Of a stretch of DNA of 64,000 bases, positions 1 through 64,000 are shown piece by piece. Where the stretch lies: NCBI GenBank assembly GCA_946482575.1, contig CAMLRZ010000001.1, positions 104,896 through 168,895 of the forward strand. Direction: 5' to 3'. Source of the DNA: an uncultured Candidatus Saccharibacteria bacterium (GTDB lineage: Bacteria > Patescibacteria > Saccharimonadia > Saccharimonadales > UBA4665). Under the pieces are notes generated by a model. That model was not told where the DNA came from. It ran no database searches and was given only the letters and a program-made list of their open reading frames with translations. The position numbers and the translations under genes are program-made. Numbering within the stretch: position 1 is the stretch's first letter; every line of letters starts with the position of its first letter.

Positions 1-1463
1 GGACGTTACGAATACAGCATGCCGACGATAGCATCGTTATTGAGGATGTAGCCGTCAGCCAAGCGCAGTGGGAGCCTGTTCGACGAATTATAACCAGCCC
101 CCAATCATCGGCGATCGACACCGATCATTATTCAGATCTTCATTTAGATATTCTACTTGACGATGCTGACCCCTATAATTGTGGCCTAAATCCTTACAAA
201 ATATCTGATGCAGAGCATGCCGAATGGCAGGCTACGATTGAGGCAGCATGGAAAATACTGACAGAAGTAGACGCCAATAGCGCGCTGCAGCTCAGTGCTG
301 GACTGTCAGTAATTATACCCGCCCCACGGCGTAAGCGTTTTGAGGCCTACAGTTCTTCAGACAGCATAAGCATCGGCAGCATTCGAGCTTCGTTGCCCAC
401 CACACCACTAGAGGCAGCCGAAATACTCGTGCATGAGTACTGTGGCCATAGCACACTTAACAAATTATTCCTGGCCTCACCGCTCACCCCTCGGGATACC
501 GCTGGCAGCACACTCTATGCACCCTGGCGTGATGACCCCCGACCGGGCGGTGGTTTGCTGCATGGTATCTACTCTTTTTCACGAGTAGTCGACTTCTACA
601 CGGCCGTCCGGCGACATATGAGTGCAGACGACCCGCAGGTGCCACTCGTAGATTTTGAGCGCACGCTTTGGCAAGTACAAGCCAGCGACTGTGCGATTGA
701 CCTAAAGAATCTTTGGTACAACTACTTGCCATATGTTTCCGGCAGTCGCGCCCCGAGGACCCAAGGATATGGCCAAGTGGTCATATCACACGCGCTACCT
801 AAGCCCAAATTGCCAATTGGGAGCGATCCTATCAGGGGTCTTTTATATAATGCGTCAGCTCACATAGCAGGCTTGCGCCTCCCCAGACCACAGGAGCACA
901 TCAGTCACACGCCACTAAGTATCGATGACTTGGCCGCTCTTGCTAAAGCGGACCACCGCGCGCAATGGAACGCTCACCATATAAAACCGGATCCGGAAGC
1001 TATCGATATCCTAAGCAGCGACTGGCTAGCGGGTAGCCCGGCCACTGCCGTTGTTATACATTCGGAGATCCAGACCGATCCTAACGCTTGTCGCTTGCAA
1101 GGGCGTGCAATCCTTATGCGACAGTTTTTAGCAGATCCAGACAGTTTTGTAGCCGAACTTGACAATGGTCCAGAGCTACTCAGGCGCGCCGACATGGCCC
1201 TTATATTGGGAAAGAAAGTAATGGCGCAGGCGCTCTATAAAGAAGTGCTCGCGGATGATCCGCTTAGCATTGAGGCGTTTGTTGGCGCCAACCTAAGTGA
1301 GCGTGTGCTAAGCCCGGTGCGAGATAAGTATCAAACGTACCCGCTTCGAAGGCCCCATGTACTTCTTGCCATCCAAAAGGCTATCTTAGCCAAGGGAGGC
1401 GCTGCGCCGGATTACAGCACTCTTGTGTCGTGGCTACTTACGAGCCCGAGGAGCCCGCTGTAG
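1..1463 (+). CDS. HExxH-motif putative peptide-modification protein (5' end outside window)
   Basis: The frame is open from base 3 to the TAG at 1461-1463, so only the C-terminal ~486 residues are here and the start lies upstream. The segment around 410-620 resembles the HEXXH-motif family (TIGR04267) that accompanies or is fused to FxsB-type radical SAM maturases of ribosomal peptides. The match is a helix with HEYCGHSTLNKLF, then APWRDDPRPGGGLLHGIYSF. In the family the last motif reads roughly APWRDDPRPLxGLLxGAY. Some members are now described as 2-oxoglutarate-dependent peptide beta-hydroxylases. Oddly, the metal motif is HExxxH (H-E-Y-C-G-H), one residue longer than HExxH. A small peptide gene lies tail to tail at its 3' end. 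The family call comes from recalled motifs. Whether a radical SAM domain lies upstream cannot be seen. Confidence 0.7.
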   Translation, partial: TLRIQHADDSIVIEDVAVSQAQWEPVRRIITSPQSSAIDTDHYSDLHLDILLDDADPYNCGLNPYKISDAEHAEWQATIEAAWKILTEVDANSALQLSAGLSVIIPAPRRKRFEAYSSSDSISIGSIRASLPTTPLEAAEILVHEYCGHSTLNKLFLASPLTPRDTAGSTLYAPWRDDPRPGGGLLHGIYSFSRVVDFYTAVRRHMSADDPQVPLVDFERTLWQVQASDCAIDLKNLWYNYLPYVSGSRAPRTQGYGQVVISHALPKPKLPIGSDPIRGLLYNASAHIAGLRLPRPQEHISHTPLSIDDLAALAKADHRAQWNAHHIKPDPEAIDILSSDWLAGSPATAVVIHSEIQTDPNACRLQGRAILMRQFLADPDSFVAELDNGPELLRRADMALILGKKVMAQALYKEVLADDPLSIEAFVGANLSERVLSPVRDKYQTYPLRRPHVLLAIQKAILAKGGAAPDYSTLVSWLLTSPRSPL

Positions 1464-1644
1464 TCGCCTGACTAATTACCAAGCTAGAGACATCCTCAGA
1501 AAGCGGAGCCTGCACTAGGCTGGCTAAGTCTAGTTCCGCATAGGTAGCTATCGGCGCCCGGACTGTTTCAGCATCTGTTAACTCTTGGTCAACCTTCAAA
1601 ATTTCACCCTCTGCTACGGGTAAAGTCCACTCCAAAGAATTCAT
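1438..1644 (-). CDS. small acidic peptide, candidate RiPP precursor
   Basis: This 68-residue peptide has no recognisable domain. It begins MNSLEWTLPVAEGEIL, is acidic in the first two thirds, and ends in a Ser/Thr/Gly-rich tail (QATTAGSSGS), a layout like a leader plus core. The gene converges on the HExxxH protein and overlaps its last 26 bases. On this strand a TATAAT-like box lies about 50 bases upstream of the ATG, with TTTGTC 16 bases before it. No strong Shine-Dalgarno is visible. The peptide is called a possible substrate because of its neighbour. It could also be an unrelated small protein or a chance frame. Confidence 0.5.
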   Translation of the reverse strand: MNSLEWTLPVAEGEILKVDQELTDAETVRAPIATYAELDLASLVQAPLSEDVSSLVISQATTAGSSGS

Positions 1645-1751
1645 GAAAAACCCTTTTTTACTTGTACTTTTATCATAGCATAAGCGCTATTATAGAGTTC
1701 GAACACTTCAGACAAAGAGCCAAGCACTTGTTTTACCATCTTTACGTTTCA

Positions 1752-1781
1752 TTGGCAATTTTTGGTACGCTACGCTATAAT
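1752..1781 (+). promoter_or_regulatory. promoter of the T-box leader
   Basis: TTGGCA (1752-1757), an 18-base spacer and TATAAT (1776-1781) form a good sigma70-type promoter. Transcription would start near 1788, just before the structured leader. Confidence 0.65.
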
Positions 1782-1787
1782 ATGGCT

Positions 1788-1975
1788 ATCAGTTAAATCT
1801 ATAAAGCGCTTGAGTTCCAGTCACGCCGGAACGAGCTGGGTGTCAAAATACACCACGGAAGCTACACCGTAAAATAGAGCAACCGTTGTCGCAGGAAGCT
1901 GTGGAGCCGGTGCCAAGAGCCTAGGTGCAGTAATGCGTCTAGGAATAAGGATGGGACCGCGGGAGGTCCTTTTTG
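1788..1975 (+). promoter_or_regulatory. T-box riboswitch leader
   Basis: The motif at 1948-1961 (AGGATGGGACCGCG) matches the T-box consensus AGGGTGGNACCGCG at 13 of 14 positions. It overlaps a terminator made of GGACC (1954-1958) and GGTCC (1965-1969) followed by five T. Upstream lie small hairpins (GTTCC/GGAAC, GGTGT/ACACC, CCTAG/CTAGG) that could belong to stem I and its neighbours. T-boxes sense uncharged tRNA, whose NCCA end pairs with TGGN. Here TGGG would favour a discriminator C, which in most bacteria is tRNA-His. The specifier codon could not be placed with confidence. The next gene is an M20 peptidase. Confidence 0.7.
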
Positions 1976-2020
1976 TTTGCCTCTCGTTCCTTAGAAAAAA
2001 TAGTACCTAAGGAGAAGGCT

Positions 2021-3208
2021 ATGCAAGACACTTCAACCAATACAAACCCCCAAGATGTAGTGGCAGTAACTAAGCAACTACTGGCAATTCCAAGTTACGT
2101 TGATGAGCACAGCAACGAAGTCGCCGCCGTTGCTTTCTTGGAAGACTTTGTTACGCAAAATATCCCGAACGCTATCATTGAGCGTCAGTACATCAAAAAT
2201 TCCGACCGCTATAATGTGATTATTCGCGGTAAAAACCAGCCTCGATTATTCTTTTTGGGCCACATTGACACCGTACGCCCCAAAGAAGATTGGAGCACTG
2301 ATCCATTTACGCCCATCATAAAAGATGGAGCATTGTACGGCCTCGGCGCTGCCGACATGAAAGGCTCACTTGCGGCACTGTTATGCGCACTCGTTCAGCA
2401 CAAGCAGGCAATCGACGATATTATGCTGTTTGTATACGTCGACGAAGAGTACGATTTTGCAGGGATGGAACGATTTTTAGAAAGCGACATACTTTCTACA
2501 ATTAATCCTGAACTTATCATCTCGCTTGATGGAACGTTGGAACTTTCCAGCGGATGTCGCGGGCTGGTAGAGGTAAGCGCCACCGTAACGGGGAAGAGCG
2601 GTCACTCCAGCAACCCACAGAACGGCATAAATGCCATAACGCAAACCGTATATGCACTACAGGAACTCGAGGAAGCAATCCGCCCATATAGCGACAAGTA
2701 CCTTGGCGTTAGCACCCTTAACCTTGCGTATCTGCAGGGCGGCGTTATAGGGTCGAGCCAAGAGATCTCCTCGTTACAACGCGAAGGCAACGTCATACCA
2801 GACTTTGCGGATATCACCTTTGAGATACGTTCGTCAAACAAAGAGCTTACTGCCGCACAAGCCGTACAGCTATTTACAGAGTACGCTGAAAAGCGAGGTC
2901 TAGCAGTTAAGACCATAGATATTCGACACGACATCAGCCCATGGCCCGTAGCCTATGACGTTAAGGAAGTAGCCGACCTGCAAGAGGCTTACCGTATTGC
3001 AGGCGTTGCATTTAAAAAAGCAGAAAGACAGCACAGCGGGTACATTGACGCCCAAATGATCACCCAGAAAACAACCGTTCCAACTTTCATAATTGGGGCA
3101 GGCGGAAACAATAAGCATGGTGCCAATGAAAACGTGCCCGTCCAAAACCTGGAAGACGCCGTTAAGCTATTTAGCGTCATCCTGCAAAAATTTCTACTGA
3201 CTGTCTAA
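2021..3208 (+). CDS. M20 family metallopeptidase (ArgE/DapE/carnosinase type)
   Basis: This is a zinc peptidase or deacylase of about 395 residues. The di-metal site of the M20 family is visible: GHIDTV, GAADMKG (bridging Asp), DEEYDF (catalytic Glu pair) and a late GAGGNNKHGANE His. The lid domain carries HSSNPQNGINA. An ATG at 2021 is chosen because AAGGAGAAGG lies just upstream; an upstream start at 1973 would lie in the T-box terminator. It is probably controlled by that leader. M20 enzymes cleave dipeptides or N-acyl amino acids, including Xaa-His dipeptides, so amino-acid-responsive control makes sense. The exact substrate is unknown. Confidence 0.85.
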   Translation: MQDTSTNTNPQDVVAVTKQLLAIPSYVDEHSNEVAAVAFLEDFVTQNIPNAIIERQYIKNSDRYNVIIRGKNQPRLFFLGHIDTVRPKEDWSTDPFTPIIKDGALYGLGAADMKGSLAALLCALVQHKQAIDDIMLFVYVDEEYDFAGMERFLESDILSTINPELIISLDGTLELSSGCRGLVEVSATVTGKSGHSSNPQNGINAITQTVYALQELEEAIRPYSDKYLGVSTLNLAYLQGGVIGSSQEISSLQREGNVIPDFADITFEIRSSNKELTAAQAVQLFTEYAEKRGLAVKTIDIRHDISPWPVAYDVKEVADLQEAYRIAGVAFKKAERQHSGYIDAQMITQKTTVPTFIIGAGGNNKHGANENVPVQNLEDAVKLFSVILQKFLLTV

Positions 3209-3274
3209 GACTTTGTCGTAGAATGCTTCCTTGGCTGGCTCGTCAATGGCTAGTTTACTGCCGTATACCGGCAC
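3194..3274 (-). CDS. possible 26-residue ORF
   Basis: A GTG start directly follows the TAA of the DUF1622 gene. It opens a frame of 26 codons (VPVYGSKLAIDEPAKEAFYD...) ending in TAG, and overlaps the last 15 bases of the M20 gene on the other strand. The composition looks protein-like, and it could be a remnant or a tiny protein. Evidence is weak. Confidence 0.2.
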   Translation of the reverse strand: MPVYGSKLAIDEPAKEAFYDKVLDSQ

Positions 3275-3275
3275 C

Positions 3276-3662
3276 TTACTTGTTCCTGGCGCGCTGCCAC
3301 GGAAAGCGGCCTTCAATTTCGGTTTCAAACTCCATACTGATGAGCGTTCGAATAATGACAATAATTCCAAGCACTGTTACTGATCGTAAGTCTAGATCGC
3401 CGGCAACGGTGCGCACAATGTCGCCAGCCACTAAGAACTCAAGTCCAAGCAAGATACTGCGTGCCAAATTGTGGCGATAATTTTTGTAAAGTGCATGTAC
3501 GCCTTTGCGCCGGGCGATAGTTACCAGCATAGCCGCTGTAGCAAACGCAAAACCAACGAGAATAATAACTACGCCTATGGCGTCGAGAAGTTTACCGGCA
3601 TCTTGGGCGAAAGACGCAACATCAATCATGCTTATATGATCGCAAAACTTGGCAATAAGCAC
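3276..3662 (-). CDS. DUF1622-like membrane protein
   Basis: This is a small membrane protein of up to 128 residues with two to three hydrophobic segments, roughly residues 25-48, 70-85 and 93-110. A conserved-looking stretch (ARSILLGLEFLVAGDIVRTV) with acidic and basic residues inside the membrane region is typical of DUF1622. No biochemical role is known to me. The GTG start at 3662 lies five bases after TATAAA, fitting a leaderless transcript. A shorter start at an ATG at 3629 is also possible. It ends next to the M20 gene. Confidence 0.6.
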   Translation of the reverse strand: MLIAKFCDHISMIDVASFAQDAGKLLDAIGVVIILVGFAFATAAMLVTIARRKGVHALYKNYRHNLARSILLGLEFLVAGDIVRTVAGDLDLRSVTVLGIIVIIRTLISMEFETEIEGRFPWQRARNK

Positions 3663-3830
3663 AAGCTTTTATACTGGCGAGTGACTGCAAGCGTGTTGCT
3701 AACATCCTCAGTCGTCAATACAAAAGTACATCGTAGAAAGCATAGGGTAAGGTTCGGTGACGGCCAAATAAAGCAGCTGTTGTAGCTGTACTTTATAGAT
3801 GGCCGCCACCGGTACCTCACTCAGAGAAGG

Positions 3831-4406
3831 TCAGTTGATCTCGCCGCGCAGGGAGGTGCAGAACTTGTCGAACGTTCCCTTGTCCACGAGCTCCGTGAAG
3901 CCCATGCCTTGCATGAAGATCATCATGCCGTTGTCGTCGCGCACTGCACATGCGCCGCCGAGCGGACCCACCATGACGAGCGTGTTGTCGTCGAGCTGCT
4001 CGTACTTTCCCGGGCCGTCGCCGATGTTCACCGTGTGCTTGTGCCAGCTGGCGTCGCTCATGTAGCCGATGGTGAAGCCGGCGTTGTCGTTGATGGTGTA
4101 GGTGCAGAGAGCCATGCCCTTCGGCTGCAGATTCGGTGTGGTCGTGACGTTCACGCCGAAGGCGCTGGTGGCTTCGGCAGCAGTGACCTGCTTGCAGATG
4201 TAGCCGGCGGGGTAGCTGGTCTTGGAGCCGTCGGTGGGCTTGGAGGTGCTGTCGTCCCCGGGGGTGCTGGTGGCTTCGGCCGAAGAGGCCTCGCTGGCGC
4301 CGTCCGAGGTCGTTGAACCTCCGTCGTCGGGTCCGCAGCCAATGGCGAACACCAGCAGAGCTGCCCCAATCGCGGGCGCAGAGAGAGAAACTGTACGCAA
4401 GCGCAT
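3831..4406 (-). CDS. DUF3558-like secreted lipoprotein (GC-rich unit)
   Basis: It encodes about 191 residues with a signal peptide (MRLRTVSLSAPAIGAALLVF), a lipobox-like AIGC, a Ser/Thr/Asp-rich linker to about residue 75, then a compact Cys-containing domain (YICKQVTAAEATSAFG ... MALCTYTINDN ... GACAVRDDNG). The layout and the opening Cys-x4-5-AAEA-xFG pattern recall DUF3558 lipoproteins, which are mainly actinobacterial. The start is the ATG after AGGAAGAAGG; an in-frame ATG 51 bases further upstream lacks this. Codon use is strongly G/C-ending and the stop is TGA, unlike its neighbours. Transfer from an actinobacterium is plausible. Function unknown. Confidence 0.6.
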   Translation of the reverse strand: MRLRTVSLSAPAIGAALLVFAIGCGPDDGGSTTSDGASEASSAEATSTPGDDSTSKPTDGSKTSYPAGYICKQVTAAEATSAFGVNVTTTPNLQPKGMALCTYTINDNAGFTIGYMSDASWHKHTVNIGDGPGKYEQLDDNTLVMVGPLGGACAVRDDNGMMIFMQGMGFTELVDKGTFDKFCTSLRGEIN

Positions 4407-4581
4407 GATCCTTCTTCCTGAGTAGGTACTTGATGCTTGTGACATCAAAAAGATCACCGGACGGTAATCATATATACAATAACATAATTATCAGATAATC
4501 ACAAGTGCCACTGCGGCACTACATATAGGTGAATACTCCGAAAATTAAGCACTCTACGGTTTGCATGATATAGTGTACGGG

Positions 4582-5286
4582 ATGAATCCAAAACAAATCT
4601 CTATTCCTGTTACAGACTATAAAATTCAAGCAGATTGGTACGAGGGCACAAGCCAAGATGCTGTACTATTAACTTTTGTGGGCTTTAGCTCGAGCAAAAT
4701 GCGCAACGGTGAATTTGTAGCAAACGTCGTCGAACAGACTGGTGTAAGTTCCTTAGTAGTTGATCTGTCGGGCCACGGCGAAAGTCCTTTTGACTTAAAC
4801 AAGACCACGCCCGCTCAACACCTAATGGAAGCGGTAAAGGCATACGACTGGATCCGGGCAACATATCCTAACCGAACTATTCATGTTATGGGCACAAGCT
4901 ATGGCGGCTTTATGGCAGCCTACCTTACTCGCTTTCGCGCTGTTACAAAATTAGTGCTGCGAACGCCTGCAATCTACGAACCAAAAGATTTTTACACCAC
5001 CCACCAATTTATTGATAAGATTACTGTTCGTGAGTACCGCAAAGACCTGGCGGCCGTTGAAAAACATCCGTTATTCTTGCAAGATGCTTTGCAACAGCCA
5101 GCGACACTGCTTGTTGTTCACAGCAAGGACAAAGACATACCTCCTGCAACGTCCGAAGTCTACCAAAGCAAGTTCAATGCCGCCGTATACACGGCCAAAG
5201 GTTTTGCTCACGCTTTCCGTGACTCATCTAATCCGCAAGACCAGATTCCGGGATATTACCAGGCTGTGACTAGCTTTTTGAAGTAA
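4582..5286 (+). CDS. alpha/beta hydrolase
   Basis: This is a serine hydrolase of 234 residues. The oxyanion region (FVGFSSSKM), nucleophile elbow (GTSYGG, Ser near residue 116), a likely acid in VHSKDKDIPP and a His in GFAHAFRD are all present in the expected order. No signal peptide is visible, so it should act in the cytoplasm on an ester, thioester or acyl substrate. TATAGT at 4569-4574 lies seven bases before the ATG at 4582, so the message is probably leaderless. An upstream in-frame ATG at 4561 lies before that box. Confidence 0.75.
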   Translation: MNPKQISIPVTDYKIQADWYEGTSQDAVLLTFVGFSSSKMRNGEFVANVVEQTGVSSLVVDLSGHGESPFDLNKTTPAQHLMEAVKAYDWIRATYPNRTIHVMGTSYGGFMAAYLTRFRAVTKLVLRTPAIYEPKDFYTTHQFIDKITVREYRKDLAAVEKHPLFLQDALQQPATLLVVHSKDKDIPPATSEVYQSKFNAAVYTAKGFAHAFRDSSNPQDQIPGYYQAVTSFLK

Positions 5287-5350
5287 TTTGCTGATCTTTT
5301 TATCTGGCAGTCCTAAGCGTACTGAGTTCGGACTCTTAACAGGGGTCATT

Positions 5351-5386
5351 AATAAAAAGAGTCCGTATAATCGGACTCTTTTTATT
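5351..5386. terminator. bidirectional terminator
   Basis: A perfect 15-bp inverted repeat around a TATAAT loop has A-rich and T-rich outer ends, so it can stop both the plus-strand hydrolase and the minus-strand small gene. A CGGACTCTT copy at about 5326-5335 could pair with the left arm as an alternative. Confidence 0.8.
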
Positions 5387-5398
5387 AATTCTATCTGA

Positions 5399-5569
5399 TT
5401 AATTTGCACGTAGTGCTTGTGCTCTTTTTGAGATGCTTTGCTGATCTTTATGAGCCCGTACCAAAGCACCCTTAACGGCACGTGAAGCAGCACGTGAAGG
5501 CTTAGGCGAAGCAACATCACTTAATGTTACTTTTTTACTTTTGGTGAATAATTTTGAGATTCGTTCCAT
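5399..5569 (-). CDS. 56-residue basic protein after the zeta-type kinase
   Basis: This short gene starts 11 bases after the stop of the zeta-like gene on the same strand, with AGGAG before the ATG. The 56 residues are rich in Lys, Arg, Ser and Ala (MERISKLFTKSKKV, SPKPSRAASRAVKG, KDQQSISKRAQALRAN) and predicted helical in the second half. I do not recognise a family. Position and size fit an antitoxin or regulator of the kinase, but it is not an epsilon antitoxin and comes second in the operon. Confidence 0.6.
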   Translation of the reverse strand: MERISKLFTKSKKVTLSDVASPKPSRAASRAVKGALVRAHKDQQSISKRAQALRAN

Positions 5570-5580
5570 ACTTATGTCTC

Positions 5581-6252
5581 CTAGTTAACTATAGCATCGC
5601 GTAACTGGTCATTGGCAAGAGGTTTGGGAATAATGTCGTAGATATTTCTGACATCTTCGGATTGCTGCCCAACACGATTATCTCTATCTTTTAGGATTAT
5701 ACTTATTGTAACATTTTTGCCCATTTCCTGCAATTTCCTCATATTGTCATGGAGCTTGTAGTAGGTCTCTATAAATTTGTCACGGTCAATGGATCGGTGT
5801 TCTACAAGTTCGCGGTCCATAGTAAATTGCCATGCAATTACGGGGTCTTGATGAATAAAATAGACTTTGACTTTGTATCCCTTATCTAAGGCACGATCGA
5901 TGTTATCGAGTGCTTTAGGATGCGAGAGAGTACCGTCCATTACAAAGTCCAACTTAGCTTTTAGTACTTCGTCATATATCTTATCGAGAATAATTGACGC
6001 ACCGCCACGAAAAAGATCTGCTGTCTTTGGATTGTAGCCTTCGATCAAACCTGCGATCTCATCCATATCAATCCTGAGCGCCTGGTCAGAAATGTCTTTT
6101 AAAAGCTCCTTGGTAAATTCAGTTTTACCAGCACCTGGAAGTCCAGCGGTAAAAATGGCAGCGGGCGACTCGCTGGGCTCGTGGCCAATCTTACGAATAA
6201 ACTCACGGGCAATTTTCTTCTTATTTATTCGTGCCCATTCTTGCGGATCCAT
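5581..6252 (-). CDS. zeta-toxin-like P-loop kinase
   Basis: It encodes 223 residues. FTAGLPGAGKTEFT (Walker A, residues ~34-47) and the following RIDMDEIAGLI, FRGGASIILDKIYDEVL and FVMDGTLSHP match the zeta toxin/PezT family, which phosphorylates UDP-N-acetylglucosamine or related metabolites. R-rich lid segments (DRELVEHRSIDRDKF) follow. TATTAT ends six bases before the ATG, suggesting a leaderless mRNA. A 56-residue basic protein follows in the same operon; no epsilon homologue lies upstream. A housekeeping kinase of the same fold is the alternative. Confidence 0.75.
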   Translation of the reverse strand: MDPQEWARINKKKIAREFIRKIGHEPSESPAAIFTAGLPGAGKTEFTKELLKDISDQALRIDMDEIAGLIEGYNPKTADLFRGGASIILDKIYDEVLKAKLDFVMDGTLSHPKALDNIDRALDKGYKVKVYFIHQDPVIAWQFTMDRELVEHRSIDRDKFIETYYKLHDNMRKLQEMGKNVTISIILKDRDNRVGQQSEDVRNIYDIIPKPLANDQLRDAIVN

Positions 6253-6304
6253 AGGTTAATAATACCACCCATACGGGCGGATTATCCTTCTATACAAAAG
6301 CTGG

Positions 6305-6844
6305 CTAGGCAGGGTTATATTCTTCAACAAAGGTTTGGCCATATGCAACGTCGAGGTGAAGCGTAGACTCCTTAGGGTCATTGTGCACCATTGGAAGTAT
6401 TGATCGTATTGGCCCCCAGTGAGTCATAACAGCCACAGAATCATAACCAAGCGTAGCAATATGCGCCAAGGCTGAGCGCAACCGCTCCTCCATTTGTTGC
6501 CAGGATTCGCCGTTTGGCGGTACAAACGTATAGCGTTCTTCAGTTGTAAGCTTTCCAAGTTCAGCGGCAATTTGCGGCCATTCCCAGTCAGACCAGTCAC
6601 CGAAATTTCGTTCCTCGAGACCTTGTTGAGTAATACTTGGCGCATCTAACGCAAGCGCCAGAGCTTCTGCTGCAAATACGGCACGAGACTGCGTGGAATG
6701 AATGACAGCCTGCGCCCCTTCATTGCGACAGGTTCCAATAATATGAGCAAGCTGTTCTTGGCCTTGTGGGCTTAGTGCATCCTGCTCGTCTGGCAAGCGA
6801 GCTTCTTTGTTGGTTTCGGGATGGCGGATTAGTACAAGTTTGAT
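6305..6844 (-). CDS. histidine phosphatase (phosphoglycerate mutase-like), apparent AUC start
   Basis: The catalytic motif LVLIRHPETN (RHP in place of RHG) lies upstream of the first TTG, ATG or GTG in frame, so a TTG start at 6796 would remove the phosphorylated His. The frame is closed by a TAA at 6863-6865. Between the two, ATC at 6842-6844 sits six bases after a perfect AAGGAG, so translation probably starts there. The second His region is MTHWGPIRSI, and FGDWSDWEW and PPNGESW are typical of the family. The substrate is unknown. A sequencing error near the start is the alternative explanation. Confidence 0.75.
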   Translation of the reverse strand: MKLVLIRHPETNKEARLPDEQDALSPQGQEQLAHIIGTCRNEGAQAVIHSTQSRAVFAAEALALALDAPSITQQGLEERNFGDWSDWEWPQIAAELGKLTTEERYTFVPPNGESWQQMEERLRSALAHIATLGYDSVAVMTHWGPIRSILPMVHNDPKESTLHLDVAYGQTFVEEYNPA

Positions 6845-6935
6845 GGCAAGCTCCTTGTCACATTAGCAAACAGTCATATTTGAGTTAATTATAGCAGTTT
6901 TCACCTTAAAAGTTCGAACATCGCATGTCAGACAG

Positions 6936-7058
6936 GGGGAGACAGGACTCGAACTTAAATTTACAGAGGTGAAAATAGAAAAATCCGAGCATTTTATTAC
7001 TCGGATTTGAGGCTTGACCTCTGTTATTTCTTCGTGGCAGGGGAGACAGGACTCGAAC
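6936..7058. repeat. 19-bp direct repeat of the tRNA-Trp 3' end
   Basis: GGGGAGACAGGACTCGAAC occurs at 7040-7058 (acceptor and T arm of tRNA-Trp) and again at 6936-6954, downstream of the tRNA. Such tRNA 3'-end copies are what tyrosine integrases leave as att sites. The interval holds only a nested hairpin and no gene. Confidence 0.7.
6963..7024 (-). terminator. nested hairpin downstream of tRNA-Trp
   Basis: Outer arms ACAGAGGT (6963-6970) and ACCTCTGT (7017-7024) enclose AAATCCGAG (6981-6989) and CTCGGATTT (7000-7008). On the minus strand a T-rich run follows the inner stem, so it can end the tRNA transcript. Confidence 0.65.
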
Positions 7059-7110
7059 CTGCAACCAACGGTTTTGGAGACCGCTACTCTACCAATTGAG
7101 CTACTCCCCT
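7035..7110 (-). tRNA. tRNA-Trp (CCA anticodon)
   Basis: A complete cloverleaf is visible on the minus strand: acceptor AGGGGAG/CTCCCCT, D arm AGCTCAATTGGTAGAG, anticodon stem and loop with CTCCAAA (anticodon CCA) and T loop GGTTCGAGTCC. The discriminator is G, as expected for Trp, and the 3' CCA is encoded at 7035-7037. CCA reads UGG only, consistent with UGA being a stop here. Confidence 0.95.
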
Positions 7111-7258
7111 AAGTGTGTGTTCAAACAGCGAACGACACAAATATTACCGCACCTGCGCGTTGCGGCAACTGCCTCATTATACGACTTTTTGGCCATTTTG
7201 TCACCCCGCTATCCCGCAAAAGCCAATACTATGCCAAGCGAGCTGGTATGCTAATAAA

Positions 7259-8164
7259 ATGTCAGAATATTTTCCACTCAATACCGACGACCTTCATCAC
7301 ATAAAAGAGGTCGCTTTTAACGACCGCTACTTTACGGTGTTACCTCACGACCAGGGCGTGCAGTTTCACGATCCGCTCACGCAGGAGCCGCTGCAACCCG
7401 GGCACGTTCCGCCCAGCATCGAGCAAACGCCCGATCTAGCGGCGGGCAACGCTTATTTGCGCCACCGGGCGCAGGAAACTTTTAGGGTACAGCTCTTTTT
7501 GGCACCTCATGGCGGGGCAGAGGACTTTGCCACGGCGCAAGCAGCTTATGGGGAACATCTGCAGGCAGTGCCGCACTTGGGAGTTGAAACATCGTGGACA
7601 ATGCCGCGCCCCAATACGCCACCCACTTTGGCGGAGGTCGCCCCTGACTTATCGCACTCGCCACCGCGCCGCGAAGCGTTTCAGCGCGCTGTTTTAGACT
7701 GGCTAGATCGCGAAGGCAAGCAACCACTATTTTGCGATATTACCGACGGCAGTACGCCCCAGTCTGCCATGAATACGGCAATCAATAAACTGTGGAACGA
7801 TATTTTTGCAACCATTCCGCGCAACCCGCATCTGACGCCAGCTCAACAAAACGCGGCTCAAACCATCGCAGAGCGACTTTATCAGTGCGTACGCCAGTCG
7901 GCCATTGTGGCGCGACTGGGCTGGTGGGGTCTACAGCTCGAAAGCGCTGGTCAGCAGCCCGATCACCTTAACTTGATGGCGGGGAGCTGGCATATCAGTT
8001 CTTTGGCACGTTTGCAGCGATTGGGCAACGTTCAGACCACCGTACATCGCACGCCCGAAGACCCGCAACAAACAGCCGCCTATAAAGAATTTGCCCGCGG
8101 GAGCATTGAAGCTTCAATTACTGGCAGGGCAGGAATGCGCTATTTGAGCATCCCACGACCATAA
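7259..8164 (+). CDS. hypothetical protein
   Basis: It encodes about 301 residues with no motif I recognise. The protein is soluble, rich in Gln, Pro and His, and has no signal peptide or membrane segment. Notable pieces are FCDITDGSTPQS and GWWGLQLESAG. The start at 7259 is chosen because TATGCT lies eight bases before it, the leaderless pattern common here; a longer frame reaches back to 7115 but encodes low-quality sequence. A P-loop kinase gene follows after about 75 bases. Confidence 0.6.
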   Translation: MSEYFPLNTDDLHHIKEVAFNDRYFTVLPHDQGVQFHDPLTQEPLQPGHVPPSIEQTPDLAAGNAYLRHRAQETFRVQLFLAPHGGAEDFATAQAAYGEHLQAVPHLGVETSWTMPRPNTPPTLAEVAPDLSHSPPRREAFQRAVLDWLDREGKQPLFCDITDGSTPQSAMNTAINKLWNDIFATIPRNPHLTPAQQNAAQTIAERLYQCVRQSAIVARLGWWGLQLESAGQQPDHLNLMAGSWHISSLARLQRLGNVQTTVHRTPEDPQQTAAYKEFARGSIEASITGRAGMRYLSIPRP

Positions 8165-8238
8165 CGAGCTGCGTAAAAATAACCACAGCAGCAGCGCCCT
8201 CTTTCAGATTATGCAAAAATCTGGCATACTAATTGAAG

Positions 8239-8901
8239 ATGTCCAAGGTCATACCTACCAAACCACTGTTAATTTTGCTCTACGGCTTTCCCGGCGCGGG
8301 CAAAACATACTTTGCACGACAACTTACCGAGCATTTGCAGGCCGCCCACATTCAAGGCGATCGCATTCGCGGTGAACTCTTTCAAAAGCCACAGTACGAC
8401 AAAGAAGAGAATCAAGTTATCACGCAGCTCATGGATTACATGACTGAGCAATTCCTGGACGCCGGTATCAGCGTAGTGTACGACACCAACGCACTCCGCG
8501 TTAGTCAGCGCCGCCAGCTGCGCGACATGGCGCGCAAGTCCGGGGCGCAATGCCTGTTGGTTTGGCTGCAAATTGACCACGAAAGTGCCATTGCACGCGC
8601 CACCAAACGAGATCGCCGCCGCAGCGACGACAAATTTGCTATGCCCATTGACCGTTCCATCTTTGATCGCATCGGTTCCGGCATGCAAAACCCGCTTGTT
8701 ACCGAAGACCACATTGTAATCAGCGGCAAGCACACCTTTAACACACAACTAAGCGCCTTCATGAAGCGCTTGCGCGAATTAGGCCTGGCCAGCTCCGGCC
8801 AAACCGCCAGCAAGCTAGTTCGTCCTGGTCTGGTAAACCTGGTGCCCAATCCCACTGCCGGTCGCGTAGACATGTCCCGACGCAATATCGTAATCCGATA
8901 G
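8239..8901 (+). CDS. P-loop kinase (AAA_33 type)
   Basis: It encodes 220 residues. Walker A is GFPGAGKTYFAR near residue 16, followed by HIQGDRIRGELF and VVYDTNALRVSQRRQLRDMA, the order seen in small nucleotide or sugar kinases of the AAA_33/zeta-like group. An arginine-rich lid (KRDRRRSDDKF) is present. The substrate is unknown. CATACT lies eight bases before the ATG at 8239, which suggests a leaderless mRNA; an in-frame ATG two codons earlier is also possible. It abuts the YgjP-like gene. Confidence 0.75.
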   Translation: MSKVIPTKPLLILLYGFPGAGKTYFARQLTEHLQAAHIQGDRIRGELFQKPQYDKEENQVITQLMDYMTEQFLDAGISVVYDTNALRVSQRRQLRDMARKSGAQCLLVWLQIDHESAIARATKRDRRRSDDKFAMPIDRSIFDRIGSGMQNPLVTEDHIVISGKHTFNTQLSAFMKRLRELGLASSGQTASKLVRPGLVNLVPNPTAGRVDMSRRNIVIR

Positions 8902-9648
8902 GTGGCCACCATGGCAACCAAACAAATCACGCTTCCGCAAATTGGCACCGTTACCCTATACAAGCGGCGAGGCAACCAGAGCCTCCGGCTGAGCGTGGGT
9001 CCCGGTGGCGACGTGCGCGTTTCGCTGCCCCCATGGGTTCCGTACAAAGTAGCCGAGGAATTTGCCAAGTCCAAAGCTAGCTGGATCGCCGCACATCAGG
9101 TAACCGAGCCCGTGGTCAAGTTGTCGCACGGCCAATACATTGGCAAGCAGTATCGTTTATACTTTACGCCCGAAGAAGGCCGCACCACCGTTGCCACCCG
9201 CGTCTACAAAACCGAAATTTATGTCACACATCCGGCGCATATCAGCCCTGAACATCCAGATATTCAAACCAAAGCCCATCGAGCCAGCATCCGTGCACTT
9301 AAGCAGGAAGCCGAGCGCCTTTTGCCACCTCGCTTGGCTGAGCTGGCCCAAAAGCATGGGTTTTCGTACACTAGCGTAGACGTAAAGCGACTAAAGAGCC
9401 GATGGGGAAGCTGCAGCAGTCGCCAGGAAATTGTTCTGAACCTGTACTTAATGCAATTACCGTGGCATCTGATAGATTACGTATTACTGCACGAGCTTAC
9501 ACATACCAAAGTAATGCGACATGGTGAGCCATTTTGGCAAGAATTAGAACGACATTTGCCGAATGCCAAAGGGCTGCGCCGCGAAATTAATACGCGCCAA
9601 CCAATTCTCTCGCCAAAAGCGCTCAGTACCGACCAAACTGTGGCATAA
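8902..9648 (+). CDS. YgjP-like (DUF45/M48-type) metallopeptidase
   Basis: It encodes up to 248 residues. The YgjP signature is clear: LKSRWGSCSS, then LNLYLMQLPWHLIDYVLLHELTH with the HExxH zinc site, and a downstream HGEPFWQELERHLP supplying the third ligand region. No membrane segment is present, so it is cytoplasmic. Physiological substrates of this family are poorly known. It starts immediately after the upstream TAG, either at GTG 8902 or ATG 8911. The histidine kinase follows eight bases after its stop. Confidence 0.85.
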   Translation: MATMATKQITLPQIGTVTLYKRRGNQSLRLSVGPGGDVRVSLPPWVPYKVAEEFAKSKASWIAAHQVTEPVVKLSHGQYIGKQYRLYFTPEEGRTTVATRVYKTEIYVTHPAHISPEHPDIQTKAHRASIRALKQEAERLLPPRLAELAQKHGFSYTSVDVKRLKSRWGSCSSRQEIVLNLYLMQLPWHLIDYVLLHELTHTKVMRHGEPFWQELERHLPNAKGLRREINTRQPILSPKALSTDQTVA

Positions 9649-9655
9649 TGGAGCT

Positions 9656-10756
9656 ATGATTCATCGAATTCTGCGCCGCAGGCAGCCAGCTGCCCTCGAG
9701 CATGAGCAACTTACCAGTCTTATCAACAGCATGGCCGACGGAGTTCTAGCGCTCGACAGCAAATTACATGTGGCGGTTTACAACGGTGCCGCGCTGAACA
9801 TTTTGGACCTCAACAGCTCTATCTTGGGCAAACCCGTCAGTAGCATTCTGGCTCTGCGCGACAACAATAATCAAGAAGTCGATGTCAAAAAACTTATTGC
9901 AGACATCACCACGGCCACCATTCGACGTGACTTGCTGGTGCAATACAAAGACGGCAGTACTGCCAACTTGTACCTTAGCATCGCGCCTGTGCACTTGGGC
10001 TATGGCCAACAGGGGCGCCGCGGCTACGTATTATTGATGCGCGACATCACGCGCGAAAAATCGCTCGAAGAAGAGCGTGACGAATTTATCAGTGTGGTCA
10101 GCCACGAGCTCCGCACTCCCATTGCCATTACCGAGGGCAACATCAGCAACGCACAATACATCGTAGAAAAAAGCGGTGACCTAGAGCAGGTAAAAGCAGC
10201 TCTGCAACAATCGCACGATCAAGTTATGTTCCTGGCGAGCATGGTTAACGACCTAGCGACGTTGTCCCGCGCTGAGCGTGGCAAGTTGGTGGTGGAGGTG
10301 AGTGAAATCTCACTGCCAGCATTCATGGAAGGACTTAGCAAAGCCTATCAAAGCGACGCAGATGCCAAAGGTCTCAAGCTACACATCGAGGTTAAACCGG
10401 GTGCCGACGTGCTGCATTCAAGCGAGCTATATGTACGCGAAGTACTGCAAAACTTCATTACCAACGCCATTAAATATACCGACAAAGGTTCCGTTACCAT
10501 TGGTGCCGAAAAAGTAGACAAGGGCATTCGTTTTACCGTGCACGACACCGGCATTGGTATTAGCAAAAGCGATCAGGAAAAGATCTTTGACAAGTTTTTC
10601 CGCTCCGAAGATTACCGCACGCGCAAAACCAATGGCACCGGCTTGGGCCTGTACGTAACCCTTAAGTTGGCTCGTTTGCTGCACGCCGAAATTGACGTCA
10701 AAAGCCAGCTCAACAAAGGCTCTACCTTTAGTATTTTCATTCCTGACCTCGAGTAA
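9656..10756 (+). CDS. cytoplasmic PAS sensor histidine kinase
   Basis: It encodes 366 residues. A PAS domain (about 18-140: INSMADGVLALDSKLHVAVYN ... GYVLLMRDITREK) is followed by HisKA (FISVVSHELRTPIAITEGN, phospho-His near 154) and HATPase with N box (NFITNAIKYT), G1 (VHDTGIGIS), F box and G2 (TNGTGLGLYV). No membrane span is present, so it senses an internal signal or works with a partner. The ATG at 9656 follows GGAGCT and the stop of the upstream gene. No response regulator is adjacent; one exists at 61.99 kb. Confidence 0.9.
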   Translation: MIHRILRRRQPAALEHEQLTSLINSMADGVLALDSKLHVAVYNGAALNILDLNSSILGKPVSSILALRDNNNQEVDVKKLIADITTATIRRDLLVQYKDGSTANLYLSIAPVHLGYGQQGRRGYVLLMRDITREKSLEEERDEFISVVSHELRTPIAITEGNISNAQYIVEKSGDLEQVKAALQQSHDQVMFLASMVNDLATLSRAERGKLVVEVSEISLPAFMEGLSKAYQSDADAKGLKLHIEVKPGADVLHSSELYVREVLQNFITNAIKYTDKGSVTIGAEKVDKGIRFTVHDTGIGISKSDQEKIFDKFFRSEDYRTRKTNGTGLGLYVTLKLARLLHAEIDVKSQLNKGSTFSIFIPDLE

Positions 10757-10757
10757 T

Positions 10758-12257
10758 CTAGACTTTGGGCAGGTGAGGAGTAACGTGCATTACCGGCAGG
10801 CACACGTTGCGCCCCTTCCAAATTACTTCCGAGAATTCATATAGCCACATTGATCGCTGCATAACAGCAACGTCTAGCGCGGCCATGATTGGCAGAGCGA
10901 TCAAGGCAAACGACCAGTGGTTAATGCGCGTGGCTTGCGCCATAAGCTCGTATGAAATCGTCAACAATACAGCCGCAACAGCAGCCAGGACGTGCGTGAG
11001 CCAGGTAATGGGCAGCCAGAAGCCCGCAATAGCCATTACAAAGGGCAAGATCAAAAACGTAATCTCCAATATAGTGTCCATACACACCTGCTCGGGTCGC
11101 TTATGCAACTGCGGATATCGCATGCGGATGGCCGTATCACGCTGCTCGGCTGGCCTTTTAACACTTTGCAGCCCCAATATGTGGTTACTTCGGATAAAGC
11201 TGTAGGCATCGTTTTTTACCAGCTGGCGAGCAAAGAAAGCTTCGGGCACAATGGCACGAGTCACCGCAGCAAACCCGCCCACGCGCTGCAAGGCTTGTTT
11301 TTTGATAATCCAGCAACTGCTGAGCACCGGCGGACGATTAAACAAACGGCGAGGCGGCACCAGCTCCCACCAGTAGCGCATAGCCTGAATCAAGGCAGCC
11401 CGGCCACGGGCGTCGGGCGTTCGCTCCGGCAAAATACTGATCATTTCTTTCTTGCGATCATGAATAGTTGCTACAATTTTGCGAATTGTATCTGGCTGGA
11501 ACCGAATATCCACGCCACAAAATAGCACATATTCACCACTAGACTCGCGCGCCAACTGATCGTAGGCCTGATTTTTTGCCAACCAGGTCGGGCGTGGCTC
11601 GTCACCCTGTAAAAACCGCACGCCATCATGAGCAAAACTTCGGATAATCTCGGGGGTCCGCTTGTTTTGCGAGCAATCGTCTAACACCAACACTTCAAAT
11701 TTAGGATAATCACTGGCCAAAATACTGACCAAGCACTCGTGTAAATCCTCGGTTTCATTACGTGCCGGAATAGCGATAGAAATCGAGGGCAGCTCCATGG
11801 CGGCATGATTTTTATGCGATAAGTTAGGATGCGTGCGCTTAATACGTCGCATAATAGAAAGCAGCAAAACTACCGCCACCACCACTTGCAACACCGCAAC
11901 AGCAAACCACAACGTCTGACGGTTAACAGATGACTGATACCAGCCCCACCACACCATCAACAGCGCCGCCTGCGGTGCCATTAAACGCCAACTGGTACGC
12001 AGCGCGGCCCGACGCAGATAACGTTCGTGCATTCGGCCTTTAAAAATACGCACTTGGTTAATAACCCGGTACAGTGCTACGAGCACAATCAGACCACTGA
12101 GCACATTTGGCCGCCACATAAAGACCGCGCCAACCGAAAACATGGTGGCAATCATGGCTGCTGTGGCCAATACTTTGCGAACCCGCCATAAGAAGGGTAT
12201 ATATAAGAGTAATTCCAGCAGTGCACTGGCACCAAGGAGTATAAAGATTCCGTACAT
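10758..12257 (-). CDS. membrane-bound family 2 glycosyltransferase
   Basis: It encodes 499 residues. About four hydrophobic segments lie in the first 150 residues, then a GT-A domain: ISIAIPARNETEDLHECL, VLVLDDCSQN and the LFCGVDIRF acceptor/metal region, and further membrane segments near the C-terminus. It likely adds a sugar to a lipid-linked or cell-surface acceptor at the inner face of the membrane. TATAGT ends six bases before the ATG at 12257, so it is probably leaderless. It is divergent from secE. Confidence 0.8.
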   Translation of the reverse strand: MYGIFILLGASALLELLLYIPFLWRVRKVLATAAMIATMFSVGAVFMWRPNVLSGLIVLVALYRVINQVRIFKGRMHERYLRRAALRTSWRLMAPQAALLMVWWGWYQSSVNRQTLWFAVAVLQVVVAVVLLLSIMRRIKRTHPNLSHKNHAAMELPSISIAIPARNETEDLHECLVSILASDYPKFEVLVLDDCSQNKRTPEIIRSFAHDGVRFLQGDEPRPTWLAKNQAYDQLARESSGEYVLFCGVDIRFQPDTIRKIVATIHDRKKEMISILPERTPDARGRAALIQAMRYWWELVPPRRLFNRPPVLSSCWIIKKQALQRVGGFAAVTRAIVPEAFFARQLVKNDAYSFIRSNHILGLQSVKRPAEQRDTAIRMRYPQLHKRPEQVCMDTILEITFLILPFVMAIAGFWLPITWLTHVLAAVAAVLLTISYELMAQATRINHWSFALIALPIMAALDVAVMQRSMWLYEFSEVIWKGRNVCLPVMHVTPHLPKV

Positions 12258-12295
12258 GCTTATACTATACGGCGACTGCCTAAAATAATCACGTC

Positions 12296-12324
12296 TTGAC
12301 GGCGCCCCCAAAATCAACTATGCT
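12296..12324 (+). promoter_or_regulatory. secE-nusG promoter
   Basis: TTGACG (12296-12301), a 17-base spacer and TATGCT (12319-12324) predict a start near 12331, only a few bases before the hairpin at 12337. Confidence 0.65.
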
Positions 12325-12336
12325 TGACGTATTGGA

Positions 12337-12362
12337 CCCTACTATAGTTAGTAGGGTTTTTT
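12337..12362 (+). terminator. hairpin attenuator in the secE leader
   Basis: CCCTACTA and TAGTAGGG form an 8-bp stem with a TAGT loop, followed by six T. It lies between the promoter and the secE Shine-Dalgarno, so most transcripts could end there unless the polymerase is modified or translation intervenes. Confidence 0.7.
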
Positions 12363-12378
12363 AGGTGAGGAGAACATC

Positions 12379-12780
12379 GTGGCCGACCAAACAGAGAACA
12401 AACCAAAGCGACGAATCCGCAAAGCGGAAACCGTACGCGAATTGTCTGCAAAAGCAGTCAGTCCTGTTAACGAGACCCCCAGCCGTGGCCGTCTTTTGTG
12501 GCGTGGTTTTACCGCTCCCGTACGATTGCTGGGCCGAGGTTTTGCAAAACTAGGACGTGTGTTGGGCAAATTCAAAGTAATGCGCGTAATTGGCCGTATT
12601 TTACTGCCACGATATTTCCGCAATAGCTGGAAAGAGCTACGCCTAGTAACCTGGCCGGGCTTCAAACAATCCCGCCAGCTCACCGGAGCCGTTATATTAT
12701 TTGCCGTAATCTTTGGCGTGGTGGTTGCGCTTTTGGACTTCGGTTTGGACAAAGTATTTAAAGAGGTGCTATTAAAGTAA
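12379..12780 (+). CDS. secE: SecE, preprotein translocase subunit
   Basis: It encodes 133 residues, with a GTG start after GGTGAGGAGAA. A long basic N-terminal region (about 75 residues, longer than the minimal SecE) precedes the conserved SWKELRLVTWPGFKQS amphipathic helix and a single membrane span (about 103-124). SecE clamps SecY in the protein-export channel. It is followed after one base by nusG, the usual pair. A terminator-like hairpin sits in the leader. Confidence 0.93.
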   Translation: MADQTENKPKRRIRKAETVRELSAKAVSPVNETPSRGRLLWRGFTAPVRLLGRGFAKLGRVLGKFKVMRVIGRILLPRYFRNSWKELRLVTWPGFKQSRQLTGAVILFAVIFGVVVALLDFGLDKVFKEVLLK

Positions 12781-12781
12781 T

Positions 12782-13324
12782 ATGACTAAACGATACGACA
12801 GCAGCAAACAGTGGTACGCAATCCACACTTACAGCGGTTACGAAGAAAAAGTAGCTGAATCAATCCGCCAACGTGCAGACTCACTAGACATGAAAGACAA
12901 GATCTTTCAGGTTTTGGTGCCAAAAGAAAAAATGATCGAGATCAAAAATGGTAAACGCCGCGTGGTTGAAAAGCGCATCTTCCAGGGTTATGTTCTGGTT
13001 GAGATCAAAATGAGTGAAGACGCATGGTACATCGTGCGCAACACTCCTGGTGTTACCGGCTTTGTTGGCTCGGGCACCGAACCAACTCCTATCGGTAAAG
13101 AAGAAATCGAGAAGATCCAGAAGCGCATGGGTCTTGAACAGCCTAAGCACAAGATTGACTTCCGTCTTGGCGAAGTTGTCAGCATCGTAGACGGTCCATT
13201 CAAGGGCTTTGACGGCGCTATCAACGAAATCGACGCCCAAAAGGGTAAGCTGAAGGTTCTGGTGAACATGTTCGGCCGCGAAACTCCTGTTGAGCTCGAC
13301 AGCCTCCAAGTAAAACGCGTTTAG
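12782..13324 (+). CDS. nusG: NusG, transcription elongation/termination factor
   Basis: It encodes 180 residues. The NGN domain (KQWYAIHTYSGYEEKV, IFQGYVLVEIKM, YIVRNTPGVTGFVG) and the C-terminal KOW domain (GEVVSIVDGPFKGFDGAI) are both complete. NusG binds RNA polymerase at the clamp and links it to Rho or the ribosome. Its ATG follows the secE stop by one base. Because it modulates polymerase pausing and termination, it could act on the hairpin in its own leader; that is an inference. Confidence 0.95.
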   Translation: MTKRYDSSKQWYAIHTYSGYEEKVAESIRQRADSLDMKDKIFQVLVPKEKMIEIKNGKRRVVEKRIFQGYVLVEIKMSEDAWYIVRNTPGVTGFVGSGTEPTPIGKEEIEKIQKRMGLEQPKHKIDFRLGEVVSIVDGPFKGFDGAINEIDAQKGKLKVLVNMFGRETPVELDSLQVKRV

Positions 13325-13329
13325 TAGTA

Positions 13330-13617
13330 ATGACTTCGGCTGAACAAGGGCCCGGCAGCAACTGCCTCCGGGTTGCATTACAATTACAACGTGTGCAAGC
13401 CAGAGCTGGCGTCATTAAACATGGCATCACTGGTGAGTTTCCTGACCACGCCATGCCAGAAGTGCTGCCTCAGCCGTGCTCCGCATTGGGTTGCACAGCA
13501 CTCGCGGGTGTGATCAATGGCGAAATAGTTCCTAGTGAAGAACAGTGCGGCCTGGTGCAAAGTCTCATAGAAAAGCACGCGCAAGAAGACCAAGGAGATT
13601 CTTGGGAAGACTCGTAA
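13330..13617 (+). CDS. hypothetical small protein after nusG
   Basis: It encodes 95 residues and is not recognised. It has four Cys (SNCLRV, QPCSALGCTALAG, EEQCGL) and an acidic C-terminus, and no membrane segment. It starts five bases after the nusG stop without a good Shine-Dalgarno, so it may depend on coupling. The coding potential looks reasonable, but the gene is only moderately supported. Confidence 0.5.
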   Translation: MTSAEQGPGSNCLRVALQLQRVQARAGVIKHGITGEFPDHAMPEVLPQPCSALGCTALAGVINGEIVPSEEQCGLVQSLIEKHAQEDQGDSWEDS

Positions 13618-13629
13618 AACCTACCCGAG

Positions 13630-13733
13630 TAGACATAACAAGCAAATAGTAGTATAATCAGCTCTGTTACGCACATGTGGTGAGTCGCTTCAACTAACTC
13701 ACTACGTATGACAAATCTATAAAAGGAATAACC
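13630..13733 (+). promoter_or_regulatory. rplK promoter and structured leader
   Basis: TAGACA (13630-13635), 17 bases and TATAAT (13653-13658) give a start near 13665. The leader contains GTGGTGAGT and ACTCACTAC arms (9 bp, one wobble) with an 11-base loop, before AAAAGGAA and the ATG. In other bacteria L1 binds such leaders to control L11/L1 synthesis; that role here is inferred. Confidence 0.55.
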
Positions 13734-14162
13734 ATGGCAAAAGCTGTAAAAGCAAATGTAAAGATGAAACTTCCAGCCGGCCGCGCCAGCGCTGCACCTC
13801 CAGTAGGTAGCGTTTTGGGTCAGCATGGTGTAAACATGATGGATTTCATCAACCCATTCAACGATCAAACCAAAGACATGCAGGGCGCAACCGTAACGGT
13901 TCACGTAACCATTTACGACGACCGCAGCATGAGCTTCTACGTTGTTGGTGCACCTACCGACGACTTGATCCGCGCTGAATTGGGCATCAAAAAGGGTTCT
14001 GGCAAGCCAAACTCAGAAAAAATTGAAAAGAAATTGACCGACGCTCAGTTGACTAAAATCGCTGAAGCCAAGGCTAAGGACATGAACACTTTGGACATTC
14101 CAGCCGTCAAAAAGATGGTTGCTGGTACTGCCCGCTCAATGGGTGTTGAAATCGAAGCCTAA
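13734..14162 (+). CDS. rplK: Ribosomal protein uL11
   Basis: It encodes 142 residues, the normal length. The N-terminal domain (KMKLPAGRASAAPPVGSVLGQHG) and the C-terminal rRNA-binding domain (MNTLDIPAVKKMVAGTARSMG) are intact. L11 binds the GTPase-associated centre of 23S rRNA with L10. An ATG follows AAAAGGAATAACC. It has its own promoter, and a terminator follows, so it is not simply co-transcribed with rplA. Confidence 0.96.
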   Translation: MAKAVKANVKMKLPAGRASAAPPVGSVLGQHGVNMMDFINPFNDQTKDMQGATVTVHVTIYDDRSMSFYVVGAPTDDLIRAELGIKKGSGKPNSEKIEKKLTDAQLTKIAEAKAKDMNTLDIPAVKKMVAGTARSMGVEIEA

Positions 14163-14176
14163 AACTTTAGAATCCT

Positions 14177-14211
14177 AAAAGAGGTGACCCGTTACGGTTC
14201 GCCTCTTTTTT
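14177..14211 (+). terminator. terminator after rplK
   Basis: AAAAGAGGTGA and TCGCCTCTTTT form a stem with one wobble pair, ending in a T run. Confidence 0.75.
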
Positions 14212-14227
14212 ATTGAAAGGAGAAGAC

Positions 14228-14605
14228 ATGGAAAGTACCTACGCATTAGACGCCGAAGCAACCCAAGCATTTCTAAACCGCATTTACCCGTATAACACCG
14301 AAGATCTGCCAGAATATGATGTTAGCGCACTGGCAGGTGAGCTAGATACCGCTCGCTGTAGCAGCGTTGGCCGTACGGCGCTCGGCACAGTACCAGTGCA
14401 GGTGCAGGGCAAGATTCCAGGTGCTGAAAGCATCTCGGAAGAAACGCAAGAAATGGCCATCCCCGTATTGCCCGACACTACGGCAGTACTGGTGAAAACA
14501 GTTCGCTTAAGCACTGATCCGCGCCTGGTGCCATTCGGCGAAGATCCCCACAATTATCCCAGGGGCAATCGACAGCGCTTTTTCTTGGCAGAGGTGCTGG
14601 ATTAG
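14228..14605 (+). CDS. hypothetical protein between rplK and rplA
   Basis: It encodes 125 residues, soluble and acidic, beginning MESTYALDAEATQAFL, with no recognised domain. The start is the ATG after GAAAGGAGAAGAC. It sits inside the ribosomal protein cluster but between a terminator and the rplA promoter, which overlaps its last codons. It may be a lineage-specific insertion. Confidence 0.65.
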   Translation: MESTYALDAEATQAFLNRIYPYNTEDLPEYDVSALAGELDTARCSSVGRTALGTVPVQVQGKIPGAESISEETQEMAIPVLPDTTAVLVKTVRLSTDPRLVPFGEDPHNYPRGNRQRFFLAEVLD

Positions 14606-14681
14606 TGTATAATAACACTGGTAAATATAAGTTTGTGGGAGACGCCTAAGGTCGTCGCACGCACCACGAAAGGAATCACTT
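14585..14681 (+). promoter_or_regulatory. rplA promoter and leader
   Basis: TTGGCA (14585-14590), 17 bases and TATAAT (14608-14613) form a near-ideal promoter inside the end of the preceding gene. The leader holds GTGG/CCAC and GACG/CGTC complementary segments before GAAAGGAATC. Confidence 0.65.
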
Positions 14682-15566
14682 ATGGCAGAAGACGCCAAAA
14701 AGACTGAAGAAGTCAAAGAAGCTGAGTTGGTTGTAGAAGCAGCTCCAGAAAAAGAAGCTACTGCTAAAGCTGGTAAGCGCAGCGCCAAGGCTATCAAAGA
14801 AGCCGAGGAAAAGCAGGCCAAAGAAGAGCGCAAAGAACAAGCTGCCGAAGAAGCTGAAAAGCCAAAACAGCACGCTAACCCAACTCGTTCTCGCCTGGAA
14901 CGCCAGGGCAAGAAGTTCCGCGAAAGCGCCAAGCAAGTTGAGGCCGACAAGATGTACAAGCTTGCTGAGGCTTTGGAACTGGCTACCAAGACCAACCCAA
15001 CTAAGTTCGACGCAACCGTAGAACTGCACATCAACCTGAACGTAGACCCACGTCACGCTGACCAAAACATCCGCGACAACCTGGTTCTGCCTGCCGGTAC
15101 CGGTAAAAATGTTCGTGTAGCAGTTTTTGCTGACGAAAAAGTTGCCGACGCCGACCTTTCGGGCATCGAAGAAATCACCAAGCAACTCGACAAGGGTCAG
15201 ATGAACTTTGATATCCTGATTGCAACTCCTGCAAACATGGCTAAATTGGGTAAATACGCTCGTGCACTTGGTCCTCGCGGCCTGATGCCAAACCCAAAGA
15301 GCGGCACCGTAACTACCGACGTCGCCAAGGCTGTTGCCGAAGCAAAAGCTGGTCGCGTTGAGTACCGCGTAGACAGCACCGGTATCGTACACATGGGCAT
15401 TGGTAAAGTTTCATTTGGCGCCGACAAGTTGGCCGAAAACGCTCGTGCCGTACTCGCCAGCATCAAGGGCAACAAACCTGCCTCTGTAAAAGGTGTGTAC
15501 GTAAAGGCTATCCACCTTGCAACTACTATGGGTCCATCTATCACTGTAGATGTAACTGAAGCCTAG
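14682..15566 (+). CDS. rplA: Ribosomal protein uL1 with charged N-terminal extension
   Basis: It encodes 294 residues; typical L1 is about 230. The first ~70 residues are a Lys/Glu/Ala-rich extension ([20 protein letters not shown]) likely to be a charged helix. The L1 core follows, with [31 protein letters not shown] and [19 protein letters not shown]1 forms the mobile stalk at the tRNA exit site and often represses its own operon. It has its own promoter and ends at a terminator. Confidence 0.95.
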
Positions 15567-15585
15567 TCCACCAAGGCACCCGCAT

Positions 15586-15612
15586 AAAACCGTCGCACCT
15601 GCGGCGGTTTTT
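15586..15612 (+). terminator. terminator after rplA
   Basis: AAACCGTCG and CGGCGGTTT pair around a six-base loop and are followed by T. The -10 box of the next gene starts within three bases of the T run. Confidence 0.75.
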
Positions 15613-15626
15613 GCTATACTGGCTGC

Positions 15627-16517
15627 ATGTCACACTACGAATCAACCCCACTTGCAGCAAATCAGTTATGGATACCGGGCGAAAACTACGCTCTGGACGA
15701 CGAGTACCCCACGCCAACACAAGACGAACTACGCGACCTGTGGCAAGCGTACTCCGAACCCCAGGCGGTCGTAGCGCCCATACCAGGCGTATTCGGCGCA
15801 ATGCGTATGCCCGATGCGCCACCGACCGCCTATGTCTCGCTGGACATTTGCGAGGTTGTTCGCCACACCAACGTCGGTATTCAGGCCGTTGAGCGCAGCG
15901 GCCAGCACATGCTCGACAATCCGCAAAAGAGTATTCACGTCTACGGCGAAGGTTGCACCTACCAAGAAAATTATGCCGACATCCAAACACTTGCTCAGGT
16001 GTTAATTGAGGGTGACTTTATTGAGCCGATTGACGGCATTGATCAAATGCGCCATATGCTGCAGCGCTGGCGCAGAGCAGGGGCTTACATTATGGCCAAC
16101 ACCTCCACGCTGCCCGGCTGCGAACCTGGAACCATCCGCTTCTTTGATAGATTCTTGGCTGGCGGCTTTGACGCTATTTTGCTTCCACGCAATCATGATA
16201 GCCACGCAAGCATGCCCAACAAAGGTGACGTGGCGGCCATCACTACACTCGCCACCGAACAAGCCGCCTTTGGCGACAAAACCCCCAGCGAGCGCTTGGA
16301 GCGTCCACTGACCGCAATTCACATTGATGACAAACCGTGCCACAATGTTGCGTTCCGCGAAAAAATGACCGCCATCGGTGCAATGGCATGCACGTTGCAG
16401 CCTATGTATCCCTCACATCACGAGGCAGACCAGCAGAGTATCCGAACTGCCACGCCTCTTCAGGCATTCCAGGTAGCCGATGCTATTTTGCGTGTCGAGA
16501 CTCAAACTAAACCGTAG
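15627..16517 (+). CDS. hypothetical protein, possibly HAD-like
   Basis: It encodes 296 residues, soluble. YVSLDICEVV, then YIMANTSTLPG and TAIHIDDKPCHN appear in the order of HAD motifs I (D-x-x), II (T/S) and IV (DD). The spacing is unusual and I would not name a substrate. TATACT (15615-15620) ends six bases before the ATG, a leaderless layout. The next gene, on the same strand, has its own promoter. Confidence 0.6.
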   Translation: MSHYESTPLAANQLWIPGENYALDDEYPTPTQDELRDLWQAYSEPQAVVAPIPGVFGAMRMPDAPPTAYVSLDICEVVRHTNVGIQAVERSGQHMLDNPQKSIHVYGEGCTYQENYADIQTLAQVLIEGDFIEPIDGIDQMRHMLQRWRRAGAYIMANTSTLPGCEPGTIRFFDRFLAGGFDAILLPRNHDSHASMPNKGDVAAITTLATEQAAFGDKTPSERLERPLTAIHIDDKPCHNVAFREKMTAIGAMACTLQPMYPSHHEADQQSIRTATPLQAFQVADAILRVETQTKP

Positions 16518-16613
16518 TCACCCCGCAACAGCTAGAGCTCTTGCGAGCCCTGTCGCACTGATCAAAAACATCCGGCATGTACGTATGAATGGTTGTAATT
16601 TTAGCTTGCGCGC

Positions 16614-16643
16614 TTGCAACACTGTTTTGACAAGCCGTACAAT
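16614..16643 (+). promoter_or_regulatory. promoter of dcd-like/tmk-thyX operon
   Basis: TTGCAA (16614-16619), an 18-base spacer and TACAAT (16638-16643) precede the AGAGGGAGAGGG ribosome site of the deaminase gene. Confidence 0.5.
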
Positions 16644-16667
16644 ATATACAACTTGAGAGGGAGAGGG

Positions 16668-17381
16668 ATGAGCGTCTACAGTAATTCGCAGATTATTTCG
16701 GCTATTGAAAAAGGGCATATCGTTTGTGTTCCGTTCAACCCAAAGCATGTTAGTCATGCAAGTTTGGACGTAACACTTGGGCATTACTACTATCGTACCG
16801 AGCGTGCTGGGGACCACACCTTGTACAATCCATTTTATGAGGCTGACGTAAATCGCTACTTTGGCGACGTCAAAGAGGCCGTACCACACAAAGAGTGGTG
16901 CGACGCTAATGGCATGCAACCAGTAAGCGGCATTCCGTTTGACCACCCGGTAATCCCCATTCGCCCGGGCGAGCGCATTCTGGCGCACACGCACGAATTT
17001 TTTGGCATTACGCCACCCGGTGCCTACGAGCTTAAATCTCGTTCTAGCTGGGGTCGTAACGGTATTGCAGTGTGTTTTGACGCCGGATGGGTTGACCCCG
17101 GTTACATCAACCGCCTCACGCTGGAAATCTTTAACCTCAACCAGCATGAAACCGTCCTGCTGCCCGTTGGCGAGCGCATCGCGCAAGCAGTATTTCACGA
17201 AACTGGCCCCGTTGACGGCAACTACGGCCAAGGTCGCGACGACGGCTTTAGTGGCAAGTACCAGCGCGGCACCGACCTGCCAACGTTAATTGAAACCTGG
17301 GAACCAAGCCAGATGCTTCCACGTGCATACAAAGATCAACGTCATATGCCGGAGCCAATCCCCGGTTTAAAAGCCAAGTAG
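16668..17381 (+). CDS. dcd: dCTP deaminase/dUTPase-family protein
   Basis: It encodes 237 residues. The family core is visible: HASLDVTLGHYYY, ELKSRSSWGRNGI, CFDAGWVDPGYINRLTLEIFN and LPVGERIAQAVFHE. These residues form the trimer active site that deaminates dCTP to dUTP or hydrolyses dUTP. It is somewhat longer than E. coli Dcd (193). The ATG at 16668 follows a purine-rich ribosome site. The gene ends 11 bases before the Tmk-ThyX fusion, so the pair supplies dTMP/dTDP. Confidence 0.8.
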   Translation: MSVYSNSQIISAIEKGHIVCVPFNPKHVSHASLDVTLGHYYYRTERAGDHTLYNPFYEADVNRYFGDVKEAVPHKEWCDANGMQPVSGIPFDHPVIPIRPGERILAHTHEFFGITPPGAYELKSRSSWGRNGIAVCFDAGWVDPGYINRLTLEIFNLNQHETVLLPVGERIAQAVFHETGPVDGNYGQGRDDGFSGKYQRGTDLPTLIETWEPSQMLPRAYKDQRHMPEPIPGLKAK

Positions 17382-17392
17382 AGGAGCATATC

Positions 17393-19792
17393 ATGCAAAA
17401 TACGGCAGGCACATTCATTGTTATCGAAGGAACCGACGGCTCAGGCAAAGGCACGCAATTTGCTTTGCTGCGCGATCGTCTCACAGAGGCCGGCTACGAC
17501 GTTGCTGCTTTTGACTTTCCGCAATACAACCAGCCTTCCAGCTATTTTGTGCGCGAATATCTAAACGGCAAATACGGCACCGCTGACGAAGTTGGCCCCT
17601 ACACCGGTTCATTATTTTATGCTTTGGATCGTTTTGAGGCTGCTGGCAAAATCCGCCAAGCGTTGGCCGAAGGCAAGGTGGTGCTGGCCAATCGTTTTGT
17701 TGGTTCCAACATGGCGCACCAAGGCACCAAATTCCAAAACGCCGAAGAGCGCCGCGGCTACTTTATCTGGCTGGACAACTTAGAGTTCGAGATGCTTCGC
17801 ATTCCGCGCCCCAACGCTAGCTTTGTGCTGCGTGTGGAAGCCGAAATTGCCCAAGGCTTAGTTGACCAAAAAGCCAAGCGTGATTACACCGACAAAAAAC
17901 GTGACATTCATGAGGCCGATCTGAGCCATCTGCAACGCGCCGTCAACGTCTACGATGAGATGTGTGAGCTCTTCCCGCGTGACTTTGTGCGACTGGATTG
18001 CGTGCGCAGCGGCAAACTCATGGAAGTAGAAGCCGTGCAAGATCTGCTGTGGCAAAAAATTAGCCCCATGTTGCCGCCACCGCCGCAGCTGGAAATGAGC
18101 ACGCCGAACGTGCAGGCCGCCCACACCAAGCCAGCTATTGACGCCACCATTGTGAGCGAGGCGCAAGAAACGTACGTACAGAAAACCACCGACGGCCATT
18201 ACCGCATTACCGATGCCGGCCGCGCCTTTTTGGAAGAAGCCGTCAGCAATCTGGACGGCAACGTCTACGCCTTTAATGACAAGCTGAGCCCGATCACCAT
18301 TGCTGCTGCCATGGCACGCCTGAGCCGCCGCGGAAGCGACATGCGCGTAACCATTTTGGACGAGTTCGCAGGCAAGCTGGGCAAGGACCACAAGCTTCTG
18401 CAACGCGTTATCACCGCTTACGGCGACGACTCGGTCCAGCAACTGGCCGGCATTCACGTGGTGGTAGAAAGCGCCAGCAACTGGCTGAGCAAGGCACTAG
18501 AATGGGGTCGTTTGGCTGCATACCTGGAGCAATCTACTCGCTATATCTTCTTTGATCAAAAAGACGAACACGGCAAATACCGCTACTACACGCCAAACTT
18601 GCCCGAAGACGTAACTGCCAACTACAACCAAATCATGGACCAGATTTTTGAAAAGTACTCAAAGATGGCTCGTGAACTAACCAAATATATTCAGCAAAAC
18701 AGTAAAACGCCAAAAGCCGAACAAGATGGTCCGTGGCGTGCCGCCACTCGCGCGCAAGCCTGCGACGCTATTCGTCCTGTACTGCCAGTAGCCACCACAG
18801 CAACCGTAGGTATTTACGCCTCGGGGCAGGCGCTCGAAAGTCTTATTATGCACTTGCTGAGTGACGAAATGCCCGAAGCCCGCGAAACTGGCCAAAAGAT
18901 TTTGACCGAAGTACGTAAAGTAATCCCAACGTTCTTTGAGCGTGCCGACAAGCCGGATCGCGGGGGCGCAACCATTGCGTATCGTGCCAACACGCGCCGT
19001 GAGGTAGCCAAGCTAGCGCACGAACTCCTGCCTGAGCAACATTCAGCCCAGACTGATCCTGTTCAACTGGTTGACGTTTGGCCTCGCAATGAGCTCGACC
19101 TTGTACCCGACATGCTGTACGAATTTAGCTCACTGCCGCTCCGCGAAATCCAAAAAGCAGTCAAAGCCTGGCCATATGGCAAAAAAGCCGATGTGCTGGA
19201 GGCCTACATGGGCGAACGCCTGAACCGCCGTCACCGTCCTGGGCGCGCGCTCGAAAAAGCCCACTACAGTTGGGACCTGGTGTGTGACTACGGCATTTTC
19301 CGTGACCTACAGCGCCACCGATTGGTTGACGACCTAGAGTGGCAGCAGCTCACGCCTCGCTACGGCTATGAAGTGCCCGAATTAGTAGAGCAGGCAGGCC
19401 TAAGCGACGACTTTGAAGATTGTTTTGACCTGAGCCTTAAGCTCTACAGCATGTTGCAGCAAGCCGGCTATGCACTGGAAGCACAGTACGCAACATTGCT
19501 GGGCCACCGCATGCGCTGGAAGGTTACCTACAATGCTCGCGAGGCATTCCATCTGCACGAATTGCGCACCAGCCCACAAGGCCACCCGGGATACCGCAAG
19601 TTAGTACAGCAAATGCACGCCAAAGTAGCGGAGGTGCACCCAATGCTGGCCGACGCTATGAAGTTCGTCAATCAGGGCGAAGATCCTGAGCTTAGCCGCC
19701 TGGCCGCCGAACGCTACACGCAATACAAATTGCAAAAGCTGGATGCTATCGAAGAGGCCCAGCCTGAGCCTACGGCAGTTCTTGACAAATAA
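17393..19792 (+). CDS. thymidylate kinase-ThyX-like fusion protein
   Basis: It encodes 799 residues. Residues ~1-215 are thymidylate kinase (P loop IEGTDGSGKGTQF, FDFPQYNQPSS, LANRFVGSNMAHQG). Residues ~265-790 resemble a double-length FAD-dependent thymidylate synthase, ThyX. The first half holds WGRLAAYLEQSTRYI, like the end of the RHRx7S/NExSxR motif. The second half holds RDLQRHRLVDDLEWQQLTPRYG, which has RHR but not the usual downstream residues. Neither half alone has the canonical motif, so the active site may be split. ThyX makes dTMP from dUMP; the fused kinase would make dTDP directly. Confidence 0.85.
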   Translation: MQNTAGTFIVIEGTDGSGKGTQFALLRDRLTEAGYDVAAFDFPQYNQPSSYFVREYLNGKYGTADEVGPYTGSLFYALDRFEAAGKIRQALAEGKVVLANRFVGSNMAHQGTKFQNAEERRGYFIWLDNLEFEMLRIPRPNASFVLRVEAEIAQGLVDQKAKRDYTDKKRDIHEADLSHLQRAVNVYDEMCELFPRDFVRLDCVRSGKLMEVEAVQDLLWQKISPMLPPPPQLEMSTPNVQAAHTKPAIDATIVSEAQETYVQKTTDGHYRITDAGRAFLEEAVSNLDGNVYAFNDKLSPITIAAAMARLSRRGSDMRVTILDEFAGKLGKDHKLLQRVITAYGDDSVQQLAGIHVVVESASNWLSKALEWGRLAAYLEQSTRYIFFDQKDEHGKYRYYTPNLPEDVTANYNQIMDQIFEKYSKMARELTKYIQQNSKTPKAEQDGPWRAATRAQACDAIRPVLPVATTATVGIYASGQALESLIMHLLSDEMPEARETGQKILTEVRKVIPTFFERADKPDRGGATIAYRANTRREVAKLAHELLPEQHSAQTDPVQLVDVWPRNELDLVPDMLYEFSSLPLREIQKAVKAWPYGKKADVLEAYMGERLNRRHRPGRALEKAHYSWDLVCDYGIFRDLQRHRLVDDLEWQQLTPRYGYEVPELVEQAGLSDDFEDCFDLSLKLYSMLQQAGYALEAQYATLLGHRMRWKVTYNAREAFHLHELRTSPQGHPGYRKLVQQMHAKVAEVHPMLADAMKFVNQGEDPELSRLAAERYTQYKLQKLDAIEEAQPEPTAVLDK

Positions 19793-19810
19793 AATAAATG
19801 GTTTTACAAT
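19782..19810 (+). promoter_or_regulatory. strong promoter inside the end of tmk-thyX
   Basis: TTGACA (19782-19787), exactly 17 bases, and TACAAT (19805-19810) make the best promoter in the window. It overlaps the last codons of the fusion gene and places the start at or next to the ATG at 19818. Confidence 0.75.
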
Positions 19811-19817
19811 CAAAAAG

Positions 19818-19877
19818 ATGAAGAAACAAGCTATGATTCTTGGTCTCGTGATCCTCGGCTCGAAGGAGCGCGGTTAA
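19818..19877 (+). CDS. 19-residue leader peptide
   Basis: The ATG lies seven bases after TACAAT, so the mRNA probably begins at the start codon. The peptide is MKKQAMILGLVILGSKERG, ending in TAA. A terminator follows 31 bases later, before two genes (a small unknown and an M20 peptidase). This order (promoter, short peptide, terminator, genes) resembles a translation-coupled attenuator. No run of one codon type reveals the signal. Confidence 0.5.
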   Translation: MKKQAMILGLVILGSKERG

Positions 19878-19908
19878 GGCTTGCCCTAAAGAATCAAAGC
19901 AACACCTA

Positions 19909-19937
19909 CCGAGCTCCAACACGGAGCTCGGTTTTTT
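19909..19937 (+). terminator. terminator/attenuator after the leader peptide
   Basis: CCGAGCTCC and GGAGCTCGG form a perfect 9-bp stem around AACAC with six T. An upstream GCTCG within the leader ORF can pair with CGAGC of the left arm, giving an alternative fold. Confidence 0.8.
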
Positions 19938-19951
19938 GTTCGGAGGACGAT

Positions 19952-20260
19952 ATGACAAATGTAATACACACTTTTATGGAACGCCGTCAGGCCGCTGTAG
20001 CTCAAGCAGCTGCTGCAGCATGGGAAGAAATCTGCGGTGACTATGACCCATTTCAAAAGGGCGATGGCAATTATGACGCAGCTATGCGCCGTGAAGCTTC
20101 GGCCGCGACAGCCGGAGGCTTGGCTGTTGCCGACATAACCCATCTGGATCCAGCCTACGACTTACCGCACATCCCTCATCAGGAGTACTGGGACGTTAAC
20201 GACCAGCCAGAGAGCGCAGCGGTTATTTTTCCAAAAGGCGTGTGGGGCGTTGAGGTATAG
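19952..20260 (+). CDS. hypothetical small protein
   Basis: It encodes 102 residues, soluble. The first half is an Ala-rich helix (FMERRQAAVAQAAAAAWEEI) and the second is aromatic and Pro-rich (LPHIPHQEYWDV). It is not recognised. The ATG follows GTTCGGAGGACGAT. It ends two bases before the M20 peptidase start and is preceded by the attenuator, so the two genes probably form one operon. Confidence 0.7.
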   Translation: MTNVIHTFMERRQAAVAQAAAAAWEEICGDYDPFQKGDGNYDAAMRREASAATAGGLAVADITHLDPAYDLPHIPHQEYWDVNDQPESAAVIFPKGVWGVEV

Positions 20261-20262
20261 TC

Positions 20263-21342
20263 ATGGAAACGTATTTACAGAACCTCGTTGCAATGCCCAC
20301 TGTTTCGGGTGATCACGATGCCAACAACAAAGCCCTTGATTACATAGAGTCATTTTGTGTGGCGCATGGCCTGCACGTTCAGCGGTTCAGCTTTAATGGC
20401 TTCGGGGCGTTAGTGGCGACCACAGTCAAAGGCAGTCAAACACCCAAAGTTATGCTAACCGGACATCTAGACGTCGTTCCAGCGTCGCCCGAGCAATTTA
20501 CCCTGCGTGAAGACGCAGGCAAGTGGTACGGCCGCGGTGTATACGACATGAAGTTTGCCATTGCCGCTTACATGACCGTAATCGACCACTTGGCCGCCAG
20601 CAAAACACTGCAAAACTACGACCTAGGTCTGATGTTAACCACCGACGAAGAGTTGAGTGGCCTGGACGGCACAGCTCGATTAGTAGAAATGGGCTACAAA
20701 CCTGATGTATGCGTTTTACCCGACGGCGGGGAAGGCTGGAACCTGGAGACCCTAGCCAAAGGCCCATCACATGGCTACATTAGTGTGAAGGGTAGGTCAG
20801 CCCACGCCTCACGACCCTGGGAGGGCAAGAACGCCATCTTTACCTTAATGGATGTCCTGCAAGAAGTTCGCCAGTTATTTGCCGATCAGACCTTCAATAC
20901 CAACACATTAACCGTGGGAACCATCGAAGGCGGAGAAGCAATTAACCAAGTGCCGGACTTTGCACGAGCCAGCATTGACATTCGCTACATGCGCGCCGAT
21001 GATCATGCCCGGATTGCCGCTCAAATTCACGACATATGCGCTCGACACGGCGCCGAATATGCCGAGCTTTTCTTTGATCCACCGTGCGTGAATGACCTGG
21101 CACATCCGCTAATTCAACCGTTCGTTGAGAGCGTAGAAAAGGTGGTTGGCGTGCGACCTACTGCCACTATGTCGTTTGGCGGCAGCGACGCCCGGCACCT
21201 GGCCAAAGTTGGCGTTCCAGCTATTTTGACTCACCCTGATGGTGGCGACCAGCATGGCCCCACCGAATGGATCAGCAAACAAGGCTGCTTACAGTTCTGC
21301 GACGTACTCATAGACTATTTGGCCAAAACCGCCCAACGCTAA
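20263..21342 (+). CDS. M20 family peptidase (DapE/ArgE-like)
   Basis: It encodes 359 residues. The metal site is clear: LTGHLDVVP, YGRGVYDMKF, TTDEELSG (catalytic Glu) and a late HPDGGDQHGPTEW His; the lid has GRSAHASRPWEGKNA. It is cytoplasmic with no signal peptide. Possible activities are deacylation of N-acyl amino acids or dipeptide cleavage; sequence alone does not separate them. It is the second M20 gene here and only distantly similar to that at 2.0 kb. Confidence 0.85.
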   Translation: METYLQNLVAMPTVSGDHDANNKALDYIESFCVAHGLHVQRFSFNGFGALVATTVKGSQTPKVMLTGHLDVVPASPEQFTLREDAGKWYGRGVYDMKFAIAAYMTVIDHLAASKTLQNYDLGLMLTTDEELSGLDGTARLVEMGYKPDVCVLPDGGEGWNLETLAKGPSHGYISVKGRSAHASRPWEGKNAIFTLMDVLQEVRQLFADQTFNTNTLTVGTIEGGEAINQVPDFARASIDIRYMRADDHARIAAQIHDICARHGAEYAELFFDPPCVNDLAHPLIQPFVESVEKVVGVRPTATMSFGGSDARHLAKVGVPAILTHPDGGDQHGPTEWISKQGCLQFCDVLIDYLAKTAQR

Positions 21343-21432
21343 AAACACCTTAAGCGCCGCTGGGAATTTTTGCAAAGTCATAAGCGCATTGCTACAATAG
21401 GGCCAATAGATTTGATGCGCTTGGGGGTAAGA

Positions 21433-23368
21433 ATGCGTCGTTTCCGTACTAATCCAAATCAACTAAAAGGGGCGGCGCTATTGGTAACAGCTTTCGTTAT
21501 TGCGGCGGCGAGCTTTTTTGCCGCAGGAGCTCCTACAGAGCACAAAGCTGCGGCTGCGCCGTATCTGAGTTGTAGTGCCAGTGGTTATATTGTTCGGGAT
21601 TCCAGCTCGGGCACCGACAGACAGGCAATTGATATGGTTACCGGGCAGGGTACAGCTGCTGGTCATATCGCCGGTCGCCAGCTTAACGCAATAGGTTTCA
21701 ATCCCATAGACAATAAATATTACGCCTGGGATCTGCAAAACGGCACGCCGGTGCGAGTAGACAGTGACTTTACTAACCCGCAACCATTCACTATTTCCGG
21801 ATATAGCGGGCCTACGAGTGCCATTTACAGCGGCGATGTGGACACCGATGGAAACTGGTGGTTCTTTAACGCAACTCACTGGTATCAAGTTGACATTAAC
21901 GGGGCCACTCCCACACTTGTAGCATCCGGCACGGAGCTGCCAGCAGCAGGCACCGAAGGCACGGACTGGGCATTTGTACCAGGCACCAACAAGCTGTATC
22001 GCGCCATGGACGAAGGTGCCACCATACGCATTTATTCTTTTGACCGCACCACTCACCAGTATGCTGCCGTAGGCGTTGTTTCCAATGTCCTGACGGCCAC
22101 CGACGGTGACATGGGCTCGGTTTATGCTGATCCAGATAATAACTTCTATGTCATCGCACAATTCTGGCAAGTTATTCCGAGTTGACCTTGATGACACCGC
22201 TCCTTTTACGGCAGCAGAGCTTGATGCAGTTGACCCCAATAGCAATGACGGCGCGCGCTGTGCGCTTGCTACCGTGCCCATCGACTTCGGTGACGCTCCA
22301 TCCAGTTATGACACATCCATAGATGATGACGGCCCACGTCACAGCGTTGCCAATTTTAACATTGCTGACAGCACAGCTCCTCTGATGCTTGGTACAAAAA
22401 TAGACGTTGAGGAAGATGGCTTTCCTGGTGGCGATGCAAGCGGCGACGACACTAATCACGACGGGGGCGTTGGATTCGTTGACGACGAGCGGGGCGTTAC
22501 GCATCTCGTGGTAACTGCAGGTAGTTCCGATCCGATTACGGCGCCGGTTCGCGTAACCAACACCAGTTCTCAAGCAGCAACGCTAGCCGGCTGGATCGAC
22601 CTGGATGACGATGGTACATTCGAGCCAAGCGAGCGCGTTACCCAAACCATTGCGGCAGGCTTTACGGGCTACGTGCAGCTGAATTTTCCGGCGCCCGCCA
22701 CTCCATACAGTTCTGACACCTTTGGACGTTTCCGTATTTTTGCCGCCAATGACACGTCGAATGCAGCAGTAAATTTGCTACCCACAGGACCAGCGAATAG
22801 CGGTGAAGTAGAAGACGTGCACGTGCAGCTGGGAACGTATTCTGTCACCAAAGCCGCAAATCCTGCAGAAGGTACCAGCATTGCTGCCGGGAGCACCGTT
22901 ACGTACACACTCACCATAAAAAACACCGGTGCCACCAGCCTTGCCAACCTTAAGATCGATGATGACCTTACGGACGTCCTAGATGATGCTACCGTCGAAG
23001 GCGTGCCAGTGGTTACGCCTAGCTCGGCCGGTACTGCAGGCATCAGCGGGAATACACTAGAATTTGTCGGCGACCTCACCGCAGGTCAGACAGTCACCGT
23101 TGCATATACAGTCAAGGTAAAAGGCGCTGGCACTCTAGGAAATGCCGAGCTCAACAACTACGTCTTGGCAGCCGATTCAGTAACCTGCGACCCTCAGATA
23201 GCCGCAGGTAAGGCAACAGTCAGCAACCCAGACTGTCAAACCAGCAACCCCATAAGCGGTCACTTGGCCAATACAGGTCAGGACACCTGGATTTATAGCT
23301 TGCTGGGAGTATGCCTAATAGTTGCCGGGGTGACCGTGGTCGGTCATCGCAAACCTCATGCCAAGTAA
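21433..23368 (+). pseudogene. LANTG-anchored surface protein with a frameshift
   Basis: The 5' frame runs from 21433 to a TGA at 22183-22185: signal peptide (KGAALLVTAFVIAAASFFAAG), then a beta-propeller-like region. The sequence continues in another frame from about 22150 (HNSGKLFRVDLDDT) to 23368. That part has DFGDAPSSYDTSIDDDGPRH and GEVEDVHVQL (as in Gram-positive adhesins), a DUF11-like repeat (TVTYTLTIKNTG) and the sorting signal LANTG, a hydrophobic span and HRKPHAK. A single indel near 22145-22170 explains both. Sortase would anchor the intact protein to the wall. It may be a sequencing error, phase variation or a true lesion. Confidence 0.75.
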
Positions 23369-24095
23369 ACAATCGGGGCTGTTTAATCGGCACACCAAGC
23401 GGAACACCTTTTACTGTTTTTCACCGCCGGTTATGATCGCCACCTGCATTATTGAGGTCTCGCTGCTCTTATACACCTTGTTCCGATACAAAATGAACAC
23501 AGTGGTGCGGCTAGCTGTTGCCACATTGGGACTGCTGGCGCTGTTTCAGCTGAGCGAGTTCACCGTGTGCGGAGCCACGCAATGGTCAGCTAACTTGTGG
23601 TCGCGTGTGGGCTACATCGCAATCACACTGTTGCCACCACTGGGGATCCACTTGATTCATGTGCTCTCCGGCCGCGGACCAGTATGGCTGGTGCGATTAG
23701 CTTACTTAACAGGTATAGCTTTTGCGCTAATCTTTGGCCTGATGCCTACAGCGTTTCAGGATCATATTTGCGCTGGTAACTATGCGATCTTCCAGCTTAA
23801 GCCCGGCCTGGGCGGTCTGTACTTTGGCTACTATTACAGCTGGCTGATTCTGGGCATTTGCCAGGCGTTGCTGTTTGCAGCGACCGCCAAAGTCAACGTC
23901 CGCAAAGCGTTGTTATATCATGTGTTTGGCTGGCTGAGCTTTTTACTGCCAACAGGCATCATAAACGCCCTAAACCCGCAAACCATTGCCGGCATTCCCA
24001 GCGTGATGTGCGGATTTGCAGTCATCTACGCCATCGTGTTGGTGTTTGGCATCCTGCCGATGGCTAGCAAACCTACCAAAAAATACCACCGCTAA
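23358..24095 (+). CDS. seven-helix membrane protein, His-kinase 7TM-like
   Basis: It encodes up to 245 residues with about seven hydrophobic segments from residue ~25 to ~235. The pattern (FQLSEFTVCGATQWSANLWSRVGYIAITLLPPLGIHLIHV) resembles the N-terminal 7TM sensor module of some histidine kinases, but no kinase domain follows. The start overlaps the surface protein by 11 bases; an ATG at 23433 is an alternative. It may be a stand-alone sensor or transporter-like protein working with the surface protein. Confidence 0.65.
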   Translation: MPSKQSGLFNRHTKRNTFYCFSPPVMIATCIIEVSLLLYTLFRYKMNTVVRLAVATLGLLALFQLSEFTVCGATQWSANLWSRVGYIAITLLPPLGIHLIHVLSGRGPVWLVRLAYLTGIAFALIFGLMPTAFQDHICAGNYAIFQLKPGLGGLYFGYYYSWLILGICQALLFAATAKVNVRKALLYHVFGWLSFLLPTGIINALNPQTIAGIPSVMCGFAVIYAIVLVFGILPMASKPTKKYHR

Positions 24096-24119
24096 ACGTC
24101 TTTGGGCAATAGTATGAAG

Positions 24120-24674
24120 CTAATTCCCGTCTAGCTGTGCCAATTGCTGGTAAGGGAGCACCAGCACATCACGTGGAGGGGCATAATCTGTTGGAGGAAG
24201 GCTCGTAATAAATTGGCATCCGTGGTTCTCGTATATAGTACGGGCATGTTGATTACCGACCGCCACTTCAATATACACGTCTTGACCCAAAGGCACTGCC
24301 CAGCGGCAAAAATCCTGCGCCAGCGCGCCACCCACCCCCTGTGCCTCGTAAGCTTTGCCCACCATGAGGCCTTGCACATACGTAAATGGTCCGCCTGGGA
24401 TTGGCACGTCGTCTATGTACGAAAACGCCTTCAAATATCCCACCACTGTACTGCCAATAGCGGCTACTCGAAAAAGATTACAGTCAGGCTCGTCTAGCGA
24501 CCGCTGGACTGCCTGGGTATTGTGGTCTTCGCCATACTCCTGCCACCATGCGATGCGCTCCTGGTTATGGGCATCCTGAAGCGGGGTAGCGTCATATTTT
24601 CGCTCAATCAGTAATTCGGTTACTACCTGCGCATCATACAGCGCGGCAGGTCGGGTTATAATTTCTGGTGTCAT
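24120..24674 (-). CDS. GNAT family acetyltransferase
   Basis: It encodes 184 residues. Motif A of GNAT enzymes is seen in VQGLMVGKAYEAQGVGGALAQDF (acetyl-CoA pyrophosphate loop), with motif B-like RTIYENHGCQFI downstream. It should transfer an acetyl group to an amine; the acceptor is unknown. TACAAT ends six bases before the ATG at 24674, so the mRNA is probably leaderless. It is divergent from the rplJL leader. Confidence 0.8.
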   Translation of the reverse strand: MTPEIITRPAALYDAQVVTELLIERKYDATPLQDAHNQERIAWWQEYGEDHNTQAVQRSLDEPDCNLFRVAAIGSTVVGYLKAFSYIDDVPIPGGPFTYVQGLMVGKAYEAQGVGGALAQDFCRWAVPLGQDVYIEVAVGNQHARTIYENHGCQFITSLPPTDYAPPRDVLVLPYQQLAQLDGN

Positions 24675-24701
24675 CCGACAATTGTATCATCTAAGAAAGC
24701 G

Positions 24702-24965
24702 TTGACTTTTTGAGCACGATCCTGTACAATTACCCCTGAACATCACCGAAGACAGTAGCGATCCAAAAGATTTAAGAAGGCTACCGAGGATATGTAAACA
24801 AACACTGTTTATTGACCGCGAGTCTTTGGTAATGCGAGAACCAAAGACTCTTTTTTTGTCCGCGGTAATCAAAGTACGTTAACAACAAGGTTAAAGCAAT
24901 CGATTTTATAAGCCAAACACTTATAAAATCATCAATTCAATAGTAAAAGAAGGGACGCGTATCTT
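24702..24965 (+). promoter_or_regulatory. rplJL promoter and L10-type leader
   Basis: TTGACT (24702-24707), 17 bases and TACAAT (24725-24730) start a leader of about 230 bases. It contains AAGAAGGCTACCGAGGAT-type sequence, as in L10 leaders, then a terminator (24820-24857) and a second perfect 11-bp hairpin (24902-24930). L10(L12) complexes bind such leaders to repress their own synthesis. The terminator suggests control by attenuation. Confidence 0.7.
24820..24857 (+). terminator. attenuator in the rplJ leader
   Basis: GAGTCTTTGGT and ACCAAAGACTC form an 11-bp stem with a nine-base loop and seven T, about 110 bases before the rplJ ATG. Read-through is needed to express rplJ and rplL. Confidence 0.85.
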
Positions 24966-25487
24966 ATGGCTCTAACTAAAGACCAAAAGAACCAAGTTGT
25001 CTCTGACGTTGCTGAAGCTTTGGCTAGCTCCAAGATGACCGTTGTGGCTGCCTACCCAGGCACTACTGTAAAGGCCATCCAGCAGCTCCGCCGCGATGCC
25101 CGTGAAAACGGCACAAGCGTTCGCGTTATCAAGAACCGCTTGGTAATCAAAGCTGTGCAACAAAACGACAACTTGAAAGATGTTGACGTAAGCGCTTTGA
25201 ACGGTCAGCTCCTCTACGCTTTTAACAGCGAAGATGAAGTTGCTCCAGCTCAAGCTCTCGCCAACTTCGCCAAGACAAACCCAAGCATCGTGTTTGTCGG
25301 CGCCATCAGTGCAGAAGGTAAATTCCTGAGCGCTGACGACGTAAAAGCCCTCGCAACATTGCCAGGCAAAGAGCAACTTATTGCTCAGGTTGTTGCAACC
25401 CTGCTATCACCAGTCAACGACGTTACCAACGCGCTTTCGGGCAACTTGCACGCGCTCTTGGACGGTGTTAAGGCTAAAGCAAGCTAA
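24966..25487 (+). CDS. rplJ: Ribosomal protein uL10
   Basis: It encodes 173 residues. The N-terminal rRNA-binding domain (SSKMTVVAAYPGTTVKAIQQLRRDARENG and VIKNRLVIKAV) and the C-terminal helix that holds L12 dimers are present. It is the base of the ribosomal stalk. It is preceded by a long leader with an attenuator and followed 28 bases later by rplL. Confidence 0.96.
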   Translation: MALTKDQKNQVVSDVAEALASSKMTVVAAYPGTTVKAIQQLRRDARENGTSVRVIKNRLVIKAVQQNDNLKDVDVSALNGQLLYAFNSEDEVAPAQALANFAKTNPSIVFVGAISAEGKFLSADDVKALATLPGKEQLIAQVVATLLSPVNDVTNALSGNLHALLDGVKAKAS

Positions 25488-25515
25488 TTTTTAATACAAG
25501 AGAAGGAATCACGAC

Positions 25516-25893
25516 ATGGCTGATTTGAAAAAACTCGCAGAAGACTTGACTAAGTTGACTGTACTTGAAGTAAACGAACTCAAGAACATCCTGAAGGATG
25601 AATACGGCATCGAGCCAGCTGCTGCAGCTGTTGCTGTTGCTGGTCCTGCTGCTGACGGCGGCGCTGCTGCTGAAGACGAGAAGAGCGAATTCGACGTTGT
25701 GTTGAAGGACGCTGGTGCTCAGAAGGTAGCTGTGATCAAGGCCGTTAAAGACCTGACCGGTCTTGGCCTTGGTGAAGCTAAAGCTATCGTTGACGGCGCT
25801 CCAAAGGCTGTCCTCGAAGCTGCTAAGAAAGACGACGCTGAAGCTGCCAAGAAAGCTCTTGAAGCTGCTGGCGCTACTGTTGAATTGGCCTAA
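25516..25893 (+). CDS. rplL: Ribosomal protein bL12
   Basis: It encodes 125 residues, normal length. The dimerisation domain ([20 protein letters not shown]), an Ala-rich hinge (about 37-55) and the factor-binding domain ([35 protein letters not shown]) are intact. The ATG follows AGAAGGAATC. A terminator comes next; rpoB is not downstream, unlike the usual arrangement. Confidence 0.97.
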
Positions 25894-25933
25894 TAACTTC
25901 GGTTATTTTCGCTTTAACCTTGTTTGAAACCAA

Positions 25934-25966
25934 ACACCCGCCTAACGCAATCAGGCGGGTGTTTTT
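25934..25966 (+). terminator. terminator after rplL
   Basis: ACACCCGCCT and AGGCGGGTGT form a perfect 10-bp stem with a T run, ending the rplJL unit. Confidence 0.9.
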
Positions 25967-25998
25967 GTATGCGGAGTAGGGATCAGATGGGAGCGGGA

Positions 25999-26047
25999 GC
26001 GCGGGCGGAGGGAGAAGTCTCGAGGCTTCAAATCCCGCCGCCCGCGC
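25999..26047 (-). terminator. long GC-rich hairpin at the 3' end of a GC-rich gene
   Basis: GCGCGGGCGG (25999-26008) and CCGCCCGCGC (26038-26047) are perfect 10-bp arms, and the loop itself contains GAAG-CTCGAG-CTTC complementarity. There is no T tract on either side. It lies just after the stop of the minus-strand gene. Confidence 0.6.
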
Positions 26048-26064
26048 GTCTAGGGTGCCTGCGA

Positions 26065-26556
26065 TCAGGCAGCTACAACCGGGTTATCGGTGCGGCGCTT
26101 CTTCTTGGGTCGGCGCTGCTTTTTGTCCGGGGCGAGGACGGGCTTCGCGGCCGCTGCAGCAGCCAGGTGGATGGAGTTAAAGAGAGTGTCCACCGAGCAG
26201 CCATCCAGGTTGCCCTCCTGCGTGGTCGATTTTCCGTCAGCGGCGCATTTGCGAGCAGCCTCCTGCAACGGAGCTATTCGGTAGGCCAGCGATTTGCCCA
26301 CCAGCTCTTCGAATCGCGCCTGCAGCCCGTGAATGTCAGACGACGGCTTGACCAGCGTGACGCTCTTCTCCAGGAAATTGCAGACGATGTCAACGCCACC
26401 GTCCAGCAACTCTCGTCGGTAGGTGGAGCCCTCCCGGTTGTCACACACGTCAGCCAGCTTGCGAAGCAGAGCACGCGGGACATCCCAGAGTTTCACCGTG
26501 ACCTTGCACGGCTTATTCGGACCCTCCGGGGCGGCTACCGTTAGCGTTGCGCGCAT
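26065..26556 (-). CDS. hypothetical protein with basic tail (GC-rich unit)
   Basis: It encodes 163 residues, starting MRATLTVAAPEGPNKPCKV after GATGGGAGCG. A mixed alpha/beta body (KLWDVPRALLRKLADVCDN, LLDGGVDIVCNFLEK) is followed by an Ala stretch and a strongly basic tail (KKQRRPKKKRRTDN) suited to nucleic acid or surface binding. It is not recognised. Codon use is G/C-ending and the stop is TGA, unlike rplL upstream. A plus-strand frame covers the same bases but lacks a ribosome site. Confidence 0.55.
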   Translation of the reverse strand: MRATLTVAAPEGPNKPCKVTVKLWDVPRALLRKLADVCDNREGSTYRRELLDGGVDIVCNFLEKSVTLVKPSSDIHGLQARFEELVGKSLAYRIAPLQEAARKCAADGKSTTQEGNLDGCSVDTLFNSIHLAAAAAAKPVLAPDKKQRRPKKKRRTDNPVVAA

Positions 26557-26574
26557 AACGCTCCCATCTGTCGT

Positions 26575-26616
26575 GCAGCACAAATTTGCGCTGCGGGTAA
26601 TCCTTGAATGGATTAC
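26575..26616 (-). promoter_or_regulatory. two adjacent inverted repeats upstream of 26556
   Basis: A 20-bp near-palindrome (26575-26594, core CAAATTTG, one mismatched pair) lies next to GTAATCC/GGATTAC (26597-26616). A TATAGA-like box lies just upstream at about 26630. These could be operators or leader hairpins for the GC-rich gene. Confidence 0.45.
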
Positions 26617-26766
26617 ACCTATTGTTCTATACTGGTAGAAATAGGTCAACACCGGCCAAGTTATCCACAAGTTTGGATATTATTTTTGACTTGGCTTTGC
26701 AAACGTGATAGTTTTATGAGTAAGTGTATCCAAACAAACACTGCAGAGAGACTTAGAGAGAAAAAT

Positions 26767-27276
26767 ATGGCAGACGTACCAGAGAAACAAATCAAACGAC
26801 TCCGAGCACTAATCCAGGAAGCCGAGACAAACTTGGCTGCCGCTAATGAGTTATTGATTAGCCTCGTCGGCGACGATGAAAAAATTACCCCTGTGGTAAA
26901 AGACGACACACTCGGCAAGATTATCGAGGGTGTTTTTGACGGCCAAAACATGGCCGGTTCTGACGGTAAAACATATCCTGTTCCAGCAAACTACGCCAGC
27001 AAATCAAAGCTGGTGCAGGGCGACATCCTTAAACTGACTATTGCTGATGACGGTGCATTTTTGTACAAGCAAATTGGCCCAATTCCACGCAAGCAAGTAG
27101 TGGGGCAGCTCAAATTAGAGAACGGCCATTACTTTGTAGAAGTTGGCGACCACAACTACCGCGTACTGCTCGCTAGCGTTACCTACTTTAAGGCCAAGCC
27201 AGGCGACCAGGTCAGCGTAAACGTTCCCGAAGACGACAGCAACGCCGAATGGGCTGCGCTGGAAGCCGCACTGTAA
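26767..27276 (+). CDS. conserved-looking hypothetical protein
   Basis: It encodes 169 residues. An N-terminal coiled-coil segment (EKQIKRLRALIQEAETNLAAANELL) is followed by a beta-rich domain with KTYPVPANYASKSKLVQGDILKL, which looks like a small barrel. It is not assigned. TTGACT and a weak -10 lie about 50-80 bases upstream; the ATG follows AGAGAGA. An in-frame ATG at 26716 is an alternative. A terminator follows, so it is probably monocistronic. Confidence 0.7.
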   Translation: MADVPEKQIKRLRALIQEAETNLAAANELLISLVGDDEKITPVVKDDTLGKIIEGVFDGQNMAGSDGKTYPVPANYASKSKLVQGDILKLTIADDGAFLYKQIGPIPRKQVVGQLKLENGHYFVEVGDHNYRVLLASVTYFKAKPGDQVSVNVPEDDSNAEWAALEAAL

Positions 27277-27294
27277 AGGCAAACGACAAAGCCA

Positions 27295-27320
27295 GAACTC
27301 GCCCCGGCGAGTTCTTTTTT
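27295..27320 (+). terminator. terminator before dnaX
   Basis: GAACTCGCC and GGCGAGTTC form a 9-bp stem with a CC loop and six T. Confidence 0.9.
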
Positions 27321-27364
27321 ATACAACATACAAAGTAGCCTAAACCGCGTATAATAAAACGCAT

Positions 27365-29071
27365 ATGGGGAAGGCGTTATACCGAACATACCGTTCTAAA
27401 AAGCTGTCTGAAATTGTCGGACAGGAGCACATCACAACCGCGCTCAACAACGCGCTCAAAAGTGGTGCCATTAGTCATGCGTATCTGTTTACGGGGCCTC
27501 GCGGTGTAGGCAAGACCAGTATCGCCCGCATTCTGGCACACGAAATTAACGGCTTGCCGTACAGCGATGACGCAACCCACCTAGATATTATCGAGATTGA
27601 TGCCGCCAGCAACCGCCGGATTGACGAGATTCGCGACTTGCGCGACAAAGTGCACATTGCGCCCACCAGCGCAAAGTACAAAGTGTATATCATCGACGAG
27701 GTGCACATGCTGACGCGTGAAGCCTTTAACGCGTTGCTAAAGACGCTTGAGGAGCCGCCGGCACATGCTGTGTTTATTTTGGCCACCACCGAGGCGCACA
27801 AACTGCCCGAAACCATCATCAGCCGCACGCAGCGATTTGCCTTCAAGCCCGTTAATTTAGGCAAAGTGGCCGAACACCTTAAATCTATCGCCAAAAAAGA
27901 AAAGATTTCTATTGATGACGACGCCTTAACTATGATTGCCGCCCACGGCGAGGGCAGCTTCCGCGACAGCATTAGCTTGCTTGATCAAGCTCGCAGCATT
28001 GGACACAAAGTTACGGCCGCTGACGTAGAATCCTTGCTGGGAATGGCGCCCGCCGAACTTGTGACCGCTGTTTTGCAGCACGTCGCATCACACGATGCGG
28101 CCAGCGTTGTTCAAACCCTAACCCAACTCTACAACCAGGGCAGTGATCCTGCGCAAATTGCCAAGCAGCTCAGCGCACAACTCCGCGACCAACTGCTGGC
28201 GGGGCATGTGATATTGCCGCGCGAACATCTTATTACATTGCTAACCAAGTTATTGAATGTTGCTGGGGCTAGCGATGCACGAGTCCTCCTGGAGATCACA
28301 CTGCTTGATATCGCGCTTGCTGGCACGCCAGAACCCACCGTAACGCTTATTCCTCCTGCCAAACCAAACAAACCCACTCCGATCAAAACCGCTGCCGATC
28401 CCACGCTTCCGCCTACCGACGCAGACTCGGGCGGGTTGCCTTCGGCAAATCCCTCGCTAGCGCAGGTAGACTCACGCACTGCACCCGTTGCGGGTGGCAC
28501 GGATGGAGGGGCACCCGGCGCGCCGCAGCCGTCAGGCGAGCACGACGGGGAGGTATCCATGAGTGACAGGACCCGCACTCCTGAGTTGGTAGGCGGAAGC
28601 ACAGGGGAGGTATCCATGAGTGACAGGACCCGCACCGAGAAAGCGGGCGAGCTCGATCAAGCTGCATGGTCAGCAGCGTTAGCTATTATCAAAAAAGGTC
28701 ACAGCACACTGTATAGCTTTTTGCGTACAGCTGAGCTACAAAACACCGAGGGCACGCTAACACTTATTGTGGGCACCGCCTTCAACAAAAAAATCATCAC
28801 CAAAAGCGAGAACAAAAAAATCATTGGCCAAGCAATCAGTACAATCGTTGGCCATGACGTCGCTTTTGAGTGCAAAATTGGCAAGGTAAAACCCGTTGCA
28901 CCCAGTGCACCCGACGGCGAAATAACCCACGCTGTTGCGGCTCCAAACGTTAGCGAGCCGCCGGCCGGCGAGCAAGACTATTACGCCGAGCAAGCCGACC
29001 AAGAGGCTGCCAAGCGCCCGATCTCAACCGTAAGTAATATTTTTGGCGGCGGCGAGCTGCTACAATCCTAA
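27365..29071 (+). CDS. dnaX: DNA polymerase III gamma/tau subunit
   Basis: It encodes 568 residues. The clamp-loader AAA+ core is clear: GQEHITTALNNAL, Walker A GPRGVGKTSIAR, DAASNRRIDEIRDLRD, Walker B YIIDEVHML and sensor FILATTEAHKLPETI. The four-Cys zinc module normally found after Walker A is absent. A long Pro/Gly-rich linker (about 330-430) carries a duplicated GEVSMSDRTRT segment, then a C-terminal domain. TATAAT (27350-27355) lies nine bases before the ATG. It loads the sliding clamp. dnaB follows six bases after its stop. Confidence 0.95.
   Translation: MGKALYRTYRSKKLSEIVGQEHITTALNNALKSGAISHAYLFTGPRGVGKTSIARILAHEINGLPYSDDATHLDIIEIDAASNRRIDEIRDLRDKVHIAPTSAKYKVYIIDEVHMLTREAFNALLKTLEEPPAHAVFILATTEAHKLPETIISRTQRFAFKPVNLGKVAEHLKSIAKKEKISIDDDALTMIAAHGEGSFRDSISLLDQARSIGHKVTAADVESLLGMAPAELVTAVLQHVASHDAASVVQTLTQLYNQGSDPAQIAKQLSAQLRDQLLAGHVILPREHLITLLTKLLNVAGASDARVLLEITLLDIALAGTPEPTVTLIPPAKPNKPTPIKTAADPTLPPTDADSGGLPSANPSLAQVDSRTAPVAGGTDGGAPGAPQPSGEHDGEVSMSDRTRTPELVGGSTGEVSMSDRTRTEKAGELDQAAWSAALAIIKKGHSTLYSFLRTAELQNTEGTLTLIVGTAFNKKIITKSENKKIIGQAISTIVGHDVAFECKIGKVKPVAPSAPDGEITHAVAAPNVSEPPAGEQDYYAEQADQEAAKRPISTVSNIFGGGELLQS
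28547..28635 (+). repeat. two perfect 32-bp direct repeats inside dnaX
   Basis: The 32-bp sequence at 28547-28578 recurs at 28604-28635, offset 57 bases. Each copy includes GGGGAGG, five bases, then an in-frame ATG, so each is also a good internal ribosome site. They encode GEVSMSDRTRT in the linker of DnaX. Confidence 0.9.
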
Positions 29072-29077
29072 TAACCG

Positions 29078-30439
29078 ATGGACAATTCACGATCAACAAA
29101 TCAACAACCCCAAAACCTCGAGGCCGAGGCCAGTTTATTGGGTGCCGTGCTTATTGACGGGGACGCACTCGTAAAAATTGCCGACAGTATTACAGCACAA
29201 GATTTCTTTGACACAAGGCACCAGCGCATCTTTGAGGCCGTAGCGCAACTGTACGAAAAGCGTAGCCCTATTGACGTACTTACGCTAGCCGACCAGCTAA
29301 AGGGCAACGGCTTTCTAGAGATGATCGGTGGACCAGCCTATTTGACCGAGCTGACCAACTTTGTGCCAACTGCCGCGCACATCGAACAATATGCCGATAT
29401 CGTCGCCCAAAAAGCGGTGCGTCGTCGCCTGATCAAAACCAGTAAAGAACTTACCACTCTTGGTTATGACGAGACCAAAGCCATCAAGGAGCTAATCGAA
29501 GAGGCGGAGGCTAACTTATTTGAGGTCAGCCAGCAACACGTAAAGCAAACCATCACCAGTATCGAAGACGTACTGGCCGAAAGTTTTGAACGCTTTGACG
29601 ACCTCCACAAAGATAAGAATAAAGTTCGCGGCATTCCCACAGGCTTTCGCGACATGGATGACATTCTGGCTGGTTTGCAGCGATCTGACTTGTTTATTTT
29701 GGCGGCTCGGCCTTCTATGGGTAAGACCGCATTTTCGCTGAGCCTTGCACATAACGTAGCCGTACAGGCCAAAGAACCAGTGCTCATTTTTAGTCTCGAA
29801 ATGAGCAAAGAGCAGCTTGTTGACCGTTTATTAGCAATGGAGTCAGGCGTGGATGCTTGGGCGTTACGCACCGGAAACCTCACCGATGCCGATTTTGAAA
29901 AGCTCGGGCAGGCCATGGGAACGCTCAGCGAGGCCAAGATTTTTATTGATGATACGCCGGGTCTTACCGTTAGCGACCTACGCACCAAAGCGCGCCGTGA
30001 GTCGCACAAGCAACAGCTGGGCTTGATTATTGTGGACTACTTACAGCTGATGAGCGGTGGTAGCAAGTTTAGTAATGGCGATAACCGCGTGAACGAAATC
30101 TCTGAAATTTCGCGTGGACTCAAAAGCATTGCCCGCGAGCTAAACGTACCGCTTATTGCATTGTCACAGCTCAGCCGTTCCGTAGAAAACCGCAAACCGC
30201 AGATCCCGCAGCTAGCCGACCTTCGCGAATCAGGTTCTATTGAGCAAGACGCCGACGTGGTGGCGTTTATCTACCGCGAAGATTATTACAACCCGGAATC
30301 TGACCGCAAAAATCTTATGGACATTCTGATCAAGAAACATCGTAACGGTGCTACCGGTGGCGTTGAGCTTTTCTTTGATCGCGATAAGCAACGTATTCGC
30401 ACACTAGACACCAAACGCGCGCATCCATTCGCTGAATAG
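29078..30439 (+). CDS. dnaB: Replicative DNA helicase DnaB
   Basis: It encodes 453 residues. The N-terminal DnaG-binding helical domain (NLEAEASLLGAVLIDGDAL) and the RecA-like motor (LAARPSMGKTAFSLS, FSLEMSKEQLVDRLL, LIIVDYLQLM, ALSQLSRSVENR, LRESGSIEQDADVV) are complete. It unwinds DNA ahead of the polymerase. A TACAAT inside the end of dnaX lies about 11 bases before its ATG, so it may have its own leaderless transcript. No intein is seen. Confidence 0.96.
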   Translation: MDNSRSTNQQPQNLEAEASLLGAVLIDGDALVKIADSITAQDFFDTRHQRIFEAVAQLYEKRSPIDVLTLADQLKGNGFLEMIGGPAYLTELTNFVPTAAHIEQYADIVAQKAVRRRLIKTSKELTTLGYDETKAIKELIEEAEANLFEVSQQHVKQTITSIEDVLAESFERFDDLHKDKNKVRGIPTGFRDMDDILAGLQRSDLFILAARPSMGKTAFSLSLAHNVAVQAKEPVLIFSLEMSKEQLVDRLLAMESGVDAWALRTGNLTDADFEKLGQAMGTLSEAKIFIDDTPGLTVSDLRTKARRESHKQQLGLIIVDYLQLMSGGSKFSNGDNRVNEISEISRGLKSIARELNVPLIALSQLSRSVENRKPQIPQLADLRESGSIEQDADVVAFIYREDYYNPESDRKNLMDILIKKHRNGATGGVELFFDRDKQRIRTLDTKRAHPFAE

Positions 30440-30459
30440 GGCATGGTATACTAATACTA

Positions 30460-31647
30460 ATGAAGGCCGCAATCTCCCGTTTTCGCAGTTATTTCAGGAG
30501 CAACTGGCAGACCGTATCAGCGTACGGAGCGCTTTTTGTGGGTGCGGCCATATTGCTGCTTGGGCGCCTTGGCAGCCTGACGGGCGGCTATAGCAGTAAC
30601 GAAAAAGCTACTTTAACTGCCAGCTCAAGCGTTCACGCTATCTGGGACAAATTATTTGATGCGCCATTTTATGCAGTCGTGCATGTTTTAACCTATCTGA
30701 CACCACACGACCTTTTGGCTACCAGGCTGGCTAGCGCGCTTGTTGCCTGGGTAGGATTAGTACTGTTTTGCGTATTAGCCTACCGCTGGTTTGGAACGCG
30801 AGCTGCTATTATGGGCACCATCTTGTTTGGCTGCTCTAGCTGGTTTTTGCACGTAGGGCGCTTGGGCGTACCACAGGTAATGTTCTTGGGTGTTATCGCC
30901 CTAGTGGCGTGTGGTGTGTGGATCCGAGAAAAACGAGCAGGGTTAGCTGTTATTCTGGGATTAACACTGGCTGGTGGACTTTTGTACACACCAGGCATGG
31001 TCTGGTTCGTGGTGCTGGGCTTGATCTGGCAGTGGAAGCATATTGACGCTGCTTTTAGACAACACTTAGGCTCGGTTACTATTGGTGCTGCTATCTTTTT
31101 GGCTACATTAGTACCGTTGGCGTGGCGTTTTTATCACACGCCCAGCCTTATCAAAACCTGGTTGCAGCTACCCGCAGACTGGAGCCAGCCACTGCATTTC
31201 TTGCACAACCTGATTGACATACCGTTGGCCTTCTTTGTCCGTAGCCCAGTCAACCCCGAACAGTGGCTTGGCAATTTAGCGATTTTAGACATCTTTAACA
31301 TTATTATGTGCGCGCTGGGCGCCTACATTTTCTGTAAATACTTCAAGCTGGCACGCGTGCGCTTGGTTGTGGGCTTGGCAGTTGTAGGCTCAATTGTAAT
31401 CGCTATTACCGGCACCGTTCCACTCACCGCTTTAGTGCCGTTTGCTTTTATGGTGATTACGGCAGGCGCCGATTACGTACTGGAGGTGTGGCTGCACGTG
31501 TTTCCGCGCAACCCATTGGCGCGATGGCTGGGCATCGGGTTATTTGGCTTGGTAATTGCCATGGCGTGCACGTACAACCTTCGGTCGTACTTTGTTGCAT
31601 GGCCGCAAAGTACCGCCACGCGTGACATATTTACGCTTCACGACTAA
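30460..31647 (+). CDS. GT39/ArnT-like membrane glycosyltransferase
   Basis: It encodes 395 residues with about nine to ten hydrophobic segments. The N-terminal loop after the first span has GGYSSNEKATLTAS, matching the acidic luminal loop of dolichyl/polyprenyl-phosphate mannosyl- or ArnT-type transferases. It is shorter than typical members (around 500), with no large C-terminal exterior domain. It would transfer sugars from a lipid carrier to a surface acceptor. TATACT lies seven bases before the ATG, a leaderless layout. Confidence 0.65.
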   Translation: MKAAISRFRSYFRSNWQTVSAYGALFVGAAILLLGRLGSLTGGYSSNEKATLTASSSVHAIWDKLFDAPFYAVVHVLTYLTPHDLLATRLASALVAWVGLVLFCVLAYRWFGTRAAIMGTILFGCSSWFLHVGRLGVPQVMFLGVIALVACGVWIREKRAGLAVILGLTLAGGLLYTPGMVWFVVLGLIWQWKHIDAAFRQHLGSVTIGAAIFLATLVPLAWRFYHTPSLIKTWLQLPADWSQPLHFLHNLIDIPLAFFVRSPVNPEQWLGNLAILDIFNIIMCALGAYIFCKYFKLARVRLVVGLAVVGSIVIAITGTVPLTALVPFAFMVITAGADYVLEVWLHVFPRNPLARWLGIGLFGLVIAMACTYNLRSYFVAWPQSTATRDIFTLHD

Positions 31648-31697
31648 ACGAGCATAATCTGTTACAATAAATACGTTACAAGAGACAAGGAGACAAC

Positions 31698-31991
31698 ATG
31701 AGTCGTTTTGACCAGGCTAAAATGCTGATGAAAGTTAAGAAAATCCAGAAAGAGCTGCAAAAGCAGATCATTACCGTCGAGAAGGGTGATGGCGCTGTTC
31801 GCGTTGAAATCACCGGTGAACAAAAAATTAAAAAAGTTCACATTGACCCCGACCAAGTTGACCTGGACGACATCGGTCAACTGGAACGTTGGATTGAAGA
31901 CGCTGTAAAAGAAGCTATCTCTGAAAGTCAAAAAGTTGCCGCCGAAAAAATGCAGCCAATGATGGGCGCATTGGGCGATCTCGGTTTATAG
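31698..31991 (+). CDS. ybaB: YbaB/EbfC nucleoid-associated protein
   Basis: It encodes 97 residues. The family pattern is present: MLMKVKKIQKELQ at the N-terminus, VRVEITGEQKIKKVHIDP in the middle and a C-terminal helical part ending in a Met-rich stretch (KMQPMMGALGDL). It binds DNA as a tweezer-like dimer. AAGGAGACAAC precedes the ATG. Its usual partners dnaX and recR flank it at a distance and directly. Confidence 0.93.
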   Translation: MSRFDQAKMLMKVKKIQKELQKQIITVEKGDGAVRVEITGEQKIKKVHIDPDQVDLDDIGQLERWIEDAVKEAISESQKVAAEKMQPMMGALGDLGL

Positions 31992-32000
31992 TCTTAGTAT

Positions 32001-32606
32001 ATGCAAATCCTGCCGCCTGCACTGACCGATGTTATTGATGCGCTTGCCAAACTGCCCGGCGTAGGGCCTCGCACTGCCGAACGATACGCTTATTTTTTGA
32101 TGCGTGCCGATGTAGCAAAGTCCAAAAGCTTAGCCAGCGCGCTCAATCAATTGCATGACGGCATTGGCTACTGCAAAAAAACATTTGCGTTGGTGCCGGC
32201 GGGTCAGGATCTGTCTAATTTATATACCGACCCACGCCGCGATAAAACGGTAGTGGCCGTGGTGGCTGAACCATTCGACATTGTAGCCCTGGAAAAAACC
32301 AATCAGTTCCATGGTACGTATCATGTGTTGGGTGGCTTGGTGTCACCAATTGACGGCGTAGGGCCTGAGCAGTTACACATCAACGAACTTGTGCAGCGCA
32401 TTGACGAAGACAATGTGGAAGAAATTATTTTGGCAACTAATGCCAGTGTAGAAGGCGAATCCACCGCACTGTACATTCAGCAGCAGATCGGCGATCGTCC
32501 TGTAAAAGTCACGCGCTTGGCACGTGGATTGCCTATCGGTGTTGACTTGGAGTATGCTGATCAGATTACCTTAGGTCGCGCGCTCGAAGGCCGACAGGCT
32601 CTCTAG
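32001..32606 (+). CDS. recR: RecR recombination mediator with degenerate zinc finger
   Basis: It encodes 201 residues. The helix-hairpin-helix (LAKLPGVGPRTAERYAYFLM) and Toprim region (VVAVVAEPFDIVALEKT, FHGTYHVLGG, LATNASVEGESTALYI) are normal. The zinc-finger segment reads GYCKKTFALVPAGQDLSNLYTDPRR: aligned to the usual C..C...C..C only one Cys remains. RecR with RecO/RecF loads RecA at gaps. TATAGT ends eight bases before the ATG. Confidence 0.95.
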   Translation: MQILPPALTDVIDALAKLPGVGPRTAERYAYFLMRADVAKSKSLASALNQLHDGIGYCKKTFALVPAGQDLSNLYTDPRRDKTVVAVVAEPFDIVALEKTNQFHGTYHVLGGLVSPIDGVGPEQLHINELVQRIDEDNVEEIILATNASVEGESTALYIQQQIGDRPVKVTRLARGLPIGVDLEYADQITLGRALEGRQAL

Positions 32607-32651
32607 ATCCTCTCCGCAGACCACAACCGTGGTTATGGGCTTCGGAGAGGG

Positions 32652-32735
32652 ACGAGGGCGGTTCGGCAGAAGGTGGCCATGCTGGCCAGTTTGCCGCCAA
32701 ACCGCCGCTCGTCGGGTGAATGACCTCTGAGGTCA
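32652..32735. terminator. complex inverted repeats between convergent genes
   Basis: A hairpin with arms ACGAG/CTCGT and GCGGTT/AACCGC (32652-32712) is followed by the perfect palindrome TGACCTCTGAGGTCA near 32720-32734. Upstream, CCTCTCCG and CGGAGAGG (about 32610-32650) form another stem. They separate recR from the minus-strand GC-rich genes and lack T tracts. Confidence 0.5.
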
Positions 32736-32745
32736 TGAAGGGGAT

Positions 32746-33069
32746 TTACTCGGCGAGAGTGTCAGACTGGGAGAGCTTCGCGAGCTCCGTTTGGACGTGA
32801 GCGATCACGGCGTGGGCGATGGGCCCGTACCGGAAGTTGTCGATCGCCGGAATTGCCGATCGCTTGTTCAGGTTCCATGCGCCTATGCGGTAGCGCAGCT
32901 CGTACACGAATTTCCAGGGCTTGTAGCCTGCGATCCATTCGAGCTTGGTGCACGACATGAACATGACGATCACGGCGCGCTCGGTTTTGTTCAGCCCACA
33001 CGGCGACTCGCTGTCAATGGGCAGGCACAGCAGTGCCTTGCGGGTGGCAGGAATTGCGCGTTTTCTCAC
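32746..33069 (-). CDS. hypothetical protein (GC-rich unit)
   Basis: It encodes about 107 residues starting at GTG 33069 after TAGGAGGTGATC (a consensus ribosome site). It is basic at the start (VRKRAIPATRKALL), then mixed (WIAGYKPWKFVYELRYRIGAWNLNKRSA), with no signal peptide. It is not recognised. It follows the gene ending at 33079 by nine bases and is surely in the same operon. Codon use is G/C-ending. Confidence 0.6.
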   Translation of the reverse strand: MRKRAIPATRKALLCLPIDSESPCGLNKTERAVIVMFMSCTKLEWIAGYKPWKFVYELRYRIGAWNLNKRSAIPAIDNFRYGPIAHAVIAHVQTELAKLSQSDTLAE

Positions 33070-33078
33070 GATCACCTC

Positions 33079-33441
33079 CTAGCGGGGAACGTAGCTGTAG
33101 CCCAGCGAGCCACCCAGCTGGTCGAACATGCGGTGCAGGTAGGACAGCAGCTTGTAGGCCACGTCGCCCATGTCGGCCAGCTTGATCAGTGCGTCATTGC
33201 GCAGAAAGTCGTCGGCGCTCTTGACCTCGGCGGACTTGCCCATTTCGGCCAAGCTCAGCTCGTACTGCTCGCGAGCCTCCCGCTCCAGGTCATCGGCCAG
33301 CTCCTGCGCCGTTCCGTACTCCAGCAGCTGCGCCACCGTCATGTCGTCCAGGTACAGGCGAATACCTGCAGACTGGTGCGGCGTCAAAAAGTTGACGCGC
33401 TCCAGCAAGTCGTCAACTGACGACGAGTAACCAAGGCCCAT
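33079..33441 (-). CDS. hypothetical helical protein (GC-rich unit)
   Basis: It encodes 120 residues, acidic and mostly helical (DDMTVAQLLEYGTAQELADDLEREAREQ), ending GGSLGYSYVPR. No domain is recognised. GGAGGGG precedes the ATG. The promoter contains AAATATTGTATAAT, a 14-base string found again before the GC-rich gene ending at 36114. It is the first gene of a two-gene operon with 32746-33069. Confidence 0.6.
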   Translation of the reverse strand: MGLGYSSSVDDLLERVNFLTPHQSAGIRLYLDDMTVAQLLEYGTAQELADDLEREAREQYELSLAEMGKSAEVKSADDFLRNDALIKLADMGDVAYKLLSYLHRMFDQLGGSLGYSYVPR

Positions 33442-33549
33442 TGTGGCCCCTCCAATCGTACCCTCGGGTATTTCCCACGCAAATTATACAATATTTTATG
33501 CCCTGCTACTAGTGACGCATCCATCAGTCGCATCTGATATAATGGACGC

Positions 33550-34560
33550 ATGACATATCCAGAGGCCGAAAAAATCCAGCAAATCCTAGCGACTGCCCAG
33601 CGCATCGTTATTATTCAGGCCGACAACCCTGATGGCGACAGCATGGGAAGCGCGCTGGCACTCGAGCAAATTCTGGGGGATATGGGCAAAGACCCTTACT
33701 TGTACTGTGGCAGTGGCGTGCCGAGCTACCTCACATACCTGTCGGGATGGGATCGAGTAAGCAAAGAGTTGCCGCACCAGTTTGACGCGAGTATCGTAGT
33801 GGACACGAGCGCTGGAAGTCTTTTGGAAAATCTTTCGCTCAGCGGACAACAGGGGTGGATTGCCGCTAAACCATGCGTTGTTATTGACCACCACGACGTA
33901 GAAGCAACTATTCCGTTCGCTGCAGTTATTTGCAATCATCCTGCCGTCGCAACAGGCGAGGTACTGTACGAATTGGCTCAGCAACTAGATTGGCCGCTCA
34001 ACATTGAAGCAAAAAATATGCTCACGATTGCCATCATGGCCGACAGCCTGGGGCTAACTACGCCTGCTACCAGCGCACGCAGCATTCATATTGTGGCGGA
34101 CCTTGTTGAGGGCGGCGTAAATCTGGCTGAGCTGGAAAATAAACGGCGCGACATGATGCGCAAAAGCCCGGAACTCACTCGATACAAAGGCGAGCTGTTG
34201 CAACGTATTGAATATTCAGCTGACGAACGGGTTGCCTCGGTAACCATTCCGTGGGAAGAAATTCAGCAATATAGCCCACACTACAATCCCTCAATGTTAG
34301 TCATGGAGGATATGCGCCTCACCACTCGTGCCCGCGTAGCCATTGCGTTTAAACTTTACAGTGACGGACACATCACCGCCAAAATTCGGGCAAATTACGG
34401 GTCGCCCATTGCTGGCAAATTAGCTGAACATTTTGGTGGTGGTGGCCACAGTTATTCCAGCGGTTTCAAGATGGATTTAAAAGGCCGGCCATTCAACGAA
34501 GTCAAGTCAGAGTGTACGCAGTATGCAACACAATTACTTGATGAACTTGAACAGGAATAA
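33550..34560 (+). CDS. nrnA: NrnA-like DHH phosphoesterase
   Basis: It encodes 336 residues. DHH-domain motifs are clear: NPDGDSMGSALAL, VVDTS, VIDHHDVEATIPF, and the DHHA1 signature GGGGHSYSSGF. Such enzymes degrade nanoRNA and/or pAp, or cyclic dinucleotide products, with two Mn ions. TATAAT (33538-33543) ends six bases before the ATG, a clean leaderless start. cysS starts one base after its stop. Confidence 0.88.
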   Translation: MTYPEAEKIQQILATAQRIVIIQADNPDGDSMGSALALEQILGDMGKDPYLYCGSGVPSYLTYLSGWDRVSKELPHQFDASIVVDTSAGSLLENLSLSGQQGWIAAKPCVVIDHHDVEATIPFAAVICNHPAVATGEVLYELAQQLDWPLNIEAKNMLTIAIMADSLGLTTPATSARSIHIVADLVEGGVNLAELENKRRDMMRKSPELTRYKGELLQRIEYSADERVASVTIPWEEIQQYSPHYNPSMLVMEDMRLTTRARVAIAFKLYSDGHITAKIRANYGSPIAGKLAEHFGGGGHSYSSGFKMDLKGRPFNEVKSECTQYATQLLDELEQE

Positions 34561-34561
34561 T

Positions 34562-35974
34562 ATGAAACTCTACAATACGCTTACTCGAAAACTCGAAGAC
34601 GTTGCACCACTCCAGGGCAAAGAAGTGCGCATTTACTCGTGCGGCCCCACCGTGTACGACCACGCGCACATCGGCAACCTAACAGCGTACGTTTACTCCG
34701 ACACCCTGCAACGAGTGGTTGGCATGGCCGGCCTTAGTGTGAATCGCACCATGAACTACACTGACGTTGATGATAAAACGATTCGTCGCAGTCACGAACA
34801 ATTTCCGCAGGCTGATCCAAAACTTGCCCTCAAGTTGCTAACCGACAAATATATTTCGATCTTCCTGGAAGACATGCAGCGCATCGGCAATGACGTAAAA
34901 CACGTGACATTTATTCGTGCCACCGATCCCAAAACTATGCAGGGCATGCGCGATTTAATCACAGCACTCCACGCCAAAGGCTTTGCGTACGTAGCCGACG
35001 ACGGCGTGTATTTTTCAATTGATGCCTACCGCAAAAGTGGCAAAACTTACGGGCAACTCTCCGAAATTACTACTGCCGACACCTCTGAAGCGCGTATCCA
35101 AAACGATGAGTACGACAAAGAATCGGTACACGACTTTGCGCTCTGGAAGACTCAAAAAGAGGGGGAGCCAGCCTGGGAATTTACATTGGATGGTCATGAT
35201 TTGACCGGACGACCCGGTTGGCACATTGAATGTTCTGTTATGAGTCGTCAAGCACTCGGGCAGCCGTTTGATATTCACACTGGCGGCGTTGACCATATTT
35301 TCCCGCACCACGAAAACGAAATCGCGCAGAGCACCGCACTTGAGGAAAATCCAATTATGGCAACCACGTTCGTGCACAGCGAACACATGTTGGTTGACGG
35401 CCGTAAAATGTCTAAGTCGCTGCAGAATTTTTACACATTGGCCGACATTACCGAAAAAGGCTACGACCCATTGGCGTTTCGTGTTAAAGTGCTGCAGTCG
35501 CATTACCGAAACTCAGTTAACTTTACCTGGGAGAGTCTAGAGGCCGCTCAAAACTTACTCAATAATCTGCGTGCATGGGCTGACCTGAAGCATCAAAAAA
35601 ATGCCCACAACACCAGTGATGAACTAGCCGAATCCTACGCTCGCGCTTTGCGAGCGATGCAAACAGCACTTTTTGACGATATGAATACCTCGTTGGCTTT
35701 GGGTGAACTGGCACAACTAGCCGGCGAATCCGAAACCCAGGGCGTCCATCCACAAAAAATCCAAGCCATGCTGAACATTGCCGACCAGCTTTTTGGGCTA
35801 CAACTTGGCGAACGCCCAACTATTAATGATTCACAAAAAACCATGATCGCCGATAGGCAGGCGGCGCGCGATGCCAAGGATTGGACAACATCTGACGAGC
35901 TTCGCGACCAGCTCAAAGACCAAGGCCTTACCGTCCGTGACACAGCCAACGGACCCATTTGGCAACGAATATAA
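34562..35974 (+). CDS. cysS: Cysteinyl-tRNA synthetase
   Basis: It encodes 470 residues. Class I motifs are present: CGPTVYDHAHIGNL (HIGH) and GRKMSKSLQNF (KMSKS). Zinc ligands are seen around CGPTVYD, IECSVMSRQALG and the HTGGVDHIFPHHENE segment. The DALR-type C-terminal helices are complete. It charges tRNA-Cys. The ATG is one base after the nrnA stop, so the genes are co-transcribed. Confidence 0.96.
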   Translation: MKLYNTLTRKLEDVAPLQGKEVRIYSCGPTVYDHAHIGNLTAYVYSDTLQRVVGMAGLSVNRTMNYTDVDDKTIRRSHEQFPQADPKLALKLLTDKYISIFLEDMQRIGNDVKHVTFIRATDPKTMQGMRDLITALHAKGFAYVADDGVYFSIDAYRKSGKTYGQLSEITTADTSEARIQNDEYDKESVHDFALWKTQKEGEPAWEFTLDGHDLTGRPGWHIECSVMSRQALGQPFDIHTGGVDHIFPHHENEIAQSTALEENPIMATTFVHSEHMLVDGRKMSKSLQNFYTLADITEKGYDPLAFRVKVLQSHYRNSVNFTWESLEAAQNLLNNLRAWADLKHQKNAHNTSDELAESYARALRAMQTALFDDMNTSLALGELAQLAGESETQGVHPQKIQAMLNIADQLFGLQLGERPTINDSQKTMIADRQAARDAKDWTTSDELRDQLKDQGLTVRDTANGPIWQRI

Positions 35975-36020
35975 ACACTTCGCCCGAGCACTCGTTACAC
36001 CTTGCAACCAGTAATCAGGT

Positions 36021-36106
36021 GGAGACACAAGCAGACAGCACAAATACAGAGTAGCCGGGAGACCCAGGCAGGTGACACTCTGTATCATACTGCTGCTTGT
36101 GTCTCC
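36021..36106. terminator. 86-bp inverted repeat between convergent genes
   Basis: GGAGACACAAGCAG (36021-36034) and CTGCTTGTGTCTCC (36093-36106) are perfect 14-bp arms; inside are ATACAGAG (36044-36051) and CTCTGTAT (36078-36085). It separates cysS from a minus-strand GC-rich gene and has no T tract. Confidence 0.7.
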
Positions 36107-36113
36107 AGATCGA

Positions 36114-36905
36114 TCAGATCTGGGCGGTCCATCGCTTGTAGGCGATCATGCGGTCGTGCAGACCCGGGTCCAGCGTGGCCACCACTTGCGCCATGACGTC
36201 GAGCGTGAACAGCAGGTCCTGCACCGGCGTGTTGATCTTGTCGCCTTCGCGGTGGCCTCGAGAGAACAGAGCCTCACGGGCATCCATGAAGTCAGTCGAC
36301 CACAGCTGACGAGTGGGGTAGGTGATGCCGCTGGGATCACCAGCCAGTTCGCTCAGGCTGTAGCCAGACTCGGCCAGTAGCTGAGCGGCGGGGCTGGCGG
36401 TGCTGGATTCGCCGCACTCGGCTTGACCAGGCGTGTACTTTTCGATCTGACGGAGCCAGAAGCCATCCCGCAGCAGCAGCGTGTGCAGCGGCAGGAGAAG
36501 CGGCGCCACGCTCAGTTCGATGTACTCGAGGGCACAGGAGTTGGCGTCGTAGTACCGAGTGTGATCGTGGATGCAGGACGGCAGCAGGCCGAACAGCTCA
36601 GCGACCCACGTCTCTTGAACCCGGCCACTCGGCCGTTGGGCGGCCGGCAGTGCCTGCACTAGCTGCTTGAACAGCGCGCACATGGTGGGGTTGAAGTAGT
36701 GTGGGTCGAGCTCAAGGCCCGCGATGAATCGCACATCGGCCGAAGTCAGTGCGCCAGTCAGCCACGACGGCCGCACGGAATAACTCCGCGAGCCATTGCG
36801 ACCCATGGGCACGCCCCAGTTCGTACCAGGCTCGATAGTTGCACTGGCTCCATGAGCCATGGATGCAAGCGTCTGTGTCGGCTCCCAGAAGGGCTTGTTG
36901 GTCAC
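36114..36905 (-). CDS. hypothetical protein (GC-rich unit)
   Basis: It encodes about 263 residues from a GTG at 36905; an upstream in-frame ATG at 36974 overlaps the promoter. It is soluble, without a signal peptide. Pieces such as VRFIAGLELDPHYFNPTMCALFKQL and LYLPLHTLLL-like helices are seen but no family is recognised. The upstream region has AAATATTGTATAAT and then a CGAGAT/ATCTCG hairpin in the leader. Codons are G/C-ending and the stop is TGA. Confidence 0.6.
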   Translation of the reverse strand: MTNKPFWEPTQTLASMAHGASATIEPGTNWGVPMGRNGSRSYSVRPSWLTGALTSADVRFIAGLELDPHYFNPTMCALFKQLVQALPAAQRPSGRVQETWVAELFGLLPSCIHDHTRYYDANSCALEYIELSVAPLLLPLHTLLLRDGFWLRQIEKYTPGQAECGESSTASPAAQLLAESGYSLSELAGDPSGITYPTRQLWSTDFMDAREALFSRGHREGDKINTPVQDLLFTLDVMAQVVATLDPGLHDRMIAYKRWTAQI

Positions 36906-36991
36906 GGGGACCTCACTTTGGTGTGTGTCTGCTTGTTGAGGTGCGAGATAAATCTCGTGCGCAGTATTATACAATATTTATTGTTTTAAGT

Positions 36992-38140
36992 CTAGGCAGA
37001 CTCGACGCCAGCGCCGCCCTTGTGAGTCAGCTGACGCTCCTCGCGGGCATTGATAATGTTACGATTACGCATGTAATCAAGCGCCAAAATACGTACACAA
37101 CCGGCCACAGGAATGGCAACCAAACCGCCAAACAGACCGCCAAAGTTTACACCAATCACAACCGAGGCAAACACCAGCAGAGGTGACATATTGGTGGAAT
37201 TAGCCTGGATACGAGGTTGAATAATGTAATTCTCGATCTGTTGGTACAAGATGTAGTAGGCAAGTATTGCAATAGCTGAAACCGGTGAATGGAACAGCGC
37301 CACCAGCGTGACGATAATAGCGCCAATGGTGTGGCCAACCATAGGGATCAAACCACAAACAAACACCACAACTACCAGCGCCGCAGGATAACTCACATGC
37401 AGAATAATAAGAGCCGGTAGCAGCATAAGCGCCGCAATGAACGCCAGCGTAACCTGACCGTTAACGTAGCCCTTAACGACGTTGTACATATCGGTAGCAA
37501 TTTGGTTCACGCGCTTGCGATCGCCCGGATGCACAAATCGCTCAAAGAGCTTCATCCACCGCGGTCCCTCTACAAGCATCATAAAGGTTAGCGCCAAAAT
37601 AGTTAGTACCGAGAATAAACTACTGCCCACTTTGCCCAAGGTAGTTACTGCTGCTGGCGTGGCGTTTTTGACGCGGTCGGAAAGCTGGTTAGAAAAGTCA
37701 TCAATCTGTTTTTGCAGGTGTAGTTTGTCGACCCATTTGCCGATGGTACTATCTTTGTCACGGGTCTGGTCAAGTAGCTGTGGTGCAGCATTAATAAAGT
37801 TTGAGGTTTGGCGAACCAGTGGCGGCACAATACTAGTCAGGAAGGCTGCGAGCAGGGCAATAACCAAGAAGAACGAAACCGCCGTACCAATAACACGGCT
37901 ACCCTTGCGCTTACCTGGAATGCGATTGGCCAGCCAGCGAACAGGCGCGTTCAAAGCCAAGGCCAAGAAAAAGGAAGTAAACAGAAGTACTAGGGCGTGT
38001 GAAGCTTGTCGCAGCGCCATCAAAAAGACCAGCCATAGCGCAACCATCACCAGTAGCTTTATCACCGTACGGTTACTGATAGTTACTTCTACTTTTCGAC
38101 TATTGCGATCTTTGCCAAAGCCTAACATATCTACTCCCAT
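36992..38140 (-). CDS. AI-2E/PerM family membrane protein
   Basis: It encodes 382 residues with about seven to eight spans. The family shape is clear: two pairs of N-terminal spans, a soluble segment with DKDSTIGKWVDKLHLQKQID, then the C-terminal pore-like half (GLIPMVGHTIGAIIVTLVAL, YYILYQQIENYIIQP). Members export small molecules or ions (AI-2, Na+/H+). The ATG at 38140 follows AGGTGATA next to the stop of the upstream glycosyltransferase, so it is in that operon. Confidence 0.85.
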   Translation of the reverse strand: MGVDMLGFGKDRNSRKVEVTISNRTVIKLLVMVALWLVFLMALRQASHALVLLFTSFFLALALNAPVRWLANRIPGKRKGSRVIGTAVSFFLVIALLAAFLTSIVPPLVRQTSNFINAAPQLLDQTRDKDSTIGKWVDKLHLQKQIDDFSNQLSDRVKNATPAAVTTLGKVGSSLFSVLTILALTFMMLVEGPRWMKLFERFVHPGDRKRVNQIATDMYNVVKGYVNGQVTLAFIAALMLLPALIILHVSYPAALVVVVFVCGLIPMVGHTIGAIIVTLVALFHSPVSAIAILAYYILYQQIENYIIQPRIQANSTNMSPLLVFASVVIGVNFGGLFGGLVAIPVAGCVRILALDYMRNRNIINAREERQLTHKGGAGVESA

Positions 38141-38146
38141 TATCAC

Positions 38147-39334
38147 CTACTGCGCGCGCTTATGCAACGCCGCTTTATATTCTTCTACAATAGCCTTACC
38201 TACTACCGCAACATCGTAATGACGGACATCCGAGAGCTGCCAACGATGTGCCTTATGGCGCAAGCCAGGGTCACGTAATAAACCAGCCAGCATAGCAGAT
38301 AATTCTTCGGTATTACGAGGGTTGAACAAGGTTTCAGGGTGCGCATGCAGCACACTGGCGTAGCCTGGATTGTTACCGCCGAGCACAGCACCGCGGCTGG
38401 CGGCCATAGCCTCCAGCAGAACAATACCAAAGCTTTCGCCTCCCGTACTCGGAAACACTGCAATGTCGGCAGAAGCCAGATAACGCGGCTTGTCTTCTTC
38501 GGTTACAAAACCAACAAACTCCACCATGTGCTCAATTCGATGGGCCATCGCATATTTACGCAAGGCAGCTTCTTGTGGACCTTTGCCGCAGATAATCACC
38601 TTAAACTGCTTGTCCACCATATTTTCGGCCTTTAGGCGAGCGATTGCTTTTAGCAGATACAGGCAGCCCTTGCGTTCTACTAGTCGCCCCAAAAATAAGA
38701 CGGTTAGATCATTTTTATACTGCGGAAACGGCACGGCTCGGGTATATGGAGCTAGGTCAACAGTGTTGGGAATAATGTGCGATTTAATGCGGAAGGTTTG
38801 TTCGGCAAAAATCTGGGCAACGGACGATACACTCATGACTGTATCAAATCGGCGCAAGGCGCCACGCGTCATCACGCGCAATAGTCGATTGGCAATGTGC
38901 ACCAGCCGCGAATGAGGTGCAATATGGAACGTGCCAATCACAGCCGTGCGATCCGGTGCAGCACGCACAACCCGGCCGGCCAAAAACGGACTAAATGGCA
39001 GCTGCACATGCAAAACATCAAAATCTTCGCGACGCAGGAGCTCGCTAATGCGTTTGGACGAAGCGGGCAGGGGCATCGACATACGGTTTTTGTTGAACCG
39101 CACTTTTACGTTACGGCTCAGGCTATGCACGTTTTTCATATCGGTTCGGTGTGTCTGGCCCACCAGATAATGCACATCGTGACCTTGCGCCTTAAGCCAG
39201 GTGCCAAGCGTTAAGATATATTGCTGAACGCCATCGGGCGTATCCAGCGAATCGTCCAGGACGAAGCCGATTTTAAGCGACGTCGAGTTGTTGCTGCGTG
39301 TGTTGCTCGAGCGCACTGCGATATACCTCTTCAT
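38147..39334 (-). CDS. GT4 family glycosyltransferase
   Basis: It encodes about 395 residues. It has the GT-B fold: KIGFVLDDSLDTPDGVQQYILTL at the N-terminus and VLFLGRLVERKGCLYLLKA plus FPSTGGESFGIVLLEAMAA (E-x7-E) at the C-terminus. The start is uncertain; the ATG at 39334 overlaps the preceding gene by 62 bases. It is related to the next gene upstream and probably acts after it in making a glycolipid such as a phosphatidylinositol-mannoside-type lipid. Confidence 0.85.
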   Translation of the reverse strand: MKRYIAVRSSNTRSNNSTSLKIGFVLDDSLDTPDGVQQYILTLGTWLKAQGHDVHYLVGQTHRTDMKNVHSLSRNVKVRFNKNRMSMPLPASSKRISELLRREDFDVLHVQLPFSPFLAGRVVRAAPDRTAVIGTFHIAPHSRLVHIANRLLRVMTRGALRRFDTVMSVSSVAQIFAEQTFRIKSHIIPNTVDLAPYTRAVPFPQYKNDLTVLFLGRLVERKGCLYLLKAIARLKAENMVDKQFKVIICGKGPQEAALRKYAMAHRIEHMVEFVGFVTEEDKPRYLASADIAVFPSTGGESFGIVLLEAMAASRGAVLGGNNPGYASVLHAHPETLFNPRNTEELSAMLAGLLRDPGLRHKAHRWQLSDVRHYDVAVVGKAIVEEYKAALHKRAQ

Positions 39335-40421
39335 ATTGTGAAACAACGTTTGGATACGAGTACTGTGTAATTTGTTCGGCGGACCATTCGCGCCACAGCT
39401 TGCGCAGTTCAACTTCGTTTAGCAGCAAATGCATGCGATGGGCAAATTCTTTGGTGTCTTTAGGGTCGATCAGCGAAATGCTACCCAAGCCCTGCATCAC
39501 GCTGGCGTAGCCTGGATTGTTACCGGCAACAGTGACCAAGCCACTCGCCATAGCCTCGAGCAACACCACGCCAAAACTTTCGCCATACAAAGCAGGGGAG
39601 CAGAACAAATCAGCAGTGCGCAGGTATTTTTGCTTTTCTTTTTCAGTCAAAAAGCCGGTAAATGTTACGTTCCTGAGCCCCAAATCGTCCACTAACATTT
39701 GTAGTTTTTCGCGATCAGGACCATCGCTGGCAATAATAAGGGTAGTATTTGGATCTTTTTCTTGCAGTTCAGCAAAGGCGCGGATCAGGTACTTAACACC
39801 TTTGCGGCCCTCCAGGCGGCCAATGTAAAAAATCGTCTTGTGCTTGCGGCGGTCACTCCGACGAGCGGGAACTTTGTAATTCTCTAGATTAATGCCGTTC
39901 GGGATGATTGCCACCGGCTGATCAGTAAGACTGCAAACGTATTCTGCGGCAGCGTCCGAAACAGCGGTAAATTCATGAATGTATTTCAGGAGAGACTTGG
40001 TATACGGCGTTACTACTTTGGCCAGTGTGCGGCTCATCATGGTTTCTGGCAATTTGGCATGGAACGTAGCCACGTTAATAGTGTTGGACCGAGTAAGAAT
40101 TTGGCGCGACAGCATGGGAACCCAGGGTTCATGGAAGTGCAAAATATCAAACTTGTGCTCTTCTAGCATTCGATCAATATCGTCGTTCAAGCCAGCGGAA
40201 ACCTGCACGGTCGTGTGAAGCGGAGAATTAAAATCGGTAGCGGTGCCTACAAAAATAACCGATTTGTGCTTGGCAGTGGTAAGGTCGTAATCCCGTGGTT
40301 GCGGGGTAATGATGTACGCCTCATGCCCCCTGGAGGCAAGCTCCTTTTGCATTGCGAAGACGATTTCTTGTACGCCGCCACCCTTTGCAATGTTGTACGG
40401 GCAAACTAGTCCGATTTTCAT
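39273..40421 (-). CDS. GT4 family glycosyltransferase
   Basis: It encodes 382 residues. The N-terminal KIGLVCPYNIAKGGGVQEIVFAMQKEL (glycine loop), middle FHEPWVPMLSRQIL and C-terminal FYIGRLEGRKGVKYLIRAF and SPALYGESFGVVLLEAMASG are typical of PimA/PimB-like enzymes. It likely glycosylates a membrane lipid from a nucleotide sugar. It is followed by a second GT4 and a PerM-like protein in one operon. Confidence 0.87.
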   Translation of the reverse strand: MKIGLVCPYNIAKGGGVQEIVFAMQKELASRGHEAYIITPQPRDYDLTTAKHKSVIFVGTATDFNSPLHTTVQVSAGLNDDIDRMLEEHKFDILHFHEPWVPMLSRQILTRSNTINVATFHAKLPETMMSRTLAKVVTPYTKSLLKYIHEFTAVSDAAAEYVCSLTDQPVAIIPNGINLENYKVPARRSDRRKHKTIFYIGRLEGRKGVKYLIRAFAELQEKDPNTTLIIASDGPDREKLQMLVDDLGLRNVTFTGFLTEKEKQKYLRTADLFCSPALYGESFGVVLLEAMASGLVTVAGNNPGYASVMQGLGSISLIDPKDTKEFAHRMHLLLNEVELRKLWREWSAEQITQYSYPNVVSQYEEVYRSALEQHTQQQLDVA

Positions 40422-40448
40422 AATTAGGTCCAGTATACCACGTTTTGA

Positions 40449-41381
40449 CTATTTGCCAGAGCGAGCCAGCTCGCGTCGCAATTTGGCAGGCACAAACGGA
40501 GCAGCGTCTTTAGCCGAGGCAATAACAGTGGGCGCGTGCTTGGTCATGTTGATGGTCATGCCATAAAAATCGTTAAAAATGACCCGCATATGCTGCTCGA
40601 CAACGGTGTTATCAAAGAAGTGGTCGTTTTGCACGGCGACGTGCCAGACGGGTAAATCAATCTGGGATTTACAATTGTCAAACGTCAGGAACTGCGTGGT
40701 GGTGAACATATACGTACGGACGTCATTGTTGCGCCATAAGCCAACTTCAACTTCCAGCATAAGCTCGCGCTCTTCAGCGGACATGCCCGCAAATTTGTTT
40801 TTGGCATTGTGTGTCTTGCCGTAGACCGCACGAATCAGAGCTGGCTGCAGAACGACGCCATGGAAAAACTTAGACAAAAGCGGTGTGGCAAACAGCTTGG
40901 TAGCGACTCGGTAACTCCAGTAGCGGGTCTTGCTAAAAATAAAGTCGTCCTTGTGCGCAAACCCAACTAGGCTAACCATAAGGTCAACTTTTTTGACCAT
41001 TTCAGGAAAGCGCTGCAGCATACGCGTAGCGATGACAAAACCAAATGACATACCTACAATTGTCACGCGCCGACGCTTGTAACGCATCTTTACAAAAGCT
41101 GCCATGTAATCGGCCAGATTGTCGATAGTAGGACGCTCGTTAATTTTGTAAAAGCTTTCCATGCCGCCAAAACCCGGCAGGTCGGGCATGGTTACGGCAC
41201 CGTACTTATTCAGAACCTGCGCCAAACCAAACCAGCGCTCCAAGCTAGAGTGGTGCCCATAAATAAGTAAAATTTCGCGGTTATGACCCTTAGGGGCAGG
41301 CATGTGCAACATGCGTCCCTGCAAGCCATTCATGTTTAGCGGTTCAATGTAGTCCGATGGATTCGGTGGTGTTTTTGCCAT
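40449..41381 (-). CDS. alpha/beta hydrolase
   Basis: It encodes 310 residues. IYGHHSSLERWFG (oxyanion loop), PDLPGFGGMESF and the nucleophile elbow VGMSFGFVIATRM are clear; AVQNDHFFDN supplies a likely Asp. No signal peptide is present. The last residues are basic. It lies 27 bases before the GT4 operon on the same strand, so it may act on acyl chains of the same glycolipid. Substrate unknown. Confidence 0.78.
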   Translation of the reverse strand: MAKTPPNPSDYIEPLNMNGLQGRMLHMPAPKGHNREILLIYGHHSSLERWFGLAQVLNKYGAVTMPDLPGFGGMESFYKINERPTIDNLADYMAAFVKMRYKRRRVTIVGMSFGFVIATRMLQRFPEMVKKVDLMVSLVGFAHKDDFIFSKTRYWSYRVATKLFATPLLSKFFHGVVLQPALIRAVYGKTHNAKNKFAGMSAEERELMLEVEVGLWRNNDVRTYMFTTTQFLTFDNCKSQIDLPVWHVAVQNDHFFDNTVVEQHMRVIFNDFYGMTINMTKHAPTVIASAKDAAPFVPAKLRRELARSGK

Positions 41382-41476
41382 TTGTTAGTAACCCTTCGTC
41401 TCCCACCCGAGACGTTGTTTATTTAAAATTGCGATTCTTTTTACATTGTACCAGCGAACAGCCTACAATACATAGT

Positions 41477-42253
41477 ATGAAAACGAAACAAATACCACTC
41501 ATTCTTCTATTTCTGCTGATCTTGGGAGGTGGCATTTTTTGGTTCGCCAATAAAGATGCTACGGCACCCAGCGGGGCTCCCAACACCAAAACCTCTTCGT
41601 CATCCGATACTCCAGCGTCTAAAACGCCTAGCTTCAACAAAAATCAGTACTCATTGAGTGATCCAGCCAGTATCTGGGTAGTCGCCAACAAGCAGCGACC
41701 TCTGCAGCCCAAAACATATACGCCAACTGATTTAGTCGTGCCGAATATTCCTTTGGCGGCATCAACCAGCATGGAAAAGCAGGTGCGACAAGTAACGGCA
41801 ACTGCTTTAGAAAAAATGATCAACGACGCTAAGCAGGCCGGTGCCCAACTGAACTTGCAGAGTGGCTACCGCTCGTATTCATTCCAAGTTAGCCTATACA
41901 ACCGCTACGTCAAGGAGCAGGGACAATCAGTGGCTGACATGCAGAGTGCCCGCCCAGGCTACAGCGAGCACCAAACAGGTTTTGCTGCCGATCTCGGCAG
42001 TGTGCCGCATCCAGAATGCGACGTTGAAGAATGCTTTGGCGGCACGGCCGAAGGTGAGTGGCTCGCCGCCAATGCTTACAAATATGGCTTTATTATTCGC
42101 TACCCTCAAAATATGCAAAGTGTTACCGGCTACATTTACGAGCCCTGGCACATTCGGTATGTGGGCGTTGATTTAGCAACCGAAATGCACAACCAAAACG
42201 TACAGACCTTAGAACAATTCTTTGGCCTGGCCAACGCACCCGACTACAACTAA
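41477..42253 (+). CDS. D-Ala-D-Ala carboxypeptidase (VanY/M15)
   Basis: It encodes 258 residues. A membrane anchor/signal (IPLILLFLLILGGGIFWF) and a Ser/Thr linker lead to the M15B domain: LQSGYRSYSFQVSLYNRYV, RPGYSEHQTGFAADLGS (zinc His and Asp) and EPWHIRYVG (zinc His). It trims peptidoglycan stem peptides outside the membrane. TACAAT ends seven bases before the ATG (leaderless). Its end overlaps the cyoD stop by four bases, tail to tail. Confidence 0.9.
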   Translation: MKTKQIPLILLFLLILGGGIFWFANKDATAPSGAPNTKTSSSSDTPASKTPSFNKNQYSLSDPASIWVVANKQRPLQPKTYTPTDLVVPNIPLAASTSMEKQVRQVTATALEKMINDAKQAGAQLNLQSGYRSYSFQVSLYNRYVKEQGQSVADMQSARPGYSEHQTGFAADLGSVPHPECDVEECFGGTAEGEWLAANAYKYGFIIRYPQNMQSVTGYIYEPWHIRYVGVDLATEMHNQNVQTLEQFFGLANAPDYN

Positions 42254-42633
42254 AGGCTGTCTTGATCTTTTAGGTATTCGTTTACATCTTTGGGATGATG
42301 CATCATGTTGTAGTCCAGATTGCTCATGATCCATAGCGATCCAATTACCAGAATGAGCACGATCAACGTGGCAAATCCCATAATTCCTAGGTTCCAGCGT
42401 TGACCTTTACGACCCACATGCAAGAAGAATACGAGCTGCACAACAAGCTGCACGATTGCTAAGGCAAAGATCCAGCCAATAAGCGCTTCGCGCGTCAAAC
42501 CCAACGGCGTGTTGTTTGCATGACCATCCACTAGCACATATACAATCAGCGTTAGGAAAATCGACAGTACAAAACCCGTAACGTACGTTCGGAGCAGTGC
42601 GTTTTTGGGCTCGGCGTCATAAGCAGGCTTCAT
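42250..42633 (-). CDS. cyoD: Cytochrome bo3 quinol oxidase subunit IV
   Basis: It encodes 127 residues with three membrane spans (about 18-36, 47-70, 81-104). VQLVVQLVFFLHVG is characteristic of CyoD/COX4 prokaryotic subunits. It aids assembly of the CuB site. The start codon overlaps the cyoC stop by one base; it is the last gene of the operon. Confidence 0.9.
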   Translation of the reverse strand: MKPAYDAEPKNALLRTYVTGFVLSIFLTLIVYVLVDGHANNTPLGLTREALIGWIFALAIVQLVVQLVFFLHVGRKGQRWNLGIMGFATLIVLILVIGSLWIMSNLDYNMMHHPKDVNEYLKDQDSL

Positions 42634-43229
42634 TACAGGGCTCCTATCATGTATACCACGCTAAATATAAAGATCCAGACGATATCCAAAAAGTGCCAGA
42701 ACATATTGAGCATTGTTAGTCGACGTGTCATAGCTTGATTTAAAGACTGCGCGCGCAAACGCCAAGTCAGCACGCCCATCCACAACAGGCCTACTGCAAT
42801 GTGTAGCCCGTGGGTTCCCACCAGCGTAAAGTATGCTGACAAAAATCCGCTACGGCGGAAGCTATTACCCTCGGCTGCCAGATTGTGGAACTCAATAAAT
42901 TCCATCGTCAAAAAGGCTACGCCCAGTGCAAACGTAACTGCCAACCACAGCAGCACTTGTCGTTTGCGTTGGCGGCTAAGCGCAATCATGCTCAAGCCAG
43001 CGGTAAAGCTGCTGGTAAGCAAAATCAGTGTTTCGGCCAGTACGTAGGGCAGGCTAAATAGGTCACTTCCTGCAGGGCCGCCGGCAGTGTTTCCTCGCAT
43101 CACGATAAACGTGGCGAACAGCGTAGCAAACAGCACGCAGTCGGTCATTAAATAGACCCAGAAGCCAAATAAGCTGCGGTTGTCGGCTTGCGCACCCTCT
43201 GGTTGATTAGTTGATTCAGTAGCGGCCAT
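42633..43229 (-). CDS. cyoC: Cytochrome bo3 quinol oxidase subunit III
   Basis: It encodes 198 residues with five spans. FGFWVYLMTDCVLFATLFATFIV, LLTSSFTAG and GTHGLHIAVGLLWM are typical COX3/CyoC motifs. It is complete. It overlaps cyoB by one base (TAATG) and so is translationally coupled. Confidence 0.93.
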   Translation of the reverse strand: MAATESTNQPEGAQADNRSLFGFWVYLMTDCVLFATLFATFIVMRGNTAGGPAGSDLFSLPYVLAETLILLTSSFTAGLSMIALSRQRKRQVLLWLAVTFALGVAFLTMEFIEFHNLAAEGNSFRRSGFLSAYFTLVGTHGLHIAVGLLWMGVLTWRLRAQSLNQAMTRRLTMLNMFWHFLDIVWIFIFSVVYMIGAL

Positions 43230-45211
43230 TACCGAGCACCCTCCATGGCTTTTATGGCTTTTACGTCTTTAGCACTAATGACACGCGTCGTATTGTCATC
43301 GGTCGTACGAATAATTATAAGAAGAATTGCAGCAAATACGGCCACGGCACCTAGCCACAGAATATGCCACACCATGGCGAACCCGAACGCCAACGCTGCG
43401 CCCGCAATAAATAAACCGTACGGTGTATTTTTGGGCACTGTAATGTCGGTGTACTTGTTTGACGTAAAGATTTCTTTGCGCTGCTTTTGCTCCCACAATA
43501 CATCGCGTTCAGAGCCGTCTGGAATAATCGCAAAGTTATACTCTGGCGGTGGCGAGGTTGTAGCCCATTCCAGAGTACGGCCATCCCATGGGTCGCCAGT
43601 GGTGTCACGATATTCTTTGCGCTTCCAAATGCTTACGCCTAATTGCAGCACCTGGAGCCCCACACCAATTATGACAAACACGACGCCCACGCCGGCCACA
43701 ATAAACAGAGGCTGCCAACCCATGCTCGCATCGTAGTGGTCCATGCGCCGGGTAGCCCCCATCAAGCCCAAGATGTAGAGCGGTACAAAGGCCAGAATAA
43801 ATCCAATCAGCCAGTTCCAAAAAGCCAGCTTACCCAACGTGTCGTTTAACTTAAAGCCAAACATCTTGGGGAACCAATAGTTGAGGCCAGCAAAGTAGCC
43901 AAATAGGACACCGCTAATAATCATACTGTGGAAGTGCGCCACCAGGAATAAACTGTTGTGCAGCTGAAAGTCTGCCGGCGGAACGGCAAGCAGCACTCCT
44001 GCCACACCACCAATAGTGAACATCACCACAAATCCCATAAACCACAACATCGGCGACGTAAATTGAATGCGCCCGCGGTACATCGTAAACAGCCAGTTAA
44101 AGATTTTCACGCCAGTTGGCACCGCAATAATCATAGTCATAATGCCAAAGAATGCGTTTACATCAGCACCGGCGCCCATCGTAAAGAAGTGGTGCAGCCA
44201 GACCACAAACGACAGAACCACGATGGCCCAAATAGCAGCCACCATACTGGGATAACCGAACAATCGCTTGCGCGAGAAGGTAGGCACAATCTCCGAAAAA
44301 ACACCAAACGCGGGCAGGATCAAAATGTACACTTCGGGGTGACCCCACGCCCAAATCAAGTTCACGTACATCATAGGGTTGCCACCCATGGCAGACGTGA
44401 AAAAGTGCATGCCCAAGCTGCGGTCCAGCGCCAAAAGTGTTAACGTCACCGTAAGAATGGGGAAAGCAAATACCACCAGCGCCATGGTGCCCAATACGCT
44501 CCAAGTAAACATGGGCATCTTCATGAGCGTCATGCCCGGTGCTCGCATTTTAAGAATAGTGGCAATAAAGTTTATACCCGCCAGTAAACTACCGATACCG
44601 GATATCTGCAAACTCCAAATCCAGTAGTCCACGCCAGTACCCGGGCTGTATTGCAGTTCGGACAGCGGCGGATACGCCAGCCAGCCGGCGGCCGAGAATT
44701 CGCCAACTACTAACGACAAATTCACCAGAACCACACCGGCGGCAAACAACCAAAAACTGGTGGCGTTCAAAAAGGGAAAGGCCACGTCGCGTGAGCCAAT
44801 TTGTAGGGGGACTATCAGGTTAATCAGGCCGAACATAAAGCCCATCGCCACAAAGAAAATCATAATTGTGCCGTGCGCCGAGAACACTTGTTGGAAGTGA
44901 TCCGACGACAAAATACCTTGAGCATCGCCGCTCGCAAGCGCCTGTTGGGCGCGCATCATAATAACATCGGCCAAGCCACGCAGAAGCATCAAGCCCGACA
45001 AAATAATGTACATAATGCCAATTTTTTTAGGATCAACACTGGTGAGCCATTCTTTCCAGAGCCACTTCCAGCGCTTAGTTACCGTTAGAAGTACCACGGT
45101 GGCAAGCACTGCGCCGACCACCGTCACCGCACCACCGGCAGTAATCATGTCATGCGGCAGCTCGTCAAGGCTCAATCGTCCCCATAACGCATTAGTAGCA
45201 AACAAGTTCAT
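43229..45211 (-). CDS. cyoB: Cytochrome bo3 quinol oxidase subunit I
   Basis: It encodes 660 residues with about 14-15 spans. All redox centres are visible: FSAHGTIM (low-spin heme His), [17 protein letters not shown] (CuB His, K-channel Glu and the cross-linked Tyr), WLHHFFTMG (CuB His pair) and LVAHFHSMI (heme His residues). It reduces O2 to water while pumping protons. In an organism with a limited respiratory chain it may serve O2 removal or use quinol from the host. It overlaps cyoA by four bases. Confidence 0.97.
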
Positions 45212-46191
45212 GGCATCTCCATTCCGTCGTGTGACATTCCGGGCATATCAGACATGGTATGAGGGGTCGTGGGCCGATCAACATGATGATTATAGTCTGT
45301 TGCAGGCATGTTCATATTCCCCATATATTTCTCTACAATCGTATCATACAAATCATTTTGCACGGTGCCGTAGGTGCGCTGCTTGCTAGTGCCGGGCTCG
45401 GCCAACGTAGCGTAACTAGCCTGAGATAGCTGCGCGCCCCGACCTTTGGTATACGTAGCCCAATGGTCAAACGAAGCCTGCGACATAGCGTTGGCGGTAA
45501 AGGTCATGTCGGCAAAGCCTGAGCCACTAATATTGGAAGAACGGCCTTCGTAAACGCCTGGATGATCCGCAATCAGATGGAGCTTCATGGACATACCTGC
45601 CATGGCGTACACCTGACCACCTAATTGCGGTACCCAAAAAGCATTCATGGGTGCATCAGATGTGATTGTCAGGTCAAGCGGGCGTTCGGTAGGGACTGGC
45701 ATGTAGTTTACCGTAGCGATACCCTGGTCAGGATATATAAACAGCCATTTCCACTGCAGTGCAACCACCTGGACTTTAAGCGGCTTAACGTTTGATTGAA
45801 TAGGGCGATACGGGTCAAGCTCGTGGCTGCTTTGCCACGTAACTACCGACAGCACCAAAATAAGTACCGAAGGAATCGCCCACCAAAGCCCTTCGTAGGT
45901 GCGATTGCGGTCCCAGTTGGGCTGGTACAGCGCCTTAGTATTGCTGGCTCGGTATTTCCAGGCAAAGCTAAACAACATAATGAACACTGGCACCACCACG
46001 ATAACGGATAGGCCAAGTGCAAAAAATATGAGCTGTCGTTCTTTGTTACCGATCTGACCTTTCGGCTCCAACACCGGGATAGGATGCCCTTGTGCGTACC
46101 AAATCATGGCCGCCACAACCAGCACTATAAATATAACCGATGTAATGGCGACTATCCTGGCAAGCGGCAGTTTGCGCAAACGGGGCAACAT
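45208..46191 (-). CDS. cyoA: Cytochrome bo3 quinol oxidase subunit II
   Basis: It encodes 327 residues with an N-terminal span, a second span pair, and the cupredoxin domain ([34 protein letters not shown]). No CuA cysteines exist, so it is a quinol, not a cytochrome c, oxidase. The C-terminus has an unusual His/Met-rich tail ([29 protein letters not shown]) that could bind copper. It follows a DUF1345 gene by two bases and ends in TGA overlapping cyoB. Confidence 0.95.
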
Positions 46192-46193
46192 TA

Positions 46194-46865
46194 CTACGTT
46201 CCCAAAATATTAACGGACCGGGCGATCAACAAAGCAAGTGTAAAGACCGATATCAGGGATTGGGCGCCCATAAGAGACTTGGCGGCATGGGTAAGCGGGC
46301 GAGTATCAGCCGGCGCAAAGTTCACCGCGTTGGTGATTGACAGGTACATGTAGTCAAAGAACTCCGGACGCCAGCGAGGAAAATCCTGTTTCATATCCTG
46401 CTGGATAAATTGAAAATCTTTGTCGGCCTTGGACCATCGCTTGCGTGTCAGGCCAGGACTGTCAATTTCCCAGTACCACATAGCAAACACAATAATATTA
46501 GTAATAAAAATAGGGATCGCCGACGAGAGCAGCTCAGTTCCGCTGACAACAGAGTGTTCAATAATCAAGGATCGCAGCACCAAAACCAACGAGCTAACGT
46601 TAGCGGCAGAAATCAGCGCCAGCAGTGCTACCGATAAGGTGTGGTGCACACTTCGCAAACTACCGCGCGTCATATTTATGGTAAAACCCATCAGAAAGAG
46701 CAGCGCGAGTTCCACGGGAATAATAACAATTTGCGGGCCAACCAATAGCTCGTGGTTTATTTGCCACACAAGCACTTGTAACCCAATCGCTACCAGCAAG
46801 GCAGCTTGAGCCTGTACAATTTCGCGCCAGACAATGCTGTAAGATGTGGTATTTTGCGCGCCCAT
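46194..46865 (-). CDS. DUF1345-like membrane protein heading the cyo operon
   Basis: It encodes 223 residues with five spans. The C-terminal signature FDYMYLSITNAVNFAPADTRPLTHAAKSLMGAQSLIS and ARSVNIL fits DUF1345. In the family this region resembles ion-channel pores, but the function is unknown. TACAAT ends eight bases before the ATG (leaderless), and cyoA follows two bases after the stop, so it is the first gene of the oxidase operon. Confidence 0.75.
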   Translation of the reverse strand: MGAQNTTSYSIVWREIVQAQAALLVAIGLQVLVWQINHELLVGPQIVIIPVELALLFLMGFTINMTRGSLRSVHHTLSVALLALISAANVSSLVLVLRSLIIEHSVVSGTELLSSAIPIFITNIIVFAMWYWEIDSPGLTRKRWSKADKDFQFIQQDMKQDFPRWRPEFFDYMYLSITNAVNFAPADTRPLTHAAKSLMGAQSLISVFTLALLIARSVNILGT

Positions 46866-46959
46866 TACACTACATTGTAGCGCACTTTGTGAGGGCATGC
46901 GAGTCGGTAATTTGCGAAGGGGGCAGAGCAAATGATGGGGATTGGGGAGGGGAGGCGGA

Positions 46960-47005
46960 GGGCGGCGTGGCTCGGCTTTTTGGGCCGAAGAATACCACGC
47001 CGCCC
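46960..47005 (-). terminator. GC-rich hairpin at the 3' end of gene 47020-47565
   Basis: GGGCGGCGTGG (46960-46970) and CCACGCCGCCC (46995-47005) form a perfect 11-bp stem; an inner TCGGC/GCCGA adds five pairs. There is no T tract outside. Confidence 0.7.
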
Positions 47006-47019
47006 GGCGCTCAGTGCGA

Positions 47020-47565
47020 TCAGCTGATGTCAGCCAGGGAGTCGACGCCCAGCGCAACGGCACCGGTCATGACCAGCGAGGGCTTGTCGCCGTTGTTGCC
47101 GTCCATGCGCCAGACACTGACGTCGGACGGGATCTGCTGCAGCCACGCCTTGCTGGCCTCGGGCCACAACAGCGCCTCCCTGGAGAGCACCACGGCCACC
47201 AGCGGGTTGTCGCTGCTGTGCAGGTACTTGTCGATGATCTGGCGGGCGGCCAGCGGCAGTGCGGCGTCGGTGTTCGCGTGGTCGCCCAGCTGCGCGTAGA
47301 GCCTGCAAAGGTCGAACGTGAACTCCGAGCCCTCGTCGATGGGGTAGCGGCCGCGCTCCATCAGGGTCCGGACAGCCGGCACGGCGCTCATGTAGGTGGC
47401 GCTCAGGCAGTCCAGGTCCGCGATGACGCTGCGCAGCATCCACTCGCCCTCGGTCATCCGCACGATCTGCGGCGTGTAGCCACGAGCGACGAACCCGTCG
47501 ATGATGAAATCGAGGTTGTGTCCGTCGTCGTTACCGACGATCAAGACCCTCAAGCCTTCCTGCAT
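47020..47565 (-). CDS. hypothetical protein (GC-rich unit)
   Basis: It encodes 181 residues, opening LRVLIVGNDDGHNLDFIIDGF, which looks like the first strand and loop of a Rossmann-like or receiver-like fold, then mixed helices (LCRLYAQLGDHANTDAALPLAARQIIDKYL) and VSVWRMDGNNGDKPSLVMTG. No full motif set lets me name it. GAGGAGTTGT precedes the ATG. Stop TGA; codons G/C-ending. Confidence 0.6.
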   Translation of the reverse strand: MQEGLRVLIVGNDDGHNLDFIIDGFVARGYTPQIVRMTEGEWMLRSVIADLDCLSATYMSAVPAVRTLMERGRYPIDEGSEFTFDLCRLYAQLGDHANTDAALPLAARQIIDKYLHSSDNPLVAVVLSREALLWPEASKAWLQQIPSDVSVWRMDGNNGDKPSLVMTGAVALGVDSLADIS

Positions 47566-47662
47566 TACAACTCCTCGATGTGAAACCCAAATCCAGCCTG
47601 TCTGGAAGGGCAGAAAACCAGCAATTACGGGCTCACTGCCATTCCAGAATCATTTGCTCTGC

Positions 47663-47697
47663 AAAAAACATTCGCCCCGGCAAACTGGAGGCGAACG
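47663..47697 (-). terminator. terminator of the kelch gene
   Basis: On the minus strand GCGTTCGCC and GGCGAATG-type arms around an 11-base loop are followed by six T, about 35-70 bases after the stop of the kelch gene. Confidence 0.7.
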
Positions 47698-47731
47698 CTT
47701 AAATCATGCCATATATATTATAATAAATCAA

Positions 47732-50284
47732 CTAATACGACGTGCGAATCCAGGCGGACCCATTCCAGACTTTGACTGGTTTTGTAACCCACGCTGATCC
47801 ATTCCAAATTTTGGCCGGTTTAGCTACAAAGCTACCACTGTCGTACACTTTGGCCTGACCGCCAGTATTTGTACCTATAACAAAATCGGCGGCGCTCTCT
47901 GAATTACCGCCAAACGAAACTGCCGTGCCCGTGGTAGAGCCACTTACCGCCCACGCCTGCCAATGATAACTTGCCCGGTCAATTAAGCTCGTGATAGGCC
48001 CGGACATTACCTGGTACACCAGTGGCGTTTTATTGGTCCAAGACCACAAAGCCGGCGAAGCCGTAAAGTTCAGCGAGTAGGTATCGCCAAACCATGTACC
48101 AGTTGGTGGGCGGCCGCAAGTTACGTAAAATTCAGTACCCAACACCATATACCCAGCGCTGCGCCGAGCGGTGGGCGGCGTAGTGGTAGCTTGAGTGGTC
48201 CACGACGTAAATGTGTTAATGCTGGTATAGCGAGTAGTGTTGTTGACTACCGTTCCGTCATAGCCGCCAAAACACACCAAGCGCTGGTTGACGGTATCCA
48301 AAGCCAGCGTAGCTCCACGCACGCCTAAACCACCAGTAACACCAGTATCTGTCCAGGCACAGTTAACGGTACTGATATCTAAATAGAATAATTGCGAGGT
48401 AAACGTAGTGCTTGAGGCGTCTGTAGCACCGGCATGCACGTATAAGCGATTGTTGGCAGCATCAAACGCAAAACATGATTGCCAAGCCGCCGTAGGCGCT
48501 GTGCCCGTAGGGCTCAGCTGTGTCCATGCCTCAGCACCGAGCGTCAAATCTAATGCCCACATGTCGCCCAACACCGCCGAAGCACTCTGGCCACCCCATA
48601 AAATCATGCGCTGCCGCGTTGCGTCATAGCAGCCGGCCATCAACCATCGTTGCGTAGGTGCTGTGCCCGTAGGCGTTAATTTAGTAGCGTGATACATGCC
48701 AAAATCATCAGCTTTAAGCTGCCACACGTCATTACCGCGCTGGTTAGAGCCCGTTAAACCTCCAAAATAAATAATGCGGTCATTCGCCGAATCGTATACC
48801 GCCAGGCCGCCCTCATTTGGCGGCATGCTCAACGGACCCTTAGCGGCGTATCGCCACTTATTGGCAGTGCGATCGTATGCCCAAACTTCCGAAATATGCT
48901 CACCGGTGGCAATGGTGGTGTCGTCGGCCATGGCACTATAGCCATTAATAAGCACGAACTCATCGCGGGCGTCATTATAGACATAGCCCGGAGCGTCTCG
49001 GGCGCGCAAATAGTCTACTGTAGTCAGACCATACACCGGCGCACTGGCAGAGGTGTTATTTAGATCAAGGCAATAGACGTACTTGTTTGTGCTGTCATAA
49101 CCGTACATGGTGCCAATAACCATCAAATTACGCACCGTATCTACCGCGGCAGCACCACTACTGAATGCCAAAATGCTCTGATTATTTAGATCATTGCTTT
49201 TGATTTGCGTCCAGGCCTCAGTGCCAGCACTCAGCGAAAGCTGTTGTACGTCGTTTCGATTAGTTGCATTAGATCCTCGCCAGCCGCCCATAATCAGGGC
49301 GCGCTGGTTCACACTGTCGTAGCCGATGCTCAGCAATTCACGCCCCACCGGCGTAGTGCCAGTAGGAGACAATTGCGTAAACGTATTGCTTGTTAGGTCG
49401 TACTGCCACGTGTCACTTAGGTACGCTGAACCGCTATAGCCACAGGTAATGACAAGTCGGTCATTGGCCGCATCATAGACCATACCGGTTCCCGAGCGGC
49501 CGGTGGGACTCCCGGCGGCTCCGTTCGCCTTGAGCGTAGTCCAGGTAACGGCTGCGGGAGTGTTTACGTCAAATACGCAGGTTACTAAATCATTAGTACG
49601 GGTCGCGCCCCAACCTCCAAATAGATAAAGATTAGCCGTGCTTGCCGAGACGGGTTTGGCCACCATATGATGCGTAATATACGAACGTGCAGCCGGAGCA
49701 TTGGTTTGCGTTACCGCAGTCCAGCTCTCGCTGCCACGGATACTCACATCAAGTACATTCATCTGGTTGCTGTCGCCAGGAACCGCGCCGCCCCAAATAA
49801 TCATGAACGACTTGTCCACCGACCCAGAGGTAGTCCCGCGTACATAGGCGGCTGCGCCCAGATTGCGGGCAGTAGGAGCCGTGCCGGTCGGTGTTAGCTG
49901 GTGCCAACGACTGTAGCCGCTGTCTGCGCTCAACTCCCACACCTGATTAAAGCGCGTGGTGCCATCATAGCCACCAAATAAAATAAAACGCTCGTTCTTT
50001 TCGTCGTAAATCATGTTGGCGCCGCGCCGCGACGTGGGCAACGTAGCCTCCTTGAGGGGGTATGCCACCGTGGTTACGTTAGCCGTACCGCTAAAGGCAG
50101 TTCCCACTGGCCGAACCTCGGCCCGTAGCTGGACGGCAGTAGCAGGGACGGAAGAGCATATGTCTGCGTCAAGCCACACATCCGTAGTCACCCCGTCGCC
50201 AGCCGTGTCGTCACCTATTGGAATAGGCGTGCGCTGATCGCTTTGGTACTGACCACGCGGCAGTAAGTCTGGATCGCTGTCCAT
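47732..50284 (-). CDS. large kelch-repeat protein with tail-like C-terminus
   Basis: It encodes 850 residues. About 11 kelch-type blades are seen (for example YDEKNERFILFGGYDGTTRFNQVWEL, YDSANDRIIYFGGLTGSNQRGNDVWQL), forming one or two beta propellers. The C-terminus repeats KIWNGSAWVTKPVKVWNGSAW, a pattern common in phage tail proteins. No signal peptide is visible. It follows the tail-fibre-like gene by one base. A role in surface adhesion or a tail-like structure is possible; no other phage genes are present. Confidence 0.75.
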   Translation of the reverse strand: MDSDPDLLPRGQYQSDQRTPIPIGDDTAGDGVTTDVWLDADICSSVPATAVQLRAEVRPVGTAFSGTANVTTVAYPLKEATLPTSRRGANMIYDEKNERFILFGGYDGTTRFNQVWELSADSGYSRWHQLTPTGTAPTARNLGAAAYVRGTTSGSVDKSFMIIWGGAVPGDSNQMNVLDVSIRGSESWTAVTQTNAPAARSYITHHMVAKPVSASTANLYLFGGWGATRTNDLVTCVFDVNTPAAVTWTTLKANGAAGSPTGRSGTGMVYDAANDRLVITCGYSGSAYLSDTWQYDLTSNTFTQLSPTGTTPVGRELLSIGYDSVNQRALIMGGWRGSNATNRNDVQQLSLSAGTEAWTQIKSNDLNNQSILAFSSGAAAVDTVRNLMVIGTMYGYDSTNKYVYCLDLNNTSASAPVYGLTTVDYLRARDAPGYVYNDARDEFVLINGYSAMADDTTIATGEHISEVWAYDRTANKWRYAAKGPLSMPPNEGGLAVYDSANDRIIYFGGLTGSNQRGNDVWQLKADDFGMYHATKLTPTGTAPTQRWLMAGCYDATRQRMILWGGQSASAVLGDMWALDLTLGAEAWTQLSPTGTAPTAAWQSCFAFDAANNRLYVHAGATDASSTTFTSQLFYLDISTVNCAWTDTGVTGGLGVRGATLALDTVNQRLVCFGGYDGTVVNNTTRYTSINTFTSWTTQATTTPPTARRSAGYMVLGTEFYVTCGRPPTGTWFGDTYSLNFTASPALWSWTNKTPLVYQVMSGPITSLIDRASYHWQAWAVSGSTTGTAVSFGGNSESAADFVIGTNTGGQAKVYDSGSFVAKPAKIWNGSAWVTKPVKVWNGSAWIRTSY

Positions 50285-50285
50285 G

Positions 50286-50567
50286 CTAGTTGGTGTCTAT
50301 CCAAATATCACCAACGGCCGGACTGGCCGGAGCCACAGTACCGACAGTTATTTTTGCAAAACCTGACGATTGCGGTACGGAAAGATTGGTTCGAGCGGTA
50401 GCAGCGCTCGCAAGATCACTCAAGTTATTAGATGCTAGCAAGGAGCCAGCGTTAGAGACTGCGCTGGCCGTAAGGGCGCCTGTGGTGGTGTGTGACTGCA
50501 GTAAAAATTCATTGAGCACCGTGCCCCATGTGCCATCATCTGATCCTGCTACCGGTAGTCGCGCCAT
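50286..50567 (-). CDS. tail-fibre-like small protein
   Basis: It encodes 93 residues. The central NNLSDLASAATARTNLSVPQSSG matches the short repeat common in phage tail fibres, and the end VGDIWIDTN is also typical of such proteins. The start follows a GGTAACACC-type region without a strong ribosome site. Its stop is followed after one base by the kelch gene, so the two are co-translated and perhaps form one fibre. Confidence 0.65.
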   Translation of the reverse strand: MARLPVAGSDDGTWGTVLNEFLLQSHTTTGALTASAVSNAGSLLASNNLSDLASAATARTNLSVPQSSGFAKITVGTVAPASPAVGDIWIDTN

Positions 50568-50749
50568 TGGTGTTACCTCGTTACATAAGCATTATAGACA
50601 ATCGGACACAGCTTTGACAATGGCCGCCAAAATTTGCAAAATAAATAAAAATGTTTTATCATATATAAAGCACATCGCCCAGGAGGTGATTTTTTATACT
50701 CCGCGTATGGCGAACTGTGTGCTCGATCCTACCCCTACCGGGAGATTCC

Positions 50750-51361
50750 ATGAACCGTCAGAAATTTGCGCTCCTGTGCATCAGCGCAGTGACCGCCGCC
50801 ACCCTGATGACCGCCTGCAACCCCAGCGCCGACACCTCTGGTGGAACCACCGCCAGCGAATCGGCCTCGGCCCCGACCCAGGGATCGTCCAACGGCAACT
50901 CCAGCATCCCGGACCCGCTGTTCGACGAAGTCGCACCCTGCGACCTGCTGTCGGACGCCGACATGAACAAGCTGTTCAAGACCACCACGTTCAGTCACGA
51001 GGGCGGTGGAGTCGTCGAGGACTTCCACGGCCGTCACTGCCTCTTCACCGGCAGCAACGCCTACATCGACGACGACAACCGCTACAGCCTGGCCGACGTC
51101 TCCATCGACGTCCTGGTCCAGATCGACGACCAGAACGGCACCCTGTGGGCTGCCTGCAAATCCGTCGAGGGCAACTTCGACGTCACCATCCCCGGCACCG
51201 ATGACGCCATCAAGATCGGCGGCGCTGGCGACGGCTGGCTCCAGGCCCAGCGTGGCCGCGTGGTCATCACGGTCCAGGACCACAACCAGGAGATCAAGGA
51301 CGGCGACGCCATCCGCATCATCCAGACCGCGTTCAACAACCTCTCGGCCCACCACGGGTAG
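50750..51361 (+). CDS. DUF3558-like lipoprotein (GC-rich unit)
   Basis: It encodes 203 residues with a signal peptide and lipobox (LLCISAVTAATLMTAC), a Ser/Thr-rich linker to about 60, then DEVAPCDLLSDADMNKLF and HGRHCLFTGSN, which match the two-Cys opening of DUF3558 lipoproteins. The ATG follows CCGGGAG. It shares layout with the lipoprotein at 3.8-4.4 kb but little direct identity. Function is unknown; it should sit on the outer face of the membrane. Confidence 0.65.
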   Translation: MNRQKFALLCISAVTAATLMTACNPSADTSGGTTASESASAPTQGSSNGNSSIPDPLFDEVAPCDLLSDADMNKLFKTTTFSHEGGGVVEDFHGRHCLFTGSNAYIDDDNRYSLADVSIDVLVQIDDQNGTLWAACKSVEGNFDVTIPGTDDAIKIGGAGDGWLQAQRGRVVITVQDHNQEIKDGDAIRIIQTAFNNLSAHHG

Positions 51362-51435
51362 GACACGACGGGGGCGGGGAGCTTCGCTTGCCACTCGGCA
51401 GCCAGCTCCTCGTCCCCACGTCCTCCACGATTATC

Positions 51436-51468
51436 AAAAAAACGACCCCAGCTAGAGGTCGTTTTTTT
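51436..51468. terminator. terminator after the lipoprotein gene
   Basis: AAAACGACC and GGTCGTTTT pair around CCAGCTAGA, with a T7 run on the plus strand. A GC-rich imperfect hairpin (about 51367-51422, GGAGC/GCTCC and GGGG/CCCC) lies between it and the gene. Confidence 0.8.
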
Positions 51469-51610
51469 ATATCGCTTTCGCCGTCTCACGGCTCATCAGC
51501 ATGACTATGCGTTCATGGAGCGATATGATAAGTAGACAAGATAGGGGGCGAAAAAGCACGGAAATCCGCGCGCACCATATCTTCTCTGCCTATCACAGCG
51601 CTCGTTCACC

Positions 51611-52006
51611 TCAGAGGTGAAGCATGGTGTAGAAGAAGCCAGCCAGAACGGCGGCGCCCGCGGTCACGGTGAGGGCCAGGTAGGCCAGCAGCTTGAGGAA
51701 CACACGTCGCTTGAGGTACAGGGCACAGACCACGAGGTCGAAGCCGAACGTCGAAGTGACGAAGGTGACCACGATGGTCAGGGCCGGGAGGCCGTCGATG
51801 CGGAAGAAGTTGACCAGGATCATGGTGAGGACGAAGGCGCCGATGAGAGCGACCGCCTTGGCGGTGAGCAGCATCGTGTTGAGCTTGTCCGAGCCACCGT
51901 GCTTCAGGCCGAAGGCGCTGTAGCGCTCCAATTCCTTGGTGGCCTTGGCGGCGCGAGCGGCAGCAACGAGCTGAGCGGCGGTGGGGGTACCAGCGATCTG
52001 GGACAT
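51611..52006 (-). CDS. small three-span membrane protein (GC-rich unit)
   Basis: It encodes 131 residues. A helical N-terminus (PTAAQLVAAARAAKATKELERYS) precedes three hydrophobic segments (about 48-68, 74-98, 106-130). It is not recognised. The ATG at 52006 lies after GAGAAAGCGAAAAAC. The stop TGA is inside a 17-bp palindrome (TTCACCTCAGAGGTGAA). Its promoter element TATGGTAAAAT resembles those of the divergent ATP-grasp operon and the K+ channel gene. Confidence 0.6.
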   Translation of the reverse strand: MSQIAGTPTAAQLVAAARAAKATKELERYSAFGLKHGGSDKLNTMLLTAKAVALIGAFVLTMILVNFFRIDGLPALTIVVTFVTSTFGFDLVVCALYLKRRVFLKLLAYLALTVTAGAAVLAGFFYTMLHL

Positions 52007-52148
52007 GGTGTTTTTCGCTTTCTCTGAGACGGAAAAATGGGGCTGCAAGTACTCATATATAAGCACTCGAAGCCACATTTTTGCCACGAGAAATCTGTCT
52101 ACTTATCAAGGTGCTTCGGAGCTCCAAAAGCTCATCGAAACAGCTTAT

Positions 52149-52453
52149 ATTTTACCATAAGTATAAAACAATGTCAATGTATGCTTATGCTTAGCGTGGC
52201 GCGGCTTGCGACACAAGTTATGCAAAAACTTATACATATTACAAAACATATGGTATAATATGTACCAAATTGACAGCCATATATCATCCTCTGTTAGTGC
52301 TCTGGTGGGCCAGCTTTAACAGGGGATGATATTTCCTGTCCTCACACTGCATCACACAGCAGCGTAGTACGTTAACAGCATACGACAGAAAGGAGCTCTC
52401 TCAGCAAAGAGGCTCACGTTCAGCAAGAACAACACGACTACCGAGGAGGCTTT
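52149..52453 (+). promoter_or_regulatory. divergent promoter region and structured leader of the ATP-grasp operon
   Basis: The intergenic region 52007-52453 holds TATGGTAAAAT on the minus strand (52149-52159) for the membrane gene and an extended -10 TATGGTATAAT on the plus strand (52249-52259). The plus-strand leader then has ATCATCCTCTGTTA (52283-52296) pairing with TAACAGGGGATGAT (52317-52330), with CTGG/CCAG nested in the loop. About 125 further bases precede the first gene. The hairpin may be a cis-regulator. Confidence 0.65.
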
Positions 52454-52882
52454 GTGCCACCACGCAATAACGGGCGGCGATTCCAGCCTGTCATATCCGG
52501 CTTTGCAGCCGCATGGCTCGTTGGAGCGCCCGCCTTCCTGACCGCCGGCTGCGCCAACGGGCAGGAAACTCAAGACGAAACTCAAGAGGAAGCGTCATAC
52601 ATCTACTGTGTCGACGAGAGTGGCAACATTCTCGACCCGGCATTGTGCGACGACAGCGGCTACTACAACGGCTTCCCGGTGTACTACTGGATCACCACCA
52701 GCAGTCACCCCGTGGGCTATCACGTACCCGCCAGTCAGCGCCGCGGCGCCAGCTACGTCAGGGTCAACGATCCCGCGGCACGAGCCCGCGCAGGTGTTCC
52801 GAGGACCGGACGCATCGGCGGGACCACGGTCAGTCACAGCGGCGGCTTCGGCAACGGCAGCGGTGACTCCGAAGGAGGATGA
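52454..52882 (+). CDS. YgiB/YjfM-like (DUF1190-like) lipoprotein
   Basis: It encodes 142 residues from GTG after CCGAGGAGG. A basic start, a hydrophobic stretch and LTAGC form a lipoprotein signal. The mature part has EEASYIYCVDESGNILDPALCDDSG, a Tyr-rich patch (YYNGFPVYYWIT) and a Gly/Ser-rich tail. This resembles DUF1190 proteins, which precede glutathionylspermidine-synthase-like ligases in ygiBC and yjfMC of E. coli. The assignment rests on layout and context. TGA stop. Confidence 0.6.
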   Translation: MPPRNNGRRFQPVISGFAAAWLVGAPAFLTAGCANGQETQDETQEEASYIYCVDESGNILDPALCDDSGYYNGFPVYYWITTSSHPVGYHVPASQRRGASYVRVNDPAARARAGVPRTGRIGGTTVSHSGGFGNGSGDSEGG

Positions 52883-52885
52883 TCA

Positions 52886-54379
52886 ATGCAGCGAATCGAC
52901 GACGGGCCCGTTCGCGAGAACTGGCGTCAAACCGTCATAGATCAAGGTCTGGTGTACGTCGACACGCACTACCAGGACCCGCTCAACCCCCAGCTCCAGC
53001 ACATGGTTTCCTACTGGCGAGAAGGTCAGTACTACCTGCTGGACGAGTCGGAGGTCACCAAGATCGGTGTCGCTGGCGCCAAGCTGTACCAGGCCCTGAT
53101 CGCCCTCGGCGAAAAGATCCTGGGCTTCGAGCGCTCCGCGCACGACGACCCGCTACACCGTCCCCAGGACTGCTACTTCAAGCGGCTGTCCATTCCGGAG
53201 ACGGCAGTAGGTCCGATCCTGCGATCGTGGCAACTCGACAACGTCGACGAGTCGCCGAACAGGCTGCCGGAACACTATCCGACCATCTACGGTCGGTATG
53301 ACCTGGCTCTGCGGCTCGACGAATTCGGCAAGGTCGCCGGGATCAAGTTGCTGGAATTCAACGCGGATACGCCCACCAGTGTGGTGGAAACGGCCGTCAT
53401 CCAGCCGCTGTGGCTCGAGGCCGTCCAGTCCCACCTGGAGCGCCGGCACGGCAACGTCTTTCAGTGGGCGGGCCTGTACGACTGCATGGTCATCGCCTGG
53501 AAGGAGGAAATCGAAAAGTTCCGCCGCATCACCGGCCGCGGTGTTGACGTGGTTCACGTCGCCTGCACCGAAGTCGAGGAAGAAGGCGAAGACTACATGA
53601 CCATCGGTGTCATCGGCTCCGCGCTCGAAGAGGCTGTTCGCCAGCTCGAACACGAGGGCAAGCCGGGATTCCGGGTCAAGTACATCAGCATGGAGTCGAT
53701 CAACCGCGTACCCACGTCCGACACATCGGACACGTACGTGGTCGGCACCATGGGAGTCAACGGATTCAACACAGCCGAGCAAGGCGTCATTCCCGGGTAC
53801 TTCGTGGACAGCGAAGGTGAGCGCATCAAGTTCATCTTCAAGCTCCACCCCTGGGAGTACTTCCTGAACCCGGTGCACACCAAGCACGGGTTCGGCGAGA
53901 CCGCCATGCACGACCTGATGTCCACGGCTCCCACCACTTGGGTCGAACCCGTGTGGAAGATGATCTGGAGCAACAAGGGCATCCTGGCACTGTTGTGGGA
54001 GCAGTACAAAAACGACCCGGAGATCGGGCCGTACCTGCTCCCCACGTACTTCGCGAACGACCCGGCCATGCCGGCGGACTTCACGAAGAACTGCGCCCAG
54101 AAGCCGCTCCTCGGTCGCGAAGGCGCCAACGTCACGCTCTTCAAGGACGGCAGCGTCCTAGAGCACGGCGGCGGCGTCTACGGCGATGAGGGCTACGTCT
54201 TCCAGCAGCTCTGCCTGCTGCCCGAATTCCACGACCGTAACGAAGGTGTCATGCACCCCGTGATCGGCCTGTGGATGGTTCGGGACGAAGACGTCGACCT
54301 GTGCGTCCGCGAAAGCCCCAACAACGTCACCAACAACATCAGCTACTTCGTACCCCACGCGGTACGGAAGGGACACTGA
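52886..54379 (+). CDS. ygiC: glutathionylspermidine-synthase-like ATP-grasp ligase
   Basis: It encodes 497 residues. The family core is clear: LKLLEFNADTPTSVVETAVIQP in the N-terminal half, and in the ATP-grasp half MSTAPTTWVEPVWKMIWSNKGILALLWE, QKPLLGREGANVTLF and GDEGYVFQQLCLLPEF. These YgiC/YjfC relatives lack the amidase domain of full GspS and may join a peptide or protein carboxylate to an amine; no product is proven for most. It starts three bases after the YgiB-like gene and is followed one base later by DUF350. GC-rich, TGA stop. Confidence 0.88.
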   Translation: MQRIDDGPVRENWRQTVIDQGLVYVDTHYQDPLNPQLQHMVSYWREGQYYLLDESEVTKIGVAGAKLYQALIALGEKILGFERSAHDDPLHRPQDCYFKRLSIPETAVGPILRSWQLDNVDESPNRLPEHYPTIYGRYDLALRLDEFGKVAGIKLLEFNADTPTSVVETAVIQPLWLEAVQSHLERRHGNVFQWAGLYDCMVIAWKEEIEKFRRITGRGVDVVHVACTEVEEEGEDYMTIGVIGSALEEAVRQLEHEGKPGFRVKYISMESINRVPTSDTSDTYVVGTMGVNGFNTAEQGVIPGYFVDSEGERIKFIFKLHPWEYFLNPVHTKHGFGETAMHDLMSTAPTTWVEPVWKMIWSNKGILALLWEQYKNDPEIGPYLLPTYFANDPAMPADFTKNCAQKPLLGREGANVTLFKDGSVLEHGGGVYGDEGYVFQQLCLLPEFHDRNEGVMHPVIGLWMVRDEDVDLCVRESPNNVTNNISYFVPHAVRKGH

Positions 54380-54380
54380 C

Positions 54381-55289
54381 ATGAGGCTCAGCACCCTCGG
54401 AGCGCACCCGCTCAAGGACCTGCGCGACCTCTACGCCGACCTGCCCACCACGGACGACACCAAGCTGGCCCTCGGCAAGCTGGCGATCATCCTGGTGCTG
54501 GTGGCGCTGGCGTGGGTCATCGTCAACATCCTCACCACGGCCTTCAAGGACCACGAGGAAATCGTCGAGCGGCGCACCGTGTCGTTCATCGTGATCCGCG
54601 CCGCCATGCTGGCGGGGCAGGTCGTCGCCACCATCCCGCTGGTGTCCGCCAAGTCCGACGACACCAAGTTGGACCTGCTGTGGCTCGGCCTCGGCGGACT
54701 CAGCATCATCGCGGCGTTCAACCTGCTGCGGCCGGTGCTCGACAAGCTGCTGTACGGCAAGCTGCTCAGCGCCAACGCCCTTCGGGAGGCCAGCGTGGCC
54801 ACCGCGATCGTGCAGACGGCATTCTACCTGGCCATCGGCCTGATCATCAGCGGAGCCTTCACCGGCACCGCGCCGAGCACCTCCGTGGCCATCCGGGCAA
54901 CACTGCTGTTCACAGGCCTCGGCCTGGTCACCCTGCTGATCGCGTACCTACTGGCGGGCAAGTTCTACGGCATGCGCCAGGCGGTCAAGAGCGACAGCAA
55001 CTGCGCCGCGGCTCTGATCCTCGGCTCGATCGTCCTCGGTCTCGGCTTCATGCTGCAGGCGGCCATCGCCGGCAACTTCAACGGCTGGACCAACGGCCTG
55101 ATCGGCTTCGGTCTCTACGCCATCATCGGCATCGTCGTGCTCGTGGCTCTCGTGCCGCTGCTCGACCGCCTGGCCCTGCCCAAGCTCAGCATCACCCAGC
55201 TGATCAAGGAGCACATCTGGCAGCCGGCCATCCTCACCGCGACGGTCGTGGTGTTCGTGGCCATGGCCATGTCCTCGATCGACGTCTGA
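54381..55289 (+). CDS. double DUF350 membrane protein (YjfL-like)
   Basis: It encodes 302 residues with eight spans in two similar halves: LAIILVLVALAWVIVNILTTAF ... and AFYLAIGLIISGAFTG ..., each with four helices as in DUF350. The ATG overlaps the region of the ligase stop (one-base gap). DUF350 proteins are regularly found with YjfC-type ligases and were noted in amidoligase gene neighbourhoods. It may present or sense the modified product in the membrane. Stop TGA. Confidence 0.8.
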   Translation: MRLSTLGAHPLKDLRDLYADLPTTDDTKLALGKLAIILVLVALAWVIVNILTTAFKDHEEIVERRTVSFIVIRAAMLAGQVVATIPLVSAKSDDTKLDLLWLGLGGLSIIAAFNLLRPVLDKLLYGKLLSANALREASVATAIVQTAFYLAIGLIISGAFTGTAPSTSVAIRATLLFTGLGLVTLLIAYLLAGKFYGMRQAVKSDSNCAAALILGSIVLGLGFMLQAAIAGNFNGWTNGLIGFGLYAIIGIVVLVALVPLLDRLALPKLSITQLIKEHIWQPAILTATVVVFVAMAMSSIDV

Positions 55290-55341
55290 CGCACCGCCTT
55301 CGGGCATCGTTCTGTCGTACACGCTTCGGCGTACTCTCTGT

Positions 55342-55411
55342 GTGATGTGGTGAACGGCCGTCCGCTTCTTCGACTCCTTCGGGAATCAAGCAAGCGGGCG
55401 GCCATCATCAC
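55342..55411 (+). terminator. 70-bp hairpin after the DUF350 gene
   Basis: GTGATG/CATCAC outer arms enclose GGCCGTCCGCTT pairing with AAGCGGGCGGCC (one wobble). A smaller ACGC-TTCG-GCGT hairpin with a UUCG tetraloop lies just before it (about 55321-55332). Neither is followed by T. Confidence 0.65.
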
Positions 55412-55548
55412 TACTACCTATGCACTAATTTTCAAACTGTTTGAAAACTGATGTATGAGTAGTAGCGGTGTGACAAGTAAGTGCGAGTAAGAGAGGGTGG
55501 GTTGGCGCGGCAGCCATGTGCTTCTGGTGGTGGCCGCCGCGCCCCGCG

Positions 55549-56043
55549 TCAGGATTCGCCTCGTTTTGCAATCTCCCGCAAGATCTCTTCGTTGGTTTTG
55601 AACTCAGGTAGCGTCAGCAGGGCCGGCGGCAGATTTTCGATGTGACCACCCGTGGCCAGGATGTCGCGGATGGCGTGCAGCAGAATCGTTTGCTCTTCGG
55701 CTCGCACCTTGAGCAGTTCCTGCTCGGCGTGGCTGAAGATGTCCTTGTTGATGAGCACCATGGCCGTGACTTGACCACTGAAGCAGGCCAGCAGTACAAA
55801 GTCGGTGGCCATGGCCACGATGGCGACGAGCCGACCGGCGTTGGATACGGGAGAGATGTCCCCGTAGCCGACAGTGAAGCCGGTAACCCAGCCCCACCAC
55901 ATAGAGTCAGAGAACGAGCGGTGTTCCACGTACATGAACAGCAGGACGAAGACGGTGTTCATGCTGAGCCCAATGATGAGCAGCCACATCAGCTTGTTCA
56001 GCAGGTAGTGCACCCGCTTCTTAAGCCATTCCCAACGCGACAT
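55549..56043 (-). CDS. two-span potassium channel
   Basis: It encodes 164 residues. Two hydrophobic spans (about 20-43 and 75-100) flank a pore helix and the K+ selectivity filter GFTVGYGDISP. A cytoplasmic helical tail of ~65 residues (EEQTILLHAIRDILATG) has no RCK domain. The ATG at 56043 follows GGGGAGC. It converges on the ATP-grasp operon and has a TATGGTATGCT promoter like its neighbours. A hairpin (55504-55511 with 55536-55543) follows the stop TGA. GC-rich. Confidence 0.85.
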   Translation of the reverse strand: MSRWEWLKKRVHYLLNKLMWLLIIGLSMNTVFVLLFMYVEHRSFSDSMWWGWVTGFTVGYGDISPVSNAGRLVAIVAMATDFVLLACFSGQVTAMVLINKDIFSHAEQELLKVRAEEQTILLHAIRDILATGGHIENLPPALLTLPEFKTNEEILREIAKRGES

Positions 56044-56204
56044 ATGCGTCGCTCCCCTCAGATTCGGCACTTACTTGTCGAGTTCGCGAGAAGTCTCTCA
56101 GCGATTAGCATACCATACCACAAAACACAGAAAATTGCCAGATAACGTCTCGCTTTTAATTTTGGTAATTTAAGCGCATCATAAGCATGTAAGGAGCCAC
56201 TATT

Positions 56205-56402
56205 ATGAGCGACAAGCAAGTCAAAGTTATTAATAAAAACACCGCGCCAGCTGGCGGGGCATACTTCTTAACTATTATTGGGGCCGCTGTGTATTTTTGT
56301 CAGCAGACCTCTGGCTTTTGGGGCATCGTGTGGGCAATTATCAAAGCGTGCGTTTGGCCAGCATTCGCTACCCATCGTGCTTTCCAACTTATGGGCATGT
56401 AG
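56205..56402 (+). CDS. small membrane protein
   Basis: It encodes 65 residues. After a short polar start (MSDKQVKVINKNTAPAGG) there are two hydrophobic segments (AYFLTIIGAAVYF and FWGIVWAIIKACVWPAFATH). It is not recognised. AAGGAGCC lies ten bases before the ATG. It is AT-richer than its GC-rich neighbour and so looks native. A strong hairpin follows at 56442-56470. Confidence 0.65.
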   Translation: MSDKQVKVINKNTAPAGGAYFLTIIGAAVYFCQQTSGFWGIVWAIIKACVWPAFATHRAFQLMGM

Positions 56403-56441
56403 CTTTCATAAATCATAAGCATTATATAAAATATAGTGGGA

Positions 56442-56470
56442 GGCGGCCCAGGACTTTCGTCCGGGCCGCC
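56442..56470. terminator. GC hairpin between convergent genes
   Basis: GGCGGCCC-A-GGAC pairs with GTCC-GGGCCGCC around TTTC (12 pairs, one bulge). There is no T tract. It separates the small membrane gene from the secreted protein gene on the other strand. GGCGGCCCA recurs at 57.76 kb. Confidence 0.6.
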
Positions 56471-56512
56471 CCTCGATCTGTGTTAACTAGCTAAAATCTT
56501 ATTTAATGCTGA

Positions 56513-57304
56513 CTAAAGGTCTCCATAGAACATCGACGGATACAGGTAACTTCCTGATGTCGTAGAAACGATGCCGTATGGCTGCGTTCCAACATAGAAC
56601 CAGCGGTAGATTGCGGCGCCGCCAGCTGTTGGGTAGTCATAGTGTGTGCCAGTGTAGGTTCCGCTAGCAGGGTAAGGAGCCAATTCAGTTGATACTTGCG
56701 TTGCGTATGCAGTGCCAGTGTTTTGGATCTTCAGTTCAACCCAACCGCCTGAGTTGTATACGCGAGAGACAGAAACGCGGCAGGTGTTGTTGCCAGCCTT
56801 GTATTCGTCATAGGCGTATGATGAACCGTTCCACGTGTACAGGTAAACCGAGTATGCTCCCGTAACGCCATAGAAGGCAGGGTATACAGTGGAATTAGCC
56901 GGAATAGTGACGTACAAATCACGTGTTGGGCCAGTTCCATTGTAGAGGTACAGGTGAGCGTACCGTGTGGTGCTAGTGGTGTTTTTCAAGGTTGTATACA
57001 CCAAGTCTCGGTAGCAGTAGTTGTAGAAGCTTGAAAAGTCTACGCTACTGACGTTGCCCAGCATTGGTGTTACTGTGCTTGATGATTTAAGTGTCGTTGG
57101 ACCAAGGTTTTTGCCTTGAGGTGCATCGACTTTACCAGCCTCTACTGGTGGCTTGCTTTGCGGGCCACTGGCAAAGCTTTTTGGTGGTTGCTGGCCTGCT
57201 GCTGCAGGGGCGGCCGATACTGTTGCAGCTGAAGTGGATGCTACAACCAGAGCGAGCGCAGATGCGCTCAGTACACGTCGCAAACGGGAAAGTTGAACTT
57301 TCAT
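56513..57304 (-). CDS. secreted protein of unknown function
   Basis: It encodes 263 residues. A signal peptide (LRRVLSASALALVVASTSAATVSA) leads to a Pro/Gly-rich linker (about 30-75), then a Tyr/Thr-rich beta domain (DFSSFYNYCYRDLVYTTLKNTTS ... GGWVELKIQNTGTAYATQ) with two Cys that could pair. No anchor is seen, so it should be released or bound by interaction. The ATG at 57304 follows AAGGAGAATT. The composition suggests a surface or adhesion role. Confidence 0.75.
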   Translation of the reverse strand: MKVQLSRLRRVLSASALALVVASTSAATVSAAPAAAGQQPPKSFASGPQSKPPVEAGKVDAPQGKNLGPTTLKSSSTVTPMLGNVSSVDFSSFYNYCYRDLVYTTLKNTTSTTRYAHLYLYNGTGPTRDLYVTIPANSTVYPAFYGVTGAYSVYLYTWNGSSYAYDEYKAGNNTCRVSVSRVYNSGGWVELKIQNTGTAYATQVSTELAPYPASGTYTGTHYDYPTAGGAAIYRWFYVGTQPYGIVSTTSGSYLYPSMFYGDL

Positions 57305-57623
57305 AATTCTCCTTATATTTTTTGCTAGTAACACATGGATAATGCTACGCATGTTAGGCGCACCGCGGTAGTCTTGATTTTTGCTGAAACGTGGCTGTAA
57401 TAAGCGAACGAAGGACGAGCATTACACGAACATAACACCGCGTTTTTTGCTGCATTTTTGTTCAATTTTGGCGCATTTTTTTGTTGTAAATTTTGTTTTT
57501 TCAGATTTTTTTAATCTGGCGTTTAGCAATGCTGTTAAAAATTTCACTGTTCGTGGCGTGCTTCTGATAGATCATGGACATGTGATGCATCACACCATTT
57601 TTTTAGCAATCTAGGAGGGCAAT

Positions 57624-57710
57624 ATGTTAGAAGTTGGAACAACCGTAGCCGCAACACTTTTGGGTCTTGCAGCAGTAGCTGTCGGTCTAAACGTAGGCGT
57701 CGGCAAATAG
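57624..57710 (+). CDS. 28-residue hydrophobic peptide
   Basis: MLEVGTTVAATLLGLAAVAV followed by GLNVGVGK is a single hydrophobic helix. The ATG lies four bases after AGGAGGG, a very strong ribosome site. A terminator follows at 57756. Upstream is about 300 bases of AT-rich DNA with the perfect palindrome GTGATGCATCAC near 57581-57592 and CAGAT/ATCTG arms. It may be a membrane peptide such as a type I toxin, a bacteriocin-like peptide or a small regulator. Confidence 0.6.
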   Translation: MLEVGTTVAATLLGLAAVAVGLNVGVGK

Positions 57711-57755
57711 TATATAACTAAATATACTGGTACAATTTGAGCTTTTTTGTGTGAG

Positions 57756-57785
57756 AGGCGGCCCACTGCGGGCCGCCTCTTTTTG
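57756..57785 (+). terminator. terminator after the 28-residue peptide
   Basis: GAGGCGGCCC and GGGCCGCCTC form a perfect 10-bp stem with ACTGC loop and five T. A TACAAT lies about 18 bases upstream. Confidence 0.9.
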
Positions 57786-57791
57786 TTGCCG

Positions 57792-58364
57792 CTACTGCTG
57801 GACGGTTTTATATCGAAAACAACTTGTAAGATGATCGTTTACCAAGCCACACGCCTGCATGTGTGCATATGCTATCGTGGGGCCAAAAAATGTAAAACCA
57901 CGTGCTCGCAAATCCTTGCTAAATGACTCGGCTTCGGGCGTCACAGCCGGCACCTGTTGCGGGTCATCCCATGCATTTTTTATAGGGTGGCCATGCACAA
58001 ACGACCATTGATATTCGGCAAACGAGCCATATTCCCGCTGAATTTCTAAAAAAGCTTGTGCATTGGTAATAGTGGCGGCAATTTTGGTGCGGTTACGAAT
58101 AATACCGCTGTCTGGCAGTAACAGATTTTCAATGTCTTTTTGAGTAAACTGAGTCACTTGTACGGCATCAAAATGAGCAAATGCCCGAGCGTACTGCTCG
58201 CGCCGCTTTAAAATAGTGAGCCACGACAGTCCGGCCTGTGCGCTTTCCAGAACGATAAATTCAAATAGAGTTCGATCGTTGTGACAGGGAACACCCCATT
58301 CGGTATCGTGGTAATCCAAATATAGCTGACCACCTTTTTCAGACCAAGGACATCGTGTAGGCAT
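57792..58364 (-). CDS. tag: DNA-3-methyladenine glycosylase I
   Basis: It encodes 190 residues. RCPWSEKGGQLYLDYHDTEWGVP, LFEFIVLESAQAGLSWLTIL (with the Glu of the base pocket) and DSGIIRNRTKIAATITNAQ are classic TagA motifs; zinc ligands include the early Cys and late His residues (YAHMQACGLVNDH). It removes 3-methyladenine from alkylated DNA. TATGCT ends six bases before the ATG at 58364 (leaderless). Confidence 0.93.
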   Translation of the reverse strand: MPTRCPWSEKGGQLYLDYHDTEWGVPCHNDRTLFEFIVLESAQAGLSWLTILKRREQYARAFAHFDAVQVTQFTQKDIENLLLPDSGIIRNRTKIAATITNAQAFLEIQREYGSFAEYQWSFVHGHPIKNAWDDPQQVPAVTPEAESFSKDLRARGFTFFGPTIAYAHMQACGLVNDHLTSCFRYKTVQQ

Positions 58365-58474
58365 GGCACTAGCATAGCACAACCTCTCTCGTAGCTGGTC
58401 GTTGTTAAAAGTGCTTGCAAAACTGAGCAGTTTACTTGATTATGGATACATAATTAACATAAGCTTAGGGTGTC

Positions 58475-59779
58475 ATGGACGAGATAGACAACAAACCATC
58501 TGTGCCTGAGGAAAATCAACCAACCATCAGTTCGGCGCCAACGCCAGCCGCACCTGCCGCGCCCCAGCAACCATCCGCTCCGGGATCTTTGCCTAATGCT
58601 CCTGTGAGTCCTGTTCTGCCCCCTTCAGCACCGCAGGCACCTACCACACCTCCGGTCCCGCCCAAAAAGCACCGTGGATTGTTGGTATCGCTCGTTATTA
58701 TATTTATTGCCGCAATTGTGGGCGGCAGCTTTTATGTATACCAAAGCCGCAAAGACAAATCAGCTGAACTGCCGCGCGTAAAAGTGGGGGTTATGATGGC
58801 CTTTAGTGGCGGCTCCAGTAGCATGGGTTATGGCGCCAACAAGGGTATTCAACTTGCCAAGAAACAGCTGGGCGCCGACAATATCGAGCTCGTGCAAGCC
58901 GATTCCAAATGCGACCCCAAGACTGCGGCCAGCGCCATCAAAAAATTGATAGCCCAGAACGTGATAGCCATCATTGGCGAGGGCTGCTCCAGTGCCTCAG
59001 TGGCTGCTTTACCGGCTGCTAATAACGCCAAAATTCCCATGATCAGTCCTTCGGCCTCCAGCCCAACGCTCAGCATACCCGACGATTACTTCTTCCGCGT
59101 AGTGCCGCCCGACACATTCCAGGGCGCGTTTATGGCACAAACTATCTATGACAAAGGCATTCGTCGCGTGGCAGTATTTTATACCAACGAACCCTACGGC
59201 ACTGGCATGAACAAAGTGTTCCAGGAAAAGTTTGAGGCCTTGGGCGGTAAAGTAATCACCACCGCAACTGCCGAACCAGATGTGATCGACCTAAACACCC
59301 AAATCAGTCAGCTCAAGGCAAGCAATCCGCAAGCCATATTCATTGCACCGAACTCGGTTGTTTCTGGCACTGCTGTTATTAAATTATTGCGTCAAGCCAA
59401 CGTAACCGTGCCGCTGTTCGGTGCAGATATTATGTACGATCCAACTATCATCGCCAACGCGCCGCAGGCTGCCGAAGGGCTCACTATTACCTCGTTCCCA
59501 ACAGGCACCAAATCGTTCAAGCAAGCACTCACCAATGAGTATCAAACCACGGAGCAGCTCTACGCCGCGCCACAGGCCTACGATGCATTCCATGCTATCT
59601 ATTTGGCAGTGCAGAAGGGCGCTACCACTGGCGAGCAGGTCAAAAATATCTTGCCCACGCTTAACTTCCAGGGAGTTTCCGCGCACATCAAATTTGATCA
59701 AAACGGCGAGATATCCGACAAAAATTACAAGTACGACTTGCTGCAAGTTGTAAACGGTAAATTTACTGAGGTTGAGTAG
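58475..59779 (+). CDS. membrane-anchored LivJ-type ligand-binding protein
   Basis: It encodes 434 residues. A cytoplasmic Pro/Ala-rich segment (1-67) precedes one span (LLVSLVIIFIAAIVGGSFYVY) and a two-lobed periplasmic-binding domain of the branched-chain amino acid type (KVGVMMAFSGGSSSMGYGANKGIQLA, IIGEGCSSASVAALPAANNAKIPMISPSASSP). No ABC permease or ATPase is near; the next genes are a histidine kinase and a response regulator. It may therefore deliver a ligand signal to the kinase. Confidence 0.85.
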   Translation: MDEIDNKPSVPEENQPTISSAPTPAAPAAPQQPSAPGSLPNAPVSPVLPPSAPQAPTTPPVPPKKHRGLLVSLVIIFIAAIVGGSFYVYQSRKDKSAELPRVKVGVMMAFSGGSSSMGYGANKGIQLAKKQLGADNIELVQADSKCDPKTAASAIKKLIAQNVIAIIGEGCSSASVAALPAANNAKIPMISPSASSPTLSIPDDYFFRVVPPDTFQGAFMAQTIYDKGIRRVAVFYTNEPYGTGMNKVFQEKFEALGGKVITTATAEPDVIDLNTQISQLKASNPQAIFIAPNSVVSGTAVIKLLRQANVTVPLFGADIMYDPTIIANAPQAAEGLTITSFPTGTKSFKQALTNEYQTTEQLYAAPQAYDAFHAIYLAVQKGATTGEQVKNILPTLNFQGVSAHIKFDQNGEISDKNYKYDLLQVVNGKFTEVE

Positions 59780-62018
59780 CAAAACTGGCATACCCGTGAA
59801 AATAAAGCAAAAACTTATTGGCCTGTTTCTCCTGATTGGACTTATCCCGACGTTGGCGGTCAGTTTAGTGGCATACGTTACTATTAGCCGCGAGCTGCGC
59901 ACCACCACATCCAACCAGCTCACCAGCATCGCCATTAAACAAGAGCAAAAAATAAACTCGCTGCTGCAAAAAAAGCAGGAAGAGGTTATTAAGCTTACCA
60001 ATAATTATGACTTCCAGGTCGCACTGGGCGGTTACTTGGCCACGCATAGCGCGCAAGATCTGGCTACCATCAACACGATTTTGCAAAATACCCAAACACA
60101 GGTATCGGAAATCCAGGCGATTTACGTAGCCAACCCCGATGGTATGATTCTGGCCTCCACACTAGACGGTTCGGAAGGCCAAAAAATAAGCAGCGCTGAT
60201 TTTGCAGCCCCGCAAGATAGCGACATGAGCATTGCAGTGCGCGAAGATCCCCGCGATGGGCTCGATAAGCTCTATATGACCACTGATGTCACCGTTAACA
60301 AACAAGAAGCCGCTATTTTGAATGTCGTCTACCGTATTGACGACATTGTGGCAGCGGTGCAGGATTACACCGGCCTGGGCACCACTGGTGAGACCGTGGT
60401 GGTCAGCAAAGACAGCAACGGCAATGTAGTGTCGTTATTCCCACTCCGCTTTAATACCGATGCCGCACTCACCGCAAAACTGAACAACCTGGACCTGTTT
60501 GCAGATGGCGGCAACTCGTACCATCAGGCCCAGGACTATCGCAACCACAAGGTGATGGTGGCTGCGCGCTCTATTGGCTTCGCCGATTGGGTAATTGCCA
60601 CCAAAATGGACACTCAAGAAATTACAGCGCCGATCAATCAGTTGCGAAACGGGCTCATTGGCATTGTGGTGGCGTCGTCAATCATTATTATTGTGGTGGC
60701 TATTTATTTTGCACGGTTCTTTACTGATCCTATTTTGCGCATCGCGCGTGTCTCGCAACGCATTGGACAAGGCGACTTTACAGAGCAGATCGCACTTAAT
60801 CGAACTGACGAAATTGGCGAGCTCGGCACCAGCATCAACGCCATGGGCCTTAGTCTTAAAGAATTTGTGTCACGCATCGAGTCGCAACGCCACCGCCTGG
60901 AGGTCATCCTAAACAGCACTGCCGAAAGCATTTTGGCTATTGATAAAACCGGCACCATTTTGATTGCCAACCAAGCGGCAGGTGAGCTGGTTGCGGGCAA
61001 CATTGCCGATCTAGTAGGCAAAAACGTCCGTGAAATTTTTGCCTGGAAGCGCAGCAATGGTGACTTTAATATCGACTACAATGTTACCGAAACACGCGTT
61101 TTTCCAGATATGCAGTACACCGACAGGGCCGGCAATGAACACTTTGTAAAAGTACTAGTAGCACCAGTAAGTGGCGGTCAAGACCAGGCTACTGCCCAGT
61201 CTATTGTGACAATCCATGACGAAACCAAGAGCCGTGAGCTCGAGGACATGAAGATCGACTTTGTTTCGATGGCCGCCCACGAACTGCGCACGCCGCTGGC
61301 AGCTATTCGAGGTTACCTGGAGCTTATATCGTACAAAGAAGGCAAAACGGCTGACACCGACACAACCACCTATATTCACCAAGCGCTTAAAAGCGCGACC
61401 GAGCTAGGCGGGCTAATCAACAACTTGCTGGATGTTACGCGCATTGAACGCGGTACGCTCACCCTGCATTTTGAAAAAACCGATTTAGCAAGTTTGGTTA
61501 TGCAGGCAATCAAAGAAAGCCAATTTGTAGCCAAAGACAAAAATATCACGTTGCAATATGAAGGGCCGCAGCAAGATTGTTTTGTAACCGGCGACCCGAT
61601 TGCCTTACGCGAAGTAGTTAACAATCTTTTGGCAAACGCAGTAAAGTACACTGAACGTGACGGCAATGTAGTTGTGAGTCTGGCGCTGGAAAATCAAGAT
61701 TACATAGTGCGCGTAACTGATACGGGCATTGGTATTCCGTCCAAGGCACTGCCCAATTTGTTCACCAAGTTCTACCGTGTGCACGGCGGCCTAGACAGCG
61801 GCAGCACAGGCACGGGGCTCGGCTTGTACATATCAAAGTCAATCATGGAGCGACATCACGGTACGATTTCGGTACAATCAGAAGTGGGCAAAGGCTCGAC
61901 ATTTAGCTTTACCGTTCCAGTACTTAACGAGGCGCAGTTAGCAGCTGCGCAGTCGAGTCAGGAACCAAACATAACCAGGAGGCACCGTGGCTGGGTTACG
62001 AAAAATATTACTCGTTGA
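59772..62018 (+). CDS. membrane sensor histidine kinase (Cache-HAMP-PAS)
   Basis: It encodes 748 residues. First span ~14-35, extracellular Cache-like domain (~40-285), second span (~295-315), HAMP (FARFFTDPILRIARVSQRIGQGDFTEQI), PAS (~380-490), HisKA (FVSMAAHELRTPLAAIRGY) and HATPase (NNLLANAVKYTERDGN, VTDTGIGIPSK, GTGLGLYISKS). It starts at TTG 59772, overlapping the binding-protein stop, or GTG 59796. The response regulator overlaps its 3' end, forming a three-gene signalling operon. Confidence 0.92.
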   Translation: MSSKTGIPVKIKQKLIGLFLLIGLIPTLAVSLVAYVTISRELRTTTSNQLTSIAIKQEQKINSLLQKKQEEVIKLTNNYDFQVALGGYLATHSAQDLATINTILQNTQTQVSEIQAIYVANPDGMILASTLDGSEGQKISSADFAAPQDSDMSIAVREDPRDGLDKLYMTTDVTVNKQEAAILNVVYRIDDIVAAVQDYTGLGTTGETVVVSKDSNGNVVSLFPLRFNTDAALTAKLNNLDLFADGGNSYHQAQDYRNHKVMVAARSIGFADWVIATKMDTQEITAPINQLRNGLIGIVVASSIIIIVVAIYFARFFTDPILRIARVSQRIGQGDFTEQIALNRTDEIGELGTSINAMGLSLKEFVSRIESQRHRLEVILNSTAESILAIDKTGTILIANQAAGELVAGNIADLVGKNVREIFAWKRSNGDFNIDYNVTETRVFPDMQYTDRAGNEHFVKVLVAPVSGGQDQATAQSIVTIHDETKSRELEDMKIDFVSMAAHELRTPLAAIRGYLELISYKEGKTADTDTTTYIHQALKSATELGGLINNLLDVTRIERGTLTLHFEKTDLASLVMQAIKESQFVAKDKNITLQYEGPQQDCFVTGDPIALREVVNNLLANAVKYTERDGNVVVSLALENQDYIVRVTDTGIGIPSKALPNLFTKFYRVHGGLDSGSTGTGLGLYISKSIMERHHGTISVQSEVGKGSTFSFTVPVLNEAQLAAAQSSQEPNITRRHRGWVTKNITR

Positions 62019-62364
62019 GGATAATCCAGAATTACGCAATCTGTATAAGCTCTTTTTGCATGGACATGGATTTGACGTAGAAATGGCCGCCGATGGCGAA
62101 GAAGGCCTGGTTGCCGCTCAAAAATTTAAACCCGATCTGATCTTTTTAGATATTATGATGCCTAAAATGGACGGCTTTCAGGTACTCAAAATATTACGAC
62201 ACGACGAAAAATACGGCTGCACCAAGACCAAAATCGTATTGCTAACCAACTTGGGCGATGCCAGCAAAGTAAGCCCCAGTGTGCGCAAAGACATGGATGG
62301 CTACGTTGTAAAAGCCGAAATAAATCTGGAAGATTTTTTGGAAATTATCAAATCCTTGGAATAA
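61987..62364 (+). CDS. single-domain response regulator
   Basis: It encodes 125 residues, GTG start after CCAGGAGG, overlapping the kinase gene by 32 bases. It is a receiver with acidic pocket (VEDNPE), phospho-Asp in LIFLDIMMPKMDG, Thr in LLTNLGD and Lys in YVVKAE. No output domain is present, so it acts through protein contacts like CheY or Spo0F. It likely takes phosphate from the adjacent kinase, and perhaps from the cytoplasmic PAS kinase at 9.7 kb. Confidence 0.93.
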   Translation: MAGLRKILLVEDNPELRNLYKLFLHGHGFDVEMAADGEEGLVAAQKFKPDLIFLDIMMPKMDGFQVLKILRHDEKYGCTKTKIVLLTNLGDASKVSPSVRKDMDGYVVKAEINLEDFLEIIKSLE

Positions 62365-62392
62365 AGCGAGCGCTACGTAAAGGAGCAATTCT

Positions 62393-63322
62393 ATGAAAGC
62401 AGCACGAATTAACGCGTTTGGCCACGCCGACGCAATTGCAGTAGAAGAGATCGACAAACCGCAAGCAGGCCAGGGGCAGGTACTGGTGGAAGTTCATGCT
62501 GCCAGTATCAACCCCTTTGACACCATAGTGCGTGAAGGCCATATGTCATCAGTGCAGCCGCCAATCACCTTGGGCGGCGACATTGCTGGCGTAGTTGCCG
62601 AAGTAGGCGCTGGCGTCACCGACTTTACTGTAGGGCAAAAAGTATATGGGCAGGCTAATGTGCTTGCGGGCGGAAGCGGCGCATTTGCCGAATTTGCGGT
62701 TACCAAAGCCTCACATATTGCAGCTATGCCCGCCTCGGTTGACTTTGTACAGGCAGCGGCCATGCCTTTGGTAGGTGTAAGCGCCCTGCAGGTTATCACG
62801 CAGCATATGCAAGTTCAGGGCGGGCAAAAAGTACTTATTCATGGCGGAGCAGGTGGCATTGGCACTATTGCCATTCAAATTGCCAAGCATCTGGGCGCTA
62901 CGGTGACCACCACCGCAACCGGCGAAGGCATAGATTACGTCAAAAGTTTGGGCGCCGACGAAGTTGTAGACTACACCAACCAGGCGTTCGACGAAGCAGA
63001 AGGGGTGTACGACGCCGTGTTCGACACCATTGGCGGCGAAACTTATGAACGATCATTCAAAACACTCAAGCAAGGCGGCATTATTGTATCAATGCTCGCG
63101 CAGCCCGACCAAACCCTGATGCAGCAGTACAACGTACGTGCCGTTGCGCAGCAAACCCGGATTACCACCAGCGACTTGGTTACCTTGGCACAGCTTCTTG
63201 ATCAAAAAGTTATCACGCCGCATGTGGATGCCACGTATCCGTTAGCGGAGGTAGCCAGCGCTTTTGCCGCTCGCGAATCGGGCAAAGTTAAAGGCAAAGT
63301 TGTGTTGACTATTACAGCCTAA
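62393..63322 (+). CDS. NADPH:quinone oxidoreductase-like MDR protein
   Basis: It encodes 309 residues. The zinc-free MDR pattern is clear: GROES-like N-terminal half (SINPFDTIVREGH, LGGDIAGVVAEVGAG) and Rossmann NADP site (KVLIHGGAGGIGTIAIQIAKHLGATV), with GADEVVDYTNQ following. It reduces quinones or enones with NADPH. AAAGGAGCAATT precedes the ATG. It is 28 bases after the response regulator and could be in its operon. Confidence 0.88.
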   Translation: MKAARINAFGHADAIAVEEIDKPQAGQGQVLVEVHAASINPFDTIVREGHMSSVQPPITLGGDIAGVVAEVGAGVTDFTVGQKVYGQANVLAGGSGAFAEFAVTKASHIAAMPASVDFVQAAAMPLVGVSALQVITQHMQVQGGQKVLIHGGAGGIGTIAIQIAKHLGATVTTTATGEGIDYVKSLGADEVVDYTNQAFDEAEGVYDAVFDTIGGETYERSFKTLKQGGIIVSMLAQPDQTLMQQYNVRAVAQQTRITTSDLVTLAQLLDQKVITPHVDATYPLAEVASAFAARESGKVKGKVVLTITA

Positions 63323-63407
63323 AATTGTTGCAGGGCATAGCGCTAGTGCTATACTAAAAGCACGTCTCGTGAGGACACGGAGAAAATAAAAATTCAAAGG
63401 AGCACCT

Positions 63408-64000
63408 ATGCCCATATCAAATGAGGCCCGCCTGCGCGTGGCCATTGCCCAGTTGCCCATTAGTGGCGACGTCCGTCGTAATGCCGCAAAAATTAAAGCA
63501 GCCATGCGTGAAGCTGCTGGCGGGCGGGCTCGTCTGATTCAATTCCCGGAAGGCATGCTAACGGGCTACGCCAAAAACCCTATTCAAAGCTGGGACGATG
63601 TAGACTGGAGCGCGGTTCACACAGAACTGCAAGCAATCATGGCACTGGCAGCCGAGCTGCGGCTGTGGGTTGTACTAGGCGCGGCGCATCAGTTAACGCC
63701 GCCACATTGGCCGCACAACAGCTTGTATGTTATTTCGGATCAGGGCGCGTTAGTGACGCGATATGACAAACGCATAGTGTCGCACACCGAAGTTACGCAA
63801 TTTTACACCGCAGGCAGCGAGCCAATCATTTTTGACGTTGATGGATATCGCTTTGGCTGCATGATTTGCGTAGAAATTAACTTTCCGGAACTGTTCAGCG
63901 AGTATGGGCGGCTCGGAATAGATTGCTTGCTGCTTTCGGCATACCCGGAGGCGCCTATTTTTTACCTCAAAGCCCAGGCTCATGCCGCCATTCACTGTTA
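63408..64000 (+). CDS. carbon-nitrogen hydrolase (nitrilase family), 3' end outside window
   Basis: The first ~197 residues are present. The catalytic triad of the family is visible: Glu in QFPEGMLTGYAKNP, Lys in RYDKRIVSHTE and Cys in FGCMICVEINFPE. Members hydrolyse amides, nitriles or carbamoyl amines; the branch is unknown. AAAGGAGCACC precedes the ATG. TTGCAG, 16 bases and TATACT (about 63350) form a promoter. Confidence 0.88.
   Translation, partial: MPISNEARLRVAIAQLPISGDVRRNAAKIKAAMREAAGGRARLIQFPEGMLTGYAKNPIQSWDDVDWSAVHTELQAIMALAAELRLWVVLGAAHQLTPPHWPHNSLYVISDQGALVTRYDKRIVSHTEVTQFYTAGSEPIIFDVDGYRFGCMICVEINFPELFSEYGRLGIDCLLLSAYPEAPIFYLKAQAHAAIHC

What the first reader, a model, noticed from the sequence alone, without database searches (positions are those of the whole stretch)
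51611..56043. Candidate membrane-stress system: YgiB-like, ATP-grasp ligase, DUF350, K+ channel and a small membrane protein
Genes at 52454, 52886 and 54381 are tightly coupled. A K+ channel converges on them, and a three-span protein diverges from them. All three promoters share TATGGTAnnnT (52149-52159 minus, 52249-52259 plus, 56108-56118 minus). ATP-grasp/DUF350/channel neighbourhoods were noted in analyses of amidoligase families, but their product is unknown. Here a reduced genome keeps a complete set with an added membrane protein and a structured leader, so it may be a minimal version of the system.
Basis: partly seen in the sequence, partly recalled or inferred. Interest (0 to 1): 0.85.

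Follow-up and report, generated by a model that had tools for sequence, protein, structure and literature searches.

The report
Borrowed peptide–polyamine ligase gene cassette
A small bacterium of the Saccharibacteria carries a known three-gene membrane module that it probably borrowed from Actinobacteria, and comparing its relatives suggests that the module's enzyme may attach a small amine to the conserved Gly-Gly or Gly-Ser end of the neighbouring lipoprotein.

Summary
The genes are real. 52454, 52886 and 54381 form a tight operon: lipoprotein, GSP_synth ATP-grasp ligase with conserved catalytic residues, and a double-DUF350 membrane protein. A K+ channel converges and a small membrane protein diverges. 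The window is from a Saccharimonadales genome; the block has actinobacteria-like GC3 and the ligase nests among actinobacterial sequences, so it was probably acquired. The module is a known kind: E. coli ygiBC and yjfIJKLMC, and published PSP-related operons. Lipoprotein-ligase-DUF350 recurs in this order in 32 of 80 related loci. The five-gene set was not found elsewhere: a channel is near 2 of 80, the small protein near none. The shared promoter element is an extended -10 and not significant. From my comparison: the lipoprotein ends in Gly-Gly or Gly-Ser in 65 of 71 tails (window included), in E. coli YgiB and YjfM, and in 56 of 62 ligase-linked Pseudomonadota DUF1190 proteins, against 1 of 6 unlinked ones and 19 of 873 other ORFs. 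I infer that this C-terminus is the ligase's substrate, giving a polyamine amide. That is unproven, and the key 2023 paper on YgiC/YjfC was not held.

The parts
52149..52177 (-). Promoter-like site of the divergent small membrane protein: TTGACA-17-TAAAAT with extended -10
51611..52006 (-). Small membrane protein, 131 aa, four helices predicted (the last three look membrane-spanning); lineage-specific, membership in the module not supported by neighbours elsewhere
   Evidence: low-confidence model, pLDDT 62.5
52231..52259 (+). Promoter-like site of the operon: TATACA-17-TATAAT with extended -10
52281..52332 (+). Strong hairpin in the operon's presumed 5' leader
   Evidence: inverted repeat I7; z -4.57
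52454..52882 (+). Lipoprotein (LTAGC lipobox, read by eye) of YgiB/DUF1190 type, 142 aa, with GGFG motif and C-terminal Gly-Gly: proposed ligase substrate
52886..54379 (+). GSP_synth-family ATP-grasp C-N ligase (YgiC/YjfC kin), catalytic residues conserved (R137 D139 E157 N159 K364 K406 R411 R475)
54381..55289 (+). Double-DUF350 (YjfL-type) membrane protein, 302 aa, model with 8 long helices
   Evidence: pLDDT 86.9
55406..55470 (.). Long palindrome (75% complementary arms, strong hairpin) between the convergent DUF350 and channel genes, possibly a bidirectional terminator
   Evidence: z -4.65
55549..56043 (-). K+ channel (Ion_trans_2), convergent with the operon; likely start ATG 56043 (ORF open from GTG 56070)
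56107..56117 (-). Extended -10-like site before the channel gene

Best explanation
52454-55289 is a three-gene lipoprotein / ATP-grasp ligase / DUF350 module of the known ygiBC-yjfLMC kind, probably acquired by a Saccharimonadales bacterium from an actinobacterium-like donor as part of a GC-rich block (about 50.7-56.1 kb). Proposed mechanism: the ligase, presumed cytosolic, activates the C-terminal Gly carboxylate of the lipoprotein precursor as an acyl phosphate, as GspS does with the Gly of glutathione (recalled), and couples it to a polyamine such as spermidine. The exported, lipid-anchored protein then bears a cationic amide tail at the membrane, where it works with the DUF350 protein and, in this genome, perhaps the K+ channel, in envelope or ion homeostasis. 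Shown here: the genes, their order, ligase catalytic residues, C-terminal conservation and its link to the ligase. Established elsewhere: E. coli homologues are reported as peptide-spermidine ligases (title of Pederick 2023 as cited in papers seen; RefSeq names). Inferred: which peptide is the substrate, the amine used here, the order of modification and export, and the physiological role.
For: Module: a lipoprotein-like ORF ends within 400 nt upstream of the ligase in 67 of 80 loci, and lipoprotein-ligase-DUF350 in that order in 32 of 80; E. coli ygiB-ygiC and yjfI-J-K-L-M-C; published operons. Ligase: 8 of 8 GspS positions identical (their roles are recalled). C-terminus: G-G or G-S in 65 of 71 tails including the window's, Gly at -2 in 66 of 71 with tail background 0.30; 28 of 33 after thinning; YgiB ...MGG, YjfM ...WGG; 26 of 29 tail proteins found at 30 Pseudomonadota ligase loci and 11 of 12 at Actinomycetota loci; 56 of 62 ligase-linked DUF1190 proteins, among them 7 of 7 that lie 2.7-3.8 kb away and 4 of 5 encoded downstream of the ligase. 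Controls: 19 of 873 other ORFs in the 80 loci, and 3 of 45 with Gly/Ser-rich tails, end so; 1 of 6 unlinked DUF1190 proteins does. Transfer: GC3 0.72-0.95 against 0.42-0.63 for 46 of 50 other ORFs listed, ribosomal L10 0.54; ligase nests among actinobacterial sequences, SH-aLRT 98-99.
Against: No substrate was tested. The C-terminus is not universal: SS, AS, AT, GT, GE or HA ends occur, among them all 3 viral contigs. One unlinked DUF1190 protein (G134) ends GS; the other five unlinked ones are weak matches, three from one genome, so they may differ for other reasons. A lipoprotein must be exported, while the ligase has no signal that I tested for and is presumed cytosolic. The window lipoprotein is not a Pfam DUF1190 match. 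The nearest ligase relatives (P0002-P0011 and P0013 in the tree) are unnamed metagenome proteins, so donor and age of transfer are uncertain. Whether this cell has spermidine is unknown.
Confidence: 0.5

Rival explanations
1. Same module, but the ligase makes a free peptide-polyamine metabolite (glutathionylspermidine-like) from a small peptide; the lipoprotein is a sensor or metal-binding partner and its Gly-rich end serves binding or processing.
For: GSP_synth homology and sequence matches to GspS and trypanothione synthetase, which act on small peptides (reactions recalled); PMC11237479 calls the DUF1190 protein a metal-chelating lipoprotein.
Against: Does not predict a C-terminal Gly-Gly/Gly-Ser kept at variable distance (7-23 residues) from the GG[F]G motif, nor its absence in 5 of 6 unlinked DUF1190 proteins.
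Confidence: 0.3
2. The C-terminal Gly tail is a recognition or sorting signal (for example for the DUF350 protein), and the ligase modifies something else.
For: The tail is conserved together with the whole locus, and 35 of 80 loci also carry DUF350 beside the ligase.
Against: The tail persists where no DUF350 lies beside the ligase, e.g. E. coli ygiBC and loci L002-L012; a DUF350 elsewhere in those genomes is not excluded (one search found one in 3 of 3 of those tested).
Confidence: 0.12
3. Acquired cargo of no importance: the block is a recent actinobacterial insertion (or a chimeric assembly) and is not a working system in this cell.
For: Sharp GC3 contrast; the small neighbour protein has no counterpart in the 80 loci.
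Against: All frames open, catalytic residues conserved, AT-rich intergenic DNA with sigma70-like promoter sites and a stable leader hairpin; relatives at 65-67% identity in metagenomes, and the identical protein is listed from other sources with a longest contig of 7,761 bases (P0001), which does not by itself exclude a chimera.
Confidence: 0.08

Closest known systems
E. coli yjfI-yjfJ-yjfK-yjfL-yjfM-yjfC and ygiB-ygiC (NC_000913.3)
   Same: Ligase of the same family, DUF350 protein (yjf operon), lipobox protein with RGG[FY]G motif and C-terminal Gly-Gly directly upstream of the ligase.
   Different: No PspA-family, DUF2170 or DUF2491 match among the 10 ORFs scanned between 47.7 and 59.8 kb; DUF350 is doubled and downstream; ligase has insertions and is 497 aa against 386-387.
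PSP-linked operons with GSP-synthetase-like ATP-grasp, K+ channel, YjfL DUF350, DUF1190 lipoprotein, DUF2491 (PMC11237479, section 19 read)
   Same: ATP-grasp ligase, channel, DUF350 and a DUF1190-like lipoprotein all lie within 52.4-56.1 kb.
   Different: No PspA/CesT-Tir dyad, band-7, DUF4247/DUF2617 or AdoMet decarboxylase match among the 10 ORFs scanned; an extra small membrane protein.
Actinobacterial lipoprotein-ligase-DUF350 cassettes (Dactylosporangium L001, L013; Streptosporangiaceae, Nocardiaceae, Thermomonosporaceae loci)
   Same: Same gene order; Dactylosporangium also has a double DUF350 in frames of 306-330 aa.
   Different: No channel filter motif and no small membrane protein found in those loci; window ligase carries an insertion shared with unnamed metagenome sequences P0002-P0007.
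Glutathionylspermidine synthetase/amidase Gss (E. coli b2988; PDB 2io7)
   Same: R316 D318 E330 N332 K498 K533 R538 R598 conserved.
   Different: No amidase domain found; T446, W571 and Q582 positions differ.

Membership tests
GSP_synth (PF03738) ATP-grasp ligases, YgiC/YjfC branch | Pfam GSP_synth match over the curated cut-off | tested here: met
   256.8 bits against 29.3; best solved relatives YgiC 7uk8 and YjfC 7uk6
GSP_synth (PF03738) ATP-grasp ligases, YgiC/YjfC branch | Catalytic residues of GspS conserved | tested here: met
   8 of 8 positions identical; which residues are catalytic is recalled
GSP_synth (PF03738) ATP-grasp ligases, YgiC/YjfC branch | Peptide-polyamine ligase activity | not testable with these tools
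   needs enzymology
Glutathionylspermidine synthetase/amidase (Gss) | N-terminal amidase domain fused to the synthetase | tested here: not met
   497 aa, GSP_synth only at E 0.1; NCBIfam PRK10507 65 bits against a cut-off of 882
DUF1190 / YgiB family | Pfam PF06693 match | tested here: not met
   no Pfam or NCBIfam family at E 0.1
DUF1190 / YgiB family | Profile-level similarity to YgiB/YjfM | tested here: inconclusive
   hhalign 97.8% in global mode over 148 columns, but local match only 39 columns around the lipobox
DUF1190 / YgiB family | Anchor, GG[FYLI]G motif, small C-terminal residue, next to the ligase (features that I abstracted here) | tested here: met
DUF350 / YjfL family | Pfam PF03994 match | tested here: met
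   87 bits against 26, two stretches
Two-span K+ channels (Ion_trans_2) | PF07885 match with selectivity filter | tested here: met
   46.1 bits against 22.5, TVGYGD
Phage-shock (PSP)-linked polyamine operon | PspA family gene or a stated replacement beside the operon | tested here: not met
   none among the 10 ORFs scanned between 47.7 and 59.8 kb; the rest of the genome is not held

The most novel reading that the evidence does not exclude
YgiB/YjfM-type lipoproteins and their actinobacterial and Saccharibacterial counterparts are a widespread class of C-terminally tagged proteins: a Gly-Gly or Gly-Ser end, analogous in logic to ubiquitin or Pup, is activated by the neighbouring ATP-grasp ligase and joined to a polyamine or another membrane amine, giving a surface lipoprotein with an amide-capped cationic tail.
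Probability: 0.4. Interest if true: 0.85.

Novelty: new member of a known kind. Interest (0 to 1): 0.6.

Why it matters
In the texts that I could see, the physiological substrate of the YgiC/YjfC ligases is not named. A conserved C-terminal Gly-Gly/Gly-Ser on the protein encoded next door in E. coli, Actinobacteria and a Saccharibacterium makes one candidate testable by mass spectrometry in a laboratory strain. If true, it would be a bacterial post-translational modification of lipoproteins by polyamines, linking polyamines to the cell envelope. The window adds that a Saccharimonadales bacterium, of a lineage with reduced genomes, has probably acquired the module from Actinobacteria, the group to which known Saccharibacteria hosts belong (recalled).

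Tried and rejected

Rows dropped before counts: L086 (same genome as L017) and a second lipoprotein-like ORF of L019, ligases under 410 aa, L100 and L104, most of the lower-ranked hits, and the one fungal hit (P0105, 33% identity). In one search tail proteins were picked by the GG[FYLIW]G motif and position, not by their end; L102, L103, L105 and L112 were completed, L129 by eye, and L097 stayed without one.
Full report
Check of the observation. ORFs 52454-52882, 52886-54379 and 54381-55289 lie on the + strand with gaps of 3 and 1 nt. Pfam gives GSP_synth (4.9e-76) for the second and DUF350 in two stretches (1.5e-24) for the third; the first has no Pfam or NCBIfam family but shows an LTAGC lipobox. 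The convergent 55549-56070 (-) is an Ion_trans_2 channel (4.5e-12). The divergent small membrane protein probably starts at ATG 52006: 3 of 8 relatives begin at the aligned Met and 3 more a few residues before it. The common promoter element is the extended -10 of sigma70 promoters; three copies in the window are not significant (10 of 100 shuffles). The leader hairpin 52281-52332 is strong (z -4.57) and so is a palindrome between the convergent genes, 55406-55470 (z -4.65).

Where the window comes from. No whole genome is held. Of the 120 rows listed for the window's CysS, 9 name an organism, all Saccharimonadales, Saccharibacteria or Patescibacteria, the best at 88%. The six genes 50717-56070 have GC3 of 0.72-0.95; of the 50 other ORFs that I listed 46 lie between 0.42 and 0.63, and ribosomal L10 is 0.54. 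The exceptions are 3831-4457 (0.82), 47020-47565 (0.92), 36114-36974 (0.74) and 25924-26544 (0.64); some of the listed ORFs may not be genes. In a quick maximum-likelihood tree of 69 ligases (midpoint root, short search) the window sits with unnamed metagenome sequences inside sets of 21, 32 and 45 rows whose named members are all Actinobacteria, SH-aLRT 98-99 (the rows left out are told under Tried and rejected). I read this as acquisition from an actinobacterium-like donor; the unnamed neighbours could themselves be Saccharibacteria, so the date of transfer is open.

The module elsewhere. In 67 of these 80 a lipoprotein-like ORF ends within 400 nt upstream of the ligase (all but one within 110 nt), in 35 a DUF350 gene is beside it (32 downstream, 3 upstream), and all 32 of the former have the full order lipoprotein-ligase-DUF350. 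The lipoprotein profile was grown iteratively and is Gly-rich, so position beside the ligase is the independent evidence. Only L001 and L013 (Dactylosporangium) share the double DUF350. A channel filter motif was found near 2 of 80, the small membrane protein near none; 8 relatives of it were found in a search of 5.8 billion proteins. E. coli has ygiB-ygiC and yjfI-J-K-L-M-C, the ligases being named peptide--spermidine ligase by RefSeq. Section 19 of PMC11237479 (read) describes operons with the same ATP-grasp type, a K+ channel, YjfL/DUF350 and a DUF1190 lipoprotein. So the module is known; I found the five-gene set only here, without having been able to survey other Patescibacteria.

The ligase. 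E. coli GspS residues R316, D318, E330, N332, K498, K533, R538 and R598, which I recall as catalytic or substrate-binding, are identical in the window protein (R137, D139, E157, N159, K364, K406, R411, R475) and in YgiC and YjfC, while T446, W571 and Q582 differ. It should be an active C-N ligase acting on a carboxylate, and it is not a glutathionylspermidine synthetase/amidase (no amidase domain).

The C-terminus of the lipoprotein. The window protein ends ...SGGFGNGSGDSEGG. Among 71 tails (window, 67 genome loci, 3 viral loci) 34 end GG and 31 GS; the other six end SS (3), HA (2) and GE (1). Gly is at -2 in 66 of 71 although Gly makes up 0.30 of the tail; 70 of 71 have GG[FLI]G. After thinning by a simple alignment score (cut 0.55 over the last 90 residues), 28 of 33 still end GG or GS; the end lies 7-23 residues after the motif. 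YgiB ends ...SMGG and YjfM ...HWGG, both after RGG[FY]G. Draws across the phyla of G040 (Sphingomonas) and G001 (Dactylosporangium), not based on similarity to this window: 38 of 200 and 12 of 198 genomes have the ligase family. At the 30 Pseudomonadota loci returned (the best-scoring ones) a tail protein was found for 29 and 26 end GG/GS, the others AS, SS, SS (three of the 29 lie about 3 kb away or downstream); at 12 Actinomycetota loci 11 end GG/GS and one SS (L132 is the same gene as L001).

Control by linkage. In 398 genomes of the same phylum as G040, PF06693 (DUF1190) has 68 matches and PF03738 hits 91 genomes. Of the 68, 62 lie within 6 kb of a ligase gene: 51 end GG, 5 GS, 4 SS, 1 GT, 1 AT; 59 have the motif. 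Seven of these lie 2.7-3.8 kb away and all end GG; five are encoded downstream of the ligase, four ending GG/GS and one GT. Of the 6 unlinked, one ends GS (G134, no ligase found in that genome) and five show neither the tail nor the motif in their last 45 residues; those five are weak matches (E 1e-12 to 1e-4), three of them from one genome, so this control is suggestive only. Five genomes with only the long Gss-type enzyme (G083, G111, G123, G159, G189) have no DUF1190 match. In the 80 loci only 19 of 873 other gene-like ORFs end GG/GS, and 3 of 45 with Gly/Ser-rich tails (ORFs chosen mechanically, some spurious).

Interpretation. GSP-type ligases activate the C-terminal Gly of a peptide and join it to spermidine (recalled); E. 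coli YgiC and YjfC are reported as peptide-spermidine ligases (Pederick 2023: only its title in reference lists and one phrase in PMC12568646 seen; the paper itself is not held). A small C-terminal residue kept on the protein encoded next to the ligase, in Pseudomonadota, Actinomycetota and a Saccharibacterium, fits that protein being the peptide substrate. A eukaryotic parallel: PMC12270671 (passages read) reports that ubiquitin and ubiquitin-like proteins can be conjugated to spermidine. What the modified lipoprotein does is inferred: with DUF350 (8 long helices in the model, pLDDT 86.9, no known fold found) and channels nearby in some genomes, a role in membrane or ion homeostasis under stress seems most likely.

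Verdict. A probably acquired member of a known module in an unusual host; ordinary as a gene set, but its relatives give a sharp, testable substrate hypothesis. I could not exclude that this hypothesis is already in print.

Noticed in passing
window 50717-51361 (+) and 3831-4457 (-): Two GC3-rich (0.89, 0.82) lipoprotein-like genes with sub-threshold DUF3558 matches, a family that I recall as actinobacterial; possible further acquired genes.
   Followed up: partly
window 47020-47565 (-): ORF with GC3 0.92 and no Pfam family, next to the cytochrome oxidase genes; looks acquired too.
   Followed up: partly
window 42633-46191 (-): COX3, COX1 and COX2 matches of a quinol/cytochrome oxidase in a Saccharimonadales genome.
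   Followed up: partly
window 17393-19792 (+): 799-aa protein with a thymidylate kinase match at the N-terminus and two Thy1 (ThyX) stretches: an unusual fusion.
   Followed up: no
window 47732-50284 (-): 850-aa kelch-repeat protein followed by a small ORF 50286-50567 without Pfam match, beside the GC-rich block.
   Followed up: no
L081, L082, L083: Three viral contigs carry the lipoprotein and ligase pair; their lipoproteins end HA, HA and SS instead of GG/GS.
   Followed up: partly
L020, L026, L027, L034, L048, L072, L080 (Micromonospora): Lipoproteins that keep little more than a lipobox-like stretch, an Asp run and an RGGFG...GG tail, suggesting that the tail is the essential part.
   Followed up: partly
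L155, L157, L158 (genome G234): Three weak DUF1190 matches far from the ligase gene, without the GGFG motif or the Gly tail.
   Followed up: yes
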